A stretch of DNA of 64,000 nucleotides from Pseudomonas synxantha. Lineage in GTDB: Bacteria > Pseudomonadota > Gammaproteobacteria > Pseudomonadales > Pseudomonadaceae. A program made the position numbers and the translations under genes. The DNA lies in contig NZ_LT629786.1 in NCBI RefSeq assembly GCF_900105675.1, positions 992,001 through 1,056,000 on the forward strand, written 5' to 3'. Shown here one piece after another: positions 1 to 64,000 of this stretch (positions are counted from its first letter, which is position 1; every line of letters starts with the position of its first letter). The notes below the pieces were generated by a model. The model searched no databases, was not told the DNA's origin, and worked only from the letters and a program-made list of their open reading frames with translations.

Positions 1-1246
1 TACCTGGATGGCGGGCCTGCCACTCGCACAACGCTGGCGGATGGACCCAGCCGCCCTCGGGGAAAAACAACCCGCCCTGGTCCAGCGCCACGCCAGCGAG
101 GGCTTGGGCCTGGGCTGCATCCACCGGGTGCAGCAGGTCCGGGGCAAACGCCTGCGCCAGTTGTGCCTGGCGCTCGGCTTCCTTGGGGTTGAACGCCAGT
201 TGCAGCACGCCGCAAGCGTCCCAATCCACACCGCGCTGCAACTGCTCGAGCAGCCTGCGGGTGTAGCCGAAGCCGCTCACAATCAACTGCGACAGTGTGG
301 TGCCATGGGCCGACAGCTTGAGGTACAGCACCCCTTGCGGGTTGCCGGACGCCTCCTGGGCCAGCGCCGCATGCCGCTCCAGCAGGCACACCTGCCAGCC
401 GCGTGCCGCCAGGCTGGCCGCGGTGGCACAACCGGCCAGCCCCGCGCCGATCACCAGGGCGCGGCGTTCTGCATAGTGGGTGGTTGGGCGGGCGAACCAC
501 GGTGGTGTAGCCGTGGGCCTGGGAATATCGGCTGGCCAGCCGACGAACTCACCGCGCAGGATTTCCCACTTGTGGCCGATGCCCGGCGTGCGCTTCATCT
601 TGAAGCCCGCCGCGTTGATCAGGCGCCGCACCCAGCCAGTGCTGGTGAAAGTGCTGATGGTCGAGCCCGGCGCCGCCAGGCGCGCCAGTTCGGCAAACAG
701 CTCGGCGGTCCACATATCGGGGTTTTTCGCCGGGGCAAAGCCGTCGAGGAACCATGCATCAATCTGTGCATCCAGTTGCGGCAGTTGTTCCAGGGCATCG
801 CCGATCAACAGGGTCAGGGTCACGCGGCCTTGGCCCAGCACCAGGCGCTGGAAACCCTGGTGGATGGCGATGTATTGCGCCAAGAGTTGTTCGGCCAAGG
901 GTTGCAGTTCAGGCCAGAGGGCCAGGGCACGTTGCAGGTCAGTGTGGCTGAGCGGGTATTTTTCCACGCTGACAAAGTGCAGCCGTGCGCCGGCCACCGC
1001 ATGCTGCTCGAACAGTTGCCAGGCGCAGAGGAAATTCAAGCCGGTGCCGAAGCCTGTCTCGCCGATTACCAGTCGCCCGCCGGCAGGCAAGGCGGCGAAG
1101 CGCTCCTGCAGGCGGTTTTGCTCAAGGAACACATAACGGGTTTCTTCAAGGCCCGACTGGTCGGAGAAGTACACATCGTCGAACACCCGCGAGTGCGGGC
1201 GGCCTTGGTCATCCCAGTCGAGCTGGGCGTGGGTGATGGGGTTCAT
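1..1246 (-). CDS. mnmC: tRNA 5-methylaminomethyl-2-thiouridine biosynthesis bifunctional protein MnmC (3' end off window)
   Basis: MnmC finishes the mnm5s2U modification at the wobble base of certain tRNAs: a C-terminal FAD oxidoreductase removes carboxymethyl and an N-terminal SAM methyltransferase adds methyl. The minus-strand reading starts MNPITHAQLDWDDQGRPHSR and carries the SAM-binding stretch GETGFGTGLNFLCAWQLF. About 255 residues in, a Rossmann FAD motif VIGAGLAGCATAASLAARGW begins the second domain. About 415 codons are visible of a family length near 650, so the C-terminus lies beyond position 1. The long plus-strand reading over the same bases is a GC-driven shadow. It is divergent from the polyphosphate gene. 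Confidence 0.93.
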   Translation of the reverse strand, partial: MNPITHAQLDWDDQGRPHSRVFDDVYFSDQSGLEETRYVFLEQNRLQERFAALPAGGRLVIGETGFGTGLNFLCAWQLFEQHAVAGARLHFVSVEKYPLSHTDLQRALALWPELQPLAEQLLAQYIAIHQGFQRLVLGQGRVTLTLLIGDALEQLPQLDAQIDAWFLDGFAPAKNPDMWTAELFAELARLAAPGSTISTFTSTGWVRRLINAAGFKMKRTPGIGHKWEILRGEFVGWPADIPRPTATPPWFARPTTHYAERRALVIGAGLAGCATAASLAARGWQVCLLERHAALAQEASGNPQGVLYLKLSAHGTTLSQLIVSGFGYTRRLLEQLQRGVDWDACGVLQLAFNPKEAERQAQLAQAFAPDLLHPVDAAQAQALAGVALDQGGLFFPEGGWVHPPALCEWQARHPG

Positions 1247-1399
1247 GGCGGCTCATAAAGGAAAGCGGGCAAAGACAAGGCGGCCATTCTAGCCGATCAA
1301 CAGGGGTTGGATTGACCCAAGGCAATCCCGGGTGGAATTTCCTGCCACAGGCCGTTGCCCAATCCGCTAGTCTTGAGCCATCTTGAAACGGAGCTGCCC

Positions 1400-2914
1400 A
1401 TGTTCGAATCCGCCGAAATCGGTCACGCCATCGACAAAGACACCTATGACGCCGAAGTGCCGGCCCTGCGCGAAGCCTTGCTGGAGGCGCAATACGAACT
1501 GCAGCAGCAGAAGCGCTTCCCGGTGATCGTTTTGATCAACGGCATCGAGGGCGCCGGCAAGGGCGAGACCGTCAAGCTGCTCAATGAGTGGATGGACCCG
1601 CGCCTGATCGAAGTGCGTACCTTCGACCAGCAGACCGACGAGGAACTGGCGCGCCCACCGGCCTGGCGCTACTGGCGGCAACTGCCGGCCAAGGGCCGCA
1701 TGGGTATCTTTTTCGGCAATTGGTACAGCCAGATGCTGCAAGGCCGGGTCCATGGCCAGATCAAGGACGCCCGTCTCGACCAGGCCATTGCCGGTGCCGA
1801 GCGCCTGGAAAAAATGCTCTGTGACGAAGGCGCGCTGATTTTCAAGTTCTGGTTCCATCTGTCCAAGAAGCAGATGAAAGCACGCCTCAAGGCCCTGGCA
1901 GACGACCCGTTGCATAGCTGGCGCATCAGCCCGCTGGACTGGCAACAGTCCAAGACCTACGACAAGTTCGTGCATTTCGGTGAGCGCGTGCTGCGTCGCA
2001 CCAGCCGGGATTACGCACCCTGGCATGTGATTGAAGGGGTGGACAGCAATTACCGCAGCCTTACCGTGGGCAAGATCCTGCTCGAAGGCCTGCAAAATGC
2101 CTTGAAAATGCCCAAGGGCAGGGCCAGCGGCATGAACCCGGCGCCGCTGCCGTCGGCCGTGGACCAGGTAAGCCTGCTCAACAGCCTCGACATGACCCTG
2201 CGCCTGGACAAGGACGACTATGAAGAGCAACTGATCACCGAGCAGGCGCGCTTATCCGGCCTGATGCGCGACAAGCGCATGCGCAAGCACGCGTTGGTGA
2301 CGGTGTTCGAGGGCAACGACGCGGCGGGCAAGGGCGGCGCGATCCGTCGTGTCGCCGCGGCCCTGGACCCACGCCAGTACCATATCGTGCCAATTGCCGC
2401 GCCCAGCGAAGACGAACGCGCCCAGCCCTACCTGTGGCGGTTCTGGCAGAAGATCCCGGCACGCGGCATGTTCACCGTGTTCGACCGTTCCTGGTATGGC
2501 CGTGTGCTTGTGGAGCGCGTCGAGGACTTCTGCACCCCGACGGACTGGATGCGCGCCTATGGGGAGATCAATGATTTCGAGGAGCAGTTGCGCGATGCTG
2601 GCGTGATCGTGGTCAAGTTCTGGCTGGCCATTGATAAGCAAACGCAGCTGGAACGTTTTCAGGCCCGTGAAGAGATCCCGTTCAAGCGCTTCAAGATCAC
2701 CGAGGACGACTGGCGCAATCGCGACAAGTGGGACGACTACCGTGCAGCCGTGGGCGACATGGTTGATCGCACCAGCACCGAGGTGGCGCCCTGGACCCTG
2801 GTGGAAGCCAATGACAAGCGCTGGGCGCGGGTCAAGGTGCTGCGCACCATCAATCGTGCGTTGGAAGACGCATTCGATAAAACCGACAAGCACGACAAAA
2901 AGAAAAAGAAATAG
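1400..2914 (+). CDS. pap: Polyphosphate:AMP phosphotransferase (two-domain PPK2)
   Basis: Predicted to phosphorylate AMP to ADP using polyphosphate (class II PPK2, cytoplasmic). The 504-residue protein has two tandem PPK2 domains. Each has its own Walker-A-like loop: GIEGAGKGE near residue 50 and EGNDAAGKGG near residue 300. Lid-like pairs RYWRQLPAKG and RFWQKIPARG follow. The start is placed at the ATG at 1400 because GGAG lies 6 bases upstream; the frame is open for 15 more codons but without a ribosome site. The C-terminus is a lysine-rich tail. The family assignment rests on the duplicated domain; a one-domain PPK2 would be about half this length. Confidence 0.93.
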   Translation: MFESAEIGHAIDKDTYDAEVPALREALLEAQYELQQQKRFPVIVLINGIEGAGKGETVKLLNEWMDPRLIEVRTFDQQTDEELARPPAWRYWRQLPAKGRMGIFFGNWYSQMLQGRVHGQIKDARLDQAIAGAERLEKMLCDEGALIFKFWFHLSKKQMKARLKALADDPLHSWRISPLDWQQSKTYDKFVHFGERVLRRTSRDYAPWHVIEGVDSNYRSLTVGKILLEGLQNALKMPKGRASGMNPAPLPSAVDQVSLLNSLDMTLRLDKDDYEEQLITEQARLSGLMRDKRMRKHALVTVFEGNDAAGKGGAIRRVAAALDPRQYHIVPIAAPSEDERAQPYLWRFWQKIPARGMFTVFDRSWYGRVLVERVEDFCTPTDWMRAYGEINDFEEQLRDAGVIVVKFWLAIDKQTQLERFQAREEIPFKRFKITEDDWRNRDKWDDYRAAVGDMVDRTSTEVAPWTLVEANDKRWARVKVLRTINRALEDAFDKTDKHDKKKKK

Positions 2915-2937
2915 CGCGGATCAAACATTGGTCCAAA

Positions 2938-3041
2938 TGTGGGAGGGGCGGTGCGACGATTCGACTTGCTCCCGATAGCAGGCTGTCAGTACCTGCATTT
3001 GCAACTGACCCACCGCTATCGGGGGCAAGCCCCCTCCCACA
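2938..3041. repeat. REP pair (REPIN-like) with an interrupted left arm
   Basis: Two inverted REP arms flank a short spacer: TGTGGGAGGGG at the left and CCCCTCCCACA at the right, each followed inward by the CTTGC...CCGATAGC type sequence. In the left arm about 16 extra bases separate TGTGGGAGGGG from CTTGCTCCCGATAGC, unlike the copies at 4362 and 63348. It sits between pap and the thiolase gene and could help terminate or stabilise the pap transcript. Confidence 0.85.
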
Positions 3042-3170
3042 TTGGATCGCCACACATCAGGTAGGCCGTGTGTTGGCCCCATGCTTTTGCATTTACGCAG
3101 TGAATGATCATCGCAGCCGGCCGGGCCTGGCTCTATCCTCGATCCACAACCACAAGATCGAGGTAAGCCC

Positions 3171-4355
3171 ATGCGTGAAGTAGTGATCGTCGACAGCGTG
3201 CGAACCGGCCTGGCCAAGTCCTTTCGTGGCAAGTTCAACCAGACCCGTCCCGATGACATGGCAGCCCATTGCGTCAATGCGCTGCTGGTCCGCAATGGCA
3301 TCGATCCGGCCATGGTGGAGGATTGCATTGTCGGCGCCGGCTCCAACGAAGGCGCCCAGGGCTATAACATCGGGCGTAATGTGGCGGTGCTCTCTCAACT
3401 GGGTACCGGCACGGCGGGCATGACCCTCAACCGTTTCTGTTCGTCGGGCTTGCAGGCGATTGCCATCGCCGCCAACCAGATTGCCTCGGGCTGCAGCGAC
3501 ATCATTGTCGCTGGCGGTGTGGAGTCCATCAGCCTGACCATGAAGAGCGTCAACACCGACAACCTGATCAACCCACTGCTCAAAGAGCAGGTGCCGGGCA
3601 TCTACTTCCCCATGGGGCAGACCGCCGAAATCGTCGCCCGTCGCTATCAGGTCAGCCGCCAGGAGCAGGACATCTACGCCCTGCAGAGCCAGCAGCGCAC
3701 TGCCCAGGCCCAGGCCGATGGCTTGTTCAATGATGAAATCGTGCCGATGGCGGTCAAGTACAAGGTCGAGGACAAGCACAGCGGTGAAGTGCAGATCCTC
3801 GACGGCGTGGTGGACCGCGACGACTGCAACCGCCCGGACACTACACTGGAAAGTCTCAGCGGTTTGAAGCCGGTATTTGCCGAAGATGGCTCGGTGACGG
3901 CGGGCAATTCCTCGCAGCTCTCCGACGGGGCCTCGATGACCCTGGTGATGAGCCTGGAAAAAGCCCTGGCGTTGGGGCTCAAACCCAAGGCGTTTTTTCG
4001 TGGCTTTACCGTCGCCGGTTGCGAACCGGATGAGATGGGCATTGGCCCGGTGTTCTCGGTGCCCAAGCTGCTCAAGGCCAAGGGCTTGCAGGTGGCAGAT
4101 ATCGACCTGTGGGAGCTCAATGAAGCCTTTGCTTCACAGTGCCTTTATGCACGCAACCGCCTGGAAATCGATAACGCCAGGTACAACGTCAATGGTGGCT
4201 CGATCTCCATTGGCCACCCGTTCGGCATGACCGGGTCGCGGCAGGTGGGGCATCTGGTGCGCGAACTGCAACGACGTAATTTGCGCTATGGGATTGTCAC
4301 CATGTGCGTGGGCGGGGGTATGGGCGCTACCGGGCTCTTCGAAGCCGTACGCTGA
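3171..4355 (+). CDS. Thiolase family protein (acetyl-CoA/acyl-CoA C-acyltransferase)
   Basis: Cytoplasmic thiolase that condenses or cleaves acyl-CoA with acetyl-CoA. The 394-residue length is normal. Visible family landmarks are the nucleophile region NRFCSSGLQAI with Cys near residue 89, a conserved GGVESIS block, NEAFASQ, GGSISIGHPFGMTG, and the C-terminal catalytic CVGGGMGATG. Whether it acts in beta-oxidation or in acetoacetyl-CoA synthesis cannot be told from sequence. It is not next to a hydratase/dehydrogenase partner, so a FadA role within a FadBA complex is unlikely. REP palindromes flank the gene on both sides, suggesting it is a single transcription unit. Confidence 0.92.
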   Translation: MREVVIVDSVRTGLAKSFRGKFNQTRPDDMAAHCVNALLVRNGIDPAMVEDCIVGAGSNEGAQGYNIGRNVAVLSQLGTGTAGMTLNRFCSSGLQAIAIAANQIASGCSDIIVAGGVESISLTMKSVNTDNLINPLLKEQVPGIYFPMGQTAEIVARRYQVSRQEQDIYALQSQQRTAQAQADGLFNDEIVPMAVKYKVEDKHSGEVQILDGVVDRDDCNRPDTTLESLSGLKPVFAEDGSVTAGNSSQLSDGASMTLVMSLEKALALGLKPKAFFRGFTVAGCEPDEMGIGPVFSVPKLLKAKGLQVADIDLWELNEAFASQCLYARNRLEIDNARYNVNGGSISIGHPFGMTGSRQVGHLVRELQRRNLRYGIVTMCVGGGMGATGLFEAVR

Positions 4356-4361
4356 TCAAAA

Positions 4362-4450
4362 TGTGGGAGGGGGCTTGCCCGCGAAGACGTCGACCCAGCA
4401 AACATTGATGTTGGCTGACCCACCGCTATAGGGAGCCAGCCCCTCCCACA
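4362..4450. repeat. REP pair (REPIN-like)
   Basis: The left arm TGTGGGAGGGGGCTTGCCCG and a right arm ending CCCCTCCCACA face each other across about 50 bases that include the recurring CTGACCCACCGCTATAGGGA segment. It is the second of three such elements in the window. It fills most of the gap between the thiolase and EamA genes. Confidence 0.85.
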
Positions 4451-4531
4451 GTTGGCCATCCGCGTATCCGAATCTGGTCACTTACCCCTAGAATGGCGGC
4501 TCCTCCACCTCTGGCTTTTTTTGGGGCACTC

Positions 4532-5488
4532 ATGCACATCTCTTCCGGCCGCTGGGTCTACGGTTTCTTGCTGACTCTGCTGACCGCCTTTCTGTGGGGC
4601 ATTCTTCCGATCAAGCTCAAGCAGGTCCTGCAGGTCATGGACCCGATCACCGTCACCTGGTTTCGTCTCACAGTGGCCGGCACTTGCTTGTTTGTGTACC
4701 TCGCCGTCGCCAAGCGCCTGCCCAGCCGCAAGGTGCTCGGCCCCAAGGGCGGTTGGCTGGTGGCCATGGCCGTGTGCGGGCTGGTGGGTAACTACGTGCT
4801 GTATCTGGTTGGCCTGAAGATGCTCAGCCCCGGCACCGCTCAACTAGTGGTGCAGATGGGCCCGATCTTCCTGATGATCGCCAGCGTGTTTGTCTTCAAG
4901 GAGCGTTTCAGCCTGGGGCAGGTCCTCGGCCTGGTGGTGCTGATTATCGGCTTCGGCCTGTTTTTCAATCAGCGCCTCGTGGAGTTGCTGACGTCCCTGG
5001 GCACCTATACCGCCGGGGTGCTGACCATCCTGCTGGCCACCTCGATCTGGGTGTTCTATGCCTTGGGCCAGAAGCAATTGTTGACGGTATGGAATTCCTT
5101 GCAGGTGATGATGGTGATCTACCTGTTCTGCGCGCTGCTGCTCACGCCGTGGGCGCACCCCTTGGAAGCGTTGCAGTTGAGCCCGCTGCAAGGCTGGTTG
5201 TTGCTGGCGTGCTGCATGAATACGCTGGTGGCGTATGGCGCGTTTGCCGAAGCGCTGGCCCACTGGGAGGCGTCGCGGGTGAGTGCAACCCTGGCGTTGA
5301 CGCCGCTGGTGACCTTTGTCGCAGTGGCGCTGGCGGCGTGGCTGTGGCCGGATTATGTCCAGGCAGAAGAGATCAACGCCCTGGGCTACTTCGGCGCATT
5401 CGTGGTGGTCTTGGGGTCGGCTGCAGTCGCCCTGGCGCCGTCGCTGCTCGCCGGGCTCAAGGCCCGGCGGCTGCGTATGATGGTTTAG
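4532..5488 (+). CDS. EamA-family drug/metabolite transporter
   Basis: Inner-membrane exporter-type permease of about 318 residues, with ten hydrophobic segments arranged as two five-helix EamA repeats. Examples are [19 protein letters not shown] at the start and [19 protein letters not shown] near the end. The ATG at 4532 is preferred because the upstream in-frame codons are polar and unlike the family. The 3' end overlaps the 3' end of fumC by 4 bases (tail to tail). The substrate is unknown; relatives export amino acids, metabolites or drugs. Confidence 0.85.
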
Positions 5489-6867
5489 TTACCCAACATG
5501 TTTTCCGGGCGTACCCACTGGTCGAACTCGGCGTCGGTGAGGTAGCCCAGCTCCAGCGCGGCTTCGCGCAGTGTCAGCCCTTCGGCGTAGGCCTTCTTGG
5601 CGATCTCTGCCGACTTGTCGTAGCCGATATGCGGGTTGAGTGCGGTGACCAGCATCAGCCCGCGCTCCAGGTGTTCGGCCATTTTCTCGGCGTCGGGCTC
5701 AAGGCCTGCGATGCAGTGCTCCTGGAAGTTGTTGCAGCCGTCGGCCAGCAGGCGGATCGATTCAAGCAGGTTGTGAATGATCACCGGCTTGTACACATTC
5801 AACTGCAAGTGCCCTTGGCTGGCCGCCATGCCGATGGTCACGTCGTTGCCCAGCACCTGGCAGGCCAGCATGGACAGGGCTTCGCACTGGGTCGGGTTGA
5901 CCTTGCCCGGCATGATCGAACTGCCGGGCTCATTGGCCGGCAACTTGACTTCGGCCAGGCCGGCCCGTGGGCCTGAACCCAGCAGGCGCAGGTCGTTGGC
6001 AATTTTCATCAACGCTACGGCCAGGGTTTTCAATGCGCCGTGCAAGGTCACCAACGGCTCATGGCCGGAGAGGGCGGCGAATTTGTTCGGCGCGGTCACG
6101 AAGGGCAAGCCCGACAACGCTGCCAGCTCGGAAGCAATCGCCTCGCCAAAGCCGTGGGGTGCATTGAGCCCGGTGCCCACCGCTGTGCCGCCTTGGGCCA
6201 GCTCGCACACGGCGGGCAGGGCGCTGCGGATCGCTCGCTCGGCGTAATCGAGCTGGGCGATAAACGCCGAGAGTTCCTGGCCGAAGGTGATCGGCGTGGC
6301 GTCCATCATGTGGGTGCGCCCGGTCTTGACCAGCTTCATATGCCGTGCAGCCAGCTCCGCCAGGCCACCGGACAAGGTCGCAATCGCCGGCAGCAACTGC
6401 TGATGCACCGCCTGCACTGCGGCAATGCTCATGGCAGTAGGGAAGCAGTCGTTGGAGCTCTGGGAGCGGTTGACGTGATCATTGGGATGCACCGGGCTCT
6501 TGCCGCCGCGGTTATTGCCGGCCAGTTCGTTGGCGCGACCGGCGATCACTTCATTGGCGTTCATGTTGCTCTGGGTGCCACTGCCGGTCTGCCAGACCAC
6601 CAGAGGGAACTGGTCGTCATGTTGACCCTCGAGGATCTCGTCGGCGGCCTGTTCGATCAGCCGGGCGATATCGGCGGGCAGGTCGCCGTTGCGATCGTTG
6701 ACCCGGGCGGCGGCCTTCTTGATCAGGGCCAGGGCATGCAATACCGCCAGCGGCATACGCTGCTCGCCAATCGCGAAGTTGACCAGCGAACGTTGGGTTT
6801 GCGCGCCCCAATACGCATCATCAGGGACCTGTACTTCTCCCAGGCTGTCGGTTTCGATACGGCTCAT
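5485..6867 (-). CDS. fumC: Class II fumarate hydratase
   Basis: Converts fumarate to L-malate in the TCA cycle; this is the iron-independent, oxidant-resistant homotetramer. The 460 residues begin [15 protein letters not shown] and show [22 protein letters not shown], the [14 protein letters not shown] region, [12 protein letters not shown] and the signature [11 protein letters not shown]. Length and motifs match FumC throughout. In other pseudomonads the class II gene next to bolA is induced by iron limitation with sodA; no Fur box was identified here. It is divergent from the DUF2059 gene. Confidence 0.96.
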
Positions 6868-7063
6868 CGGGCACCCTCCTTATCCAGTCGTGATTGGTCA
6901 GTTTAGGCCCTGGCGGCCGCCATGGGTTCCCTAAACCCACATTTGTGTCATCGCGCCCCGCAAAACCAGGGCCTGCGTAGGGGTGGGGTTGAGCCCTGAG
7001 GTTTTTTAGGCGCAGAATGGTCGCCCTTGGGGTCTTACCTCGCCTGCTAGAAAAGGAAACTCG

Positions 7064-7582
7064 ATGACTCGTCTTCGTGCCATCTGTACCGCGGTTGCTC
7101 TGGTTTGCGCCAGCGGCCAGGTTTTTGCCGATACCGCCAGCCACAACGCCAGTGCCGAAGCCTTCCTTACCCTGGCCCATGCTGACAAGCTGGGGACCCC
7201 GGTGTACATGCAAGTGCAGCAAATGTTCGCCCAGCGCTTCGAACAGACCAAGGCGCCTGCCGCCAAGCAGTCTGTACTGGACAGCTACCAGGCCAAGGCC
7301 AACGCCGCCCTGGACCAGGCTATCGGCTGGCCGAAGCTGAAACCGGACATGGTCAAGCTCTACACCACCAATTTCAGCGAGTCGGAGCTCAAGGACCTGG
7401 TAGCCTTCTACCAGTCGCCACTGGGCAAGAAAGTCCTGGAAAAAATGCCACAACTGACCCAGCAATCGGCCCAGATGACCCAGGCCAAGCTGGAAAGCGC
7501 GGTGCCGGTGGTGAACAAGCTGTTGGAAGACATGACCAACGAGCTGACGCCAAAAGCCGCCGCACCGGCCAAGAAGAAGTAA
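7064..7582 (+). CDS. DUF2059 domain protein, exported
   Basis: A 172-residue protein with a clear signal peptide ending at VFADTASHN, so probably periplasmic. The mature part is helical, with the DUF2059 core FSESELKDLVAFYQSPLGKK near residues 104-123, and ends in an Ala/Lys-rich tail. The function of DUF2059 is not established. It precedes bolA with only a short gap and is probably cotranscribed with it. Confidence 0.85.
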   Translation: MTRLRAICTAVALVCASGQVFADTASHNASAEAFLTLAHADKLGTPVYMQVQQMFAQRFEQTKAPAAKQSVLDSYQAKANAALDQAIGWPKLKPDMVKLYTTNFSESELKDLVAFYQSPLGKKVLEKMPQLTQQSAQMTQAKLESAVPVVNKLLEDMTNELTPKAAAPAKKK

Positions 7583-7594
7583 GCAGGAATGACC

Positions 7595-7882
7595 ATGCAA
7601 CAGCGTATCGAAACGGCGCTCGCCGCCCTGGAGCCGCAACACTTGAACGTGCTGGATGAAAGCCATATGCATAGTCGTGGGTTGCAGACCCACTTCAAGG
7701 CCGTACTGGTCAGCTCGCAGTTCGAGGGGCTCAACCGCGTCAAGCGCCACCAGAAGGTCTACGCCATCCTGGGTGACCTGATGAGCGAGTTTCATGCGTT
7801 GGCGCTGCATACCTATACGCCTGATGAATGGGCGAAAATCGACGCAGCCCCGGCCTCGCCGACCTGCGCCGGCGGGCATTGA
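7595..7882 (+). CDS. bolA: BolA family protein
   Basis: Small (about 95 residues) stress and morphology regulator of the BolA fold, which partners monothiol glutaredoxins in iron-sulfur handling. Visible features are the His-containing loop DESHMHSRG and the C-terminal helix KVYAILGDLMSEFHALALH. Two in-frame ATGs occur at 7589 and 7595. The sequence AGCAGGA abuts the first and lies 6 bases from the second, so 7595 is preferred. The dyad GACCCGC/GCGGGTC just after the stop may terminate the operon. Confidence 0.93.
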   Translation: MQQRIETALAALEPQHLNVLDESHMHSRGLQTHFKAVLVSSQFEGLNRVKRHQKVYAILGDLMSEFHALALHTYTPDEWAKIDAAPASPTCAGGH

Positions 7883-8019
7883 GCGCAGCCTCGACCCGCG
7901 CTAGCGGGTCGGGGCGATGCCAGTACCTGGATACACAAAACATCCTCCAGCACCACCTTTCTCCACACCTCATCCCTAGGCTTTCAGGACTACTTATCCA
8001 GCAATAAGGTCTTGAGGTC

Positions 8020-10719
8020 ATGTCTGCTTCCATCCATCGAAATACACCTATCTTGAAGGCCACGGATCCTCGCGGACTGGCTGTACGTACTGTTGAATAT
8101 CACCGCCAGAGCGTGACCCAGACTCCGCAGGCACGGGTTACCCGCCAGGTTTTTGGGGCCAATGGTTTTTTGTCCAGTCAGTGGGACCCGCGGCAATGTG
8201 CGCGCGGAGCTGGTGGTGCGGCATCGCAATCGAACATTTTAAGTCTGTCGGGCGAGGCGGTTCGCACCGAGAGCGCCGATGCCGGCTGGCGCCTGATATT
8301 ACGCGGCGAAGCGGGCCAGCCGCTGCACACCTGGGATTCGCGTCAAGCCCACCAGGAGCAACGCTACGACCGTCTGCTACGCCCGGTGGCAGTATTTGAA
8401 CAGACTGCGAATGAGCCACGGCCGCGTTGTGTAGAGCGCCTGGCCTATGGGGCAGCCGAGGTGGCCGGCAACCGTTGTGGACGGCTGATTCGTCATGCGG
8501 ACCCGGCCGGTGTTGTGTTGATGGATGAGTACGGGATCGGTGGGAACGTCATCAAGCAGACTCGACGGTTTCGCATGGACACTTCGGCAGTTGACTGGCC
8601 ATCGAGCGATGACAATCAAGCTGAACAGCTGGAAACCAAAGCCCATACCACGACCTGGCGCTACGATGCCTTGGGGGCGCTGCTGGAGCAGATCGACGCC
8701 AGGGGCAATCGCCGGCACTGGCGCTATGGGCGACAAGGTTGGCTGCAGGAGGTTGCGCTGACCCTGCGTGAGGGCACACGCCAAGTGTTGATGAACCAGC
8801 GGGTGTACAACGCCAGCGGCTTGGTGGAGTCCGAGCGGCTGGGCAATGAAGTCACCAAGGTGGCGAAATACGCCGCTGAGGATAACCGTTTGCTGCAGTT
8901 GACGGTGTATCGCAAGGGCGAGGCCGCCCAGCCTTTACAGGACCTTGTGTACGAGTACGACCCGGTCGGTAATATCCTCAGCCTCAGCGACCAGGCCCAG
9001 CCGACTCAATGGCACAGCAATGCGCGCATTGATGCGGTCAGTCGTTACCGGTACGACAGTCTTTACCAGTTAACCCAGGCCAGCGGTCGGGAAAATGCTG
9101 CTGGCAGCAGTGGTCAGGCAGCCCCGGGGCGGGTGGCGTTTGGTGCAACCGACGACGGACTCTGGCGCAATTACACCCAGCATTATACCTACGACGAGCA
9201 TGGCAACCTGACACGCCTGCGCCATGTGGCGAGCAGTGGCGCAGGGTATACCCGGGACATGAGTGTAGCGGTGGGCAGCAATCGCGCCTTGTCGGTCACT
9301 GACGGTGCGGCGCAACATTGGGCGACGATGTTTGATGCCAACGGTAACCAGCAAGCGCTGGGCGGCGGCCAACAGTTAGGCTGGAACGTGCGTAATCAAC
9401 TCACCCATGCCACCCAGGTGCGGCGTGACCAGGGTGATCCTGATGTGGAAAGTTACCTCTACGACGGCCAGGGCCAGCGGGCTGCCAAGATCAGAAGCCA
9501 ACGGGTCGCGGGTAAACCCCATAGACAATTGACGTGCTACCTGCCGGGTTTGCACCTGCATGTACAACCTGGCAAGCGTTTGAACGTGCTGGAGATTGAT
9601 ACGGGCGGTGGTCGTGTCACGGTGTTGCAATGGGAGCACGGTCGCCCCAGCGATATGAGCGCCGAGCAGTTGCAATTCAGCATCCTCGATCACCTCAGTA
9701 GCAGTTTACTGGAGCTGGACGAACACGCGCAGTTGCTGAGCCAGGAGCACTACTATCCTTATGGCATGACGGCGTGGTGGGCTACCAACGATACGCAGCG
9801 AGCCAACTATAAGGTTCGCCGCTACGCGGGTAAGGAGCGCGACGCGACAGGATTGTATTACTACGGATATCGGTATTACGCGCCGTGGCTGCAACGCTGG
9901 ATCAGTCCGGATCCACAGGGTGACGTGGATGGCTTGAATCTGTATGTGATGGCGCTGGGCAATCCCTTGCGGTTCAGGGATGCCGATGGTGGGCAAACGT
10001 TGTTCGGCGAGCAATTCCAGCCAGGTCGAGGCGATATCCTTTTCGGCTTGGCGAATACTGTGCGTATCTATCGTAGCTTCTGGTCGAAGCTGACGGCACG
10101 TGGAGACATCATGGCCGCCTATGTCGGAATTGATGAAATAGGGCCGGCAACGGCGGCGCTGGTAGAAAGCGTCAGTGCGCACGTTCGGTACGGGCTCGGC
10201 AGGATCAGCGAGGCCAGGTACAGGCAAACGATCAGTGAGCAAGGCGTACAGGTCGCACGACAGTTCTATGGCGCTGTTGTGGCGAAGTATTCGGGCTGTA
10301 CATCGACCACCGCCAACCGGGAGTTCGCGAAGAAATTTGTCAGTGATCTTGCTTCTGGCGACTATTCATTCGAGCGCACCCTTGAAGACTACATAGACGT
10401 GGACTTGATTGACTTCCAGCATAAGCTGGTCAGCCGCATCAGTAAGTCGTCATTGAAGACCCTGACGGCCCCTGAAAGCATGCGTCATGTGCATTTTGCT
10501 CTTGATGATCTGGACCTGAATCTGGTGATCGATAAGTCCCAGTCTTCTGCCACAGGTTCGGAACTGCGCTGGCTTTATCGGCATCGACAGCAACTGGCAG
10601 GCCGCGTGACGTTCTATCGGCGCCAACAGCGGGTCGATGCGCCTTGGGAGTCCAACTCGTCCGCGTGGCGCAGCTATAAACCCGCCAGTACCAGGGCTTC
10701 AAGGCGGGCGGTACGCTGA
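8020..10719 (+). CDS. Tc toxin C subunit (TccC-like RHS protein)
   Basis: An 899-residue RHS/YD-repeat protein that, with the B subunit, should form the hollow cocoon holding the toxic C-terminus before injection through TcA. YD repeats such as YDPVGNILSL, YTYDEHGNLTR and YLYDGQGQR fill residues 150-500. The RHS-associated core follows: RRYAGKERDATGLYYYGYRY, then WISPDPQGDVDGLNLYVMAL and NPLRFRDADGG, where self-cleavage occurs in this family. The roughly 240 residues after about position 655 form the hypervariable effector, including SELRWLYRHRQQLAGRV near the end. I cannot assign its activity. GAGG lies just upstream of the start. It is convergent with tcB, which is unusual. Confidence 0.93.
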   Translation: MSASIHRNTPILKATDPRGLAVRTVEYHRQSVTQTPQARVTRQVFGANGFLSSQWDPRQCARGAGGAASQSNILSLSGEAVRTESADAGWRLILRGEAGQPLHTWDSRQAHQEQRYDRLLRPVAVFEQTANEPRPRCVERLAYGAAEVAGNRCGRLIRHADPAGVVLMDEYGIGGNVIKQTRRFRMDTSAVDWPSSDDNQAEQLETKAHTTTWRYDALGALLEQIDARGNRRHWRYGRQGWLQEVALTLREGTRQVLMNQRVYNASGLVESERLGNEVTKVAKYAAEDNRLLQLTVYRKGEAAQPLQDLVYEYDPVGNILSLSDQAQPTQWHSNARIDAVSRYRYDSLYQLTQASGRENAAGSSGQAAPGRVAFGATDDGLWRNYTQHYTYDEHGNLTRLRHVASSGAGYTRDMSVAVGSNRALSVTDGAAQHWATMFDANGNQQALGGGQQLGWNVRNQLTHATQVRRDQGDPDVESYLYDGQGQRAAKIRSQRVAGKPHRQLTCYLPGLHLHVQPGKRLNVLEIDTGGGRVTVLQWEHGRPSDMSAEQLQFSILDHLSSSLLELDEHAQLLSQEHYYPYGMTAWWATNDTQRANYKVRRYAGKERDATGLYYYGYRYYAPWLQRWISPDPQGDVDGLNLYVMALGNPLRFRDADGGQTLFGEQFQPGRGDILFGLANTVRIYRSFWSKLTARGDIMAAYVGIDEIGPATAALVESVSAHVRYGLGRISEARYRQTISEQGVQVARQFYGAVVAKYSGCTSTTANREFAKKFVSDLASGDYSFERTLEDYIDVDLIDFQHKLVSRISKSSLKTLTAPESMRHVHFALDDLDLNLVIDKSQSSATGSELRWLYRHRQQLAGRVTFYRRQQRVDAPWESNSSAWRSYKPASTRASRRAVR

Positions 10720-10729
10720 TTGAACGAAT

Positions 10730-10765
10730 CACCGTGGCGGTGCCTCAACGGCGTCGGCCACGGTG
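10730..10765. terminator. Candidate bidirectional hairpin between tccC and tcB
   Basis: A perfect 9-base dyad, CACCGTGGC at 10730-10738 and GCCACGGTG at 10757-10765, lies in the 55-base gap between the two convergent stop codons. There is no strong T run on either side, so termination efficiency is uncertain. Confidence 0.5.
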
Positions 10766-10774
10766 GTTACATGG

Positions 10775-13700
10775 TTAAGGTTTAGAGGTTTGCTCTGTCG
10801 GAGGCGGCTCCCAGGTATCGTTTTCATCCTCGCTGACGGTGTACCAGGCCCAGTAGGTGGTTTGTCGCATTCCCCCTCGGGCCGTGAGAGTACGCACGGG
10901 CCGCCCCAGGGCGTCATGAAACTGTGTGTCGCTGTGCAGCAGGGGGTTACCGTCGATGTACCTGTGATGATCGGCGTAATAGGTGCGATACACCCGGATA
11001 ATCAGCCCCCTGGGGCTGTATTCGTTGTGCTCGTTGACGCACCAGCGCGGGTCAGTCTGAACCGTCTGGAGGGCGCCGTTTTTGACCCTCAGGTCACCCT
11101 TGTCGTCCACGGCATAGGCCGGCCCCGGCTCGGCTTTCTGTTTACTTTGCAAGATGCGGCCAAAGCCGTCCTGGGCGACCAGGGTCATGTGGATGAGCTG
11201 TTCCTGATCGTCGGTATAGCGATCAGCGGCCAGCATCAGGCTTCGTGCGGGTTCGCGCCTGGCCTTTTGGATCAAGTCAGACAAGGCTTTCTCACTCGCA
11301 CTCAACGTGCTGGCCTTTTTTTTCAAGCGCAACCTGGCGGTGGCGCGTATATGCCCGTCGGGCAAAAGGTAGCGCTGAGTGACCCAGTCCGCCTGCCTGT
11401 CTGTGGTGGCAATCGAGCCCATCCAACTGAACGCGTCGTAGAGCCAGGCTTTGGCCGCTTCGCGCAGGAGGGTTGCGGGTGTTTGAATTGCGAGTTCAAT
11501 AGGTGTGTCTAGCGGCCTGCGATACGCTGACAATTGCCCGAAACCGATGGACTTTCCCGATTCTTGCCCTTGGATGCTGGTCGCGATCAAACGACCGAAC
11601 CCATCGTAGAGGGCTTGCTCGGTCGTGCCGTTTGGATCGGTGATACTGATCGGCTGCAGCAGACGGTAGTCGTGCTGGACGCGGGTGATGCAGCCATCGG
11701 GTTGTTTCACCTGGATGACCTGAAGCCCGTAAGTGTCATAGGTCAGCGTGGTTTCGTTCTCGGCCAGCGTCAGACGCCAGGTGCGTAAGCGATAGAAGTG
11801 CTTGGCGTTGAAGTAGCGTGGAAACTGACGGCGGATCGACCAAAGGGAAGGGGCTTGGCGTTCCTGATCATTGGCATGGAAAAACACCGCCATGGGGCGA
11901 TAGCCGATTCGGCGCAGCCGGCTCGGAAGGTCTTCGGCGGGTTGGCCCGGCATGTCGGGAATGCTCTCCAGCGCCTGCAGCGCGTCAGGGGCCAGCTCCG
12001 CGGTTTCTTGATAATCAGCCAGCCCCTGGAAGGTTGCCGTTCCAGGGGCCAGGGTCAGCCCCTTGCCGCCCGGCTCACGATAGTACTGGATCGACAAGCC
12101 GCTCAGCTCGCGTGGTGCCTGCGGCCCCAGCGGCCCTGACAGCCGGTTGATCAACGTCTCGTAGTTGATCGCCGTCGTGTTCAACCCGGCAGGTGGCTGG
12201 CCGTTGGGCAGGGTCCAGGCGTTGTCGCGTCGACGATAGGGCAAACCCAATCGCCATTGGTCGTCGTTTGATAGATGAATCCATTGCGCCAAGGTTTCGC
12301 TCAGGTAAAAGACCTGCTGAGCCGGGTCGTGGGTATCACGCCACCATTGTTGCTGATGCTCATCCTTGAGCAGTGCCGGAGGCGCATCGCGGGCGGCCTT
12401 GCGCCGCGCGCCGTGCACAGTGACGTTGTGGACCAGGCTGCCATAGGCGTCCCAGCGCAGGTTGACCTGGTGTTCGCAGACCGGATCATCGGGCACCTGT
12501 TCGTATTGATAGTGTACGGACTCCAGCGTCAGCGGCAGCATGCGTGGCCTGGGGTGTGAGCCAGCCTGGGGCAACCGACGGACCATATAGCGGTACTGCT
12601 GCACCGAGCAGGGTGTGCGCTCGGCCGAGTCAAGGGCGAACACCTCCACCCGTACCGGCAGGCCCCTGAGCGCGTAGGCTGCTGCCCGTGCTTCCTGTGG
12701 CGTGGGCGACGCGATCAGGCTGTCGTGGTGGTCGGTCGGTTGCGGCTGTTCGGGGGCATCGTGTGTGGCCAGCAATGTGGGGCCGAGTTTGGTGGCGTCG
12801 GCGTCATGGCGGCTGTAATGGTCTTGGGGCATGTCCAGCGCTTGGCCGGTGTGAAACCAGCGCTTGGTTTGCGAACCTGCTACAGAAACTTCACTGGCGC
12901 GGGTTTCTTCGCCGGTTTGCAGCAACAAGCCGAAACCCTGGAAGGCGCGCTCATCGGCATCGTAATACGCCTGACGGTAGCTGAAACGCTGAGTCAGTCG
13001 CTGATGGCTGATCTCATCGCGCCATTCCTGGTGTTTAATCAGGTTGAGCGCGAATGGCAGCTGGCTAACCACAGGCCTGTCTTCACTTTGACATTGCTGT
13101 TTCTCGTCCAGCCATTCCTGGGCGCTGCTGCGATAGCGCACCTCGACTTGCGCGCCGAGGTTGTTGTGAGTACCGCTGAGCAAACAGGGCTTGCGATCAA
13201 AAAAATCGTAGCGCCAATGGCGCGGATGCGGGTGCGTGACGCTGATGACCAGGCTGGCGTAACCATTGCCTTGCAGATCCGCCACGTTCACCTGGCACAG
13301 GGAGTCGTACTGTACGCCGGATGGCCACGGTAATACCAAGGGGGTTGTGGCAAAGCCATTGCCGCCCTTATTGGTGAAAATGCGCACTTCATCGGTCGTC
13401 AGGTACAGCAGGTCGCTGGCACCGCAGCCATCCAGATCGGCCAGCAATACGTTGGCGGCGTTGAAGGTTGTTTCTCTGAAGGGCAGGGCAGCCAACACTC
13501 TACCCTTGCCGAACCGCCCATGGCCCAGATTGGGCCAGCATTTGATTTCGTTGTGACGGATACGCACCAAGTGCTGCTGGCCGCTGCCAAGTATGTCGCT
13601 GAAGCCGACCCAGTCGGCGGAAGAACGGGTGAAGGACGGCAAATCATCGCCGTCAACCTTGTGCGCCTGCTCGACGCCCTGCCCGAAACCGCTTTGCCGA

Positions 13701-15295
13701 TTGGCATACAGGCGCACGCTACGCGGGCCCACGAGCGTGAGATCAGCCAACCCGCTGCCCATCAGGTCGGCAAATATCGCATGGGGGTGTAAGAACTCCA
13801 CCGGGAACGCGTCGAACCGTACGAAACCCGCTTCTTTGCGCTGGGGGGCCAGGCTGAAGAAGCCGCTCATACCCGGTCGGGCCAGCACCCATTCCAGACG
13901 TCCGTCCCCATTTATATCAAGCAAGGCCTGATAGACGGGGCGTGAACGGTCGGCCACCGCAATAGCAGGCAGTTCTTGAGGAGGAGCGTATGCCACCTGG
14001 TCGCCTGTGGACGCCTCGGCCCGCTGAGGTGCGCGGTAATACCAGGCTTGATCACCGCGATACAGGATCCCCGGCACGCCTTCGCCGTATAGATCCACCA
14101 GTTGATAGCGCTGGCCGTCATTGAGGCTCGGCACGTCAACAAAACGCTGGTAGCGACGGGTATCCAGTTTCAGGCTGGAGGATTGATACAGGTATTCTTG
14201 CGGCGGCAGGCTGGTGAGTGTTCCTTGGGCATCAACGGCCTGCTCGTAGACCGCGAGCAGAGTGTTGAGCCCGTTGCGAAAGGTGTAGTGTTCGAGCCTC
14301 AGGCGCTTGACCAGTATAGGGCTGGGGCCCATGTCGGGCTCATCCGCAAAGGCGTGAAACATCAGGATTTGCCGGCATAGGCGCAGTGTTCGTAATTCAA
14401 AGCCAAAGATGAAGCTGGAAAACGCATCTTCGCGTGAGAGCCACGGGTTGAGGGCCTCATAGGAAGGCAGCGCGTCGCTGGCGGTGTTGCGTTGGCCATA
14501 GTCGAACAGCAAGTAAAAATGCCATGCCTGACTGGAAAGGTCGTCGCTTTTGAGCAGATACAGTGTCTCTTTTTCCCTGGCCTTGACGTTGCCATAACAC
14601 ACTTTATGCAGATAACGCTGGGCTCGGCAGTCATGGGGGGCAGTGCCGGTCTCGGTCTCGGTCAGGTACTGGTAGCCGATATGCTCGCCATGGGCGTTCA
14701 GGCTTTCCTCGAGCAGCCATTGCGCCACATGGCTCAGGTTGTCGGGGTCAGCGATGCGCGCCGCGTAGGTTTTGCCGTAGACATGCCGGCTGCCGTCAGC
14801 CGCCTGGATCAGCCAGAACCCGGCGGCGTCGCCGTCTGAGTGCCAATGCTCGATGCGCTCGAAACGCTGTTCGACCCTGGGAAAGTAGCGCGTGACGAGG
14901 TAGTGGCGTCCCAGCGGCACCTGATCAAAATGATCACGCGGCGTCTGTACAAGCGTGCCCTCAGTGGTGCGTTCGGGCATCCAGTGCTGTGCATCCGGGC
15001 CTTGGAACGTATCGGCTGCGGTGTAATGTGGGACGCCCTGCTGAGTGCGCCGTGTGACGGCACCCGGCTTGACGTCCCAGCCGAAGCCGAACGCACTGTT
15101 ACCCGCCGTGCTTTGATAGGTCAATGACAGCGTGGGTGCATAACCACGGCCAGTGGAAATCGGCAACGCAACCTCGAAGGTCGCCGTGCCATCGGCGCCC
15201 ACGTTGCCCCAGCCTTTGGCGGCCCCTTCGATGACGGTGCCGGCATTGGGCAGCGAAGGCACCTTCAGGGGCGATTCATTGGCTGGGTTGCTCAT
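10775..15295 (-). CDS. Tc toxin B subunit (TcaC/TcdB-like)
   Basis: A 1506-residue B component linking the TcA pore to the TccC cocoon. The N-terminus carries an SpvB-type domain (LPISTGRGYAPTLSLTYQST, FGFGWDVKPGAVTRRTQQGV). Next comes a beta-propeller with FG-GAP-like repeats: INGDGRLEWVLA, DLMGSGLADLTLVG, DLDGCGASDLLYLT and DLQGNGYASLVIS. TcdB middle-type and RHS-like shell regions follow, including YGLQVIQVKQPDGCITR. Its ATG overlaps the stop of the upstream TcA gene (ATGA), with AGGAG seven bases before, so the two are probably translationally coupled. Length and domain order match intact B subunits. Confidence 0.95.
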   Translation of the reverse strand: MSNPANESPLKVPSLPNAGTVIEGAAKGWGNVGADGTATFEVALPISTGRGYAPTLSLTYQSTAGNSAFGFGWDVKPGAVTRRTQQGVPHYTAADTFQGPDAQHWMPERTTEGTLVQTPRDHFDQVPLGRHYLVTRYFPRVEQRFERIEHWHSDGDAAGFWLIQAADGSRHVYGKTYAARIADPDNLSHVAQWLLEESLNAHGEHIGYQYLTETETGTAPHDCRAQRYLHKVCYGNVKAREKETLYLLKSDDLSSQAWHFYLLFDYGQRNTASDALPSYEALNPWLSREDAFSSFIFGFELRTLRLCRQILMFHAFADEPDMGPSPILVKRLRLEHYTFRNGLNTLLAVYEQAVDAQGTLTSLPPQEYLYQSSSLKLDTRRYQRFVDVPSLNDGQRYQLVDLYGEGVPGILYRGDQAWYYRAPQRAEASTGDQVAYAPPQELPAIAVADRSRPVYQALLDINGDGRLEWVLARPGMSGFFSLAPQRKEAGFVRFDAFPVEFLHPHAIFADLMGSGLADLTLVGPRSVRLYANRQSGFGQGVEQAHKVDGDDLPSFTRSSADWVGFSDILGSGQQHLVRIRHNEIKCWPNLGHGRFGKGRVLAALPFRETTFNAANVLLADLDGCGASDLLYLTTDEVRIFTNKGGNGFATTPLVLPWPSGVQYDSLCQVNVADLQGNGYASLVISVTHPHPRHWRYDFFDRKPCLLSGTHNNLGAQVEVRYRSSAQEWLDEKQQCQSEDRPVVSQLPFALNLIKHQEWRDEISHQRLTQRFSYRQAYYDADERAFQGFGLLLQTGEETRASEVSVAGSQTKRWFHTGQALDMPQDHYSRHDADATKLGPTLLATHDAPEQPQPTDHHDSLIASPTPQEARAAAYALRGLPVRVEVFALDSAERTPCSVQQYRYMVRRLPQAGSHPRPRMLPLTLESVHYQYEQVPDDPVCEHQVNLRWDAYGSLVHNVTVHGARRKAARDAPPALLKDEHQQQWWRDTHDPAQQVFYLSETLAQWIHLSNDDQWRLGLPYRRRDNAWTLPNGQPPAGLNTTAINYETLINRLSGPLGPQAPRELSGLSIQYYREPGGKGLTLAPGTATFQGLADYQETAELAPDALQALESIPDMPGQPAEDLPSRLRRIGYRPMAVFFHANDQERQAPSLWSIRRQFPRYFNAKHFYRLRTWRLTLAENETTLTYDTYGLQVIQVKQPDGCITRVQHDYRLLQPISITDPNGTTEQALYDGFGRLIATSIQGQESGKSIGFGQLSAYRRPLDTPIELAIQTPATLLREAAKAWLYDAFSWMGSIATTDRQADWVTQRYLLPDGHIRATARLRLKKKASTLSASEKALSDLIQKARREPARSLMLAADRYTDDQEQLIHMTLVAQDGFGRILQSKQKAEPGPAYAVDDKGDLRVKNGALQTVQTDPRWCVNEHNEYSPRGLIIRVYRTYYADHHRYIDGNPLLHSDTQFHDALGRPVRTLTARGGMRQTTYWAWYTVSEDENDTWEPPPTEQTSKP

Positions 15296-18200
15296 GTATC
15301 GCTCCTGCCAGGCCTTGCGGTATAGCGCACATGGACAATGATGTCGGTGATGGATTCAAGCAGGGCTTTTTGTTGCAGCGCATTGGTAAAGTTCAAGCGC
15401 CAGCACGACACTGCCCCGGTGTATTCAAACGGCAGGTAACGTGGATCGTTGTCGAAGTTGAGGGTAAACAGGCCGTCGTCGTCCAGCCCGCGTGACAAGG
15501 CGATTTGCTGGTGTGCCCTGAAGTCGGTCCTGGTGGTGCCGTCGGGCATCTGGATTTCATTTCGGGTCTGGGTCAGTGTTGCCTTGATGTCTTCATAAGG
15601 CCCCAGCAAGGCAGGTAGTGAGACGCTGACGTGCTTGATGCGGCGCAGGGTGTGCCCTGGGTAGTCCTCATCCAGCAACGCTTGAGTCAGGGCGAAACTG
15701 ATCGTACCGCTGCTTACCAGTTGCGCCTTATGCTCAGCCCAGGTTTTGGCGGGAGCGGTGATTTCGGGGGGGCGTTTGTCGGTCGTGACCAGGCACTCGA
15801 TCAGACGATGGCGCAGTGACACGGTTTTGCTGATTTCCAGCTCGCGTGGCGTGTGTTGCAGGTACGCGGTGTTCATTTTTACCAGGTTCAGTTTCAAGCT
15901 TTCGGCACTTAACAGTCCGCGGGATGTGTGATGCCAGGCCCCACCTTGAAAGAACTGTCGGCTGTCGGCGGTCTCATACTGCCAGCAGGCTTCAGCGGCG
16001 AGGCACAGGGAGTGGACGCTGTCATACAGCGCGTAATAGAACGTGCTCAGTTGCGCGGTGAGCCATTGATAGAGTTGTGCTCCGGTAAAGCGCATGCCGA
16101 GCAGTTGGTAAGCGGACTTGGCCTGGCTCAATGCGGTGTGGGCGCTGTGTAGTTGCAGGCGAGTGGCTTTTTCCTGCTCGGCATGCACCAGCAGCAGGGT
16201 GTCGATCTGGGCCAGTTCAAGGCGGGCCTGTTGCTCGGCATGGGCCCACTCCTGAGCGCGACGATTTAACTGTTCAATGCGCTCCAGTTCATTACCGTTG
16301 GCGCGAGCGGTGTTGGCTTCACCCTGGGCGAAGGCCTGGAAGGCATGGAACGCGCCCTCAAAACGCATGCCACCGAACGACGTACCGAAGATATTGGGCG
16401 CGAGCATGGCGGCCCCGGCGCCCATCCCGGCAATTGCGACTTTTCTCTCCCATGCGGCGCTCTCCAGATAGTGCTGGCCGGCCGAAATTTCACCGGTGCT
16501 GATACCTTCACGCAACTGACGCGTCACGAAGTCCAATCGCCCCTCGACGATTGCTCGGCTGCGGCGCAGCGCGTCTTTGTTTTTTTCATCGATGGCCAGG
16601 GCCTGGGTCTGCTGGGTCAGCACCAGTTCGGCCAACTGCCAGGCGTTTTGCTGTTGCACCTCAAGGTAATGCGCCTGTTCCTTGCGCTCGATCAGCGTGA
16701 GCAGCGTGGTGCCGAACTGCGCCAGGCTGTCGACCGCACTCAAAGCGTGCCCCAGCATGACCTGGAACCGGTAGTGACCCACTTCAGGACGGCTCGGTAG
16801 ATAGGCACTGGTGCCACCCGCAGCGCCCGGTGCGTTGCGCGTCAGCAACGCGGCAGGGGACAAGGGGGGCGCAAAGAGTGTCTGGCGTAAAGGCTTGCCG
16901 GAAATATCCAGATGATGGCGTAGCCCGTGCAGGCGACTCTCCAATGTGTCCCAGCGTGCTACCAGTTGCGTATTCAACGGCCGGTATAAATAGGGGCTGT
17001 CTGTAAACCAGGCGTGTTGCCCGGTGAATTTGCACTGCTGGGACAATAGCGAGGTGTATTCGGGTTGATGTTCCAACCGGCGTATTGCCTGGGAGGATGT
17101 CGTCGCCAGTGCGTTCAGATCACGCGACGTCCAGGTATCGGCGCGCGTGACCGTCGGACGCATGCCGAGCAGGTTCTGCGCCTGGATGTACCAGAGTTTG
17201 GCTTCGGCCAGGCTGTCGGGGCTCAGTTGGCGATAAGCCGCGTCGCCCCGGTTGATCAAAATATCCACATTGAGGTGGTACAACGCTTTGCGCAGGTATA
17301 TCGGAAAACTCAGCGCCCGGTAATGCGGGCTCTCGGGGTGCTGGCAGGCGTAGCTCAGCTCTATGGGGTTGCTTGGCAGCGCGCCGAGAGCGCCCTTGTT
17401 TGGGTGGTGAGGGTCGAACAGGTAGTGCAACCAGGTTTCGGCGTAAGCGTATTGCTGTTGCTGGTTGAAGTAATGAGCGATGGTCCAGGGTAAATAGATA
17501 AACAGTTCGCGCAGACTTTTACCGTGGGCACCCTGAAAATCCAGAGGCTCGGGGGAGGCACCTGCGTCCAGCGCCGGTTCTGTCCAGTCCTCGGGGGAAC
17601 GTAAAAATGATGGGTCGAAGCCGAGCCTGGCAGTCTGCGTCAATTTACTCGCAACGGTGGTATTGAGTCGAATGGCTGGGATAGCCGGGGCGAAGCTTGT
17701 GGAAAAATCAATGTACTCGGTTGTCTCTCCGGTATTTTGCTGTTGGCGCGTGATACGCGGAGAATGCGCAGACTTGTCAACGGCAACGGATGTGGCAAGG
17801 GAGCATTTGACTGCCTTGAGCGCATAGCCGAGAACCTTCACCTTATACTCTTGGCTCTCAAGCGTGATGACCCCATGGATCACCGTGATGGCTGATGCGG
17901 GTTGCTCACTGGGTAACGTTATCCGTGTACTCGCCAAATGCCCGGCTGCTAATTCGGGGGAGGCACCCGCCAGGCTTTCGTGTTCGGTGTCCGTGTAGTT
18001 GAGGATTTGGGCGGTGTTGTTGTTGATGGCTTGCGGAGTCGGCACGTCTGTGAGTTTGGACTGCATGATGACGTGCTTGTAGAAACGCAAAATGGGCGCG
18101 GAAGTGTTGGTGGACTCTAGCCTCACGTCATTCACAAAGTGCAGTTTTTGGTTGGCGGTCTCGTCACCTGGCAGGTTATAGCCGCTGTAGCGGTCGAGTA

Positions 18201-20169
18201 TCGTCAGGAAGGGATCCTGATAATGGGTATATAAGTGCAGGAATGCATTTTTGTTGAGAAGCTTCCCGGCCAGGGAGAATTCAAAGGCGGTGTAGGATTG
18301 ACCTTCATAGCCTCTTCTCAAGTCGTTCCTCGTTATCGTCTCTTTTTTGTCGAGGCTAAATAATATGGAGCCTTTGTCATAAATGGCGTTGGAATAGCTT
18401 TTTCCGCTCCTAGGGTTTTTGAAAAACATCGAGTGATACGTAGCCTTCACTTCGGGGAATATCGCGCAGTCGATCCTCAGGACCGAGCCGCTGATGAGTT
18501 CAACTTCGGATAAAGCCGGGTCATGCAACGCAGAGTTGGTGACCAGGGTAATGCTCATCTGCGCGTAATGGGAGGCAAGGGTGATGCTGTACGTCTGCAG
18601 GAAGGGCTTGGCGATTTTCGAGGTGAAGACGAACTCGTTGGTGACGGGATCAAAGTTTTTGCTGGCAGTATCGGTTACGACTATATCGGTGCTTTTGGAT
18701 TCAAAGTTCCACTTCTGTTGATCTTCTATTTGGGGGGGGTGAGCTTCCAGGACTACCGTGCTTTTGTCCTCTCCCTGCGCTACGTGAGTCTTGAATTGTA
18801 AGTTGTCCTTGTTTATATCGAAAAACAGACGGAAGTATTGGTGGGCGAACGAGGGGAGCAACACGCTGGAAAATACGTTGTCCTGATCGACGCCGCCCAA
18901 CAAAGCGGTCTGCAGTGGGGTATTTTTTGTGGACTCATAGGCTTCCAGCAACCTCACGGTTTCCTGGGCAACTTCTGAGCCCGGCACGATCTTGTATCGG
19001 CCAGGGCTGCCCGCGCAAGCGACGATTTTTATCCCTAATGACTGATCGACACTGATGGCTTGGAAGAACTCGCCCATTTGGCCGCTGCCATGATTGAGCG
19101 TATTGGCCCTTATACCCAGGAACAGTGTGTGAGGGGAGCGGCTATCGACCACGGCAACGGTCTGCGTGAGGCTGATTAGTTGCGCTGACGTGAGTGCGTT
19201 GATGCCCCGCGTAACGCAGTGCTCTTCCAGGCCCGTGTGCGGAAGGCTCCAAGTGCCATCCAGTTTTTTATAGGAGAAACACAGGCGAAACTTCACGAAC
19301 CGGCTGTTCAGCCACTCAGCCTGGCGTTGTTTTTCGTCGTTGTCGTCGTTCTCATACTCACCATTGCCGTTTCCCGGTGCCTTGAAGGATTGGTAGGGGG
19401 CGGGCTTGATGCTCTCGGCCCAAACAATGAACAACCGATGATTGAACATTACGGGGCGAATACTGTGGGCGGGCGTATCGGCGCAAAACGTCAGGTTGAT
19501 CGGTGTCCAGTCTGTCCAGGCCAGGGGCGCAGGTCCCTCGGTCTTGACGGTGGAGCGTTTGGACAGGTCCAGCGAACGCCAGTAATAGAGCTCATCGCTG
19601 GTGGATTTGCCGACGAAGTAGTAGGTGCTGGTATTCCACTGTTTGACATTGCCATCGATGTAGCCATTGAGCGTTTGAATGTTGGCGACTTCTTCGAACC
19701 GTGACAGGTAGCCTTGTACGGCGTTCTGCAGGGTGTCAGGCTGGATTCGATGCTGGTTGAGCTCGTTTTCCAGTTGCTCGAAGCTCTGGCTCTTGTCCTC
19801 GCGCAGCGTGGGGTCGAGGAAGTTTTGCGGGTGATAGCGCAGTTGCTGGCTAGCGCTCCACAGGGGGTAACTGTGCAGGGACTTCTGCCAGGCGAGGGTT
19901 TCGTGAACCGACATGCCCCGGGTTTCATAACCTGGTTCGAGGCCCGAGTGAATCCGGTTGATGTAGTGCTGCAGGCTGGTGATCGCACTGGCGACCGGGC
20001 TGGTTGGCACCGCTTGGCTGACTTGTACGTCCACTAGCCAGTAGTCGTACAGGTCGCTGGGTGTGCGCAACGAGTCTTTAAGGGCGGGGCTGATGCAGTG
20101 AGCCAGATAGTAGCTCAGCATGGCATCACGCCAGGCTTCATTGAGGCGCTGGTCGAGGGGCTCAGACAT
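15292..20169 (-). CDS. Tc toxin A subunit, C-terminal part (TccB/TcaB-like)
   Basis: About 1625 residues forming the receptor-binding, pore-forming and TcB-binding part of TcA. The N-terminal third resembles the neuraminidase-like/shell region. The family block LFIYLPWTIAHYFNQQQQYA, with WLHYLFDPHH just after, sits near residue 920. A small-residue hydrophobic stretch VAIAGMGAGAAMLAPNIFG followed by long alpha helices corresponds to the pore tip and channel coil. The C-terminus (YLPFEYTGAVSCWRLNF) matches the TcB-binding end. The second of two ATGs is chosen because AAGGA lies 6 bases from it and directly abuts the first. TcA is split here as in TccA/TccB of Photorhabdus. Confidence 0.92.
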   Translation of the reverse strand: MSEPLDQRLNEAWRDAMLSYYLAHCISPALKDSLRTPSDLYDYWLVDVQVSQAVPTSPVASAITSLQHYINRIHSGLEPGYETRGMSVHETLAWQKSLHSYPLWSASQQLRYHPQNFLDPTLREDKSQSFEQLENELNQHRIQPDTLQNAVQGYLSRFEEVANIQTLNGYIDGNVKQWNTSTYYFVGKSTSDELYYWRSLDLSKRSTVKTEGPAPLAWTDWTPINLTFCADTPAHSIRPVMFNHRLFIVWAESIKPAPYQSFKAPGNGNGEYENDDNDEKQRQAEWLNSRFVKFRLCFSYKKLDGTWSLPHTGLEEHCVTRGINALTSAQLISLTQTVAVVDSRSPHTLFLGIRANTLNHGSGQMGEFFQAISVDQSLGIKIVACAGSPGRYKIVPGSEVAQETVRLLEAYESTKNTPLQTALLGGVDQDNVFSSVLLPSFAHQYFRLFFDINKDNLQFKTHVAQGEDKSTVVLEAHPPQIEDQQKWNFESKSTDIVVTDTASKNFDPVTNEFVFTSKIAKPFLQTYSITLASHYAQMSITLVTNSALHDPALSEVELISGSVLRIDCAIFPEVKATYHSMFFKNPRSGKSYSNAIYDKGSILFSLDKKETITRNDLRRGYEGQSYTAFEFSLAGKLLNKNAFLHLYTHYQDPFLTILDRYSGYNLPGDETANQKLHFVNDVRLESTNTSAPILRFYKHVIMQSKLTDVPTPQAINNNTAQILNYTDTEHESLAGASPELAAGHLASTRITLPSEQPASAITVIHGVITLESQEYKVKVLGYALKAVKCSLATSVAVDKSAHSPRITRQQQNTGETTEYIDFSTSFAPAIPAIRLNTTVASKLTQTARLGFDPSFLRSPEDWTEPALDAGASPEPLDFQGAHGKSLRELFIYLPWTIAHYFNQQQQYAYAETWLHYLFDPHHPNKGALGALPSNPIELSYACQHPESPHYRALSFPIYLRKALYHLNVDILINRGDAAYRQLSPDSLAEAKLWYIQAQNLLGMRPTVTRADTWTSRDLNALATTSSQAIRRLEHQPEYTSLLSQQCKFTGQHAWFTDSPYLYRPLNTQLVARWDTLESRLHGLRHHLDISGKPLRQTLFAPPLSPAALLTRNAPGAAGGTSAYLPSRPEVGHYRFQVMLGHALSAVDSLAQFGTTLLTLIERKEQAHYLEVQQQNAWQLAELVLTQQTQALAIDEKNKDALRRSRAIVEGRLDFVTRQLREGISTGEISAGQHYLESAAWERKVAIAGMGAGAAMLAPNIFGTSFGGMRFEGAFHAFQAFAQGEANTARANGNELERIEQLNRRAQEWAHAEQQARLELAQIDTLLLVHAEQEKATRLQLHSAHTALSQAKSAYQLLGMRFTGAQLYQWLTAQLSTFYYALYDSVHSLCLAAEACWQYETADSRQFFQGGAWHHTSRGLLSAESLKLNLVKMNTAYLQHTPRELEISKTVSLRHRLIECLVTTDKRPPEITAPAKTWAEHKAQLVSSGTISFALTQALLDEDYPGHTLRRIKHVSVSLPALLGPYEDIKATLTQTRNEIQMPDGTTRTDFRAHQQIALSRGLDDDGLFTLNFDNDPRYLPFEYTGAVSCWRLNFTNALQQKALLESITDIIVHVRYTARPGRSDT

Positions 20170-20205
20170 GGTCATTCCTTGAGTCTGCTGGTAGAGAGTA
20201 AGCGG

Positions 20206-22644
20206 TTATTGATGTGCGGCGATGATGGCTTCGCCCACTAGCTTCCATTGATTGAAGTCGCTGGCGTTATCCAGTTCGCTGGTGTTGAGCAGGGTTTGGC
20301 TGGAGAGCCGGGTGATGGTGCAGGCTTGTCGACAGCGCATGATCCAATCCAGTTGGTCCATGGACTTGACCGCGCCTGTGGGCAAGGTCTCAGTGAGTAC
20401 CCGCAGTTCTTTTTCGTCCCACCCCAACCATTGGCTTAGCCGGGTATCGAGGGGTTGAGGCCCGTTGCTGTTGGCGCTCTGGAAGTACGCCAAGAGGCTG
20501 TCCTGTGCCAGGCCATACGTATCGCAGCAGTCTCTGAAACGCTGCAATAGATAGAGTGTGCCCAGGTTCAGCTCGACCAGTTCCGTGGGGGATTTTTTGC
20601 TGTCCAGCCAGTGGGGGTTGATCAGTAATTGACGCAGTGAGGCGCTGTTGACTGGCAACGGCAACAGCGTGGTGATGTCCGGCGCCAGCAGAATCAGGTG
20701 GTTGGGCTCAGTCTGCGTTTTTTTGAAATGTAGGTTGTAGTAAAGCTTAAGCTCATTGCTGTAGAGGGCCGGCGCCGGTTTTTCCAGGAACTGTTGGATG
20801 CAAGCCTCAAGTCCCTTTGGCAGTAAGTCGACCCAGCGCTTGAGCGCTGGGTTATCAGTGGCGGGTTCCAGCAGCAGTCGCTGGCGCAACTGCGTTACGC
20901 TGGTGTTACTGTTCCTGAGCCAGGTGACGGCCCAGTCCAACTGCATGAGTACATCGAGAAAGTCCATCTCGGTGCTCAATGTGGGGGTGGCCAGCTTGCT
21001 CCAGGTGGACGGGCCGAGCACGTCGGCCAGCTGTTTGCAGTGCAGCACAGAAAGGCCGAAAACCTGGGCGATACGTGCCAGCCGATAGATCCGGGAGTAT
21101 GTGACAAGGTTCCTGAGGACAGGGGTGGGGAGCACGTCTGTCAGCAGTTGCAGCGAATCCGGGGTGTCACTCAACGCCAACGCGGCGCAAAGCTGCTGGC
21201 GGGTATGCGAATCGAAGACTTGGTCGTCCAGCGCCAGTGGTCGCCCGGACAACAGTGTGCGATTGAACACCTGATCGAATAAGGGTTGCTCGTTGGCGCT
21301 GGCCTGTACGGGCAGGCGATCCAGCCACGCCGCAAACTCCAGCGGCTTGAGCCGGTAGCGCCCACGGAGGTAGCGGTAGACACCTAGTGCGCGCAGGGTG
21401 GTGTGGCTTATCTGAAGAGCGGCGTTGGCGGTGCCCTCAAGCACCATGGCGCTGACGATCAGCGTATCCAGTTCGGCAAACGGTAGATCGACCCACTTTT
21501 GCAGGCGGATCATCCGATGCAGACGGTCGAACCGGTCGGGGCTGGTATTGAGTAGTGTCGCAATTTTCCCGCCGTCGGCGTGGCCGACTTCCAGCTTGGG
21601 CAGACGGTCTGTGCCATTGACATAGCGGGCACCATAGATCAGCAACGTTTGTTTAGGCGCCGAGCGGGAGGCATGGGGGGCGAAACTGTTTTGCGCCAGG
21701 AGGGCTTGCAACTGGGTACTGTCCAGCGCCGTACATCTCAAAAAGTCGTCAAGGTTTTCCGGTGCACGGGATCTGCCAAAGTAGGTTTCAAATAGTGTGC
21801 TCTCCGTGACGGGCGGTTGCGTCAACAGCTTTTGCTGCTGCGGATTCAGTTCGCTTAGCAGGCATTGCGCGTCACCATTGCGCTTTTTGACCGTGCCGTA
21901 CAGTGCGTTGCCGGCATCGTCAAACGGCAGCCGCTTGCTGAGTCGATAATTCAATTCGCCCAAGGCGTGTTGGGTTCCCGACAGCCCCAGGCGGCATTGC
22001 AGGTGATGATGGTGGTAAGGCAGCGTCAAGGGGTAGTGTTGCTTGCTGAGCAGCAGGTGCAGCTCTTCTTGCGGGTGATGGTGTTTGATCTGGTTGCGCA
22101 ACAGGTCATCGATCAGCGTCAGCAGCGGGCGCTGGGCAAAGGTCGTGTCGTGGTCAATCAGTAAGTTTTTCAGGTCCGGGCGCCGCTGGCTCAGGAGGAT
22201 TTTGTGTTGCGTTCCCGTCCCGTTGTTTTCAAGCTGAGTTGCAAAAAGAAACAGTGTGCGCAGGTAGGCAACCGGTGAGTCGATAGCGGCGATGGCATCG
22301 GGATGACAGACGTTCCCCCAATCCTCGTTGAGCAGGCTGGGTACGTTGGATCCCAGGTCGCGTTTGCTACGCGTGGAGGCTGGGGGGGCGTTGACTGGTT
22401 GTTGGTCGTACAGCCATTGTAATTGCGTGGCGTAGGACAACGCGTTTTCGTAAGCGTGGGCGCCATCGTCATCATTGTAGCGGGCCAGTTGACGGATGAA
22501 CTCGGCCTTGGGCAGCTCGACGATGTCGAAGACGCTGGTGAAGCCTAGTTGGTTCATGGCGCTGGTGAAGTCGACCTTCCCAACACCTGGAGGGGCGGGC
22601 CGTTCCACCAGTCTGGCCAATAAAGAACGGTTTGAAGTTTCCAT
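20206..22644 (-). CDS. Tc toxin A subunit, N-terminal part (TccA/TcaA-like)
   Basis: About 812 residues starting METSNRSLLARLVERPAPPG. It contains the VRP1-type blocks LLNEDWGNVCHPDAIAAIDS with PVAYLRTLFLF just after, and LLSQRRPDLKNLLIDHDTTF, typical of the N-terminal alpha-helical shell of TcA. The ATG at 22644 is preferred because AGGAAG precedes it; the longer open frame upstream reads as non-family sequence. It precedes the C-terminal TcA gene by 36 bases. Together they encode about 2440 residues, close to an undivided TcdA. It is the first gene of the minus-strand Tc operon, divergent from trhO. Confidence 0.9.
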   Translation of the reverse strand: METSNRSLLARLVERPAPPGVGKVDFTSAMNQLGFTSVFDIVELPKAEFIRQLARYNDDDGAHAYENALSYATQLQWLYDQQPVNAPPASTRSKRDLGSNVPSLLNEDWGNVCHPDAIAAIDSPVAYLRTLFLFATQLENNGTGTQHKILLSQRRPDLKNLLIDHDTTFAQRPLLTLIDDLLRNQIKHHHPQEELHLLLSKQHYPLTLPYHHHHLQCRLGLSGTQHALGELNYRLSKRLPFDDAGNALYGTVKKRNGDAQCLLSELNPQQQKLLTQPPVTESTLFETYFGRSRAPENLDDFLRCTALDSTQLQALLAQNSFAPHASRSAPKQTLLIYGARYVNGTDRLPKLEVGHADGGKIATLLNTSPDRFDRLHRMIRLQKWVDLPFAELDTLIVSAMVLEGTANAALQISHTTLRALGVYRYLRGRYRLKPLEFAAWLDRLPVQASANEQPLFDQVFNRTLLSGRPLALDDQVFDSHTRQQLCAALALSDTPDSLQLLTDVLPTPVLRNLVTYSRIYRLARIAQVFGLSVLHCKQLADVLGPSTWSKLATPTLSTEMDFLDVLMQLDWAVTWLRNSNTSVTQLRQRLLLEPATDNPALKRWVDLLPKGLEACIQQFLEKPAPALYSNELKLYYNLHFKKTQTEPNHLILLAPDITTLLPLPVNSASLRQLLINPHWLDSKKSPTELVELNLGTLYLLQRFRDCCDTYGLAQDSLLAYFQSANSNGPQPLDTRLSQWLGWDEKELRVLTETLPTGAVKSMDQLDWIMRCRQACTITRLSSQTLLNTSELDNASDFNQWKLVGEAIIAAHQ

Positions 22645-22793
22645 GTCATCGATCTTCCTGTGAGCCCAAAGGTGGATCCAATGGACGACGCAAGACGCTA
22701 TCACGCAGGCTGTACGGGCCGAGGTCAGCCAATGCCGTGAGCGAGTCAGGGAAATATCGGTGACTGAGTGTCGATGCAGTGGTGTTGTGGTTT

Positions 22794-22802
22794 TGCTAGA
22801 AT
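22794..22802 (+). promoter_or_regulatory. Possible extended -10 promoter for trhO
   Basis: TGCTAGAAT fits the extended -10 form TGnTAtaAT and lies about 80 bases upstream of the trhO start in the divergent gap with the Tc operon. No good -35 is visible. Confidence 0.35.
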
Positions 22803-22880
22803 GTGCGCCGCGCGGCTTGGCCTGCATTTTTCTGCATCCGGTTCACCCCTTACGAGGGTAGCCACCTGGAGACAACACCC

Positions 22881-23822
22881 ATGACTCAACCGATTGTCGT
22901 GGCGGCACTGTATAAGTTCGTCACCCTCGAAGATTACGTCGCCCTGCGCGAGCCCCTGTTGCAGGCGATGGTCGACAACGGCATCAAAGGCACCTTGCTG
23001 ATCGCCGAAGAAGGCATCAACGGCACCGTTTCCGGCAGCCGCGAAGGCATTGATGGCCTGATGGCCTGGCTGAAAAAAGACCCCCGCATGGTCGATATCG
23101 ACCATAAAGAGTCCTACTGTGACGACCAGCCCTTCTACCGCACCAAGGTCAAGCTCAAGAAAGAGATCGTGACCCTGGGCGTTGAAGGCGTCGACCCGAA
23201 CAAGAAGGTCGGCACCTATGTCGATCCGAAGGACTGGAATGCGCTGATCAGCGATCCGGAAGTGCTGTTGATCGACACCCGTAACGACTACGAAGTGTCC
23301 ATCGGTACCTTTGAGGGCGCAATCGACCCGAAAACTACCAGTTTTCGCGAATTTCCCGACTATATCAAAGCCAACTTCGACCCGGCCAGGCACAAGAAGG
23401 TCGCCATGTTCTGCACCGGCGGCATTCGTTGCGAAAAAGCCTCGAGCTACATGCTCAGCGAAGGTTTCGATGAGGTTTACCACCTCAAGGGCGGCATCCT
23501 GAAGTACCTCGAAGAAGTGCCCCAGGAAGAGACCAAATGGCAGGGCGACTGCTTTGTGTTCGACAACCGTGTCACCGTGCGCCACGACTTGAGCGAAGGC
23601 GACTACGATCAATGTCATGCTTGTCGCACGCCGGTGAGCATCGAAGACCGCGCATCCGAACATTATGTGGCCGGCATCAGTTGCCCCCATTGCTGGGATA
23701 AGCTGCCGGAGAAGACCCGTCGCAGCGCGATCGACCGCCAGAAACAGATCGAACTGGCCAAGGCCCGCAATATGCCGCACCCGATTGGCTTCAACTATAA
23801 GCAAACCCCTTCCGAGGCCTGA
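22881..23822 (+). CDS. trhO: tRNA uridine(34) hydroxylase (rhodanese-domain TrhO/YceA)
   Basis: Oxygen-dependent hydroxylase giving 5-hydroxyuridine at tRNA wobble position 34. The protein is 313 residues. The N-terminal ferredoxin-like region contains [13 protein letters not shown]. The rhodanese domain contains [20 protein letters not shown] and the active Cys in [19 protein letters not shown]-terminal zinc-like cluster ([16 protein letters not shown]) follows. The start at 22881 has CTGGAG nine bases upstream; the open frame extends 26 codons further without a ribosome site. It begins a closely packed run continuing into the DsbA and ABC genes. Confidence 0.94.
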
Positions 23823-23825
23823 GCC

Positions 23826-24461
23826 ATGTCCGCGCGCCTGCTCTATGTAATGGACCCGATGTGTTCCTGGTGCTGGGGTTTTGCTCCGGTAGCGCAGGCG
23901 CTGGTTGAGCAGGCCCGGGAGGCCGGCGTGGACGTGCACCTGGTGGTGGGCGGCCTGCGCACCGGCAGCGGCGCGGCGTTGGAGCCGACCACCCGGCGCT
24001 ATATCCTGGAGCACTGGCAGGCCGTCACCGAGGCCACCGGCCAGCCGTTCAAGCGCGAGGGTGCGTTGCCCGACGGTTTTGTCTACGACACCGAGCCGGC
24101 CTGCCGCGCCATCGTCACGGCGCGCAGCCTGGCGCCGGATTGCGCATGGACGTTGCTGGGCCTGATCCAGCATGCATTTTATGTCGAGGGCCGCGATGTG
24201 ACCCTTGCCAGTGTGCTGGTGGAACTGGCGGAGCAGGCGGGCATACCGCGCATCGAGTTTGCCGGCGCCTTCGACCGTGCCGAGCAGCATGCGGCGACGG
24301 CGGCCGATTTTACCTGGGTGCAGGATTTGGGCATCGCTGGCTTCCCTACCTTGCTGGCCGAGCGCGATGGGCAACTGGCCTTGCTGACCAACGGCTACCA
24401 ACCGTTGTCCGAACTGTCGCCATTGCTCGCCCGCTGGTTGGAGCGAGCCGCCTGTGTATGA
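23826..24461 (+). CDS. DsbA family thioredoxin-fold protein (FrnE-like)
   Basis: 211 residues with the redox motif CSWCWGF at residues 14-20 in the first strand-turn, as in FrnE-like cytoplasmic DsbA relatives. There is no signal peptide. The cis-proline turn is in GIAGFPTLLAERDG near residue 170. It is probably a thiol oxidoreductase or isomerase; the substrate is unknown. It starts 3 bases after trhO and overlaps the ABC transporter start by 8 bases, indicating one transcript. Confidence 0.88.
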   Translation: MSARLLYVMDPMCSWCWGFAPVAQALVEQAREAGVDVHLVVGGLRTGSGAALEPTTRRYILEHWQAVTEATGQPFKREGALPDGFVYDTEPACRAIVTARSLAPDCAWTLLGLIQHAFYVEGRDVTLASVLVELAEQAGIPRIEFAGAFDRAEQHAATAADFTWVQDLGIAGFPTLLAERDGQLALLTNGYQPLSELSPLLARWLERAACV

Positions 24462-26256
24462 ACAACCCCAACGCACCGACCGCCTGACCTGGGCCGAAAT
24501 TCGCCGCCTGGCCCTGCGTCACAAGAAGTCCCTGTGGGTCGCCAACGGTGTCGCTGTACTGGCGACCCTGTGCAGCGTGCCCATCCCGCTGCTGTTGCCC
24601 TTGCTGGTGGACGAAGTGCTGCTCGGCCATGGCGACGCCGCGCTCAAGGTGATGAACCACGCGCTGCCCCTGGGTTGGCAGAAAGCTGCCGGCTATATCG
24701 GCCTGATGCTCTTGGTGACCCTGGCCCTGCGTTGTGGCGCGCTGGTGTTCAACGTAGTGCAGGCGCGCCTGTTTGCGCGCTTGGCCAAGGACATCGTCTA
24801 TCGCCTCCGCGTGCGCCTGATCGAGCGCCTCAAGCGAATCTCCCTGGGCGAGTACGAAAGCCTGGGCAGCGGAACTGTCACCACGCACCTGGTCACCGAC
24901 CTGGACACCCTGGACAAGTTCGTCGGTGAAACCCTCAGCCGTTTTCTGGTAGCGATGCTGACACTGGTCGGCACTTCGGCGATCCTGGTGTGGATGCATT
25001 GGCAGCTGGCGCTGCTGATCCTGTTGTTCAACCCGCTGGTGATCTACGCCACAGTGCAGTTGGGCAAACGCGTCAAACACCTCAAGAAGCTCGAGAACGA
25101 CAGTACTTCGCGTTTTACCCAGGCGCTGACTGAAACCCTGGATGCCATCCAGGAAGTGCGCGCCGGTAATCGCCAGGGCTTTTTCCTGGGGCGCCTTGGC
25201 CAGCGTGCCCAGGAAGTGCGCGACTACGCCATTCATTCGCAATGGAAAACCGACGCGTCCAGCCGCGCCAGTGGTTTGCTGTTCCAGTTCGGTATCGACA
25301 TCTTTCGTGCGGCGGCCATGCTGACCGTGCTGTTTTCCGACCTGTCCATCGGCCAGATGCTCGCCGTGTTCAGCTACCTGTGGTTCATGATCGGCCCGGT
25401 GGAACAACTGCTGAACCTGCAATACGCCTATTACGCGGCCGGTGGCGCGCTGACGCGGATCAACGAGCTGTTGGCGCGTGCCGATGAACCGCAATACGCA
25501 GGCGGCGCAGATCCGTTCAGCGGGCGGGAAACCGTCGGCATCGAGGTGCGCGGCCTCGACTTCGGCTACGGCGAAGACCTGGTGCTTGATCAATTGAACC
25601 TGGCCATCGCACCGGGTGAGAAGGTCGCGATTGTCGGCGCCAGCGGCGGCGGTAAAAGTACCCTGGTGCAACTGTTGCTGGGGCTGTACACGGCGCAGGC
25701 GGGCAGTATTCGTTTTGGCGGTGCGACCCAGCAGGAGATCGGCCTGGAAACCATTCGCGAGAACGTCGCGGTGGTGCTGCAACACCCGGCGTTGTTCAAT
25801 GACACCGTACGCGCCAACCTGACCATGGGCCGCACGCGTTCCGACCAGGCCTGCTGGCAGGCGCTGGAAATCGCCCAGTTGGAGGCGACGGTCAAGGCAC
25901 TGCCCCTGGGCCTGGACAGCGTGGTAGGGCGCTCTGGCGTGCGTTTTTCCGGTGGGCAAAGGCAACGCCTGGCCATCGCCCGCATGGTGCTTGCCGAGCC
26001 TAAGGTGGTGATTCTGGACGAAGCCACCTCGGCGCTGGATGCGGCTACCGAATATAACCTGCACCAGGCACTGGCGCGGTTTCTCAGTGGGCGTACTACA
26101 CTGATCATCGCCCACCGGCTGTCTGCAGTGAAGCAGGCTGACCGGGTGCTGGTATTCGATGGCGGGCATATCGCCGAGGATGGCGACCATCAGCAACTGA
26201 TCGCCGATGGCGGATTGTACGCAAAACTGTACGGTCATCTGCAACAAGTGCGTTGA
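24454..26256 (+). CDS. ABC transporter fusing permease and ATPase (exporter type)
   Basis: A 600-residue half-transporter with six N-terminal membrane segments (about residues 25-310) and a C-terminal ATPase. Walker A is GASGGGKST, the signature is FSGGQRQRLAIAR, Walker B is VVILDEATSALD and the switch His is in IIAHRL. It starts at GTG (24454), with GGAG 10 bases upstream, overlapping the DsbA gene by 8 bases. It resembles MsbA/LmrA-type multidrug or lipid exporters; the substrate is not predictable. The position upstream of an RbdA-like gene matches other pseudomonads. Confidence 0.9.
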   Translation: MYEQPQRTDRLTWAEIRRLALRHKKSLWVANGVAVLATLCSVPIPLLLPLLVDEVLLGHGDAALKVMNHALPLGWQKAAGYIGLMLLVTLALRCGALVFNVVQARLFARLAKDIVYRLRVRLIERLKRISLGEYESLGSGTVTTHLVTDLDTLDKFVGETLSRFLVAMLTLVGTSAILVWMHWQLALLILLFNPLVIYATVQLGKRVKHLKKLENDSTSRFTQALTETLDAIQEVRAGNRQGFFLGRLGQRAQEVRDYAIHSQWKTDASSRASGLLFQFGIDIFRAAAMLTVLFSDLSIGQMLAVFSYLWFMIGPVEQLLNLQYAYYAAGGALTRINELLARADEPQYAGGADPFSGRETVGIEVRGLDFGYGEDLVLDQLNLAIAPGEKVAIVGASGGGKSTLVQLLLGLYTAQAGSIRFGGATQQEIGLETIRENVAVVLQHPALFNDTVRANLTMGRTRSDQACWQALEIAQLEATVKALPLGLDSVVGRSGVRFSGGQRQRLAIARMVLAEPKVVILDEATSALDAATEYNLHQALARFLSGRTTLIIAHRLSAVKQADRVLVFDGGHIAEDGDHQQLIADGGLYAKLYGHLQQVR

Positions 26257-26327
26257 TTTAGCTTAGGCTGTGCTATCGGAGGCGGATTTTCGCGTGCGTA
26301 TTGAGCTGTGCATGTGCAAGGGACTTC

Positions 26328-28790
26328 ATGAAGCAAAAGCGGACTCTCGGAACGCCACGGCTGCTGGGTATCGTCTGGCCCTTTATCGCCGTTGTCTTGT
26401 TCCAGGCATTGTTAGGCTGCGGCAGTCTCTACGTGCTTTCTGCGGTGCGTGGCTATGTGGCTGGCGAAAGCTTGTGGTCCAAGGGCCAGAAAGACGCGAT
26501 CTACTACCTGACGCTCTATGCCGATAGCCGTGACGACGCCACTTACCTCAAATACCAACAGGCCATTGCCGTGCCCCAGGGCGGGCATGAATTGCGTGTC
26601 GCCCTGGACAGTGCCAAGCCTGACCTGGCTGCCGCACGCCTGGGCATTCTCAAGGGCGGCAATCACCCGGATGACGTCCCCAGCCTGATCTGGCTGTACC
26701 TCAACTTCCGCCATTTCAGTTATCTGGAAAAAGCCATTGAACTGTGGACAGTCGGCGATGCTTATCTGGAACAACTGGATGAACTGGCCCGGGAGATGCA
26801 CCGCGCCATCGGCACTGACCAGGTCACGGACAATGATGTGCGTAGCTGGAAGGCGCGCATCATCGCCATCAACGAGGGAGTGACCCCGGCGGCCAAGGCG
26901 TTCAGCGATGCCTTGGGCGAAGGTTCGCGGATGATCCTGCGCCTGTTGTTGATCACCAACCTGGCCACGGCCCTTGGCTTGATCATCCTGGCGCTGCTGC
27001 GCACCCACAAGTTGCTGGCCCAGCGCCATGCATTCGCCGACGCCCTGCAAGCGGAGAAGGAGCGCGCGCAGATCACCTTGGAGTCGATCGGCGATGGAGT
27101 GATTACCACTGACGTCGACGGGGCCATTGCCTATATGAACCCGGCGGCCGAAGTGTTGACCCACTGGAAGTCGGAACAAGCCCAGGGCTTGCCGTTGGCG
27201 GCATTGTTCAAGTTGCTGGATGAAAACGCCGAGCCCGATGGCTTCACCTTGATCGAACACATCATCAAGGGCCAGCTCAGTGGCGGCAGCGAGCATTCCA
27301 AGCTGATCCAGCGCCTGGACGGCAGCACCGTCTCGGTCACCCTGGTCGGCGCGCCGATCCGCAGCGCCGGCAAGATCAGTGGTGCGGTGCTGGTGCTGCA
27401 CGACATGACCCAGGAGCGCCAGTACATCGCCAACCTTTCCTGGCAGGCGACCCACGATGCCTTGACCGGCCTGGCCAATCGTCGCGAATTCGAGTTCCGC
27501 CTTGAACAGGTGCTGCAACACGTCACACGCCAGCAAACTGGGCGACATGCGCTGATGTTCCTCGACCTCGACCAGTTCAAGCTGGTCAATGACACCTGCG
27601 GCCATGCCGCAGGCGACGAGTTGCTACGCCACATCTGTGCGCTGTTGCAATCGGACTTGCGCGAGGGCGACACGTTGGCGCGCCTGGGCGGCGATGAGTT
27701 CGGCATCCTGCTGGAGAACTGCCCGCCGACGGTGGCGGAAAAGATCGCCGAGAGCTTGCGTCATACCGTGCAAAGCCTGCACTTTGTGTGGAAGGGCCGG
27801 CCGTTCATGACCACCGTCAGTATTGGCCTGGTGCATATCTCGCAAACCCCGACCACCTTGGAAACCTCGCTGCGCGCTGCCGACATGGCCTGCTACATGG
27901 CCAAGGAGAAGGGCCGCAACCGCGTGCAGGTCTACCACGCCGACGATTCCGAGCTGTCCCTGCGCTTTGGTGAGATGGCCTGGGTGCAGCGGCTGCACAT
28001 GGCCCTTGAAGACGATCGCTTTTGTCTCTACGCCCAGGAAATTGCGCCTTTGGGCCAGACCGAAGCCGGCAACGGGCACATCGAAATTCTCCTGCGCCTG
28101 CATGATGAGGCGGGGCGAATCATCCTGCCTGACAGTTTTATCCCCGCGGCCGAACGCTACGGCTTGATGACTTCCCTGGATCGCTGGGTGGTGGAGAACG
28201 TATTCAAGATTATCGCCCGTTGCATGAATGAACGTCCGGGCCGGCCCATGGCGATGTGTGCGATAAATCTGTCAGGCATAACTATTGGCGATGATGATTT
28301 TCTCGGTTTTTTGCGTGAGAAATTCGACACTTACAACATACCGCCAGAAATGATTTGTTTTGAAATAACTGAAAACAGTGCTATAGCCAATTTGGGTAGT
28401 GCGATTCGCTTTATTAATGAACTCAAAGCCTTAGGCTGCCATTTTTCCCTCGACGACTTTTGCGCCGGAATGTCCTCATTCGCATATTTGAAACATTTAC
28501 CTGTAGACTTCCTGAAGATCGATGGAAGTTTCGTAAAGGATATGCTGGACGACCCGATTAACCGCGCTATGGTCGAAGTGATCAACCACATCGGCCACGT
28601 CATGGGTAAGCGCACAATTGCCGAGTTTGTTGAAACACCCCAGATCGAACAGGCGTTGCTTGAGATCGGTGTGGATTACGCTCAGGGCTACCTGATTGAA
28701 CGCCCGCAGTTGTTTACCTTTGATAGCTTGCAGTGTCGACCTGCCCGGCCGCAGCCACTGTTATTCAAGGCGCCCGGCACTTTCCGCTGA
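26328..28790 (+). CDS. rbdA: PAS-GGDEF-EAL cyclic-di-GMP phosphodiesterase/cyclase, RbdA-like
   Basis: An inner-membrane c-di-GMP enzyme of about 820 residues. Two transmembrane segments (residues 14-40 and about 206-232) enclose a periplasmic sensor. A PAS domain follows (SIGDGVITTDVDGAIAYMNP). The GGDEF domain has an intact RLGGDEFG and an allosteric RxxD site (REGD) five residues before it. The EAL domain has EILLRL, DDFCAGMSSFAYL and VDFLKIDGSFVKD. DDFG is DDFC here. Order and neighbours match RbdA of P. aeruginosa, which promotes biofilm dispersal (recalled). The start at 26328 has AAGGG just upstream. Confidence 0.88.
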   Translation: MKQKRTLGTPRLLGIVWPFIAVVLFQALLGCGSLYVLSAVRGYVAGESLWSKGQKDAIYYLTLYADSRDDATYLKYQQAIAVPQGGHELRVALDSAKPDLAAARLGILKGGNHPDDVPSLIWLYLNFRHFSYLEKAIELWTVGDAYLEQLDELAREMHRAIGTDQVTDNDVRSWKARIIAINEGVTPAAKAFSDALGEGSRMILRLLLITNLATALGLIILALLRTHKLLAQRHAFADALQAEKERAQITLESIGDGVITTDVDGAIAYMNPAAEVLTHWKSEQAQGLPLAALFKLLDENAEPDGFTLIEHIIKGQLSGGSEHSKLIQRLDGSTVSVTLVGAPIRSAGKISGAVLVLHDMTQERQYIANLSWQATHDALTGLANRREFEFRLEQVLQHVTRQQTGRHALMFLDLDQFKLVNDTCGHAAGDELLRHICALLQSDLREGDTLARLGGDEFGILLENCPPTVAEKIAESLRHTVQSLHFVWKGRPFMTTVSIGLVHISQTPTTLETSLRAADMACYMAKEKGRNRVQVYHADDSELSLRFGEMAWVQRLHMALEDDRFCLYAQEIAPLGQTEAGNGHIEILLRLHDEAGRIILPDSFIPAAERYGLMTSLDRWVVENVFKIIARCMNERPGRPMAMCAINLSGITIGDDDFLGFLREKFDTYNIPPEMICFEITENSAIANLGSAIRFINELKALGCHFSLDDFCAGMSSFAYLKHLPVDFLKIDGSFVKDMLDDPINRAMVEVINHIGHVMGKRTIAEFVETPQIEQALLEIGVDYAQGYLIERPQLFTFDSLQCRPARPQPLLFKAPGTFR

Positions 28791-28834
28791 AACATTTGCT
28801 GGTCTGTACAATCACACTTAAAAGGAGCCCTACA

Positions 28835-29644
28835 GTGATCGACACCTTCAACAGAACCGGCCCGCTTATGGAAGCCTCGAGTTACCCCGCCTGGGCGCAG
28901 CAATTGATCCAGGCCTGTAGCGAGAGCAAGCGCCGGGTTGTCGAGCACGAACTGTATCAGCGCATGCGCGACAACGCCCTCAGCGCCCAGACCATGCGCC
29001 ACTACCTCATTGGTGGTTGGCCGGTGGTCGAACAGTTTGCCTTGTACATGGCGCAGAACCTGACCAAGACCAAGTTTGCCCGCCACCCGGGGGAGGACAT
29101 GGCACGACGTTGGCTGATGCGCAATATCCGCGTGGAACTCAACCATGCCGACTATTGGGTGCACTGGGCGCGCGCCCACGGCGTCAGCCTGGAAGAACTG
29201 CAGGCGCAGGACGTACCGCCGGAACTGCACGCACTGAGCCATTGGTGCTGGCACACAAGTTCGGCCGATCCGTTGATCGTCGCGATTGCCGCCACCAACT
29301 ACGCGATCGAGGGGGCGACTGGGGAGTGGTCCGCCGTGGTCTGCTCGACCGGTGTGTATGCTGCCGCCTTCCCTGAGGAAGATCGCAAGCGCGCGATGAA
29401 GTGGCTCAAGATGCACGCCCAGTACGACGATGCCCACCCGTGGGAAGCCCTGGAAATCATCTGCACCCTGGCCGGGACCAACCCGAGCAAGGCGCTCCAG
29501 GAAGAGCTGCGCCAGGCGGTGTGCAAGAGCTACGACTACATGTACCTGTTTCTGGAAAGCTGCATGCGCCTGGAGAACGCGCAGAAAGACCAAGACAAGG
29601 CGGCGGTTCGCGAGCGCCCAATGCGCGTCGCCAGCGAGGCATGA
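28835..29644 (+). CDS. TenA/PqqC-like (haem-oxygenase-fold) protein
   Basis: About 269 residues, all alpha-helical, with HYLIGGWPVVEQFALYMAQN and a conserved acidic/His set (ELNHADYWVHWA, NYAIEGATGEWS, HAQYDDAHPWEALEI) typical of the TenA/PqqC superfamily. Relatives are thiaminases or non-haem di-iron oxidases, and they are often annotated as TenA regulators without proof. The GTG at 28835 has AAAGGAG seven bases upstream and is preferred over the ATG at 28868. It follows the RbdA gene by 44 bases. Confidence 0.82.
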   Translation: MIDTFNRTGPLMEASSYPAWAQQLIQACSESKRRVVEHELYQRMRDNALSAQTMRHYLIGGWPVVEQFALYMAQNLTKTKFARHPGEDMARRWLMRNIRVELNHADYWVHWARAHGVSLEELQAQDVPPELHALSHWCWHTSSADPLIVAIAATNYAIEGATGEWSAVVCSTGVYAAAFPEEDRKRAMKWLKMHAQYDDAHPWEALEIICTLAGTNPSKALQEELRQAVCKSYDYMYLFLESCMRLENAQKDQDKAAVRERPMRVASEA

Positions 29645-29665
29645 GGTAAGTGCGATGGCGGGGGC

Positions 29666-30592
29666 TTACCCCGCCATTGCCAAGCGGTTACGGCCTTCGC
29701 GCTTGGCCACGTACAACGCGTTGTCTGCCCGGCGCAACAGGCTTTCAGCCGACTCGGCCGCCAATAGCGTCGAGCAGCCCAGGCTCACCGTCAATTCGAT
29801 CCGCGTGCCCTCCACCCAGTAGTCCTGGGCTTGTGCCGCCTGGCGCAGGCGTTCACCGACCATCCTCGCGGCCTCGCGACTGGTGTTGGACAGCAGGATC
29901 AGAAACTCTTCCCCGCCAAAGCGGAACACCATGTCCACGTTACGCAACTGGCGCTTGATCGCCCCGGCCACGGCGCGCAGCACGCTGTCGCCAGCGGCGT
30001 GACCATGGGTGTCATTGATTTTTTTGAAATGGTCGATGTCCAGCATCAGCAACGACAGAGGATGCAGGTGCCGCCTGGCCATGTCGATTTCCCGTTGCAG
30101 GGTCTGGTCCATGGCGACGCGGTTGCCGGTTTCGGTCAACGGGTCACGCAGGGCGCTGCGGGTGGCGGCGCGGTAGAGCAGGGCGTTGCGCATCGGGTAA
30201 AGCAACGTTACCAACAGCGCCTCGAGCTGGTTCAGCTCCTCTTCGATCAGGCGTTGGTTACGGCGCAATACCAGTTCGCCCAAGTGCTCGCCCTCGTGGC
30301 TCAAGGTGTAGCTCACCGAATGGTGGCCACGATGGCCGAACTCCAGGCGCAGGTCGCTGGCGGCATGGCGATATTGCAACGCATCCAGTGGTACCAAGCG
30401 CTGTATTTCGCGAAAGAACAGACTGAGGATACGCTCCGGCTCAAGGCTGGTTTGCAGCTGCTGGCTCAATTGCTGGCGAAGTTCGGTGAGGGTTGCAGGG
30501 CGACGTGGGCGAAGGGAAGGCTGACCCAACCCCAGGCGCTGCAATTTGGCACTGTCGAAGTCAATTGCGTTGGTCTGGGTGGGTGTTTTCAT
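29666..30592 (-). CDS. GGDEF diguanylate cyclase
   Basis: A soluble protein of 308 residues with an N-terminal GAF-like sensor region (about 45-150) and a C-terminal GGDEF domain carrying FRFGGEEF, an active GGEEF form, so cyclase activity is expected. No obvious RxxD inhibitory site precedes the motif. There are no membrane segments. The start MKTPTQTN at 30592 has AGAGG ten bases upstream. It is tail to tail with the TenA-like gene. Confidence 0.9.
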   Translation of the reverse strand: MKTPTQTNAIDFDSAKLQRLGLGQPSLRPRRPATLTELRQQLSQQLQTSLEPERILSLFFREIQRLVPLDALQYRHAASDLRLEFGHRGHHSVSYTLSHEGEHLGELVLRRNQRLIEEELNQLEALLVTLLYPMRNALLYRAATRSALRDPLTETGNRVAMDQTLQREIDMARRHLHPLSLLMLDIDHFKKINDTHGHAAGDSVLRAVAGAIKRQLRNVDMVFRFGGEEFLILLSNTSREAARMVGERLRQAAQAQDYWVEGTRIELTVSLGCSTLLAAESAESLLRRADNALYVAKREGRNRLAMAG

Positions 30593-30821
30593 AAACGAAT
30601 GGCCTCTAAGCACTTGGCTGTCTTACAGGCGGGATGAGAGTGGCGAACGCCAAGCGTCTTACTGTTCCTTCAGTACCGTAAAACATTGGAAACAGTTTAA
30701 ACCGCTTTGCCTCGGGTTATAACCCCGGGGCACTGCCGCACGTCTTGTCATCGCCTCACCTGCTTGAAGAGTATTAGAGCGAGATTCGTGCCAAGTTTAT
30801 ACAGTCAATAAAAATCGTTAT

Positions 30822-32011
30822 GGAAATCCTGAAAAAGACTTCCTGATTTGGCAAAATCTCCGGACACCAATCGCCGAGCTTTTCAATGAAGCAAATGACC
30901 TTCGCCGATGCCGAGTACGCCGGTAAGCGCAAGCAGACCCGCAAGGAATTGTTCCTGATCGAGATGGATCGGGTCGTACCCTGGAAGGGTTTGATTGCCC
31001 TGATCGAACCTCATTACCCGAAGGGCGAAGGGGGTCGTCCGGCCTATCCTTTGATGGCGATGCTGCGGGTTCATCTCATGCAGAACTGGTTCGGTTACAG
31101 CGATCCTGCGATGGAAGAAGCGCTGTACGAGACGACGATCTTGCGCCAGTTTTCCGGTCTGAGCCTGGAGCGGATCCCAGATGAAACTACCATCCTCAAC
31201 TTCCGTCGCCTGCTGGAAAAGCACGAGTTGGCCGTTGGTATTCTCGGCGTGATCAATGGCTATCTGGGCGACCGTGGCTTGTCGCTGCGACAAGGCACCA
31301 TCGTCGATGCCACGCTGATTCATGCGCCCAGTTCGACCAAGAACAAGGACGGCAAACGCGACCCTGAGATGCATCAAACCAAGAAAGGTAACCAGTATTA
31401 CTTCGGTGCCAAAGCTCACATTGGTGTCGACGATGAGTCAGGGCTGGTGCACAGCGTGGTGGTCACTGCGGCCAACGTCGCGGACATAACCCAACTCGAC
31501 AAACTGCTACACGGTGCTGAGAACGTGGTCTGCGCCGATGCAGGCTATACCGGTGTCGAGAAGCGCGAAGAGCATGCGGGACGCCACGTCATCTGGCAGA
31601 TTGCAGCCCGGCGCAGTACCTACAAAAAACACGGTAAACGCAGCGCGCTGTACAAAGCGATGCGCAAGATCGAGAAAGCCAAGGCCCAGGTTCGCGCCAA
31701 GGTTGAGCATCCATTTCGAGTGATCAAGCGTCAGTTTGGTTATACGAAAGTGCGTTTCCGAGGCTTGGTGAAAAACACTGCTCAGATGGTGACGCTGTTC
31801 GCCCTGTCGAACCTTTGGATGGCGCGTCGATATTTGCTCTCCAGCGCAGGAGAGGTGCGTCCGTAATGAGGAAAATAGCTGCTGCGAGGAGCGTTCAGCG
31901 GAAAAAATGGATGGAATAGGCGGCAGACGTGATCGGTTTTGAACGGCCGCCGTTTTTTGAAAGCACCTATGGCTCAGCAGTCGAAAAATAGCGGCCTACT
32001 TCAGACTATCC
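30822..32011 (+). mobile_element. IS5-family insertion sequence, complete
   Basis: A 1190-base element with imperfect 21-base terminal repeats. The left end is GGAAATCCTGAAAAAGACTT, and the right end read in reverse is GGATAGTCTGAAGTAGGCCG, with about 13 of 21 identities. The 4-base sequence TTAT immediately flanks both ends (30818-30821 and 32012-32015), as expected for the target duplication of this family. It carries one transposase gene. It lies between the GGDEF and lldD genes. Confidence 0.85.
30886..31866 (+). CDS. IS5-family transposase
   Basis: A 326-residue intact DDE transposase. The N-terminal DUF772-type region has GRPAYPLMAMLRVHLMQNW and the Asp/Asp/Glu sites are in IVDATLIHAP, VCADAGYTGVE and KVEHPFRVIKRQFGYTKVR. 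There are no internal stops or frameshifts, so the element may still be mobile. Confidence 0.95.
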   Translation: MKQMTFADAEYAGKRKQTRKELFLIEMDRVVPWKGLIALIEPHYPKGEGGRPAYPLMAMLRVHLMQNWFGYSDPAMEEALYETTILRQFSGLSLERIPDETTILNFRRLLEKHELAVGILGVINGYLGDRGLSLRQGTIVDATLIHAPSSTKNKDGKRDPEMHQTKKGNQYYFGAKAHIGVDDESGLVHSVVVTAANVADITQLDKLLHGAENVVCADAGYTGVEKREEHAGRHVIWQIAARRSTYKKHGKRSALYKAMRKIEKAKAQVRAKVEHPFRVIKRQFGYTKVRFRGLVKNTAQMVTLFALSNLWMARRYLLSSAGEVRP

Positions 32012-32244
32012 TTATAAATCAATCGACTGTATTTAAGGTCAGAAAAGTCTGGCAAACAATGGCGCCAGTTAATTGGCTGGTTGGAGCTGGAGTTGCTACA
32101 GCTTGCCCAGTTTTACTCTTTTTGCGGGTCAGGTTGTTTGTCGAAAATAAAGAAATCTGGATTGAGCCGCAAATACAGCACGGCTCCCATCACGATAAAA
32201 TCCAGGCATACGTTAAGGTCGAGAGGTATCGCCGAGCAGCAAGG
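32012..32244 (-). other. AT-rich gap holding an in-frame extension after lldD
   Basis: Between the IS right end and the lldD stop, the minus strand stays open in the lldD frame for about 43 codons after its TAG, to a TAA at 32113-32115. The reading includes CLDFIVMGAVLYLRLNPDFF. It contains one membrane-like segment and resembles the C-terminus of a small membrane protein. No independent start with a ribosome site is visible. It may be a remnant or coincidence. Confidence 0.3.
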
Positions 32245-33375
32245 CTAGACCAGGGTGCTGCGATCGATCTGTGCGATTGAAGTAACCCCGGTCAGGGTCA
32301 TCGCCACGCGCATTTCCTTGGCGAAGATATCCAGCAGGTTCTCCACCCCGTGCTGGCCCTCGGCGGCCAGTGCATAGGCGGCGGCACGCCCGAGCAGGCA
32401 TGCCTTGGCACCCAGGGCGAGCATGCGCACTACGTCGAGCCCCGAGCGAATGCCGGAGTCCACCAGCACAGTCAGGTCGTCGCCCACGGCTTCGGCAATC
32501 GGCGGCAACGCCTTGGCCGTGGACAGCACGCCGTCGAGCTGGCGACCGCCATGGTTGGAGACCACGATACCGTCGGCGCCGAAACTCACCGCATCCTTGG
32601 CATCCTGTGGGTCGAGGATGCCCTTGATGATCATCGGGCCTTTCCAGAACTCGCGGATCCATTCCAGGTCTTTCCAGCTGATCGATGGGTCGAAGTTGTT
32701 GGCGAGCCAGCCGATGTAGTCTTCCAGGTGGGTGGGTTTGCCCAGGTACCTGGAGATATTGCCCAGGTCGTGGGGGCGACCCATCAGGCCTACATCGAAG
32801 GCCCATTGCGGCTTGGTGATCGCCTGCAACATGCGCCGTTGCGCCGCGTATGGGCCGGACATGCCCGAGTGTGCATCGCGGTAGCGTGCGCCGGGTGTCG
32901 GCATGTCGACAGTGAACACCAGCGTGGTGACTCCAGCCGCCTGCGCCCGCTCCAGCGCGTTGCGCATAAAGCCGCGATCCTTGAGCACATACAGTTGGAA
33001 CCAGATCGACTGCGGGCTTTGCGAGGCCACTTCTTCAATCGAGCACACCGATACCGTCGACAGGCAGAAGGGAATGTTTTTATTGGCCGCCGCCTTGGCC
33101 GCTTGCACTTCCCCGCGCCGCGCATACATGCCGGTCAGGCCCACTGGGCTGAGGATCACCGGCATCGCCAGTTCAGTGCCAAACAGCTCGGTGCTCAGGC
33201 TCAGGTTGTCGACATTGCGCAGGATGCGCTGGCGCAGGCTGATCTCGACCAGGTCCGAACTGTTGGCGCGCAGGGTGTGCTCTGCATAGGCGCCGCCGTC
33301 GATGTAGTCGAACAGAAAGCGCGGCAACTTGCGCTTGGCTGCAGCGCGGTAGTCGGAAGCGGACGAGATGATCAT
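32245..33375 (-). CDS. lldD: L-lactate dehydrogenase (FMN-dependent, quinone-linked)
   Basis: Oxidises L-lactate to pyruvate at the inner-membrane face, passing electrons to quinone. The 376 residues begin [20 protein letters not shown], almost the LldD pattern. They carry [41 protein letters not shown] and the active His in [10 protein letters not shown], ending near [12 protein letters not shown]. The protein is slightly shorter than E. coli LldD (396). No lldP permease is adjacent. It is divergent from a LysR gene across a 100-base gap with a palindrome. A related 2-hydroxyacid substrate is possible. Confidence 0.9.
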
Positions 33376-33426
33376 CTACGGTGTCTCCACAGGGCAAAGT
33401 GCTACACCATAAGCAAAATCGTGACA

Positions 33427-33447
33427 TGATAAAAACAACTTTTATCA
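33427..33447. promoter_or_regulatory. Palindromic LysR-type operator between lldD and lysR
   Basis: TGATAAAA, then ACAAC, then TTTTATCA form a perfect 8-5-8 inverted repeat containing the T-N11-A pattern of LysR sites. It lies 29 bases before the lysR start and 52 bases from the lldD start, a position suited to controlling both genes. Confidence 0.6.
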
Positions 33448-33475
33448 CTGATATCCAGTCGCAAAAGGAATACTG

Positions 33476-34372
33476 ATGAACCTGCGAACCCTGCGTGCGT
33501 TTGTCGAGGTGGTGCGCCAGGGCGGCTTTTCCCAAGCGGCCGATACGGTGGCGCTGACCCAGTCCACCGTCAGCAAGGCGGTCAAGACCTTGGAGGACGA
33601 GCTGGGCACGCCGCTGCTTAATCGCCTCGGCCATAAGAACGAACTTACCGCTGCCGGTGAAATTGCCTACCGCCGCGCCCTGGTGATACTCGCCGAACGC
33701 AACGACCTGGTGGCTGAAATCAATGACCTGCGCGGCCTCAAGCGTGGTGTGCTACGCATTGGCCTGCCGCCCGTAGGATGTGGCGTGTTGTTTGCCGCCA
33801 TGTTTGCCGCTTACCGCAGCCGTTACCCGGATATCGATATCGAACTGACCGAATACGGCAGTAAAAAACTGCGCGAATGCCTGGAGGCGGGGGAGGTCGA
33901 CCTCGCGGCCCTGCTGTTGCCGGTAGACGAAGGCTTCGACTACCAGCCGGTACGCAACGAACCCCTGATCGCTGTGCTGCCTATCAGTCACCCGTTGGCG
34001 CGTCGCAAGCGCATCGACTTCACCGATCTGGCGGACTCGCCATTTATCCTGTTCGAGGCCGGCTTCGCCCTCAACGCCAAGATCCTCAGCGCTTGCGAGC
34101 GCAAGGGCGTGGCCCCCAAAGTCACCGCCCGCAGCGGGCAGATCGACTTTATCGTCGACCTGGTCGCCGCCGGGCTGGGAGTCGCCTTCCTGCCACGCAT
34201 GCTGGCGCACAAGCACCAACACGCCGGCATCGCCTTGATCCCCCTGGACGAACCCCACACCGACTGGCACATCGCCCTGGCCTGGCGCGCCAGCGCCCAC
34301 CTGCCACCCGCGGCCCGGGCCTGGCTGGATTTGGCCCTGGAGCCGGCGTTTTCAAGCGGTCATGGCGGTTAA
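33476..34372 (+). CDS. LysR family transcriptional regulator
   Basis: 298 residues with an N-terminal winged helix (LRTLRAFVEVVRQGGFSQAA, STVSKAVKTLEDELGTPLLN) and a type-2 periplasmic-binding-like effector domain (GVLRIGLPPVG, AGLGVAFLPRM). It probably autoregulates and controls the divergent lldD through the shared palindrome. The effector is unknown; lactate or a related hydroxy acid is the natural guess from context. Confidence 0.92.
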   Translation: MNLRTLRAFVEVVRQGGFSQAADTVALTQSTVSKAVKTLEDELGTPLLNRLGHKNELTAAGEIAYRRALVILAERNDLVAEINDLRGLKRGVLRIGLPPVGCGVLFAAMFAAYRSRYPDIDIELTEYGSKKLRECLEAGEVDLAALLLPVDEGFDYQPVRNEPLIAVLPISHPLARRKRIDFTDLADSPFILFEAGFALNAKILSACERKGVAPKVTARSGQIDFIVDLVAAGLGVAFLPRMLAHKHQHAGIALIPLDEPHTDWHIALAWRASAHLPPAARAWLDLALEPAFSSGHGG

Positions 34373-34432
34373 TCGCGACAAGTGTCAGGGAAGGCTTGAC
34401 TTCTTCTTTTTAATCAGTAACATACGGCGCAT

Positions 34433-34508
34433 TCCGCGATAGCTCAGTTGGTAGAGCAAATGACTGTTAATCATTGGGTCCCTGGTTCGAGTCCAGGTCG
34501 TGGAGCCA
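34433..34508 (+). tRNA. tRNA-Asn (anticodon GTT)
   Basis: A 76-base cloverleaf. The acceptor TCCGCGA pairs with TCGTGGA (one G-T pair), the D arm is GCTCAGTTGGTAGAGC, the anticodon loop is CTGTTAA with GTT, the T arm is CCTGGTTCGAGTCCAGG, and CCA is encoded. It serves as integration site: its 3' half is repeated at 43,795. Confidence 0.97.
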
Positions 34509-34548
34509 GATAGAGAAAAGCCTGCAGAGATGCAGGCTTTTTTTTTGC
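34486..34548 (+). repeat. attL: tRNA-Asn 3' end plus terminator
   Basis: The segment from TTCGAGTCCAGGTCGT through the terminator T run and the following GC recurs at 43795-43855 in the same orientation. Differences are one lost G, one base fewer in the T run, and a paired C-to-T / G-to-A change in the hairpin. Such duplications mark tyrosine-recombinase insertion into a tRNA gene. Confidence 0.85.
34516..34546 (+). terminator. Intrinsic terminator of tRNA-Asn
   Basis: A perfect stem AAAAGCCTGCA / TGCAGGCTTTT with loop GAGA, continuing into nine T residues. Confidence 0.93.
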
Positions 34549-34760
34549 TTTGCGCCCACCATGGGGCGCAATCTTGTGGGTAAAAGTCCCACCGTAAGCT
34601 GATCACAGCGAACGAAGTGAAGCGCAACTGCATGAGGGCGACCGAATGTGGGGAGCAAGCGTGAATCGAAACCGCGAACAGCGGGGAGGCGTGGGTCAAG
34701 TCATTGCTACAGGGAACTGACGCGCCGGTTAACCCACCATACGAAGGTAGCTCCCAATCA
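34549..34760 (+). other. Probable group II intron 5' (domain I) remnant
   Basis: Starting right after the tRNA terminator, the sequence folds like the beginning of a bacterial group II intron RNA. GCGCCC pairs with GGGCGC, GTGGG pairs with CCCAC around TAAAAGT (compare the conserved GTGAAAGTCCC segment), and GAGGCGTGGGTCAAG and CAGGGAACTGACGCGCC follow. It carries no reverse transcriptase and no visible 3' domains, so it is truncated. Insertion directly behind a terminator hairpin is the habit of class C group II introns. The assignment is from motif memory, not a search. Confidence 0.5.
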
Positions 34761-35291
34761 TTAGCTATCTGCCAACCATGAACGAAAATCCGGTAACTGT
34801 TGGGCCAAATCTGCGTTTCTACATCCAAGACTGGCGAGATTGATCGACTCACCCATTGGTACGCAGCGGACTTTAAATCTTGATATTCAACATTCGATAG
34901 CCGAACCATAGGTCCAGCGTGACCTATTGCTCGACCTTGTTCAGCGCTGTCTGGCTTGCTTCGACATACGGAATTGGAAGGTTAGTCCGAAACCTTTAGA
35001 GCATCGTGAACTCAGTAACCCACCAAAATTTCCGCTGGCTTTTTTGAAGCGTTATATGCAAGCGAGAAGGCCTTGCAGAATGCAATAAAACCTTAACTTG
35101 GCCTTAACTGTTTTGACATGCTTGCATGGCTTAGATACTTCGGCATCTACGCACTTCGTTATTTGAAGTATCGAGAAATATTTTGCGGGCGACATCTCAG
35201 GCGCAAGGTATGCACACTTTAAAGATGTCACCAGAGGGGGGATGTGCAAAGAGGCTTAAACATTATCCATTATTAAATCAGGTGATTAAAG
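34761..35291. other. AT-rich stretch without a confident gene
   Basis: About 530 bases between the intron remnant and the first precursor peptide. A minus-strand reading starting at 34909 (MVRLSNVEYQDLKSAAYQWV) is open for about 57 codons before running into the intron and tRNA, and could be a gene start cut off by the insertion. A 65-codon minus reading at 35052-35249 has no ribosome site and no family resemblance. Nothing else is recognisable. Confidence 0.4.
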
Positions 35292-35453
35292 ATGAGTACG
35301 TTAAGGGAATTGACCGCTGAAGAGCTGCTACTTGTTGCAGGTGGGGGGGATACATCACAGGATCCGATTTCCCATGATCCTGGGCCAGGTCTGGATGATG
35401 ATATGAGTCATGACCCAGGGGACGTATCTCCTCCAGATACTATTTCAATGTGA
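35292..35453 (+). CDS. Double-glycine-leader precursor peptide 1 (acidic core)
   Basis: A 53-residue peptide with the 18-residue leader MSTLRELTAEELLLVAGG, a classic double-glycine signal for a C39-peptidase ABC exporter. The 35-residue core is unusual: nine Asp, no Lys, Arg or Cys, and the pentad SHDPG twice, separated by a Gly/Asp linker. AGGTGA lies seven bases upstream, and a strong terminator follows. The leader nearly matches those of the peptides at 36555 and 38514. The function is unknown; a secreted microcin-like or signalling peptide is inferred. Confidence 0.8.
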   Translation: MSTLRELTAEELLLVAGGGDTSQDPISHDPGPGLDDDMSHDPGDVSPPDTISM

Positions 35454-35461
35454 TTGGAAAG

Positions 35462-35488
35462 GACATGACTCACAGTGTGAGTCATGTC
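35462..35488 (+). terminator. Hairpin after precursor peptide 1
   Basis: A perfect 12-base stem GACATGACTCAC / GTGAGTCATGTC with a 3-base loop, 8 bases after the stop, followed by ATTTATA. It gives peptide 1 its own transcript end. Confidence 0.75.
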
Positions 35489-35536
35489 ATTTATAGGGGT
35501 TGTGTATATCGATACATGTAGCCAATTTTTATTCAT

Positions 35537-35887
35537 TTAGAGATTGCTAGGAGGTCTTATATAAGTGGGGAGACCTTTTGATCTTGCCAAAGCATCCCAA
35601 TTGGCAAGGCGTGCCGTTTTTTCGTGTAAAGAATATAGGCATAATTCAGCACCTACTTGATTTTTCATGGACGGTGGAGGCTTTATACCCTGTATTAAAA
35701 CGGCAACGATTCCATCTGGCTCAGGGAAAAACGCCGACGACCTCAGGACTGAAGGGTTTATCAAGCTGGTCAAGCCTTTACATTCCTTTATGGCCGCTTC
35801 AATAATCTGGGTTTTTCCTACAGGCGCTGCGTTTACGAAGTTGCAAGAAACCCCCAGCACTAAAAAAACAAATAACAGAGATTTCAA
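35537..35887 (-). CDS. Small exported protein, unrecognised
   Basis: About 116 residues with a signal peptide (KSLLFVFLVLGVSCNFVNAA) and a mature part of about 95 residues with two Cys (KECKGL, ELCLYSL), possibly a disulfide. TTG at 35887 is chosen because AGGAG lies 7 bases upstream; the TTG at 35893 abuts the same site. It is convergent with precursor peptide 1. Size and export suit an immunity or accessory protein for a peptide system, but that is context only. Confidence 0.6.
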   Translation of the reverse strand: MKSLLFVFLVLGVSCNFVNAAPVGKTQIIEAAIKECKGLTSLINPSVLRSSAFFPEPDGIVAVLIQGIKPPPSMKNQVGAELCLYSLHEKTARLANWDALARSKGLPTYIRPPSNL

Positions 35888-36126
35888 TTTCAAGCTCCTC
35901 GTGCAGTAGTTAAAGCAAGCCTACTGTTGAATTTGTGCGATATCGTGACTGAACCGAAGGTATTTATTTAGCCGCCCGTGTGAATCGTAGATGGCAAATG
36001 GTCAGGCATCAATAGCAGCCCAGCGAATCGTGCTATGCGTTTGGAACGCCTGGGGCAAATGTTAGGCAAAAAACCTCTATCTGGACACCTTGTATCGAGG
36101 GTGACTTTCACAGACTGTCTATAATC

Positions 36127-36460
36127 TCATTTCAGCGTCCAGAATCCCAGGCGACCCAGATTGGCAGCCAGCCTCACGCGCGACCTGTTTTCGACCTCAG
36201 CCAACTGCGCTTGGATCGCCTCGACAAGGGTCTGTGCATTACGGATCTGGCAGGTACGCCCAAAACCTTCAAAGATCGGAATGCTCAATTGCAAGCCAAC
36301 GCCGCGGTCGCGGCCGCGCTCACTGCCATTGAATATCTTTGATTGCAGGCTTTGCGCATAGGCCGGTCCGCCGTCAGTGCCAAGGTTGGATGGTCAGCAG
36401 CACGTTTCTCATCGACAGCGGTCTGTGCGGCGTTAAGTCTAGCGTGCTAAGGCCATCTGG
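36127..36460 (-). pseudogene. Degenerate tolC fragment
   Basis: Across shifting frames the minus strand encodes pieces matching the intact TolC-family protein at 41616. They are ARLNAAQTAVDEKRA, SKIFNGSERGRDRGVGLQLS, IPIFEGFGRT and, after an internal deletion of about 60 codons, RLAANLGRLGFWTL. The N-terminal three quarters are missing. It is a second, divergent copy rather than a recent duplicate. Confidence 0.8.
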
Positions 36461-36520
36461 CAAGGAGTTTTGAAGCGGGTAGCGGATCGAGCAATTCAGA
36501 AGTGGTTCAGTAAACGTTGT

Positions 36521-36547
36521 AGCCTGGCTCGCAACGTGAGCCAGGCT
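36521..36547 (-). terminator. Hairpin after precursor peptide 2
   Basis: A perfect 10-base stem AGCCTGGCTC / GAGCCAGGCT with a 7-base loop, starting 7 bases beyond the stop of the minus-strand peptide gene. The T run behind it is short. Confidence 0.65.
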
Positions 36548-36554
36548 GCTTCAG

Positions 36555-36665
36555 TTAAAACGACATGCCTGTATCAAGGGCGCCATCGTCAGGATCAGGA
36601 GTCGTCGAATCAGTGGTGGTGCCACCGGAAACTAGCAATAGTTCTTCTGCCGTTAACGCTCTCAT
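36555..36665 (-). CDS. Double-glycine-leader precursor peptide 2 (acidic core)
   Basis: A 36-residue peptide with the leader MRALTAEELLLVSGG and a 21-residue core rich in Thr and Asp (TTTDSTTPDPDDGALDTGMS plus a final residue). The core has five Asp, no Lys/Arg and no Cys. The leader shares LTAEELLLV with peptide 1, although the genes are on opposite strands. A hairpin follows the stop. The ribosome site is weak (AAGAGA). Confidence 0.75.
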   Translation of the reverse strand: MRALTAEELLLVSGGTTTDSTTPDPDDGALDTGMSF

Positions 36666-36856
36666 TATCAGTTCTCTTGTGTGGGTTCTATAATTGCCGA
36701 GTGAAGTTGGTTTTTTGTGTCAAGATCATTAAAGGGTATGTCACATCGAGTCAATTAATCCGCAGGGTCGTGCGGGCAGCTCATAGTTAAATATAAGAAT
36801 GTTTCTGAATGACGCCGTATTCGTGACGGTTTCTTTGAGATGGCTCGAGTGCGCGT

Positions 36857-37369
36857 TCAGCGTTTGCAGTCAATTAATATCAAGCCGGTAGGGACACCCT
36901 CGGCGTTTTTTCTTTGCGTGTACAGTACGGCAAAAAATAACGCGGCTTTCCACATGATGAGCGGATTGGAGTCCATAGGAATTAGTCGGGCATCCAGGTC
37001 TTGCTTTTTCATCTGATATTGCCATTGCTGAAAGTCCAGTGTGCTCGTTTCGGTGCTCAATGAGTAGAAGAGCACGCAATCCAGATCGCCTGGGATGACC
37101 GTTGAGTCCAGAAAACTTCCACCTATCAGTATGATTTCAACGCCAATATCAGCCATCGCCAACTCTGCTATAGCGGTTTTAAGTCGTGCGCAGAGCAAGC
37201 TCCTTTTTGGATCTTTAGGTTCTTCAAAAAAGCTTGAAAGGGACGTTATATAAGGTGCTGAATTGATTGGGTTGCAAGTTGACTTGTTGTCAATGAAGGC
37301 TGGGAATTCCATGGTCTTGGCGTTGGAGTAATGCTGTGAAAAAAGCGAGTCTAAGTCGGTATTGGCCAT
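36857..37369 (-). CDS. Nucleotidyltransferase-fold protein
   Basis: 170 residues. The stretch VEIILIGGSFLDSTVIPGDL, running into DCVLFY, has the GGS-x(n)-DxD signature of the polymerase-beta nucleotidyltransferase superfamily, here close to DUF6932-type proteins. The two metal-binding Asp are in GDLDC. Such proteins transfer AMP or another nucleotide to protein or RNA, or act as antitoxins. It is divergent from the Fic gene across an AT-rich 266-base promoter region. It lacks a good ribosome site and is AT-rich. Confidence 0.65.
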   Translation of the reverse strand: MANTDLDSLFSQHYSNAKTMEFPAFIDNKSTCNPINSAPYITSLSSFFEEPKDPKRSLLCARLKTAIAELAMADIGVEIILIGGSFLDSTVIPGDLDCVLFYSLSTETSTLDFQQWQYQMKKQDLDARLIPMDSNPLIMWKAALFFAVLYTQRKNAEGVPTGLILIDCKR

Positions 37370-37636
37370 TGTGAATTATCCAATTGTGTGAGGAGAGAGC
37401 TGGTTTATTATAATTTGGTGGGGCGGCGGGAGTAGACAATGTATTACGTGTCTGCTGAGGGGTGCAACTTGTTAAGTAGGGAGGGCTAATAAAATAACAA
37501 ATCAATAAAAGTTTCACACGAATTTTGGAAAAGTGTCATGTTTCGTTGGTAGAGTGCTTTTTCTTGAGGGAATAGCTATTTTCAAATGTTGTCGTCGCAA
37601 GATTTATTTGTGCACGAGGCATAGGACCGGAATGAA

Positions 37637-38419
37637 ATGGATTTTGTCGTGGCAAAAGTAAAAGCGCATTTTAGAAAATCCCTAACGTACCCGGTTGGAT
37701 TGGTGCTGGCTGAGGGAACGGTTAAATCAGTGCTTAGCGCTCAGGCAAGACTTGAGACGTATAAAAATAAGCCGTGGCCTATTTCGCCCGAATCGGTATC
37801 GGCAGTGTTGGCGTGCGATGGCAAATCGCGGTGCTTCCGACATCCGCTGTTCGAGCATTATGCGACGAATAATGCGTTGGAGCCCTTGAAGAATAGAACG
37901 CCTACTGAACAACAGTATGTTGAGGTGTTTTCATCAGCACTTGAACAGTCTCTGTTCACCTTGAACTACTCGACGATTTGTGAACTGTTGGAAGCCGCCG
38001 CCTGCGCGCTCACAGGCACCGCTGTAACAATCAGGACGACGCGAGTAGGTGTCAGGCCTGATAAGCGTGGTTGCACAGTAGAGTTTGTTCAGGCGGCTGA
38101 TATACCATCGGCACTTATGGCCCTTTGGAAGTATGTGGCCGATTTGCCGAGCAGTCGCCAAGACTTATTGGGTGCATCCGTTGCTTCCGTAGGGCTAATG
38201 AATTGTCATCCGTTCGTAGATGGTAATGGGCGATTGGCACGTGTGTTGTTCAATGCCCTGATGGGGCGTACATCGCAAAACTACATTCCCTTATATGACT
38301 TTTATAACTGTTCGCCCGGCGCTCATGTATTGCGCATCCGGCAGGCTGAGCTATTTGGTGAGTGGGATGATTGGGTGCGTTTCCATTGCGACATCATTGG
38401 CTTTATGGCCGGTCACTAG
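37637..38419 (+). CDS. Fic family protein (putative AMP transferase)
   Basis: 260 residues with the full catalytic motif HPFVDGNGRLAR (His at about residue 191), so nucleotidyl transfer to a protein hydroxyl is expected. No S/TxxxE(G/N) inhibitory helix is evident, so control would have to come from another protein. The N-terminal 110 residues match nothing I recognise. Two overlapping ATGs (37632, 37637) lie in different frames. It sits between the nucleotidyltransferase and precursor peptide 3, so it may modify a peptide or act as a toxin. Both ideas are inference. Confidence 0.82.
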   Translation: MDFVVAKVKAHFRKSLTYPVGLVLAEGTVKSVLSAQARLETYKNKPWPISPESVSAVLACDGKSRCFRHPLFEHYATNNALEPLKNRTPTEQQYVEVFSSALEQSLFTLNYSTICELLEAAACALTGTAVTIRTTRVGVRPDKRGCTVEFVQAADIPSALMALWKYVADLPSSRQDLLGASVASVGLMNCHPFVDGNGRLARVLFNALMGRTSQNYIPLYDFYNCSPGAHVLRIRQAELFGEWDDWVRFHCDIIGFMAGH

Positions 38420-38513
38420 GTTTATTTTCTCAGAGGGAATTGAGGCGCCCATCAGGGCAAATAACCAACGGGCGGGCCATGGAAGGCTCTATCCGTCGCC
38501 AAGGAGTTATCAA

Positions 38514-38730
38514 ATGCGTGTACTGACGGAAAGAGTTGGCGCTTGTTTCGGGCGGCCAGACGACGGTTGAGCCTGTCACTGATTGGGAACCCGGAGAGTT
38601 TGAGTGGTTGGGATCAAATGGCGGTTACACAGGACCGACCTGGACTTCGGGTAATACCAGCGTCACCGTAGGCGGCTCTGCTTCGGGAGGCGAGCTGTCG
38701 GGGGGAGTCGGTTTAACTATTACGTACTAA
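38514..38730 (+). pseudogene. Double-glycine-leader precursor peptide 3, frameshifted leader
   Basis: ATG at 38514, with AAGGAG upstream, reads MRVLTE and then leaves frame at GAAAGAG. In the next frame ELALVSGG continues into a core of about 57 residues ending VGLTITY. The core is rich in Gly, Ser and Thr, has several Glu, and lacks Lys, Arg and Cys. A single indel in the A run would restore MRVLTE(K)ELALVSGG. The frame has a TGA just upstream of the shift, so there is no alternative start. It is a decayed gene or, less likely, one using frameshifting. Confidence 0.75.
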
Positions 38731-38736
38731 GTGAAA

Positions 38737-38762
38737 AAAGTGTGCCTTGATTGGCACACTTT
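38737..38762 (+). terminator. Intrinsic terminator after precursor peptide 3
   Basis: Stem AAAGTGTGCC / GGCACACTTT with loop TTGATT, 6 bases after the peptide stop. Confidence 0.8.
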
Positions 38763-38778
38763 CTATGAGTGACCGAAT

Positions 38779-39171
38779 ATGAGAAATACATTACTCGCCT
38801 TGGCGCCGGCGCTGTTTTACACCGTCGCTCATGCTGCTGACCCGGCCAGTGTGCTAGGCCACGCATTCGGTTCTTTGAGCTGTGTAGAGCAGGAGGATCC
38901 TGATGGTCGCAGTACCTGTGAAGCCAGGGCGCTGTCAAATGGAAAGGGTTGCTATGGCTTGTCCAGCCAAACAATGCGGGATAAGTGTTTGGATGAGGCC
39001 TTGTACCCCATGAGCAGCGGAGAAATTGCAACAAAAGTAAAAAAGACCACTATCGCCAATCCGCTGCCGTCGCCGGAAAAGGCGTTCACCGTGCCACCGA
39101 AGTCGCTGCTGTCGGAAGACGAAATTAAAAGGCTCGAGCGATCATTTGGACTAAATAATGGGCCGCAATAG
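38779..39171 (+). CDS. Small exported protein upstream of aspartic protease
   Basis: 130 residues with signal peptide NTLLALAPALFYTVAHAADP. The mature part has four or five Cys (LSCVEQ, STCEAR, KGCYGL, DKCLDEA), consistent with disulfides in the periplasm. It shows no recognised domain. It overlaps the following protease gene by 14 bases, so the two are probably coupled. It lies just behind the terminator of peptide 3. Confidence 0.65.
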   Translation: MRNTLLALAPALFYTVAHAADPASVLGHAFGSLSCVEQEDPDGRSTCEARALSNGKGCYGLSSQTMRDKCLDEALYPMSSGEIATKVKKTTIANPLPSPEKAFTVPPKSLLSEDEIKRLERSFGLNNGPQ

Positions 39172-40387
39172 CCTCACTCTATACGTGGTCGCATTCTTGC
39201 TGTCGAACCCAGTGAGTGCTGTCGAGTTGCAGGACATACAAGCTAAACTGTATGCCCCGAGTTCTATTCCATTACGCGGTTTGGAAGCATCAAGAATAGA
39301 CGCTAATACGCTGCTTTCCGCCGTTCTGGCCAGGGCCCAGTCCAAGAAGCCCGCGACGCAAATCAACCTTAGTGATTGCGCAGTCCTCAATGTGGAAAAC
39401 ACGGCGACCGCCTGCAAACTCATACTGCTCGGTAATCACCTGAATGATGGGCACTTCGCGGCTTATGCGCAGGTCCTGGCGTCCATGACTGCAGAACAGC
39501 TTCGTCGAGCCGAACAGTTTATTGCTCAGTTGGATGTCGATACGCTCAAACGTGTGGGCGATCGGCAAACCGGCTTATTGAAGCGCACTCAAATAGTGTT
39601 AAGTAGTGAAGAAAATGATTATCTAAAAAGCGCCACAGAACCTTTGCTTGAAGTTGAAATAAATGGGCATGCGGCAAAGCTCTTGTTTGATACGGGCGCG
39701 AGCGTGACAGTTATCGGCGAGTCTGATGCCCTCCGATATGGCGTTGAATTGATTAAGTTGCCGGTGGGAATCAATAGTTATTACAGTCGGCAATCGGTGA
39801 ATGCCCAGTACGGCTTGATCAGGGAGATGAACCTTTCGGGCATTGAACTCAGAAACGTTCTGGTTGTAGTGGGCGGGGCGCTCAGTTTGTTTGGTCTGGA
39901 CCTGATGTCTAGTTTCGACAGTGTCATTGTTGGAAGTGAGCATATTGCACTGAACGTAACCTCCGCGGAAATAGAGGCGCTTGAACAGCAGTGCGTGGGC
40001 AGCGTCTTTCTAGGCAGCTCTTATTCACGACAAACTCAGTTTTTATATGTGCTCGCTAATGTGGATGGCCAACAAACCGCTGCTTCCCTTGATACCGGTA
40101 ATCTTTACTACTTAAGTGGCGGCGAAACCAAGGTCGGTTCAGCGAGGAGTGATCAGCGAAGCAAAATAGTGACCGATGCGAATGGTACATTTCCCCGAGC
40201 AATTACCCATACCACCACCAATCTGAACATAGGGGGGAGTGCGAAAGATGTTTCCTATACGACACTGGCCGAACAAAAGTACCTGACGCCCTATGTCTTG
40301 GGATGGCCAGCGTTTCAAGACTATGAATTGATATGGAACACACATGAATCAAGAGCCTGCTACAAACAAAAAATTCCAGTTCAGTAA
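39158..40387 (+). CDS. Periplasmic aspartic protease with two DTG lobes
   Basis: 409 residues with an N-terminal export signal (LTLYVVAFLLSNPVSAVELQ). Two retropepsin-type active-site motifs are visible: LLFDTGASVTVIG (Asp about 178) and AASLDTGNLYYLSG (Asp about 312). A one-chain, two-lobed protease like pepsin is therefore possible. Relatives in bacteria are called retropepsin-like aspartic proteases. Its operon position between a peptide precursor and an exporter suggests processing of a secreted peptide or an envelope protein. It overlaps its neighbours at both ends (14 and 44 bases). Confidence 0.78.
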   Translation: MGRNSLTLYVVAFLLSNPVSAVELQDIQAKLYAPSSIPLRGLEASRIDANTLLSAVLARAQSKKPATQINLSDCAVLNVENTATACKLILLGNHLNDGHFAAYAQVLASMTAEQLRRAEQFIAQLDVDTLKRVGDRQTGLLKRTQIVLSSEENDYLKSATEPLLEVEINGHAAKLLFDTGASVTVIGESDALRYGVELIKLPVGINSYYSRQSVNAQYGLIREMNLSGIELRNVLVVVGGALSLFGLDLMSSFDSVIVGSEHIALNVTSAEIEALEQQCVGSVFLGSSYSRQTQFLYVLANVDGQQTAASLDTGNLYYLSGGETKVGSARSDQRSKIVTDANGTFPRAITHTTTNLNIGGSAKDVSYTTLAEQKYLTPYVLGWPAFQDYELIWNTHESRACYKQKIPVQ

Positions 40388-40766
40388 GGGGCTGATGGCT
40401 GCCTGCTATGCCCTATTTTTCTCGGTCGCGCACGCGGCAAACATAAACGACGCGCGGACGGCCTACAACCGAGATGACTATTCAAGTGCCTATTCCCTGG
40501 CTTCTACGCTAGCCAAGCAAGCTAACGATCCTGATGCCAGAAATATGCTAGCGGGATTGCTATTCACGGGAAAGGGGCACACCCGGGATGTCAACGCCGC
40601 ACTAAACCTATGGACCGACTTGGCCCAACAAAACTATGCCGCTGCACAAGCGACCTTGGGTGCCTTGTATCTGGACGGACAGGCGATTGGCGCAGCTGAC
40701 TATGTTAAGGCCAAACATTATCTGGAGCTTTCAGCAGCACATGAACGCAGTTTGATACCCGAGTAG
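40344..40766 (+). CDS. Sel1-like repeat protein, probably C-terminally truncated
   Basis: 140 residues with a signal peptide (CYALFFSVAHAANINDARTA) and two to three Sel1-type helical repeats (ARNMLAGLLFTGKGHTRDVN, AQATLGALYLDGQAI, AKHYLELSAA). The last repeat ends abruptly at HERSLIPE, after which the sequence switches to the tail of an exporter gene. A deletion joint at about 40750-40772 is therefore likely. It is probably periplasmic with a scaffolding role. Confidence 0.7.
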   Translation: MNQEPATNKKFQFSKGLMAACYALFFSVAHAANINDARTAYNRDDYSSAYSLASTLAKQANDPDARNMLAGLLFTGKGHTRDVNAALNLWTDLAQQNYAAAQATLGALYLDGQAIGAADYVKAKHYLELSAAHERSLIPE

Positions 40767-40771
40767 GTAAC

Positions 40772-41619
40772 TTGATAGACAAGTTTTTCGAGCTGCGTAT
40801 GTTGCAACTGCAGGGCGAACGGCTGGCAGATATTGTTCTGCACCCACCGGAAACAACCGTTTCCAGTGTCGACCTGCAGACACTCATGGATTGTGATGCG
40901 AGCATTGAAATCCAGGGACTGCACTACCGCTATGCCGAGCAGGAGCCCTGGGTGCTGGACAACCTCGACCTGCACATTGCTGCGGGTGAGTCGGTGGCTA
41001 TCGTTGGGCCGTCCGGTTGTGGCAAAAGCACGCTGATGAACGTCATGCTCGGTATCCTGCCGGCCACTCGGGGGCAGATTCGTATCGCCGGTATCGAAAT
41101 GGCGCAACTGGGCCTGGATGGTTTGCGGCAACTGGTAGGTACTGTGACTCAGGACGATGTGCTGTTTGCGGGATCTTTGCGCGATAACATCAGTTTCTTC
41201 GACCTCAACGTGGATCAGTCCTGGTTGATCGAATGTGCCCGGATCGCGTCGATTCACAGTGATATCCAAGCCATGCCGATGGGTTACAACACTTTGGTGG
41301 GAACATGGGCACGGTGCTTTCCGGGGGGCAAAAGCAACGCGTGCTGCTGGCCAGGGCACTGTATAAGAAACCACGAATACTCTTCCTGGACGAGGCCACT
41401 AGTCACTTGGATGTCGCATGTGAACAGCGCGTGAATCAGGCCATTCAAGGGTTGCGAATTACGCGCATCATGGTTGCCCACCGCCCTGAAACCATTGCCT
41501 CTGCGGACCGTGTCATCCGGATTCTGGCCGGTAGGGTGGTGCATGACGATGCTGATGGACCAACGAATAGCGCACATACCGCGAACACTTCGCCAGAGAT
41601 GAAACAGAGCCAGGTATGA
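40772..41619 (+). pseudogene. C-terminal fragment of a peptide-exporting ABC transporter (CvaB/PCAT-like)
   Basis: The reading begins inside the membrane domain (LIDKFFELRMLQLQGERLAD) and continues into the ATPase with Walker A GPSGCGKST. A one-base loss near 41305 then shifts the frame. The rest (MGTVLSGGQKQRVLLARALY, ILFLDEATSHLD, VAHRPETIASADRV) lies in the next frame. The N-terminal C39 peptidase and most membrane helices are missing. LxGERLADIVL before the ATPase is typical of colicin V-type exporters that cut double-glycine leaders. It is non-functional as it stands. Confidence 0.85.
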
Positions 41620-43031
41620 AGCGATTATCCTCGGTTTTGATGATGGTTTTGCTGTGTTGTTCACGTTCTGCATGGGCCTTTGAGCCAGACGTTTTTGACA
41701 CTGCACGCAACGTTTCCCTGCAAGCGGTGTATGACGATGCACGTGGCGAGCTGCCGTGTAGTTTTGGCCGGCTGCCTGAACGTTTGCCGTTAGCGCTAGT
41801 GGTCGAACTGATTCTGTGCCACGACCCACAGACGCGTCTCAGTTGGGCCAACGCCAAGGCTCAGGCTGCCCAGGTTGGGCTCAGCCAGGCGGCGTATCTG
41901 CCGCGCCTGGATGGGCGCGTTAGCAGTAGTCGCGGCAATGGTCGGGTTGACTACGATGAGCCGGCCTTGCGTTCTGGTGAAGGGCACCGGCGGCACGACA
42001 GCGCCAGTCTTGAGCTCAGTTGGGTGTTGGTGGACTTCGGTCGACGCGGGGCCGCCTTGCGCAATGCCCGCCAGTTGCTGGTGGCTGCCAACGCTACCCA
42101 GGACGCCATGTTGCAGCGTACTTTTGTTGAGGCAGCGCAGGCTTATTACGATGCCTTGTCAGCTCAGCGCAGCTTGGCCGCCTCGGTGCAGATCACCGAA
42201 CTGGCGGCTCGCAATCTGGAAGCAGCGGATGCCAAATACAAAGCCGGTGCGGCCGCACTTTCTGATCGCTTACAGGCGCAAACAGCGTTTTCCCAGGCTA
42301 ATTTGCGCCAGATCCGCGACCGTGGAGCATTGCATAACGCTTTGGGCGTGATTGCCTTGCGCATGGGGCTATCACCCCAAACGACTCTGCAGTTGGCGGG
42401 TGACCTCACTCCACTGCCGAACACTCAGTTCCTGCAGGCGGCCGATGAGTTGTTGACCCAGGCGCGTCAGGATCACCCGGCAGTACTCGCCGCACACGCT
42501 AGGCTCAGAGCCGCTCAGGCGGCCGTTGATGAGCGACGCGCTGCCAACCTTCCGAGCCTGGCACTGACCGCCGACCTGACGTACGCCCGTAGCCAGCAAT
42601 CGAAGATATTCAATGGCGATGAGCGTGAGCGGGACCGCAGTATTGGTTTGCAGTTGAGCATCCCGATCTTTGACGGTTTTGGCCGGACCTACCAGATCCG
42701 CCAAGCACAAGCCCGTGTAGACGCGGGCCGAGCAGAACTGGCTGAGGTCGAGCAAGAGGTCGCGCTAGACCTGTGGGCCAGCTACCAGACGTTGAATGTT
42801 GAGACCCAAAGTCTGCAGCGCACCAGCGAGTTGGTCGATCAATCGCGCCAGTCGCTGGAGGTTGTCCAGGGCCGTTATCACTCCGGGGTGGGCAGCATGA
42901 TCGAGTTGCTCAATGCCTTGACCGCGTATTCCGGTGCTGAGCAAGAGCATATTCAAACCCTCAGCCGCTGGCAGACATCACGCCTCAGGCTGGCGGCCAG
43001 CTTTGGTCGACTGGGATTCTGGGCGTTGTAA
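41616..43031 (+). CDS. TolC-family outer-membrane efflux protein
   Basis: 471 residues with a signal peptide (VLMMVLLCCSRSAWAFEPDV) and two OEP repeats of long helices and strands. Examples are AKAQAAQVGLSQAAYLPRLD, WVLVDFGRRGAALRNA and LQLSIPIFDGFGRTYQIRQA. It would form the outer-membrane tunnel of a type I exporter. The ATG overlaps the stop of the ABC fragment (ATGA), so it belonged to that exporter operon. It is intact although its ABC partner is broken; the membrane-fusion protein gene is absent. Confidence 0.9.
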   Translation: MKRLSSVLMMVLLCCSRSAWAFEPDVFDTARNVSLQAVYDDARGELPCSFGRLPERLPLALVVELILCHDPQTRLSWANAKAQAAQVGLSQAAYLPRLDGRVSSSRGNGRVDYDEPALRSGEGHRRHDSASLELSWVLVDFGRRGAALRNARQLLVAANATQDAMLQRTFVEAAQAYYDALSAQRSLAASVQITELAARNLEAADAKYKAGAAALSDRLQAQTAFSQANLRQIRDRGALHNALGVIALRMGLSPQTTLQLAGDLTPLPNTQFLQAADELLTQARQDHPAVLAAHARLRAAQAAVDERRAANLPSLALTADLTYARSQQSKIFNGDERERDRSIGLQLSIPIFDGFGRTYQIRQAQARVDAGRAELAEVEQEVALDLWASYQTLNVETQSLQRTSELVDQSRQSLEVVQGRYHSGVGSMIELLNALTAYSGAEQEHIQTLSRWQTSRLRLAASFGRLGFWAL

Positions 43032-43794
43032 TGCTCGCTGCCTGGGTCACTTCGGTGTTGGCGCCCACAACGAGTCGCACGCATCAAAGAGGGGATTGCC
43101 ATCAAGAGGTAAGCGTCTGTGCAATACACCTTGCGGAATGAAACTGACCTTCACTGGGTTGAAATCGCAATCGCAATCGCAACGTCGGGGTTGCTGGAAG
43201 CGATGTTATCGCCAGCGCAGGATTGACCCAGTTACCGAAATTTTACTGACCTAGGCTCCTACGTTGTGAACCATTATCAGTGCTGGATTTTTGCCGATTG
43301 GGGTTAGGTCAGTGTGGCATCGGCCATTGGGTCGATTCGACATCAACGCCAAAAATTTGGGGCTTGGTCGTCCCCATATTTTTCTACATATCCATGAATG
43401 GGCTTATCGTCGCCAATTCCGTGGCGGGCGCGTTGGCCTTCTTTCCCCACAGAGCGGGTTCTGCTTCGTCACCCGTCGGGGCCATACACTATGGCAGCGG
43501 CATTTTCAGCTCAGCATTGTGGTCGAAGGGAACCCGCGGAAAGAGGTCCTGACCCAGTCGCCATGTCCGTCGATGCTGAAACCGAGCACAAATTGAACAA
43601 TTGTTCTTATGGGGGTAAATCTCAACTGTTCTTCTGGCCGATTGGTTTCCTGTCACAACTCATCAGTTCGGATTGCCGTGCTCAGGGGGATCCAAAGAGG
43701 TTGTATAAAATCCGGGCTTAATTAGGATAATAGTAGGGATAAGTATTTTTGAGGTCAGCACAATGTCTTTATAAAACAGGTGCTTATTTGTCTA
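43032..43794. other. Gene-poor gap with transporter remnant
   Basis: Between tolC and attR. It holds a short TCGCAA triplet repeat (43165-43182), the Bcr/CflA remnant listed separately, and about 240 bases of AT-rich sequence before attR in which nothing is recognised. Confidence 0.5.
43280..43552 (+). pseudogene. Bcr/CflA-type drug efflux MFS remnant
   Basis: A short open stretch reads MNGLIVANSVAGALAFFPHR, then AGSASSPVGAIHYGSGIFSS, matching the C-terminal region of Bcr/CflA multidrug transporters (conserved ANsxAGALAxFPxRAGxaS and GaxxYGsGi). The remaining 80 per cent of the gene is missing and the flanks are out of frame. Confidence 0.65.
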
Positions 43795-43855
43795 TTCGAG
43801 TCCAGGTCGTGAGCCAGATAGAGAAAAGCCTGTAGAGATACAGGCTTTTTTTTGC
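43795..43855 (+). repeat. attR: second copy of tRNA-Asn 3' end and terminator
   Basis: TTCGAGTCCAGGTCGT, GAGCCAGATAGAGAAAAGCC and a hairpin AAAAGCCTGTA / TACAGGCTTTT with loop GAGA repeat the tRNA end at 34486. The paired base changes keep the stem perfect, so this copy is an independently evolved terminator brought in from another host. Confidence 0.85.
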
Positions 43856-43937
43856 CTGGGATTTGACTCAGCAATCCAAACGCTTAGCGCGATTCCCATG
43901 ACGCCATCTCTAATCCTTCGATTCAGAGGTAAGGCCA

Positions 43938-44122
43938 ATGAAAGTCGCTGCAGTCGTTTCAACCAAACGCGGGCCGGGTAAAACCACGGTTGGCGTTAAT
44001 CCAGGCGCGTTCTGCGCCGACGCGGGTCTTCGTACTCGTTGATCTCGATACCCAGCCGTCACTGTCCTCGTTCTATACGCTAACGCATGAGGCTCCGGGA
44101 GGGACCTACCAACCTTTTTGGT
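43938..44122 (+). pseudogene. ParA-like ATPase remnant of an integrative element
   Basis: ATG at 43938 (after AAGG) reads MKVAAVVSTKRGPGKTTVGV, a worn Walker A. After a frameshift near 44030 it continues LVDLDTQPSLSSFYTLTHEA. This is the N-terminal pattern of the ParA/Soj proteins found at one end of ICE/PAGI-2-type elements. The gene stops being recognisable at about 44120. It lies outside attR, so it belongs to another, mostly lost element. Confidence 0.8.
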
Positions 44123-44123
44123 T

Positions 44124-44675
44124 TCAAAGCGTACAAGGATTAACCAGATTTACGATAGCGGTCATCGTCATGCTTGCTCTCCCATGCCCCGTGGCCTTTA
44201 CATAATCCTTTTCAGTGCCCACTAAGGTTCGCTTTCCTGGTTGGAGCATGGTGTCCACGATGAGTTTTTTCTTCGCTATATCCGGTTTAAAACTCGGCTC
44301 TACTGGCCAAATCTGCACGGCGTAGTGTTGCGCGAACAAAAACAGATTTGGAGTGGTGTCTACCGGCGTTTGTAGGTGCGCGCACATGACATCGCTGGCT
44401 TGTACTTCAACAATTTTTTTGTAGTGGGGCTTGTCGTAACTGGCCAATATCAATTTTGTCCGAGTCTGAACCCCCAGCGCTTCCTGAGGATGGCAAGGCG
44501 TCAGTTCACCATAGGCGTAGGCGCACCAATTCACCTGGGTCATTGTGACAATTTCTTCAGGTTTTAATGACAAGTCTTTCTGGATGCTCAACTGGTCTTG
44601 CGGCTTTTCGTAAGGGATTGCTGCACAACCAGTGAGCAATGTGAGCGTGAGCAGAGTGATGAAATTGAAATACAT
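44124..44675 (-). CDS. Putative lipoprotein
   Basis: 183 residues with a lipobox (LTLLTGCAAIPYEKP), so attached to a membrane by its N-terminal Cys. The mature part has Cys pairs (VNWCAYAYGELTPCHP, SDVMCAHLQ, VNPCTL) and no recognised domain. AGGA sits 6 bases upstream of the ATG. It is AT-richer than the core genome. Its 3' end meets the ParA remnant. Confidence 0.65.
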   Translation of the reverse strand: MYFNFITLLTLTLLTGCAAIPYEKPQDQLSIQKDLSLKPEEIVTMTQVNWCAYAYGELTPCHPQEALGVQTRTKLILASYDKPHYKKIVEVQASDVMCAHLQTPVDTTPNLFLFAQHYAVQIWPVEPSFKPDIAKKKLIVDTMLQPGKRTLVGTEKDYVKATGHGRASMTMTAIVNLVNPCTL

Positions 44676-44765
44676 TGCTTTCCTATCCTTGGTGGAGCTC
44701 GATTCGCAGCGATTCTACCGTCAAAAGCCTGCGCGGATTCAACGCAGGGTCAGATGAATTCAACG

Positions 44766-45068
44766 CTATTGAGCCCCAAGCAAGCCAGGAAGATCCTGTG
44801 GCTCGTCGGCATCCGTCGATTTACCCCCTGTGGCGGTGTAGCAGTCGTCTGCGCTGCGCCTGCCATCAGGGTAGACGATAAAGCCCCCGCGCCCATTGTG
44901 ACATTCGTGCAGGTATACCGACGCCAGCTCGCGTTGCTTATCAACATGGGCATTCAAGCGCGCGATATAGATACCCACCGCAACCGACACACAAACAATC
45001 AGCACTACACAGGCGACTAACTGGTTGGTATAGCTGGCACCGACGTCATCAGCATGCACGGGTGACAT
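44766..45068 (-). CDS. Small single-pass membrane protein
   Basis: About 100 residues starting MSPVHADDVGASYTNQLVAC with one membrane segment (LVACVVLIVCVSVAVGIYIA) and a polar C-terminal part with two Cys (HECHNGRGG, DDCYTATGG). The ATG overlaps the end of the upstream lipoprotein gene by 20 bases, suggesting coupling. A longer start at 45101 is possible. The function is unknown. Confidence 0.55.
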   Translation of the reverse strand: MSPVHADDVGASYTNQLVACVVLIVCVSVAVGIYIARLNAHVDKQRELASVYLHECHNGRGGFIVYPDGRRSADDCYTATGGKSTDADEPQDLPGLLGAQ

Positions 45069-45222
45069 ACCACGACCCTGAGTGCTCGATGTTGTGGCCA
45101 ATCGGAAACCAGCTGCTGCCTCCCATACGCACCCGCTGAGCTTGCGGTGGCAGGCAACCGACCAGCAGTGTGAGGAAAATCAAGGCTAGCAGGACGCCTT
45201 TGATCATCGAAGACAGGTTCAT
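45049..45222 (-). CDS. Small lipoprotein
   Basis: 57 residues: MNLSSMIKGVLLALIFLTLL, then VGCLPPQAQ, a textbook lipobox, with a short mature tail ending SWYVTRAC. It overlaps the small membrane-protein gene and is divergent from the response regulator (136-base gap), so the two-component system may control the pair. Confidence 0.55.
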   Translation of the reverse strand: MNLSSMIKGVLLALIFLTLLVGCLPPQAQRVRMGGSSWFPIGHNIEHSGSWYVTRAC

Positions 45223-45358
45223 GGCGATGACGAGCTCTGGACGAGAGGAACCTCAGCTTAATCAGCGCTGGGTTAACGTCAGGTAAACACCCGCAGGGAA
45301 CCGCTCGACTTCCGTTATCCTTCAAACCTCTGCGCACTCCCTGTCCGAGGTTTTTTCC

Positions 45359-46033
45359 GTGCATATCCACTTGCTGTTGGTCGAGGACAACCTGGATCTG
45401 GCCACCACCGTCATCGAGTACCTGGAGATCAGCGGCATCGTCTGCGACCACGTCACTAATGGCCAGACCGGGCTCAACCTGGCGCTTAACCAGCATTACG
45501 ACGTGATTCTCCTGGATATCATGCTGCCGCGACTGGACGGCCAGCAATTATGCGAGCGGTTGCGTCAGCAAGGCATTCAGACCCCCATCCTGATGCTGAC
45601 CTCGCTGGACGCCTTGTCGGACAAGCTCGCCAGTTTTGCTGCGGGCGCCGACGACTACCTGGTCAAGCCGTTCGAACTGGCTGAACTGCTGGCCAGGATC
45701 CGCGCACTGAGCCTGCGCCGCAGCGGTCAGACCAGTCGCCTGCAAGTAGATGATCTGGTGATGGAACTAACTACCCGCAAAGTCAGCCGCGCGGGCCAGG
45801 AGCTGCATTTGTCACCCATTTGCTGGACCTTGTTGGAAAGCCTGATGCGCGCAAGTCCCCAACCCGTTTCCCGAGAACGCCTGGAAGCGAAGATCTGGGG
45901 CGATGAGCCACCCGACAGCAATACGCTCAAAGTACATATGCATCGGCTGCGCAAGGCGGTAGACAAACCCTTCGGCCGGCCGTTGATCCATACCCTGCCG
46001 GGTGTCGGCATTCAGGTGAAAGCCCATGCGTAA
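45359..46033 (+). CDS. OmpR-family response regulator
   Basis: 224 residues. The receiver domain has DVILLDIMLPRLDG (phospho-Asp in LLD), LTSLDA and KPFELAELLARI. The winged-helix output has SPICWTLLESLMRASPQPVS and TLKVHMHRLRKAVDKP. It starts at GTG (45359) with GAGG eight bases upstream. It overlaps the kinase gene by 8 bases. The target is unknown; the divergent small lipoprotein genes are candidates. Confidence 0.93.
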   Translation: MHIHLLLVEDNLDLATTVIEYLEISGIVCDHVTNGQTGLNLALNQHYDVILLDIMLPRLDGQQLCERLRQQGIQTPILMLTSLDALSDKLASFAAGADDYLVKPFELAELLARIRALSLRRSGQTSRLQVDDLVMELTTRKVSRAGQELHLSPICWTLLESLMRASPQPVSRERLEAKIWGDEPPDSNTLKVHMHRLRKAVDKPFGRPLIHTLPGVGIQVKAHA

Positions 46034-47336
46034 CGGCCTGAGCTTGAAATGGGTGATCAGCGGGAGTTTCCTGTGTCTGATTGCGGTGGTGCTGGTGATC
46101 TACAGCAGGCTGCTGCCTGAATTCACCGTGCGCGGCTTGTTCTATACCGCCAGCGCGATGATGGAAGAGGAAGCCCAGTATTTTGTCAGGCACTACAAGC
46201 AGGACCCGACCACACCGACTCCGCACAATTATTTCTATACCAGCGTCATCGGCAAGGAGGCGTTGCCGCAGGACGTCCGTGAGTTGCTCAATACACCGCC
46301 GAATCTGTCCTTCGGTGCGGTGAATATCTTCGGCGATCTCTATTCCGATGACGACGACGAGCCATTCCAGATCATCCTTGAACAGCCTCTGGGTGACGGC
46401 AAAACTCTCTACATGTACGACATCGACCACGATAAAGAGGCCGGGGGGGAGGTCGAGACGCCATTGTCTGACGCCTATTTTGATCAGGTCATAGAGAGCG
46501 TTAAGTTCATCAGCCTGGCGGTATTCGTGCCGGCGCTGATCATCATCGCTTTGCTCGTGTGGTGGTTGGTCCGTCCGCTGGGACGTTTGGTCCAATGGTC
46601 CGGCACCTTGAAAAACCCTGATGCCCTGGCCAGCAGGCGGCCTGGTTTCAACTTCAAGGAGTTCAATATGTTGGCCGATGCCCTGGCCAAAAGTGTCGAG
46701 CAAGTGCAGGCCGCCAGCCAGCGTGAAGGCCGCCTGTTGCGCTACACCAGCCATGAACTGCGAACGCCATTGGCGGTGCTCAAGGCCAATATCGAACTGC
46801 TGGCCCTGCAATCCGGCGGTGTGCTGCCTCCCTCCTTGCAGCGTATAGAACGCTCCGTGCTGAATATGCAGCTTATCGCCGAGACCTTACTGTGGATGAG
46901 TCGCGAGCACGCCGAATCGCTGCCGGAGGAAGACGTTAACTTGAGCGAAGTGGTCGGCGAACTGATTGAGAAGCACCGCTACCTGATCGGTAACCGGGAT
47001 ATCGAGCTGAGCATCGACATCCACGACGAACCTTGCCGACTGCCCCCTACCGCGTGCCGCATCGTGATCGGCAACTTCCTGCGCAATGCACTGCAATACG
47101 CCGAAGAGGGCGCAGTAGATATCAGCTTCAAATACCCTCGGCTGGTGATTGCCAATCACATCAGGGAGGTCAAGCCGCGCCAGGAATCCGACGACTATGG
47201 CTATGGCCTTGGGTTGCAGTTGATGCGGCAATTGTGCGCAAAACTGAACTGGCAGATTGACGTGATCCGCGAGCAACAACGCTTCACGGTCATCCTCGAT
47301 TTCACCAGCGTGATGCCGAGCGCTGCACATAGATAG
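46026..47336 (+). CDS. Sensor histidine kinase
   Basis: 436 residues. The first membrane segment is at 9-28 (VISGSFLCLIAVVLVIYSRL) and an acidic periplasmic domain (includes DDDDEP) follows to about 155. The second segment is ISLAVFVPALIIIALLVWWL, then a HAMP-like linker. The HisKA His is in YTSHELRTPL and the ATPase has NFLRNALQYAEEG and YGYGLGLQLM. The catalytic N box is complete. It pairs with the preceding regulator. The signal is unknown; acidic periplasmic patches in such kinases often sense cations or cationic peptides. Confidence 0.92.
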   Translation: MRNGLSLKWVISGSFLCLIAVVLVIYSRLLPEFTVRGLFYTASAMMEEEAQYFVRHYKQDPTTPTPHNYFYTSVIGKEALPQDVRELLNTPPNLSFGAVNIFGDLYSDDDDEPFQIILEQPLGDGKTLYMYDIDHDKEAGGEVETPLSDAYFDQVIESVKFISLAVFVPALIIIALLVWWLVRPLGRLVQWSGTLKNPDALASRRPGFNFKEFNMLADALAKSVEQVQAASQREGRLLRYTSHELRTPLAVLKANIELLALQSGGVLPPSLQRIERSVLNMQLIAETLLWMSREHAESLPEEDVNLSEVVGELIEKHRYLIGNRDIELSIDIHDEPCRLPPTACRIVIGNFLRNALQYAEEGAVDISFKYPRLVIANHIREVKPRQESDDYGYGLGLQLMRQLCAKLNWQIDVIREQQRFTVILDFTSVMPSAAHR

Positions 47337-47353
47337 TGCGACCGTGTTCTTCC

Positions 47354-48019
47354 TTACGACTGTGATGTTTTCAACAGCGCTGGCGTGCCGTGACGAATAG
47401 GCGCTGCCGTAGAGGCCGCGATGTCCCAGGTCAACAGCAGATGGTTGATCGCCGCATCGATCTGCTCATGGGGTGTGTTATCCCGTGCCTGGATCGACAC
47501 GCCCTGCAAGAAGCAATCGAACAGGGTCGCCATCGCCTCAACATTCAGCGTGTCCGGCAACTGGCCGGCCTGGATCGCCCGCTGTACACACGCGACAATT
47601 CCCGCCCGGGTTCGCGCCCGGGATTGGGTCAGCGCGTTCACCACCCGCGCATGCTCCGGGCTCGGCGCGCTCATCACCCCCAGTGTCACCATGCAGCCCT
47701 TGGGGTGGGCGTCGTCGCATTGCATGCGCGCTGACTGGCGCAATGCGGTTTCGACGGCCCGGCGTGGCGGCAGACTTTCATCCCACAAGCATTCGGTGAC
47801 CTGGGCGTAGGTTGCCAGGTAGCGCTGCACGCACTCATCGAACAGTGCTTCCTTGGAGCCGAACGCGGCGTAGAAACTCGGTGCGGAAATGCCGCCACCC
47901 AGGCCCGTCTTGAGTTGAGCAAGGGAGGTGGCGTCGTAGCCGTGCTGCCAGAACAGGTGCATGGCCTGTTCAACGGCCTCTTCTCGGTCGAAGCTGCGGG
48001 GGCGGCCCATTTGCGCCAT
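47354..48019 (-). CDS. TetR family regulator
   Basis: 221 residues with an N-terminal helix-turn-helix (AVEQAMHLFWQHGYDATSLA, SFYAAFGSKEALF) and a C-terminal ligand domain of the TetR_C type (HPKGCMVTLGVMSA). It is divergent from the MFS gene and very likely represses it; paired half-sites flank the MFS promoter. Confidence 0.9.
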   Translation of the reverse strand: MAQMGRPRSFDREEAVEQAMHLFWQHGYDATSLAQLKTGLGGGISAPSFYAAFGSKEALFDECVQRYLATYAQVTECLWDESLPPRRAVETALRQSARMQCDDAHPKGCMVTLGVMSAPSPEHARVVNALTQSRARTRAGIVACVQRAIQAGQLPDTLNVEAMATLFDCFLQGVSIQARDNTPHEQIDAAINHLLLTWDIAASTAAPIRHGTPALLKTSQS

Positions 48020-48050
48020 GACGGCAATCCTCTTGGGGAGATGAGATAAA

Positions 48051-48119
48051 TACTAGTCGATACATAAGTCGTTGACAATGCGACGCCAGGTCGCGCAACA
48101 TTTGTATCGATCAGTACTT
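48051..48119 (+). promoter_or_regulatory. MFS promoter flanked by TetR half-sites
   Basis: TTGACA (48072-48077) and CAACAT (48096-48101) form a candidate sigma-70 promoter. ACTAGTCGATACA upstream and TGTATCGATCAGTA downstream are near-perfect inverted copies of each other, bracketing the promoter. This suits repression by the divergent TetR protein. Confidence 0.5.
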
Positions 48120-48140
48120 AAATCCGCCAAGGAGTTTCCC

Positions 48141-49358
48141 ATGACACCCTCACTCAGCCTATCGGCGTCGTCTGAACGCTTGCCCATCGGCGCGCTGCTC
48201 GCTCTGGCCATGACCGGTTTCATCTGCATCGTCACCGAAACCCTGCCCGCCGGGCTGTTGCCGTTGATCAGCGCAGGCCTAGGCATTTCGCCGTCCATGG
48301 CCGGGCAGATGGTCACCGCGTATGCGCTGGGCTCGGTGCTGGCGGTGATCCCCATGACCATCGCTACTCGTGGCTGGCGCCGGCGTAATGTGCTGCTGCT
48401 GACCATCGTTGGTTTTTTGTTGTTTAACTCCATCACCGCGTGGTCGTCTCACTATGGCGTGACCCTGGTGGCGCGCTTCTTTGCCGGCGTTTCGGCAGGG
48501 TTGGCCTGGAGCCTGCTGGCCGGTTATGCGCGGCGCATGGTAGCGCCACAGCAACAAGGCAAGGCCCTGGCCTTGGCGATGGTCGGCACGCCGATTGCGC
48601 TGTCACTGGGTGTGCCGCTGGGCACCTGGCTCGGTGGCCTGGTGGGTTGGCGTACCACATTCGGCCTGATGTCGGTGCTGACGCTAGGGCTGATCGTGTG
48701 GGTGCTGGTGAAGGTCCCTGACTATCCGCCACAGCCTGCGCATCAGCGCGTGTCCCTTGGCAAAATGCTGACTACGCCCGGCGTACGCCCGGTGCTGGCG
48801 GTCGTCATCAGTTGGATGCTGGCCCACAACATTCTGTACACCTACATCGCGCCATTCGTGGCGCGGGCTGGCTTGGCGAGCAGGGTCGACCTGGTGCTGC
48901 TGGTGTTCGGTGTTGCCGCATTGGCGGGTATATGGCTGACGGCGCGTTTGGTCGAGCCGATGCTGCGCAAAACCGTGCTGGCGAGCCTGGGAGTATTCGC
49001 GGCGATCTGTGTGGCGTTCGGCCTGCTGGGCAGCCAGCCGGCAGTGGTCTACCTCGGCGTGGCGATATGGGGCCTGAGCTTTGGCGGCGCCGCCACCTTG
49101 CTGCAAACCGCCCTGGCCGATGCCGCCGGTGACGGCGCGGATGTAGCGCTGTCACTGAACGTAGTAGCGTGGAACAGTGCGATTGCCGGCAGTGGCGTGA
49201 TCGGCGGGGTGCTGCTGGAACGCTGGGGCGTGGCCGCGTTTCCCTGGGCGATGCTGGTATTGATCATCCTCGCACTGCTGATCGCCTGGACGGCGCATGC
49301 CCATGGTTTCAAGCCGGGACGGCGGTCTGCCAATGGGCCTGCGGCGGCGGGGCACTGA
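48141..49358 (+). CDS. MFS transporter (drug/sugar efflux type)
   Basis: About 405 residues with 12 membrane segments. It has the cytoplasmic loop motif between TM2 and TM3 (TIATRGWRRRNVLL) and the antiporter motif region GTPIALSLGVPLGTWLGGLV. It resembles AraJ/YdhP-type DHA1 exporters. The start at 48141 has AAGGAG upstream. The substrate is unknown; the linked TetR repressor suggests induction by it. Confidence 0.88.
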   Translation: MTPSLSLSASSERLPIGALLALAMTGFICIVTETLPAGLLPLISAGLGISPSMAGQMVTAYALGSVLAVIPMTIATRGWRRRNVLLLTIVGFLLFNSITAWSSHYGVTLVARFFAGVSAGLAWSLLAGYARRMVAPQQQGKALALAMVGTPIALSLGVPLGTWLGGLVGWRTTFGLMSVLTLGLIVWVLVKVPDYPPQPAHQRVSLGKMLTTPGVRPVLAVVISWMLAHNILYTYIAPFVARAGLASRVDLVLLVFGVAALAGIWLTARLVEPMLRKTVLASLGVFAAICVAFGLLGSQPAVVYLGVAIWGLSFGGAATLLQTALADAAGDGADVALSLNVVAWNSAIAGSGVIGGVLLERWGVAAFPWAMLVLIILALLIAWTAHAHGFKPGRRSANGPAAAGH

Positions 49359-49370
49359 ATGGCCGAGTGC

Positions 49371-49811
49371 CTAAGCGAGTTTCACATTCATGGTGATGTG
49401 GGCGGTGAACACCTTGATGTCGCTCGCATCGAAGATCTCTACCGGCACGATCTTGTCCCCCGCGGTTTGCCAATCGATAGCGCTGCCGTCGGCGACGGCG
49501 CGGATATCGGTTTTTGCCTTGGCCAAGTATTCCACGCTCATGCCCTTGGGGATCCAGCGCGCGCCAGGGGGGATCGACGCGTCCGTCATCATGCCGCCGG
49601 CCAGTTCAGCGGCGTTGCACAGCGCGATGGCGTGCACCGAAGCCAGGTGATTGGTGATTTCCTTGCGAAACGGCACGGTGACCACCGCGTGGTTGGGCTT
49701 CAGCTCGGCGATTTGCGGCGTGATCGTGCTGAAGTAAGGGGCCATTTGGCAGGCCAGGTTGCTGAATGCGGCGGGGCCGACGCTATTGAACATGCTCAGG
49801 GCTTGGCTCAT
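49371..49811 (-). CDS. Hotdog-fold DUF4442 protein (thioesterase-like)
   Basis: 146 residues with the hotdog helix region VHAIALCNAAELAGGMMTDA and central sheets typical of DUF4442/PaaI relatives. It may act on acyl-CoA, but no substrate is known. It is divergent from a TetR gene, and a double palindromic operator starts 22 bases from its start codon, so it is probably the main regulated target. Confidence 0.8.
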   Translation of the reverse strand: MSQALSMFNSVGPAAFSNLACQMAPYFSTITPQIAELKPNHAVVTVPFRKEITNHLASVHAIALCNAAELAGGMMTDASIPPGARWIPKGMSVEYLAKAKTDIRAVADGSAIDWQTAGDKIVPVEIFDASDIKVFTAHITMNVKLA

Positions 49812-49832
49812 AGGAATATCCTCAGAAGTGGT

Positions 49833-49871
49833 TTACAGAATAATATTCTGTAACAGAACAATATTCCGTTA
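49833..49871. promoter_or_regulatory. Two overlapping TetR-type operators
   Basis: TTACAGAATA-A-TATTCTGTAA is a perfect 21-base palindrome at 49833-49853. It is followed, overlapping by 3 bases, by TAACAGAACA-A-TATTCCGTTA (8 of 10 pairs) at 49851-49871. It lies between the hotdog gene and the TetR gene. Confidence 0.7.
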
Positions 49872-49944
49872 TTTCCCTGTCTGTCAACCAAGCTTTCTCT
49901 GGCGGTCGCTCAACCTATAAACTGTTTTTATTTGGCGTCCCCCC

Positions 49945-50562
49945 ATGCACTCCATCGATCTTATCGAGCGCACCTTTCCCGGTCGGCGCAGCGACCTCAA
50001 GCGCACCATCCTGCGTGAAGCGCTGGCGTGCTTTAACGAGGCGGGTATCGAAGCGACCAATATCGAAACCATCCGTGCGCGCTGTGATACCAGCGTCGGC
50101 GCTATCTATCACCACTTCGGCAATAAAGAGGGCTTGGTGGCGGCGCTGTTCTTCGCTGCGCTGCAAGACCAGGCCAGTTTGCGTGATCGCTACCTGCAAA
50201 CGGCGGACACCGCCCACGCCGGCGTGGTCGGCCTGGTGTACAGCTACGTTGAATGGGTCAGCGCACAGCCGGAGTGGGCGCGGTTTGTGTTCCAAAGCCG
50301 TTTTGCCGTGTCCAACGGCCCGTTCAAGGACGAGCTGATTGCACGCAACCAGCAGCGCAACCAGCAGTTGAAAGCCTGGATGAGTGGGGAAGGGCGCAAG
50401 GAGCACTTCAACCATTTGCCGGCAGAACTTATCCCTTCCTTGATCATTGGCGCGGCGGAAAGCTACTCCCGCGCGTGGTTGTCGGCGAAGGTCAAGAAGA
50501 GCCCCTTCGAGTACCGTGAGCTGCTGGCCGAAGCAGCGTGGAATTCCTTGAGTCTCAAATAG
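49945..50562 (+). CDS. TetR family regulator
   Basis: 205 residues with an HTH near residues 30-60 (CDTSVGAIYHHFGNKEGLVA) and an all-helical ligand domain. It presumably binds the double palindrome 74 bases upstream and controls itself and the divergent hotdog protein, probably in response to a lipid-like ligand (inference from the partner). Confidence 0.9.
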   Translation: MHSIDLIERTFPGRRSDLKRTILREALACFNEAGIEATNIETIRARCDTSVGAIYHHFGNKEGLVAALFFAALQDQASLRDRYLQTADTAHAGVVGLVYSYVEWVSAQPEWARFVFQSRFAVSNGPFKDELIARNQQRNQQLKAWMSGEGRKEHFNHLPAELIPSLIIGAAESYSRAWLSAKVKKSPFEYRELLAEAAWNSLSLK

Positions 50563-50614
50563 GACCGCACCTGAAGGGTCTATACTGGCCTTCTTCAAAT
50601 ACATCGAGATCCCC

Positions 50615-51826
50615 ATGAGCACCTCTGTTTCCCTGACGCCTGCGCGCAAGCCTGCCGCGCCACTGATCGCCTTTATCATCCTGGTGGCGGGCGCCCTGTT
50701 CCTGCAAAACACGGTGGGTGCGCGCCAAGTGCTGTTGCTGGTGGTCGGTGCCGCCCTGGGCCTGACCCTCTACCACGCCGCCTTCGGTTTCACCTCGGCC
50801 TGGCGCGTGTTTATCAATGATCGGCGTGGCGCCGGCTTGCGTGCGCAGATGGTGATGCTGGCGGTAGCGGTGCTGCTGTTTTTCCCGGCGCTGGGCGCGG
50901 GCAGCCTGTTCGGTCAGCCGGTGGCCGGGTTGGTGGCGCCGGCCGGGGTGTCGGTGGTGTTCGGCGCGTTTATCTTCGGGATCGGTATGCAACTGGGCGG
51001 CGGCTGTGCATCGGGTACCTTGTTTACCGTGGGCGGCGGTAATGCGCGCATGCTGGTGACGCTGTTGTTCTTTATCTGTGGTTCGTTGATCGCCACCCAT
51101 CATGTCGATTGGTGGTTTGCGTTGCCGTCGTTCCCCGCGGTGTCCATCGTCAAGAGTTTCGGTGTACTGCCGGCGTTGGTCCTGAGCCTGGCGCTGTTTG
51201 CGTTGATTGCGCTAGTCACGGTGCGCCTGGAAAAACGCCGCCATGGCCAGCTTGAACAAGGCCTGCACAGCGAGCACCAAGGCCTGCGCCGCTTCCTGCG
51301 TGGGCCTTGGCCGTTAGTGTGGGGCGCGATTGGCCTGGCGTTGCTCAACTACGCCACCCTGGCCCTGGCCGGGCGGCCGTGGGGCATTACTTCGGCGTTC
51401 GCGCTGTGGGGCGCCAAGGTGGCGAGTGGGCTGGGCGTGGACGTGACGAGTTGGGCGTTCTGGCAGATGCCGGGCAATGCCAAGGCGCTGGCCGCGCCGG
51501 TATGGGAAGACATCACCAGCGTCATGGATATCGGCATTGTCCTCGGCGCGCTGCTGGCGGCGGGCCTGGCCGGGCGTTTCGCGCCCAGCCTGAATATTCC
51601 GGCGCGCTCGTTGATTGCGGCTGTGATCGGCGGCCTGATGCTCGGTTATGGTTCGCGCCTGGCCTACGGCTGCAACATCGGCGCCTATTTCAGCGGCATC
51701 GCTTCGGGCAGCCTGCACGGTTGGGTGTGGCTGGTGGCGGCGTTTATCGGCAACAGCGTGGGCGTGCGTCTGCGGCCGTTTTTCTTCGCGGGCGAACGGC
51801 CCCAGGTGGCTTTGAGTGGGTGCTGA
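50615..51826 (+). CDS. YeeE/YedE family membrane protein (sulfur-compound transport)
   Basis: 403 residues, with about ten membrane segments in two Sulf_transp repeats. Characteristic Gly/Cys motifs are GGGCASGTLFTVGGG and YGCNIGAYFSGIASGSLHGW, which in the thiosulfate importer TsuA line the path with conserved Cys. It may import thiosulfate or a related compound. There is no TusA-like partner next door. It overlaps the GNAT gene by 11 bases. Confidence 0.88.
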   Translation: MSTSVSLTPARKPAAPLIAFIILVAGALFLQNTVGARQVLLLVVGAALGLTLYHAAFGFTSAWRVFINDRRGAGLRAQMVMLAVAVLLFFPALGAGSLFGQPVAGLVAPAGVSVVFGAFIFGIGMQLGGGCASGTLFTVGGGNARMLVTLLFFICGSLIATHHVDWWFALPSFPAVSIVKSFGVLPALVLSLALFALIALVTVRLEKRRHGQLEQGLHSEHQGLRRFLRGPWPLVWGAIGLALLNYATLALAGRPWGITSAFALWGAKVASGLGVDVTSWAFWQMPGNAKALAAPVWEDITSVMDIGIVLGALLAAGLAGRFAPSLNIPARSLIAAVIGGLMLGYGSRLAYGCNIGAYFSGIASGSLHGWVWLVAAFIGNSVGVRLRPFFFAGERPQVALSGC

Positions 51827-52349
51827 GCGGCCCGCCCACATTCGCTTGGCGCGCATGGAGGATGCCGGACTATTGCCCGCCATCGAGCGCTCTGCCGCCC
51901 AAGCGTTCCGGGCAATCGAGGGGCTGGGCTGGCTGGCGGATGCCGCGCCGATCAGCGTCGAGCGCCATCGGCAGTGGATCGCCTTGATGACCTGTTGGGT
52001 AGTGGTTGATGAGCGCGGCCAGCCCCAGGGTTTCCTCAGCGCAGAGTCTGTCGGTGACGACCTGCATATCCATGAAGTGTCGGTGGCCCAGCCGCTGCAA
52101 GGCCAAGGCTGGGGCCGCAAGTTGGTGGAAACGGCGATGGGCCATGCACGTGCTCGGCACCTGCGTGCGGTGACGCTGACCACTTTCCTGCAGGTGCCGT
52201 GGAATGCCCCGTTCTATCGGCGCCTGGGGTTTGTAGCGCATACCGATCAGCGTTTGGAAAATCTCCTGGCGGATGAGTATGCCCATGGCTTCGAACCTGG
52301 CAGCCGATGCGCCATGGCCTGGTCGGTGGGAAGTCCGAATCCGTCCTGA
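51816..52349 (+). CDS. GNAT family N-acetyltransferase
   Basis: 177 residues. The acetyl-CoA-binding motif is HEVSVAQPLQGQGWGRKLVE and the C-terminal APFYRRLGF is conserved. The GTG at 51816 overlaps the YeeE stop; an ATG at 51855 would remove only the N-terminal strand and is less likely. The acceptor substrate is unknown. Confidence 0.85.
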   Translation: MGAERPAHIRLARMEDAGLLPAIERSAAQAFRAIEGLGWLADAAPISVERHRQWIALMTCWVVVDERGQPQGFLSAESVGDDLHIHEVSVAQPLQGQGWGRKLVETAMGHARARHLRAVTLTTFLQVPWNAPFYRRLGFVAHTDQRLENLLADEYAHGFEPGSRCAMAWSVGSPNPS

Positions 52350-52439
52350 AGTAGTCCGTCGCGCGTCTGTCGTGCGAAGTGTGTTGCCCATACCATGGCT
52401 GCATCGTTCAGCCACTGATACAAGCCACAAGGACAATCC

Positions 52440-52982
52440 ATGAGCCGTAAAGCCCTGATCGTGATCGACGCCCAGCATTCGTTCCGGCATTCAACCTACT
52501 GGTCCGAAAATGACCTGCCCGATTACCTGGAAAAACAACAGGCCCTCATCGATGGTTGTGTTCAGCAAGGCATCCCGGTGGTACAAGTCTTCCATGTTGA
52601 AGACCAGGGGCATTTCTCCATGCAATCGGGCAACGTCAGGGCATTGAGCGAGTTGTCGATCGATCCGCAGTTGGTAATCCACAAGCGCTACCACAGTGCC
52701 TTTGCCGGTACGCCACTGGCTGCTCGCCTGACGGAGATGGGCGTCACCACGCTGATCATCAGCGGCATTCGCACCGAGCAATGCTGCGAGACCACCACAC
52801 GGCAGGCTTCGGACAGCGGCTTTGCGGTGGATTTTGTCAGCGAGGCGACGCTGACCTTCCCGATGACTCATGTGTACAGCGGCCGGGTCTACACGCCGGC
52901 TGAGATTCGCCAGCGCACGGAGCTGGTCCTGGATGACCGATTTGCGCGCATTGTGACGGTCGCCCAGGCCCTGGCGGGATGA
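52440..52982 (+). CDS. Isochorismatase-like cysteine hydrolase
   Basis: 180 residues with the triad of this family: Asp in LIVIDAQHSF, Lys in HKRYHSAF and Cys in ISGIRTEQCCETTTRQA. Relatives hydrolyse nicotinamide, N-carbamoyl compounds or isochorismate. It is followed after 4 bases by a GlxA-type regulator, a common pairing. Confidence 0.88.
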   Translation: MSRKALIVIDAQHSFRHSTYWSENDLPDYLEKQQALIDGCVQQGIPVVQVFHVEDQGHFSMQSGNVRALSELSIDPQLVIHKRYHSAFAGTPLAARLTEMGVTTLIISGIRTEQCCETTTRQASDSGFAVDFVSEATLTFPMTHVYSGRVYTPAEIRQRTELVLDDRFARIVTVAQALAG

Positions 52983-52986
52983 GTCA

Positions 52987-53982
52987 ATGAGCGTGCCGGT
53001 GCTGTTCGTGTTGCTGCCCAATGTGCTGATGCTCGACCTGGCGGGGCCTGCCGAAGTGCTGCGCCTGGCCGCGCAAGTCGACGACCCGACGGCTGTGGAT
53101 TTCGACTTGCAATACGTCAGCCCGGTGGCGTCACTGCACACGTCCATCGGCTTGCCGCTGACAGGGTTGGCGCCACTGCCACCGGCCCTGGCCCCCGGTA
53201 CCCTGGTAGTGTTGGTGGGTTCCACGATGAAGGTCGACAAGGTGCACCAACAGGCTTTCGAGTCGGCCAGCAACCACCTGACCCACTGGCTGCAAAGCGT
53301 CTTCGCGCCCTCCGCGGAACGCCTTGTGTGCGTATGCGCCGGTGCATTGAGTGCCGCCAGGGCCGGATTGCTCGATGGGCGCCAATGCACCACGCACCAC
53401 TCGTTGTGCGCCACCTTGCAAGCCATGGCGCCCAAGGCCCGGGTCCTGGAAAACCGCCTGTACGTGACCGATGGCCCGGTCAGTTGCAGCGCCGGTGTCA
53501 CGGCCGGTATCGACCTGATGCTGCACCTCGTCGCCGAACTGGCCGGGCCACGGCTGGCGTGTGCGGTAGCGCGGGACATGGTGGTGTACCTGCGCCGCAG
53601 TGGCAGCGACCCGCAGCTGTCGCCCTGGATAGCCGGGCGTAATCACCTGCATCCCGCGGTGCATCGGGTGCAGGACGCTATCGCAGCGGCCCCCTGTGAA
53701 GCCTGGACGGTGACACGCATGGCTGCCCTGGCCTGCACCGGCAGCCGCCACCTCGGGCGCTTGTTCCAGGAGCACGTAGGAATCAGCCCGCTGGATTACC
53801 TGAACCGCCTGCGTCTGGCCGTGGCTCGTGAACTGCTGAGCGAGTCTGACCTGGCCATTGAAACTGTTGCCGAGCGCGCAGGCTTTGGTTCGGCGCGGCA
53901 TCTGCGGCGTATCTGGGGCAAATATGAAGCGGCCACCCCTTCAGCGGTGCGCCTTATTCAGCAGGCGTCTCGGGGGATGTGA
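52987..53982 (+). CDS. GlxA-type AraC regulator (DJ-1/PfpI sensor)
   Basis: 331 residues. The N-terminal DJ-1/PfpI-like domain contains RLVCVCAGALSAARAGLLDG, with the elbow Cys. A C-terminal AraC double HTH follows (MAALACTGSRHLGRLFQEHV, IETVAERAGFGSARHLRRIW). It probably activates the preceding hydrolase gene. Its 3' end overlaps a small convergent gene by 29 bases. Confidence 0.9.
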   Translation: MSVPVLFVLLPNVLMLDLAGPAEVLRLAAQVDDPTAVDFDLQYVSPVASLHTSIGLPLTGLAPLPPALAPGTLVVLVGSTMKVDKVHQQAFESASNHLTHWLQSVFAPSAERLVCVCAGALSAARAGLLDGRQCTTHHSLCATLQAMAPKARVLENRLYVTDGPVSCSAGVTAGIDLMLHLVAELAGPRLACAVARDMVVYLRRSGSDPQLSPWIAGRNHLHPAVHRVQDAIAAAPCEAWTVTRMAALACTGSRHLGRLFQEHVGISPLDYLNRLRLAVARELLSESDLAIETVAERAGFGSARHLRRIWGKYEAATPSAVRLIQQASRGM

Positions 53983-54124
53983 CAGGGCTTTCACCGGCCT
54001 CGGTCTCCAGCTTCAAACGGTCGGCCTTGCTGATGTATTTATCTTTGCTTTTTGGCGCCAGCTTGGCACTGGCCTTCTTGGCTTTGGCCTTGAAGAGCTG
54101 CTGGAGTTTTTTCTGGCGGTTCAT
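53954..54124 (-). CDS. DUF2986 small basic protein
   Basis: 56 residues: MNRQKKLQQLFKAKAKKASA, then KLAPKSKDKYISKADR and an acidic tail. The Lys-rich, Ala-rich head is the DUF2986 pattern seen across gamma-proteobacteria; the function is unknown. The longer open frame upstream is not family-like. It is convergent and overlapping with the GlxA gene. Confidence 0.8.
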   Translation of the reverse strand: MNRQKKLQQLFKAKAKKASAKLAPKSKDKYISKADRLKLETEAGESPVTSPETPAE

Positions 54125-54277
54125 GTCTTGCTGCCTGGGGAGGAAAGGAGTGGATGATACCAGCTTGAAAAAACATGGCCGGGCCTGGGTCGCTTTTTCG
54201 CGGCAATCTGTGCATTGAACGGGGCTGGGTTTTACCAATAATCAGGTCGGGTATCCAGCGCAAACGGAAGCCCCCCA

Positions 54278-55093
54278 ATGAGTATCCATACCCGCACTAA
54301 ACGCACCACCGTTCCCCAATTGGTTGCCATGAAGGGCCAGCAGAAGATCGTCTCCCTCACCGCGTATTCCAGCGCTATCGCCAAGCTGATCGACCCGATT
54401 GTCGACTTCATCCTGATCGGTGACTCCACCGCCATGGTCGGCTATGGCCGCGCCTCGACCTTGAGCATGCAGCTCGAAGAAATCATCGGCCACACTCGGG
54501 CGGTGGTCGACAGTACCCGCTTGGCCTGTGTGATCGCCGATATGCCGTTTGGCAGTTACCAGGAATCCCATGAGCAGGCGTTTCGCAATTGTGCCCAGGT
54601 GCTGGCGCGTACCGGTTGCGATGCGGTCAAGTTGGAGGCCAATCAGGCCCTGGCCGGTACCGTGGAGTTTCTGGTTGCACGGGGTGTACCGGTGATGGCC
54701 CACGTGGGGCTGATGCCGCAGTTCGTCAATGTGATGGGCGGGTTCAAGGCCCAGGGGCTTACGCCTGAAACAGCTGCAATGATTGCGGCAGATGCCCGCG
54801 CCAATCTGGAGGCCGGTGCTTTCAGCCTGCTGCTGGAGGGCGTGGCCGAAGGCGTGGCTCGCCAGATCACCCTGGACTCAAGCAAACCCACGATCGGTAT
54901 CGGTGCATCGCCGGCATGCGACGGTCAGGTGCTGGTCACCGAGGACGTGCTGGGCCTGGGCGGTGGGGCGATGCCGCGCTTCGTCAAGCAATACGCTGAC
55001 GTGGGGGCGGTGATTCGTGACGCGTGCGAACGTTTTGCCGACGATGTGCGCCAGGGTCGTTTTCCCGAAGACCGGCACTGCTACGGGCTTTGA
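54278..55093 (+). CDS. panB: 3-methyl-2-oxobutanoate hydroxymethyltransferase (stand-alone PanB)
   Basis: 271 residues; transfers a hydroxymethyl group from methylene-THF to 2-oxoisovalerate for pantothenate synthesis. Motifs are [49 protein letters not shown] and [20 protein letters not shown]. No panC or panD is nearby, and ASPACDG differs from the usual GAGxxxDG, so it is probably a second paralog that may use a variant 2-oxo acid. It overlaps the convergent MocR gene by 13 bases. Confidence 0.87.
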
Positions 55094-56475
55094 CGCAACG
55101 CCTGGGCCAGTAGCTGGACGGCCTGGGTAATGTCCTTGCTCCAGTCGAGTGTGTAGCTCAGGCGCAGGTGATGAGACCAGGCGCCTTGCTGGCTGAACAG
55201 TTCGCCGGGGGCGATGACGATACGCTGGCTTAGCAAGTGCGCGAACACCTGGCGCATCTGCACGGGGCGCGTGGCCTCCAGCCAAAAGCTTGCGCCACCG
55301 AGGGGGGCGACCACGCGCCATAGGTCATCGCCATGGGTGTGCAGCAAGGCCTTGAGCTGGGTCATGCGCTCCAGCAGCAGTGGCCGCAACGCCTTCAGGT
55401 GAGCGTCGAGACGTTGGGTCGTGAACAGCCTGGCAATGGCTTTCTGGCGGATCGGCGAGAGGCGAAAACCGCGCTCCAGAAACAGCCGCTGCAACGGCGC
55501 CCCGGCACCGCGACACAGCACATAGCCGTAGGGCGCCTCCGAGCCGATGACTTTGTCGAAGGTCGAAAACACCAGCAGTTTGTGCGGGGCGGCATAGTCG
55601 CGATAGCGCGCCGGTTGCGGGCCAAAGTACAGCTCGCCGTAGGTATCGTTTTCGAACAGCCAGATATCGCGCTCGGCTAACCACTGGCAGATCTGCTGTT
55701 TGTCCTGTGGCGGCACCACGCCTCCCTGGGGCATATTCACCGTCGACGACAGCACCGCCAGTCGGATCGGCTCACGCTTGAGCAGCGCACCCAAAGCGTC
55801 CAGGTCGAAACGTCCATCCGGGCCGAGCGGCATCTCGATCACGCGGATCTTCGCCGCCTGCAATTGCCGCAGTATCGCCCACGAACAGGGTGACTCCACC
55901 AGCGCGAGCGTGCCGGCCAGCTCCAGGGCGTTGAGCGAGACCTCCAACACACTGTGCAGGTCCGAGCCGATATACATCTGGTCGGCCTGCCAGTAGTGCG
56001 CCGTGGAGCGGCTGTAACGTTCGGCCAGGGCGGTGCGCAACTCGGGTTCCCCCATTGGCAGATACAGCGGCGCCAGCGAGCGCGGGTACTGCCGGGTCAG
56101 TTCCCGCTCCAGCATCAACAAAGGCTGCTCCAGCGACAGCAACATCGCTGGCGCGTCGCTGCTCAGGGCCAGCATGCCGGGTTGGCGTGCGTTGGCGAAG
56201 ACCTGGTCGAGCAAAGAGGATGAATTTTGGGAGAGTGCGGGAGCCGGGCTCGGCTTGATGAAATACCCGAGCTTGGGCCTGGCCTGGATCCGCCCTTCGT
56301 CTTCGAGTAAGGCATAGGCGTACTTGGTGGTCGACACCGACACGCCCAGGCGCTGGGCCAGTTCGCGCAGGGACGGCAATTTGCGTTCGCCGTCGGCAGG
56401 GCAAGCCTCGATCAGCTCGATGAGGTAGCGGTACACCGCCTGATAGGCGAAGGTGGATGATTTGCCGCTATTCAT
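55081..56475 (-). CDS. MocR-type GntR/aminotransferase regulator
   Basis: 464 residues. The GntR winged helix is at the N-terminus ([20 protein letters not shown]). A fold-type-I aminotransferase domain follows, with the PLP Lys probably in [22 protein letters not shown]-binding landmarks include [13 protein letters not shown]. Such regulators respond to PLP adducts of amino acids or amines. The target is unknown; it faces panB and has no divergent partner gene. Confidence 0.9.
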
Positions 56476-56498
56476 CGCCGTGGTCCTGAATTAATGGT

Positions 56499-57527
56499 TC
56501 AGCGTGCCAGGAACTCGCTGATCAACGTGATCACCTGCTGCTGGATCACCGGGCGTGGCCGCGCATCCTCCCCGTCCTGGCAAATAATGCCATCGCCGGG
56601 CACATCGGCGTCGAGTATCGCCGCCGCGCCCGGTTTGCATTGGGACATAAAACTAAAATGGCTGGCGTCGCGGATCTCCACGTACTGCGTCGAGGCTTTT
56701 GGCAACCGCTTGGCCATGTCGGCCGATTCCATCTGCGCCGGCAAATCCGCCGACGGCGCACCGGCGGCTATCACCAAGGCCCGCACTGGTAGCACCGCCA
56801 GGCTCGCATCGGTAAACCCGCGCGACAGGCCCAGGTCCAGAGACACCACGGCGCTGACACGTTTGTCGCTCAAGTCCGCAGCCAATTGCTCCTTACCGTT
56901 CGGAGTGCCTTCAGGGTTCATCTCGCGGTAGGCGGTACAGGCGACCAGCGTCGGGTGGGCGCTGCAGTCTCGGGCAAACAGCGCCGGATCAAAACGTGCA
57001 CCGGCCATCTCCATCACCGTCCAGCCCCCCAGGGAATGCCCCACCACGGCGATCCGGCCGTTATCCACCGCACCGAATGACGCCGGCTGCGCCAGCAACG
57101 CATCAATGGCCCGGCTCAAATCCTGCGGCCGTTGCCATAACTGCGCAGCGGCGTGGGCGCTGCGGTCCTGGCTGGTAGTGCCCGGGTGGTTGACCGCCGC
57201 CACGATATAACCCTGCTGCGCCAACGCACTGGCCAGCCACGCCTGTTTGCCCCAATTGCCACCGTAGCCGTGGGAGAGCACCACCAAAGGATGCTTGCCC
57301 GGCGTCGGCGCTGCATCCGCAACCGCCAGCACGCCGATGAACACCACATTGTCGGCGATCAGCTTGGGGTTGGCATTGGTGGTGGCGGGGTACCACACGG
57401 CCATTTCCAGCGGGCGGTTGTTAAGGGTGTCGGGCAGGGTGGTGGTTTGGAAGCCGATGGGGTTTTCAGCGGCGAATGCGGGAGCGGTCAGGCACATCAG
57501 CAGCAGAGCAGCGAGGCGGGCTTTCAT
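56499..57527 (-). CDS. Exported alpha/beta hydrolase (PAF acetylhydrolase/dienelactone-hydrolase-like)
   Basis: 342 residues with a signal peptide (ALLLMCLTAPAFAAENPIGF). The nucleophile elbow is VVGHSLGGWTVMEM (Ser about 177), an HPLVVLSHGYGGNWG oxyanion segment is present, and a late His is in DASHFSFM. It is probably a periplasmic esterase or lipase; the substrate is not predictable. Confidence 0.85.
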   Translation of the reverse strand: MKARLAALLLMCLTAPAFAAENPIGFQTTTLPDTLNNRPLEMAVWYPATTNANPKLIADNVVFIGVLAVADAAPTPGKHPLVVLSHGYGGNWGKQAWLASALAQQGYIVAAVNHPGTTSQDRSAHAAAQLWQRPQDLSRAIDALLAQPASFGAVDNGRIAVVGHSLGGWTVMEMAGARFDPALFARDCSAHPTLVACTAYREMNPEGTPNGKEQLAADLSDKRVSAVVSLDLGLSRGFTDASLAVLPVRALVIAAGAPSADLPAQMESADMAKRLPKASTQYVEIRDASHFSFMSQCKPGAAAILDADVPGDGIICQDGEDARPRPVIQQQVITLISEFLAR

Positions 57528-57759
57528 GTTTTATTCGTCCTTGAAAGGGAGGGCGCAGCATGACCTGAAACGGTCGGTTCAGGTAGAGGGGAGGCGGGAC
57601 TACGAAGTGGCTGACAGAGTCCTACTGCTTGGTATTACAGATGGGGACTTCACGTTTTTAGGAAGTAGCTGGCTTACCTGAAGCTGTAAATCATGCAGTG
57701 TTGGAGCGTGAATCCTACTGGATGTGTCGACACTGACCTTTAATTAAAGGGTGATGATT

Positions 57760-58272
57760 ATGGAGCTTATAAGTGCATCACTTGGTTCGAAGCCGAGGTA
57801 TGACCTGTCTGGCCGTAGTTATTTAGTCTTTTTGCTGATCGGAATAACTTTTTCCCCCTCCGGTGTAGTTAATGCCGAGGAAAAAATGATCAGTAAAACG
57901 GTCACGCCCACTGTTATCAACGTCATTTCTATTGGTGGGACTGGACTGGCCATTTTTAGCTTGTCCCCCAGCGATTTTCCAGCCGGTTCCTTCGGCGTTC
58001 CCAAACAGTTGCTAGGGATTGATTGGAATACGACCTCCTATCCCGAAAACATAAAGGAAAGCGTTGAGTTGTGCTATTCGCGTCCTTATAACACCGCCCA
58101 GCGAACGTGTGTGCCGATTTGGCCTGGATCTTCCGGAACGTCGACCGACTTCAATGATCAGCCCTTCGGCCAAGGTGCGGGCGTGACCATCAAGCATCAT
58201 GTTTTGGGCGGCGGTGCACGACTGGGTTATCCCGCTGGCAGCGACACCGTGACAGTTCGGTATAGGGACTAA
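57760..58272 (+). CDS. Exported protein, unrecognised
   Basis: About 170 residues. A hydrophobic segment (YLVFLLIGITFSPSGVVNAE) looks like a signal peptide preceded by a longer-than-usual n-region. The mature part is predicted beta-rich, with YSRPYNTAQRTCVPIWPG, HHVLGGGARLGYPAGS and a final TVTVRYRD strand. ATGs at 57754 and 57760 follow AAAGG; the second has the better spacing. It is AT-rich against its flanks. A hairpin terminator follows. No family is recognised. Confidence 0.6.
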   Translation: MELISASLGSKPRYDLSGRSYLVFLLIGITFSPSGVVNAEEKMISKTVTPTVINVISIGGTGLAIFSLSPSDFPAGSFGVPKQLLGIDWNTTSYPENIKESVELCYSRPYNTAQRTCVPIWPGSSGTSTDFNDQPFGQGAGVTIKHHVLGGGARLGYPAGSDTVTVRYRD

Positions 58273-58278
58273 GTTGCG

Positions 58279-58310
58279 AGCCCCGCTCGCGATCAGCCTG
58301 CGGGGCTTAC
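58279..58310 (+). terminator. Hairpin terminator after the exported protein
   Basis: AGCCCCGC (58279-58286) pairs with GCGGGGCT (58300-58307) around a 13-base loop, followed by TTACTT, 7 bases after the stop. Confidence 0.6.
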
Positions 58311-58351
58311 TTGCAGCTCAAAAGCGTTGTTAATCGATCGCGAGGCCATTT

Positions 58352-59710
58352 ATGGTAACTATCAACGTTGATACGTCGTTAGCCAATAATCGCCTGGGTA
58401 GTACTGTTGTCCGTGACTTGAGCCCAGCCTCGGTGTTGCCTCTTCGAGACCCTATCGGCGCGCCTGCCGTTGTTGAAGCCGATGCTGACAACACCTTATC
58501 GATCCTGGCGAGGCAACTAAGTGACGCTGCCAACCATGACGCCGGCATGCGTCAAGCAGACCCAGGCAACAACCTCTCCAACCCGCTCGATGCGATCAGC
58601 GACGAAAGATATTTCGCTGACAAAGCTCAGCATGATGCTGAGGTTCCCGATACTCACGTTCTGGAATTGCTTGAGCGCGCCAAGCAAGCCACCGCCTTTG
58701 CCAACGGTTTGGCCAGTAACCCTTTCAAAGGACTCGCGGTCGATCAATTGACGCTGATTGCTCGCGACGAAAGCGGTACGTTCACCGTCAACGAACGGCG
58801 CGCAGCCTGGCAGGAGGTTCGCCTGAATGAACAGCGGGTCAGCGCCTCTTCAGGTTCCGCCATTGGGCGTGAACTCATGATTTCTCGGCTCTTCCTGGGG
58901 CATGAACCTGCGGTGGCCGAAGGCACCCTGACCTCTAGCAATATGGCCCAAAGCAGTTACGACTTCCTGACTCGTGATGATCGCAGCCTGTTGTCAGACA
59001 TGTACGCCTATGCGCAGGAGCAAGGAGCCGACTTGGCATATGTCGACATGCTGGCCTACGACCTCGGCAACTACCGCCATCACGACAATGGTCGCCAGCT
59101 CTTGAGCGGTAATAATGGCTACAACCAGGAGGGGCGCCGGGTGACGTTCAACTTCAAGGAGCATGATGTAGCTGCGGCATCACGCATTCTGAACGGCTCG
59201 GCCATTGACTCTACCCGCTTCGAACAAGGTTTTTTGCGTCATGTCCTGAACCCGGACTTCGGCGCGCTGAGCAATATGGGCAGCATTGCCTTCCTTGAGC
59301 AGATGGTGCTGAAGTTTTCCAGTGCAGGTGCCACGCAAGCTTCGTTGGGCAGGGAGTTCGCGACTTACACACCGATAAGTATCAACGACAATATGGTGGT
59401 CACAGTAGCCGAAGAGGTAACGCTCACATTTGATGAGCCCGTGCTTATCAACACCGATGGCATCTGGACCATCACCGAAAAAGGTAAGGCCGCGGGTTAC
59501 ACCATGGACCCGGCCACCGGAAAACCGCGTCGGGCGGCTGCGCCTTCAGTCGACGACAGGCAGCCGCACAGCGTCGTCGATGAGGCCGTAGCCGACCCTT
59601 TGAAGACGCGCTCTCTGGTAGACACCCTTGCAGGCACCCCCGATCAGTCCACCCCGCGATGGCGCTGGCCTGGGTATTTATTAAAATTGATGAAAAATCC
59701 AAAACCATGA
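58352..59710 (+). CDS. Unrecognised 452-residue protein
   Basis: It has no signal peptide and no membrane segment. The N-terminus is polar and Ser/Asp-rich (MVTINVDTSLANNRLGSTVV). A middle section is helical with repeats of charged residues (LLSDMYAYAQEQGADLAYVD), then LAYDLGNYRHHDN. A late segment ITEKGKAAGYTMDPATGKPR is followed by a Pro/Asp-rich tail with WRWPGYLLKL at the end. GAGG lies 6 bases upstream. The disordered N-terminus would suit a secreted effector, but no export motif or hrp box is seen, so the function is open. Confidence 0.65.
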   Translation: MVTINVDTSLANNRLGSTVVRDLSPASVLPLRDPIGAPAVVEADADNTLSILARQLSDAANHDAGMRQADPGNNLSNPLDAISDERYFADKAQHDAEVPDTHVLELLERAKQATAFANGLASNPFKGLAVDQLTLIARDESGTFTVNERRAAWQEVRLNEQRVSASSGSAIGRELMISRLFLGHEPAVAEGTLTSSNMAQSSYDFLTRDDRSLLSDMYAYAQEQGADLAYVDMLAYDLGNYRHHDNGRQLLSGNNGYNQEGRRVTFNFKEHDVAAASRILNGSAIDSTRFEQGFLRHVLNPDFGALSNMGSIAFLEQMVLKFSSAGATQASLGREFATYTPISINDNMVVTVAEEVTLTFDEPVLINTDGIWTITEKGKAAGYTMDPATGKPRRAAAPSVDDRQPHSVVDEAVADPLKTRSLVDTLAGTPDQSTPRWRWPGYLLKLMKNPKP

Positions 59711-59981
59711 GGAGGGGTGCAATCACACGCCTTGGCCACCCATTGACTTAGGTTTAAAGCCAACTTTAAGGTCAATGGTTTTCGAAGGTAAACCCGAGGG
59801 TGTGGCATGTGCAGAATGCGCAGCTGCTGATTAATCGTCTGCGCGAGGAAGGGGTGGCTCCAGCGTCTTCCAAGAGAAAGGGCGCCCGCCAGGCCCCGAA
59901 GGCCTGACCGGCGCCTAGGCGCTGCCGAGTCGTCGTGAAGTCGATCATGACGACGCGGCGGTCTATCGGGTGGCTGCAAGA
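59711..59981. other. Gap with a gene remnant and a large hairpin
   Basis: One plus-strand frame reads VWHVQNAQLLINRLREEGVA, then a Lys/Arg-rich end and TGA at about 59908, without a start; it is possibly the tail of a lost gene. The end of this reading lies in an imperfect hairpin (59881-59915, CAGGCC / GGCCTG inside GGCGCC / GGCGCC). Confidence 0.35.
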
Positions 59982-60287
59982 CTAGCTAACCGTTGAAGCA
60001 CTTTCCCTCGCCATCAATTTGTCCACCAACAAAACCCCCAATTCACTCAGCTGATGAATCGCCAGCGCGACATCGCGCTGTTTGCCTGACAGTTCATCCG
60101 ACAGGTCAAGCAATAACGCTGTCACCGAGGAAAAGGTTTCGTAGCTGTTGGCGATGAGCATTTCGTTGCTGGCGTCGTCGGCAACGCTGAACAGCGGTGA
60201 GGGGGGTGGTTCGGCGTGGGTGTTAAGGGATGCCTGATCAAGCTTGAGGTTTGGATCGTTTGGAGGGTTAGGCGTGATTTTGTACAT
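59982..60287 (-). CDS. DUF6124 family protein
   Basis: 101 residues: MYKITPNPPNDPNLKLDQAS at the N-terminus and the helical core EMLIANSYETFSSVTALLLD with LSELGVLLVDKLM. This matches the Pseudomonas-specific DUF6124 pattern of a TPNPP start plus a hydrophobic helix pair. The function is unknown. Its upstream region is unusually structured (next entry). Confidence 0.82.
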   Translation of the reverse strand: MYKITPNPPNDPNLKLDQASLNTHAEPPPSPLFSVADDASNEMLIANSYETFSSVTALLLDLSDELSGKQRDVALAIHQLSELGVLLVDKLMARESASTVS

Positions 60288-60317
60288 ATGCGTAATTCCT
60301 GAGTGGCGCCGACACCG

Positions 60318-60597
60318 TTTCGCTACTAAACGAAAGGGTGGCAGCTGTACGCAGGTTAGTAGACCGGGGAATTACACAAAGCCGGCGCACCCGAAGGTGC
60401 CCTACGCACAGCCACCATCAGGCACAGACAGGAACGTCTGATAGATGAAGCTCATGCACTAAGTGTAATTGACCCTCGGGCTACTAAACCCGATCACTGA
60501 GTTGTCAGCGACCGAGCCACCTTAGAGACGCCCATCCAAGCGCACAAGCCGGCGGATTCTGACGCAACTGTAGGCAATGGAGCAAGGTGGTGCAGCG
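60318..60597 (-). promoter_or_regulatory. Structured upstream region of the DUF6124 gene
   Basis: Plus-strand coordinates. Hairpins TTTCG-CTACTAAA-CGAAA (60318-60335) and TCGGG-CTACTAAA-CCCGA (60476-60493) share the same 8-base loop, and GGT-TAGTAG-ACC (60354-60365) carries its complement. AATTACAC (60370) pairs with GTGTAATT (60463), enclosing GCACC-CGAA-GGTGC and CAGAC-AGGAAC-GTCTG. CCACCTT (about 60517) pairs with AAGGTGG (about 60584). If transcribed on the minus strand it would form a leader RNA with possible kissing loops. Confidence 0.55.
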
Positions 60598-60625
60598 CGC
60601 TGTAGGACATGTCTACGGGCTATCG

Positions 60626-61237
60626 CTACTCGTAGGCGAACTGGTCAATCAACCCCAAACGCGGAACACGACTGTTTGGCTCTAATATTGCGCCTGGAGC
60701 AATGACGGCATTCGCGCCGATTTTGCAGCCGTCGCCTACCAGGGCACCAAATTTGTTCACCCCTGTGTCGATCACATTGTCTGCGTAGCGGATCTGGATA
60801 TCCGCCCCATCCAACTCATTCCGGTAATTGGCGATGATTGCACCGGCTTCAATATTTACCCCTTCGCCAATCAATGAATCGCCGACAAAGTTGAAGTGTG
60901 CCAGCTTGCTTGCGGCCAGCATGAAGGTGCTTTTCAGTTCGCAGCTTGGGCCCACAATGCAATGGCTGCCCAGATAAACGCCGCCACGCAGGTAGGCTCC
61001 CGCTGCTACGAATGAGCCTTCGCCGATGATGATCGGGCCTTTCAACACAGCGCCTTCTTCGACAATGGCGCTTTCGTGGATGGCACAGTCTCCGTGGCGC
61101 CGGTAGCCCGTGCCGAGGCGTGACAGCAAGGCCAGAACCTGGTTTTCGCAGTCTTGAGACACCCGCCAAGCGGCAGGCTGCGTCACGCCAAGGGCGGGCC
61201 ATTGAGCAATGAATGTACTGATCTCAGGTAGCTTCAT
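60626..61237 (-). CDS. Left-handed beta-helix (hexapeptide) acyl/nucleotidyl transferase-like protein
   Basis: About 203 residues. Hexapeptide repeats run from about 55 to 190 (IHESAIVEEGAVLKGPIIIG, VGPSCELKSTFMLAASKLAH, IGANAVIAPGAILEPN). The mix resembles the C-terminal acetyltransferase half of GlmU-type proteins without a nucleotidyltransferase domain. It is probably a sugar acyltransferase of unknown substrate. MKLPEIST at 61237 is preferred over the longer open frame. Confidence 0.82.
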   Translation of the reverse strand: MKLPEISTFIAQWPALGVTQPAAWRVSQDCENQVLALLSRLGTGYRRHGDCAIHESAIVEEGAVLKGPIIIGEGSFVAAGAYLRGGVYLGSHCIVGPSCELKSTFMLAASKLAHFNFVGDSLIGEGVNIEAGAIIANYRNELDGADIQIRYADNVIDTGVNKFGALVGDGCKIGANAVIAPGAILEPNSRVPRLGLIDQFAYE

Positions 61238-61313
61238 GCAGAGCGCTTCCGATGTCGGGGTGGGAAGATAGAGCCGCGCTGTTAATGGTAGGGCAGGGGG
61301 CTCAGGCCACATC

Positions 61314-62324
61314 TTACAATGGGCTGCCACCGATCTGCGTCACCCCGAAGAAAGCCGCCGACTCGCCCACCCCCAGGCAAAACATCTTCCGATACTCCGA
61401 AGGCGACGTCCCCAGCTGCGCTGCAAAATGCTGCCTCAACGACAGCGCGGTGCCAAACCCCACTTCGCCTGCAATGCATTCAACCGGCAGTTCCGTGGTT
61501 TCCAGCAGCGCCTGCGCCCTGGCTACGCGCTCAGCGTTCAGCCATTTGAACACGGTGGTGCCGGTGGCTTCCTTGAAACGGCGGGTAAAGGTGCGCCGGC
61601 TCATCTTTGCCCGGTCGGCCAGCACATCGAGCGACAGGTCGCTGGCCAGATGGACGCGCGCCCATGCCAGCACCTCCGACAGGTGTGTCTCGCTTAAGAG
61701 TTGCGGCACGGAGTGTTCAACGTATTGCGCCTGGCCACCCTGGCGGTGGGGCGGGGTCACCAGCATTTTTGCGGTGCGGTTCGCCACATCGGCGCCGAGC
61801 CGCTGGCGTATCAAGTGCAGGCAGCAATCGATGGCCGCGACGGTGCCGGCGGAGGTGATGATGTTATCGGCACACACATAAAGCGCCTCTGGCCTGAATC
61901 GCGCACTGGGAAAGCGTCGCGCAAACTCGTCGCGGGCGGCCCAGTGGGTGGTGGCTTCCTTTTCGTCCAGCAGGCCAGCATCGCCCAGCACGAATGCGCC
62001 CAGGCACAAGCCGACGATCAGCTTGCCCTGTGCGTCGGCCAGTTGCAGCGCTTGGACGAGCGTGGGAGAGGCCACGATCGATTGATCGCCCCAGGCGGGG
62101 ATGATGATGACGTCGGCGGTGTGCATCAGTTCCAGGCCCAGGCTTACCGACAAACCCAGGCCCTGGTCACTGCTGATCGTGCCAGGCACTTCTGCGCAGT
62201 AGCTGATCTGGTAATGAGGCTCGTGGGTTGTGGATTGGGCGGTTCCCAGCACCATCCCCGGCACGGAAAGATGGAAGAGGCTTACGCCATCAAAGGCGAG
62301 AACGGCTACGCGGATGGGAGGCAT
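61314..62324 (-). CDS. GlxA-type AraC regulator (DJ-1/PfpI sensor)
   Basis: 336 residues. The DJ-1/PfpI domain has the elbow LIVGLCLGAFVLGDAGLLDE and ATTHWAARDEF. The C-terminal AraC HTH pair is LDVLADRAKMSRRTFTRRFK and PVECIAGEVGFGTALSLRQH. It is divergent from the metallo-beta-lactamase-fold gene, which may be its target. Confidence 0.9.
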   Translation of the reverse strand: MPPIRVAVLAFDGVSLFHLSVPGMVLGTAQSTTHEPHYQISYCAEVPGTISSDQGLGLSVSLGLELMHTADVIIIPAWGDQSIVASPTLVQALQLADAQGKLIVGLCLGAFVLGDAGLLDEKEATTHWAARDEFARRFPSARFRPEALYVCADNIITSAGTVAAIDCCLHLIRQRLGADVANRTAKMLVTPPHRQGGQAQYVEHSVPQLLSETHLSEVLAWARVHLASDLSLDVLADRAKMSRRTFTRRFKEATGTTVFKWLNAERVARAQALLETTELPVECIAGEVGFGTALSLRQHFAAQLGTSPSEYRKMFCLGVGESAAFFGVTQIGGSPL

Positions 62325-62446
62325 GAGGCCACCTTGGGGGCGGGATCGAATGGCCCGATTATATCGCTATCTGTCATTCAGGCCACTGTTGGCCGTTACG
62401 GGGTTCGGCAAGAATAAACGCCTCGATACATAACAGGACTCAACTC

Positions 62447-63328
62447 ATGAAACTTACCACGCTCCCTCTGGTTTTCAGCATCGCTTGCGGCGCAGCTGCC
62501 ACGCCTGCATTGGCAGGCTCGACCGCCCCTGATGCAGCCAACAAATTAGACCTTCAGCAAGTACGTAACGCGACGGTGAAAATCACCTATGGTGGTATCA
62601 CCTTTCTGATTGACCCGATGCTGGCCAAAAAGGGCACTTACCCAGGTTTCGAAAATACCTACCGTAGCGAGCTGCGCAATCCGCTGGTGGACTTGACCGA
62701 GTCGCCGGCACAGGTCATCGCCGGTGTCGACGCTGTGATCGTCACCCACACGCACCTTGACCACTGGGACGACGCAGCACAAAAAGCGCTGCCCAAAGAC
62801 ATCCCGTTGTTTGCCCAGCATGAAGAAGACGCGCAGTTGATCCGTTCCCAAGGTTTCAAGAATGTGCGTGTGTTGACCGACGAAGCGGAATTTGGCGGCG
62901 TCAAAATCACCAAGACCGGCGGCCAGCATGGCACCGATGAGATGTATGCCGTGCCGGCGCTGGCAAAGCCATTAGGCGAAGCCATGGGCGTGGTTTTTCA
63001 AGCACCCGGTTACAAAACCCTATACCTGGCGGGTGACACGGTGTGGCGTAAAGAGGTCGACCAGACCATCGAGAAGTTCCACCCCGAGGTGATCGTGCTC
63101 AATGCCGGGAAGGCCATGATGGCGGGGTATGAGGGCTCGATCATCATGGGTGAGGAAGACGTGCTGCGCGCTGCACAGGTGGCGAAAAACGCGAAGATTG
63201 TGGCTGTGCATATGGATGCCATCAATCACATGTCCTTAACCCGCGAGGCGTTGCGTAGCTACGTCAAGCAGCACGGCATCGAGGGGCGTGTGGATATTCC
63301 TGAGGATGGCACTTCATTGGCTTTCTGA
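62447..63328 (+). CDS. Exported MBL-fold metallo-hydrolase
   Basis: 293 residues with a signal peptide (PLVFSIACGAAATPALAGST). The metal motif is VTHTHLDHWDD (HxHxDH), with further ligands in GGQHGTDEM and YLAGDTVW. It resembles UlaG/YcbK-type hydrolases rather than true beta-lactamases. It is divergent from the GlxA-type regulator, suggesting regulated expression. Confidence 0.88.
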   Translation: MKLTTLPLVFSIACGAAATPALAGSTAPDAANKLDLQQVRNATVKITYGGITFLIDPMLAKKGTYPGFENTYRSELRNPLVDLTESPAQVIAGVDAVIVTHTHLDHWDDAAQKALPKDIPLFAQHEEDAQLIRSQGFKNVRVLTDEAEFGGVKITKTGGQHGTDEMYAVPALAKPLGEAMGVVFQAPGYKTLYLAGDTVWRKEVDQTIEKFHPEVIVLNAGKAMMAGYEGSIIMGEEDVLRAAQVAKNAKIVAVHMDAINHMSLTREALRSYVKQHGIEGRVDIPEDGTSLAF

Positions 63329-63347
63329 GGCCAGGCGCAGGGCAAAA

Positions 63348-63436
63348 TGTGGGAGGGGGCTTGCTCCCGATTGCGGCAGGTCAGCCAACCTCTTAGTGGC
63401 AGATACACCGCTATCGGGAGCAAGCCCCCTCCCACA
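63348..63436. repeat. REP pair (REPIN-like)
   Basis: TGTGGGAGGGGGCTTGCTCC and its inverted copy ending CCCCTCCCACA, separated by about 45 bases. It is the most perfect of the three copies and sits just after the metallo-hydrolase stop. Confidence 0.88.
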
Positions 63437-63623
63437 TTGATAGGCGTTGATTGGCCCTCCCTTTTCGGCTGGCGCTGCCCTCGGCTCAATGCCTGATCAA
63501 CTGCTCTGGATGCAAGGTACACAAGTGCTAATAGTATTGCTCGGCTGCCTGCGCGGCGGCTGGACTAGGATTTTTTCTTGCGGTGCTCACCGACATTAAA
63601 AATTCACTGGCATCTACAAGGAG

Positions 63624-63639
63624 TAGCCAGTAGGCTACA
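63624..63639. promoter_or_regulatory. Small palindrome upstream of the toxin gene
   Basis: GTAGCC-AGTA-GGCTAC, 10 bases before the toxin start, is a possible operator for autoregulation by the toxin-antitoxin complex. Confidence 0.4.
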
Positions 63640-63648
63640 AGTGACTCT

Positions 63649-63951
63649 GTGATCAATACGATTGGCAGGACGCCCGAGTTCGATACATGGCTCGACGGTA
63701 TGAGGGATGTATGGGGAAAAACGGCTGTGCTGATCCGCCTGGATCGAGCCGAAGAAAACAATTTTGGCGATTGCCAGCCTGTAGGCGATGGCATGAGTGA
63801 AATGCGTGTGTTTGTCGGGCCCGGCTACAGGATTTACTTTGTGCGCACAGGCATCACCGCTTACCTGATGCTGTGGGGGAGCGATAAAACCGACCAGAAA
63901 CGAGGAATCAAGCGGGCAAAAGAGATTCTCGATGCCCTGAGAGGTCAATGA
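63649..63951 (+). CDS. HigB/RelE-like addiction-module toxin
   Basis: 100 residues of the putative addiction module killer type: FDTWLDGMRDVWGKTAVLIR, LDRAEENNFGDCQPVGDGMS, then EMRVFVGPGYRIYF and LMLWGSDKTDQKRGIKRAKE. It is probably a ribosome-dependent mRNA endonuclease. The GTG start lacks a strong ribosome site. The antitoxin follows after one base, the reversed order of higBA. Confidence 0.85.
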   Translation: MINTIGRTPEFDTWLDGMRDVWGKTAVLIRLDRAEENNFGDCQPVGDGMSEMRVFVGPGYRIYFVRTGITAYLMLWGSDKTDQKRGIKRAKEILDALRGQ

Positions 63952-63952
63952 C

Positions 63953-64000
63953 ATGAGTAAGTCGACATTCAAACCAGAGGACATGCCGATCCTCGAGCTG
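63953..64000 (+). CDS. Antitoxin of the addiction module (3' end off window)
   Basis: Sixteen codons visible: MSKSTFKPEDMPILEL. Position and opening suit a HigA-like helix-turn-helix antidote, but the DNA-binding part lies beyond the edge. Confidence 0.65.
   Translation, partial: MSKSTFKPEDMPILEL

Follow-up and report, generated by a model that had tools for sequence, protein, structure and literature searches.

Peptides A, B and C of Pseudomonas synxantha are best read as orphaned secreted competition peptides, a reading to which we give a probability of roughly 0.55 and whose antibacterial part we infer. They are encoded on a tRNA island within the 64,000-nucleotide stretch of DNA analysed here (the window), and they are orphans there because a deletion has destroyed the exporter and peptide C is frameshifted. 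This broken copy limits the interest of the P. synxantha genome itself. Its value is that it points to sequenced Pseudomonas with a whole exporter, in which one can test directly whether such unusually short, anionic double-glycine peptides are secreted and active.

Three double-glycine peptides on a tRNA-Asn island

The left edge of the island is a tRNA-Asn gene (GTT; 34433-34508, + strand; ARAGORN and Rfam RF00005). The tRNA 3' end and the hairpin after it form an att-like direct repeat (34503-34545, located by blastn with the tRNA end) that has its counterpart at the right end (43811-43853). The placement of the peptides on a tRNA island is borne out. The island of P. fluorescens ISL-62 has an integrase and different flanks. 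Peptide A (35292-35453, + strand) is an intact precursor of 53 aa with two SHDPG motifs in an acidic core, and peptide B (36555-36665, - strand) is an intact precursor of 36 aa with an acidic core of 21 aa. Peptide C (38514-38730, + strand) is also a double-glycine precursor; as the sequence-only reading had said, it is frameshifted, the break falling in the leader so that leader and core lie in separate frames in the window, and it forms a single open frame in P. haemolytica, ISL-62 and P. edaphica. The coordinates and translations of all three were correct on recheck.

What do the three peptides share? The leaders (18 aa in A, 15 aa in B and in C) are of the double-glycine type, with conserved hydrophobic positions and a GG/GA end in A, B and the C of relatives, a leader type that is itself ordinary. 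Those of A and B are near-identical, as had been claimed, with 11 of 12 residues the same over LTAEELLLV[A/S]GG. Codon comparison shows that 9 of these 12 codons differ and that 8 of the 9 differences are silent, which argues that the leader is maintained as protein. The cores were said to be unrelated but all Asp/Glu-rich, and each half of that statement needs trimming. Lys, Arg and Cys are indeed absent from all three cores, but the acidity is unequal: Asp and Glu make up 9 of 35 residues in A, 5 of 21 in B and 6 of 57 in C of P. haemolytica, so that C is only mildly acidic and, unlike A and B, Gly/Thr/Ser-rich. C is unrelated to the other two, whereas A and B may be distant relatives of each other; the homologue P0020 looks intermediate. 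The A and B cores resemble charge-dominated low-complexity peptides (SHDPG; DPEPDPDD), the DPEPDPDD stretch differs in length among relatives, and B is shorter than its relatives. The double-glycine site also deviates in accessory peptides of ISL-62 (GD) and P. edaphica (GS) and in the homologue P0019 (GC). A strong hairpin does follow each gene (z = -4.0, -3.2 and -5.0), after A as a 12-bp stem at 35462-35488 (+ strand) without a T-run; the idea of a terminator for each gene fares less well, as the T-run of a classical terminator is absent and a terminator scan listed none of the three.

In Pfam, peptide C reached 12.7 bits with Bacteriocin_IIc (PF10439; curated cut-off 27.1) and A and B were unlisted at E <= 1; with the lantibiotic precursor families PF16934 and PF04604, peptide A scored 16.4 and 11.8 bits, under the cut-offs of 27.6 and 21.7, and the cores have no Cys. 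A and B are members of small unnamed families, which at E < 1e-6 number 12 proteins, including three rows of the query profile. Homologues with conserved leaders do occur in other genomes, and those of A and B have open frames and resemble one another across independent sequences (P0005 represents 83 contigs). The relatives of peptide C are P0007-P0012 and the identical P0006, and P0010 is named 'bacteriocin-like protein' at its source; dN/dS for C is 0.08-0.34 (three pairs). The same three of 398 genomes contain the peptides and a closely related aspartic protease, three of six matched genomes (G060, G227 and G361, E 0.014-0.046) having been taken as chance; the neighbourhood of the G227 match (L014) gave no island protein match at E 1e-3. 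Matches in G014 (E 0.0016), L003 (E 0.16) and L004 (E 0.32) were likewise taken as chance. A homologue scan of 144 genomes gave clear matches in the own genome only, G025 (E 0.009) being set aside. On plasmids, tblastn gave chance-level matches with A (four records, E 6-10) and none with C, and viral contigs scanned with A2 and A3 held no relative. Judged by titles and abstract openings, the literature searched gave no report of acidic double-glycine peptides of Pseudomonas.

A lost exporter and its intact counterparts

How would such peptides leave the cell? The P. haemolytica locus carries peptides A and C, Fic, an exported 130-aa protein, a two-lobed aspartic protease, Sel1, HlyD, a C39-peptidase ABC exporter and TolC. 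Its exporter has the C39 peptidase domain (PF03412, E 1.3e-35; the PCAT and HlyD domains were scanned there), and the C39 domains of ISL-62 and P. edaphica are 97-98% identical. Exporter and peptide genes are complete in P. haemolytica and ISL-62, and the P. edaphica counterparts are split over two contigs. No peptide B turned up in P. haemolytica, where the frame of peptide A continues beyond its usual end. The complete C39 exporter at the same locus in relatives, together with the conserved-leader homologues and the shared three of 398 genomes, supports the picture of individual precursor cassettes that depend on a common double-glycine exporter within a tRNA island.

If the sequence-only reading implied a working system in the window genome, this does not hold, as the exporter is deleted. 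Compared with P. haemolytica, a deletion of ~3.2 kb (junction at 40744-40745) removes the remainder of Sel1, the whole of HlyD and, from the exporter, its C39 peptidase and its membrane domain. What is left is a truncated Sel1-repeat protein (40344-40766, + strand), an ATPase-only exporter remnant that is frame-broken too (40772-41619, + strand) and, as the one intact member of the triad of PCAT, membrane fusion protein and TolC, a TolC-family outer membrane channel (41616-43031, + strand). A tolC-like remnant also lies at 36178-36446 (- strand; 75.6-76.8% identity over 271 bp to the tolC of relatives). A search of the window genome turned up no further C39 exporter, the sole PF03412 match being a free-standing protein that has repeat-rich exported proteins as neighbours.

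The remaining genes are less familiar. Convergent with peptide A lies p118 (35537-35893, - strand), an exported 118-aa protein that is a divergent member of a family widespread in Pseudomonas. The DUF6932 protein (36857-37369, - strand; PF22014) has what we take to be a nucleotidyltransferase-like motif, and the Fic-domain protein (37637-38419, + strand; PF02661; a sequence search of the PDB matched Fic enzymes, with E 0.0017 at best) carries the motif HPFVDGNGRLAR; its form HPFxDGNGRxxR is retained in the window and in relatives. The two genes lie side by side and adjoin peptide C in all four loci, with dN/dS 0.09-0.37. On the other side, p130 (38779-39171, + strand) adjoins peptide C and encodes an exported-looking 130-aa protein whose family was not recognised. 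It is followed by an exported aspartic protease of 409 aa (39158-40387, + strand), pepsin-like and two-lobed with two DTG motifs; confidence in its model is low (mean pLDDT 61.3), though the top Foldseek ranks are two-lobed aspartic proteases (9iy9, E 4e-13). The protease was rejected as a guide to the system in other genomes: 24 further genomes of the 398 carry a relative at 24-30% identity, and the 20 of these 24 stretches that were fetched lacked an exporter, a Fic gene and a convincing double-glycine peptide. In two neighbourhoods, the genes flanking these relatives are ones that we take to be chromosomal catabolic genes.

Likeness to known exporters and peptide systems

The exporter aligns over its C39 peptidase, membrane and ATPase domains (residues 35-719 of 742) with PCATs of solved structure (PDB 4ry2 and 8vp3). 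Its closest solved relatives are bacteriocin transporters (the 4ry2 family, 'ABC-type bacteriocin transporter'). Compared with 20 other Pseudomonas exporters it is 55-79% identical, and 7 of the 20 adjoin a recognisable double-glycine peptide, mostly Gly-rich and microcin-like. Among Pseudomonas C39 exporters, L115, L117-L119, L122 and L127 are 64-79% identical and L125, L138, L141 and L143 49-58%, and the peptides beside them have similar leaders. The cores of those peptides are 50-94 aa long and mostly Gly/Ala-rich, with pI 4.05-9.31 (10 peptides, 9 loci); A and B are shorter and more acidic. Unlike this system, those loci have no aspartic protease (AspP), Sel1, Fic, p118 or p130 nearby. The suggested co-occurrence of Fic with C39 exporters is seen in each of the four loci of this system and in none of 36 other Pseudomonas C39 exporter neighbourhoods fetched, which also lack a DUF6932 gene; the linkage of the exporter to both a two-lobed aspartic protease and Fic was not found at any of the 36.

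According to the part of PMC10233263 available, 15 microcins were known by 2022, all from Enterobacteriaceae, and class II loci (microcin V type) combine a 15-18 aa leader ending in GG/GA, a PCAT, a membrane fusion protein, TolC and an adjacent immunity protein with membrane helices. The present locus shares the leader length and double-glycine end and, in P. haemolytica and ISL-62, the C39-peptidase ABC exporter, the HlyD-type fusion protein and TolC. It differs in the very short and acidic cores of A and B, in the exporter deletion of the window and in the extra Fic, DUF6932, aspartic protease and Sel1 genes, which have no place in the microcin loci described in that part of the review. Although it would work like a class II microcin locus, it is not classed as one, since no membrane immunity protein was found beside the peptides by a crude Kyte-Doolittle test. 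This search covered frames of 40-220 aa, with 70 island frames in the window, 77 in P. haemolytica and 92 in ISL-62. Hydrophobic among them were the signal region of p118, frames that overlap peptides or named genes or run antisense to them, and the unplaced frames 7253-7630 of P. haemolytica and 6340-6543 of ISL-62; past the signal region, neither p118 nor p130 has a strong hydrophobic stretch. A hydrophobic frame of 90-104 aa after tolC (window 43280-43552) lies away from the peptides and matched nothing in Pfam.

Two further systems are alike by their description. The Bacteroides double-glycine peptide bacteriocins have a double-glycine leader and no immunity protein, as here (PMC10233263, in the same part). 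In EbfG/PteB of Synechococcus elongatus, a set of small GG-motif proteins is secreted efficiently only if the peptidase-transporter has its Cys; this system differs in being cyanobacterial and in its biofilm role, as far as PMC4997328 was available. Graspetides, which are ester- or amide-linked acidic RiPPs, would call for an ATP-grasp ligase at the locus. No ATP-grasp domain appeared among the locus proteins scanned with Pfam.

What the peptides may do

How could the parts work together? In intact strains, the C39 domain would cut behind the double glycine as the transporter exports the acidic cores, which would act outside the cell as bacteriocin-like competition peptides. C would be the operon-linked peptide, and A and B exchangeable accessory cassettes. 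Processing or retention of the peptide in the periplasm could fall to the two-lobed aspartic protease and the Sel1 protein, and p118 and p130 could protect the producer. Here p118 is a weak immunity candidate. It was weakened as an immunity gene when its family proved to be present in 150 of 249 Pseudomonas genomes (147 beyond the three island copies, matching at E 3e-15 to 3e-6), so that it is not a dedicated partner; in two neighbourhoods examined, the neighbours of its relatives look unrelated, and a comparison of its predicted fold (mean pLDDT 76.6) with the PDB reached E = 0.12 at best.

In weighing the competition-peptide reading, we counted for it the protein-level conservation of the leader, the relatives of peptide C and its dN/dS, the A and B families, the complete loci of relatives, the C39 domain with its bacteriocin-transporter kin, the 7 of 20 exporters with peptides and the att-bounded island. 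Counted against it were the missing membrane immunity protein, the wide spread of p118, the short acidic A and B cores, the GD, GS and GC sites and the non-microcin genes.

The absence of a membrane immunity gene adjoining the peptides and the charge-dominated, low-complexity cores of A and B would also suit peptides that are secreted but not antibacterial, with a matrix, ion-binding or signalling role. EbfG in S. elongatus biofilm formation offers a precedent (PMC4997328, as far as available). We regard such a role as possible, though improbable: the nearest exporters with a recognisable peptide pair with microcin-like ones, and no regulator or receptor gene was recognised in the locus. Are A and B functional at all? 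They could be decaying, island-borne leftovers, with only peptide C and the exporter mattering in intact strains, and the deleted exporter of the window, the tolC remnants in the island, the lack of B and the overrunning A frame in P. haemolytica, the three deviating cut sites and the shortness of B would all fit. That the A/B leader differences are nearly all synonymous, and that homologues stay open and similar in independent sequences, makes such relics unlikely.

The constancy of Fic and DUF6932 beside peptide C in four of four loci, their dN/dS and the kept Fic motif raise the thought that one or both attach a nucleotide to the Thr-, Ser- or Tyr-containing cores, giving nucleotide-peptide conjugates. 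We consider this very improbable, as position is the sole support, the 36 other exporter neighbourhoods carry neither gene, and the pair could instead be a passenger unrelated to the peptides, with a toxin-antitoxin or defence role. It is likewise very doubtful that the island represents a mobile Pseudomonas system of short, repeat-based acidic peptides that a dedicated Fic/nucleotidyltransferase pair modifies and a pepsin-like periplasmic protease trims after C39 export; if true, these secreted, anionic and possibly nucleotide-bearing peptides would make up a novel class.

Peptides A, B and C and their homologues

The source genome is a Pseudomonas of 6.84 Mb in one contig, of which the window covers 64 kb; its tRNA-Asn island carries three double-glycine precursor peptides. 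Peptide A (35292-35453, +) has the leader MSTLRELTAEELLLVAGG followed by a 35-residue core, and peptide B (36555-36665, -) has the leader MRALTAEELLLVSGG and a core of 21 residues. In peptide C (38514-38730, +) the leader start and the core lie in different frames; P. haemolytica DSM 108987, P. fluorescens ISL-62 and P. edaphica RD25 have it as a single open 72-aa frame. The sequence-only reading held that the cores lack Lys, Arg and Cys, which is borne out, with a calculated pI of about 4. But is the likeness of the leaders more than chance? Across 12 residues, 9 codons are changed between A and B and 8 of these changes are synonymous, which argues that it is; the pattern is as expected for a conserved protein, and copied DNA or random frames would not give it.

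The same reading would have been refuted by a lack of homologues with conserved leaders in other genomes, and such homologues exist. A profile built from six A/B peptides, searched against 3954 candidate proteins, found 33 proteins at E <= 10, of which 12 fall below 1e-6, three of the latter (P0001, P0003, P0005) being rows of the profile itself. The 12 cores hold 5-13 acidic residues each and 10 are free of Lys and Arg; a single Cys occurs in P0003 and in P0004, in altered C-terminal ends, and P0019 has GC in place of GG at its cut site. A, P0003, P0004, P0005 and P0013 are of an 'HDPG' type, B and P0014-P0019 of a 'DPEPDPDDG'-like type, and P0020 looks intermediate. Among 19 weaker, mainly leader-based matches, 17 are net negative and 4 lack Lys/Arg, figures that are biased because the profile itself is acidic. 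P0021, P0022, P0023 and P0038 are further unnamed double-glycine peptides with a nearly identical leader and acidic or Gly-rich cores. Searching with peptide C brought up seven proteins, among them one of identical sequence, and LG[ST]NGGYxGPTW is conserved across six aligned rows.

Only 3 of 398 sampled Pseudomonas genomes have A/B-type peptides at E < 1e-10: the window's own, ISL-62 (G186) and P. edaphica (G206). The same three have peptide C (E < 1e-30) and, at >=93% identity, the exported two-lobed aspartic protease of 409 aa (39158-40387). Three further genomes with A/B-type matches were set aside as weak.

An exporter intact in relatives and broken in the window

The P. haemolytica locus (L015) reads peptide A, p118 (-), DUF6932 (-), Fic (+), peptide C, p130, aspartic protease, Sel1, HlyD, C39-ABC and TolC, where p118 and p130 are exported-looking proteins of 118 and 130 aa; genes overlap from p130 to Sel1 and again from HlyD to TolC. 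Peptide B was not found in this locus. ISL-62 has a B-type peptide with GD at the cut site, then DUF6932 through TolC in the same order, and in P. edaphica the system's genes lie on two contigs, with an accessory peptide bearing GS at the cut site. C39 (PF03412, 1.3e-35), membrane and ATPase domains are all present in the P. haemolytica exporter, which aligns with bacteriocin transporters in the PDB (4ry2 family, E 1.4e-98). The dN/dS values are 0.08-0.34 for peptide C (3 pairs, relatives only), 0.19-0.37 for Fic, 0.23-0.32 for the protease, 0.09-0.17 for DUF6932 and 0.12-0.54 for TolC (6 pairs each), 0.09-0.11 for HlyD (3 pairs), and 0.19, 0.15 and 0.26 for the C39 exporter, Sel1 and p118 (1 pair each); p130 spans 0.17-0.83 (6 pairs), the maximum being window versus P. 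haemolytica. Diverged relatives number 147 more for p118 among 249 Pseudomonas genomes and 24 more for the protease among 398.

Alignment to P. haemolytica places a deletion of ~3.2 kb at 40744-40745 of the window. It takes away HlyD entirely, Sel1 for the most part, and the exporter's C39 and membrane portions; the leftover ATPase part is frame-broken as well. A C39 domain query found no match in the window's own genome, where the sole PF03412 match is a stand-alone 272-aa frame among repeat-rich exported proteins, surroundings that we take to resemble a fap amyloid operon. A and B are therefore without an exporter of the relatives' kind here. Two tolC-like fragments (34829-34937 and 36178-36446, both -) match the tolC gene in the relatives' locus at 74-77% identity and may be what is left of a second copy of the exporter there in the island.

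Comparison with other exporters and the possible role of the peptides

A C39 domain matches at E <= 1e-8 in 44 of 398 Pseudomonas genomes, and 37 exporter neighbourhoods from this list, several cut by contig ends, were compared; L147 is the P. edaphica copy of the present system. The suggested co-occurrence of Fic with C39 exporters holds in all four loci of this system and fails at the 36 other neighbourhoods, where protease, Sel1, DUF6932, p118, p130 and peptide C likewise have no match (E < 1e-6). Inspection recognised a double-glycine peptide at 10 of the 36 (L115, L117, L118, L119, L122, L125, L127, L138, L141, L143), including 7 of the 20 exporters at 55-79% identity (L115-L134); at the remaining 26, regular expressions gave none or implausible frames only. 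Ten such peptides from nine loci range from 0.12 to 0.52 in Gly+Ala fraction and from 4.05 to 9.31 in pI. The absence of basic residues, proposed as setting A-C apart, is not peculiar to them, since the L125 and L138 peptides also lack Lys and Arg; what stands is that the short, acidic A and B are unusual in the compared set.

What would the peptides do? The leader type is established; the C39 exporter of intact strains would export them and cleave the leader, and they would act outside the cell. Antibacterial competition is our first choice of role, because the nearest exporters having a recognisable peptide accompany microcin-like ones. A role other than killing (biofilm, ion binding or signalling) is a serious rival, as no membrane immunity gene was found beside the peptides and the A and B cores look charge-dominated. 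The first point rests on a hydrophobicity scan of 40-220 aa frames (70 in the window, 77 in the P. haemolytica and 92 in the ISL-62 islands), of which 4, 3 and 3 are hydrophobic. These are the signal of p118, frames that lie over peptides or named genes or run antisense to them, two frames without a placement and a post-tolC frame. By this crude test neither p118 nor p130 shows a strong hydrophobic stretch past the signal region. The post-tolC frame (90-104 aa; 43280-43552, +, 90 aa, before the right repeat, and L016 17343-17657 in ISL-62) has one hydrophobic stretch and no Pfam match, and is presumably akin to a piece of a transporter. Elsewhere, L127 has a 155-aa protein beside its peptide, membrane-spanning by eye, and a similar protein lies near the exporter in L122.

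Class II microcins are described by five parts, including signal, PCAT (the C39 peptidase-containing ABC transporter), MFP, TolC and an adjacent membrane immunity protein (PMC10233263). The relatives' locus shares the first four, but by the crude test the present locus has no such immunity protein. With this difference, the locus is said to work like a class II microcin locus rather than to be one, and its antibacterial activity is putative.

Mobility and surroundings of the island

The island bears signs of mobility. A 43-bp direct repeat of the tRNA-Asn end, 95% identical, lies at 34503-34545 and 43811-43853. The ISL-62 island (L016 4347-17922) sits between a tRNA-Asn sequence identical to the window's (4347-4424) and a repeat (17856-17922). 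A tyrosine integrase (PF00589) adjoins the tRNA there, and the window flanks (32001-34390 and 43901-47000) have no match in 21 kb of the ISL-62 locus. DUF6932 of P. edaphica (L017 1154-1666; window 36857-37369) has a dS of 0.56-0.65 to the others versus 0.17-0.23 for neighbouring Fic, about threefold, which suggests that the left part of the locus was exchanged and is mosaic.

An intact DDE transposase gene (PF01609, 9e-40; 30886-31866, +) precedes the island by a few kb on its left side, and in P. haemolytica a reverse transcriptase fragment (PF00078; L015 17824-18507) is located at the right end of its locus. Further along the window, a C4 antisense RNA with a1/b1 targets (Rfam RF01695, RF03163; 60334-60525, -) suggests what we take to be a P1/P4-like phage element.
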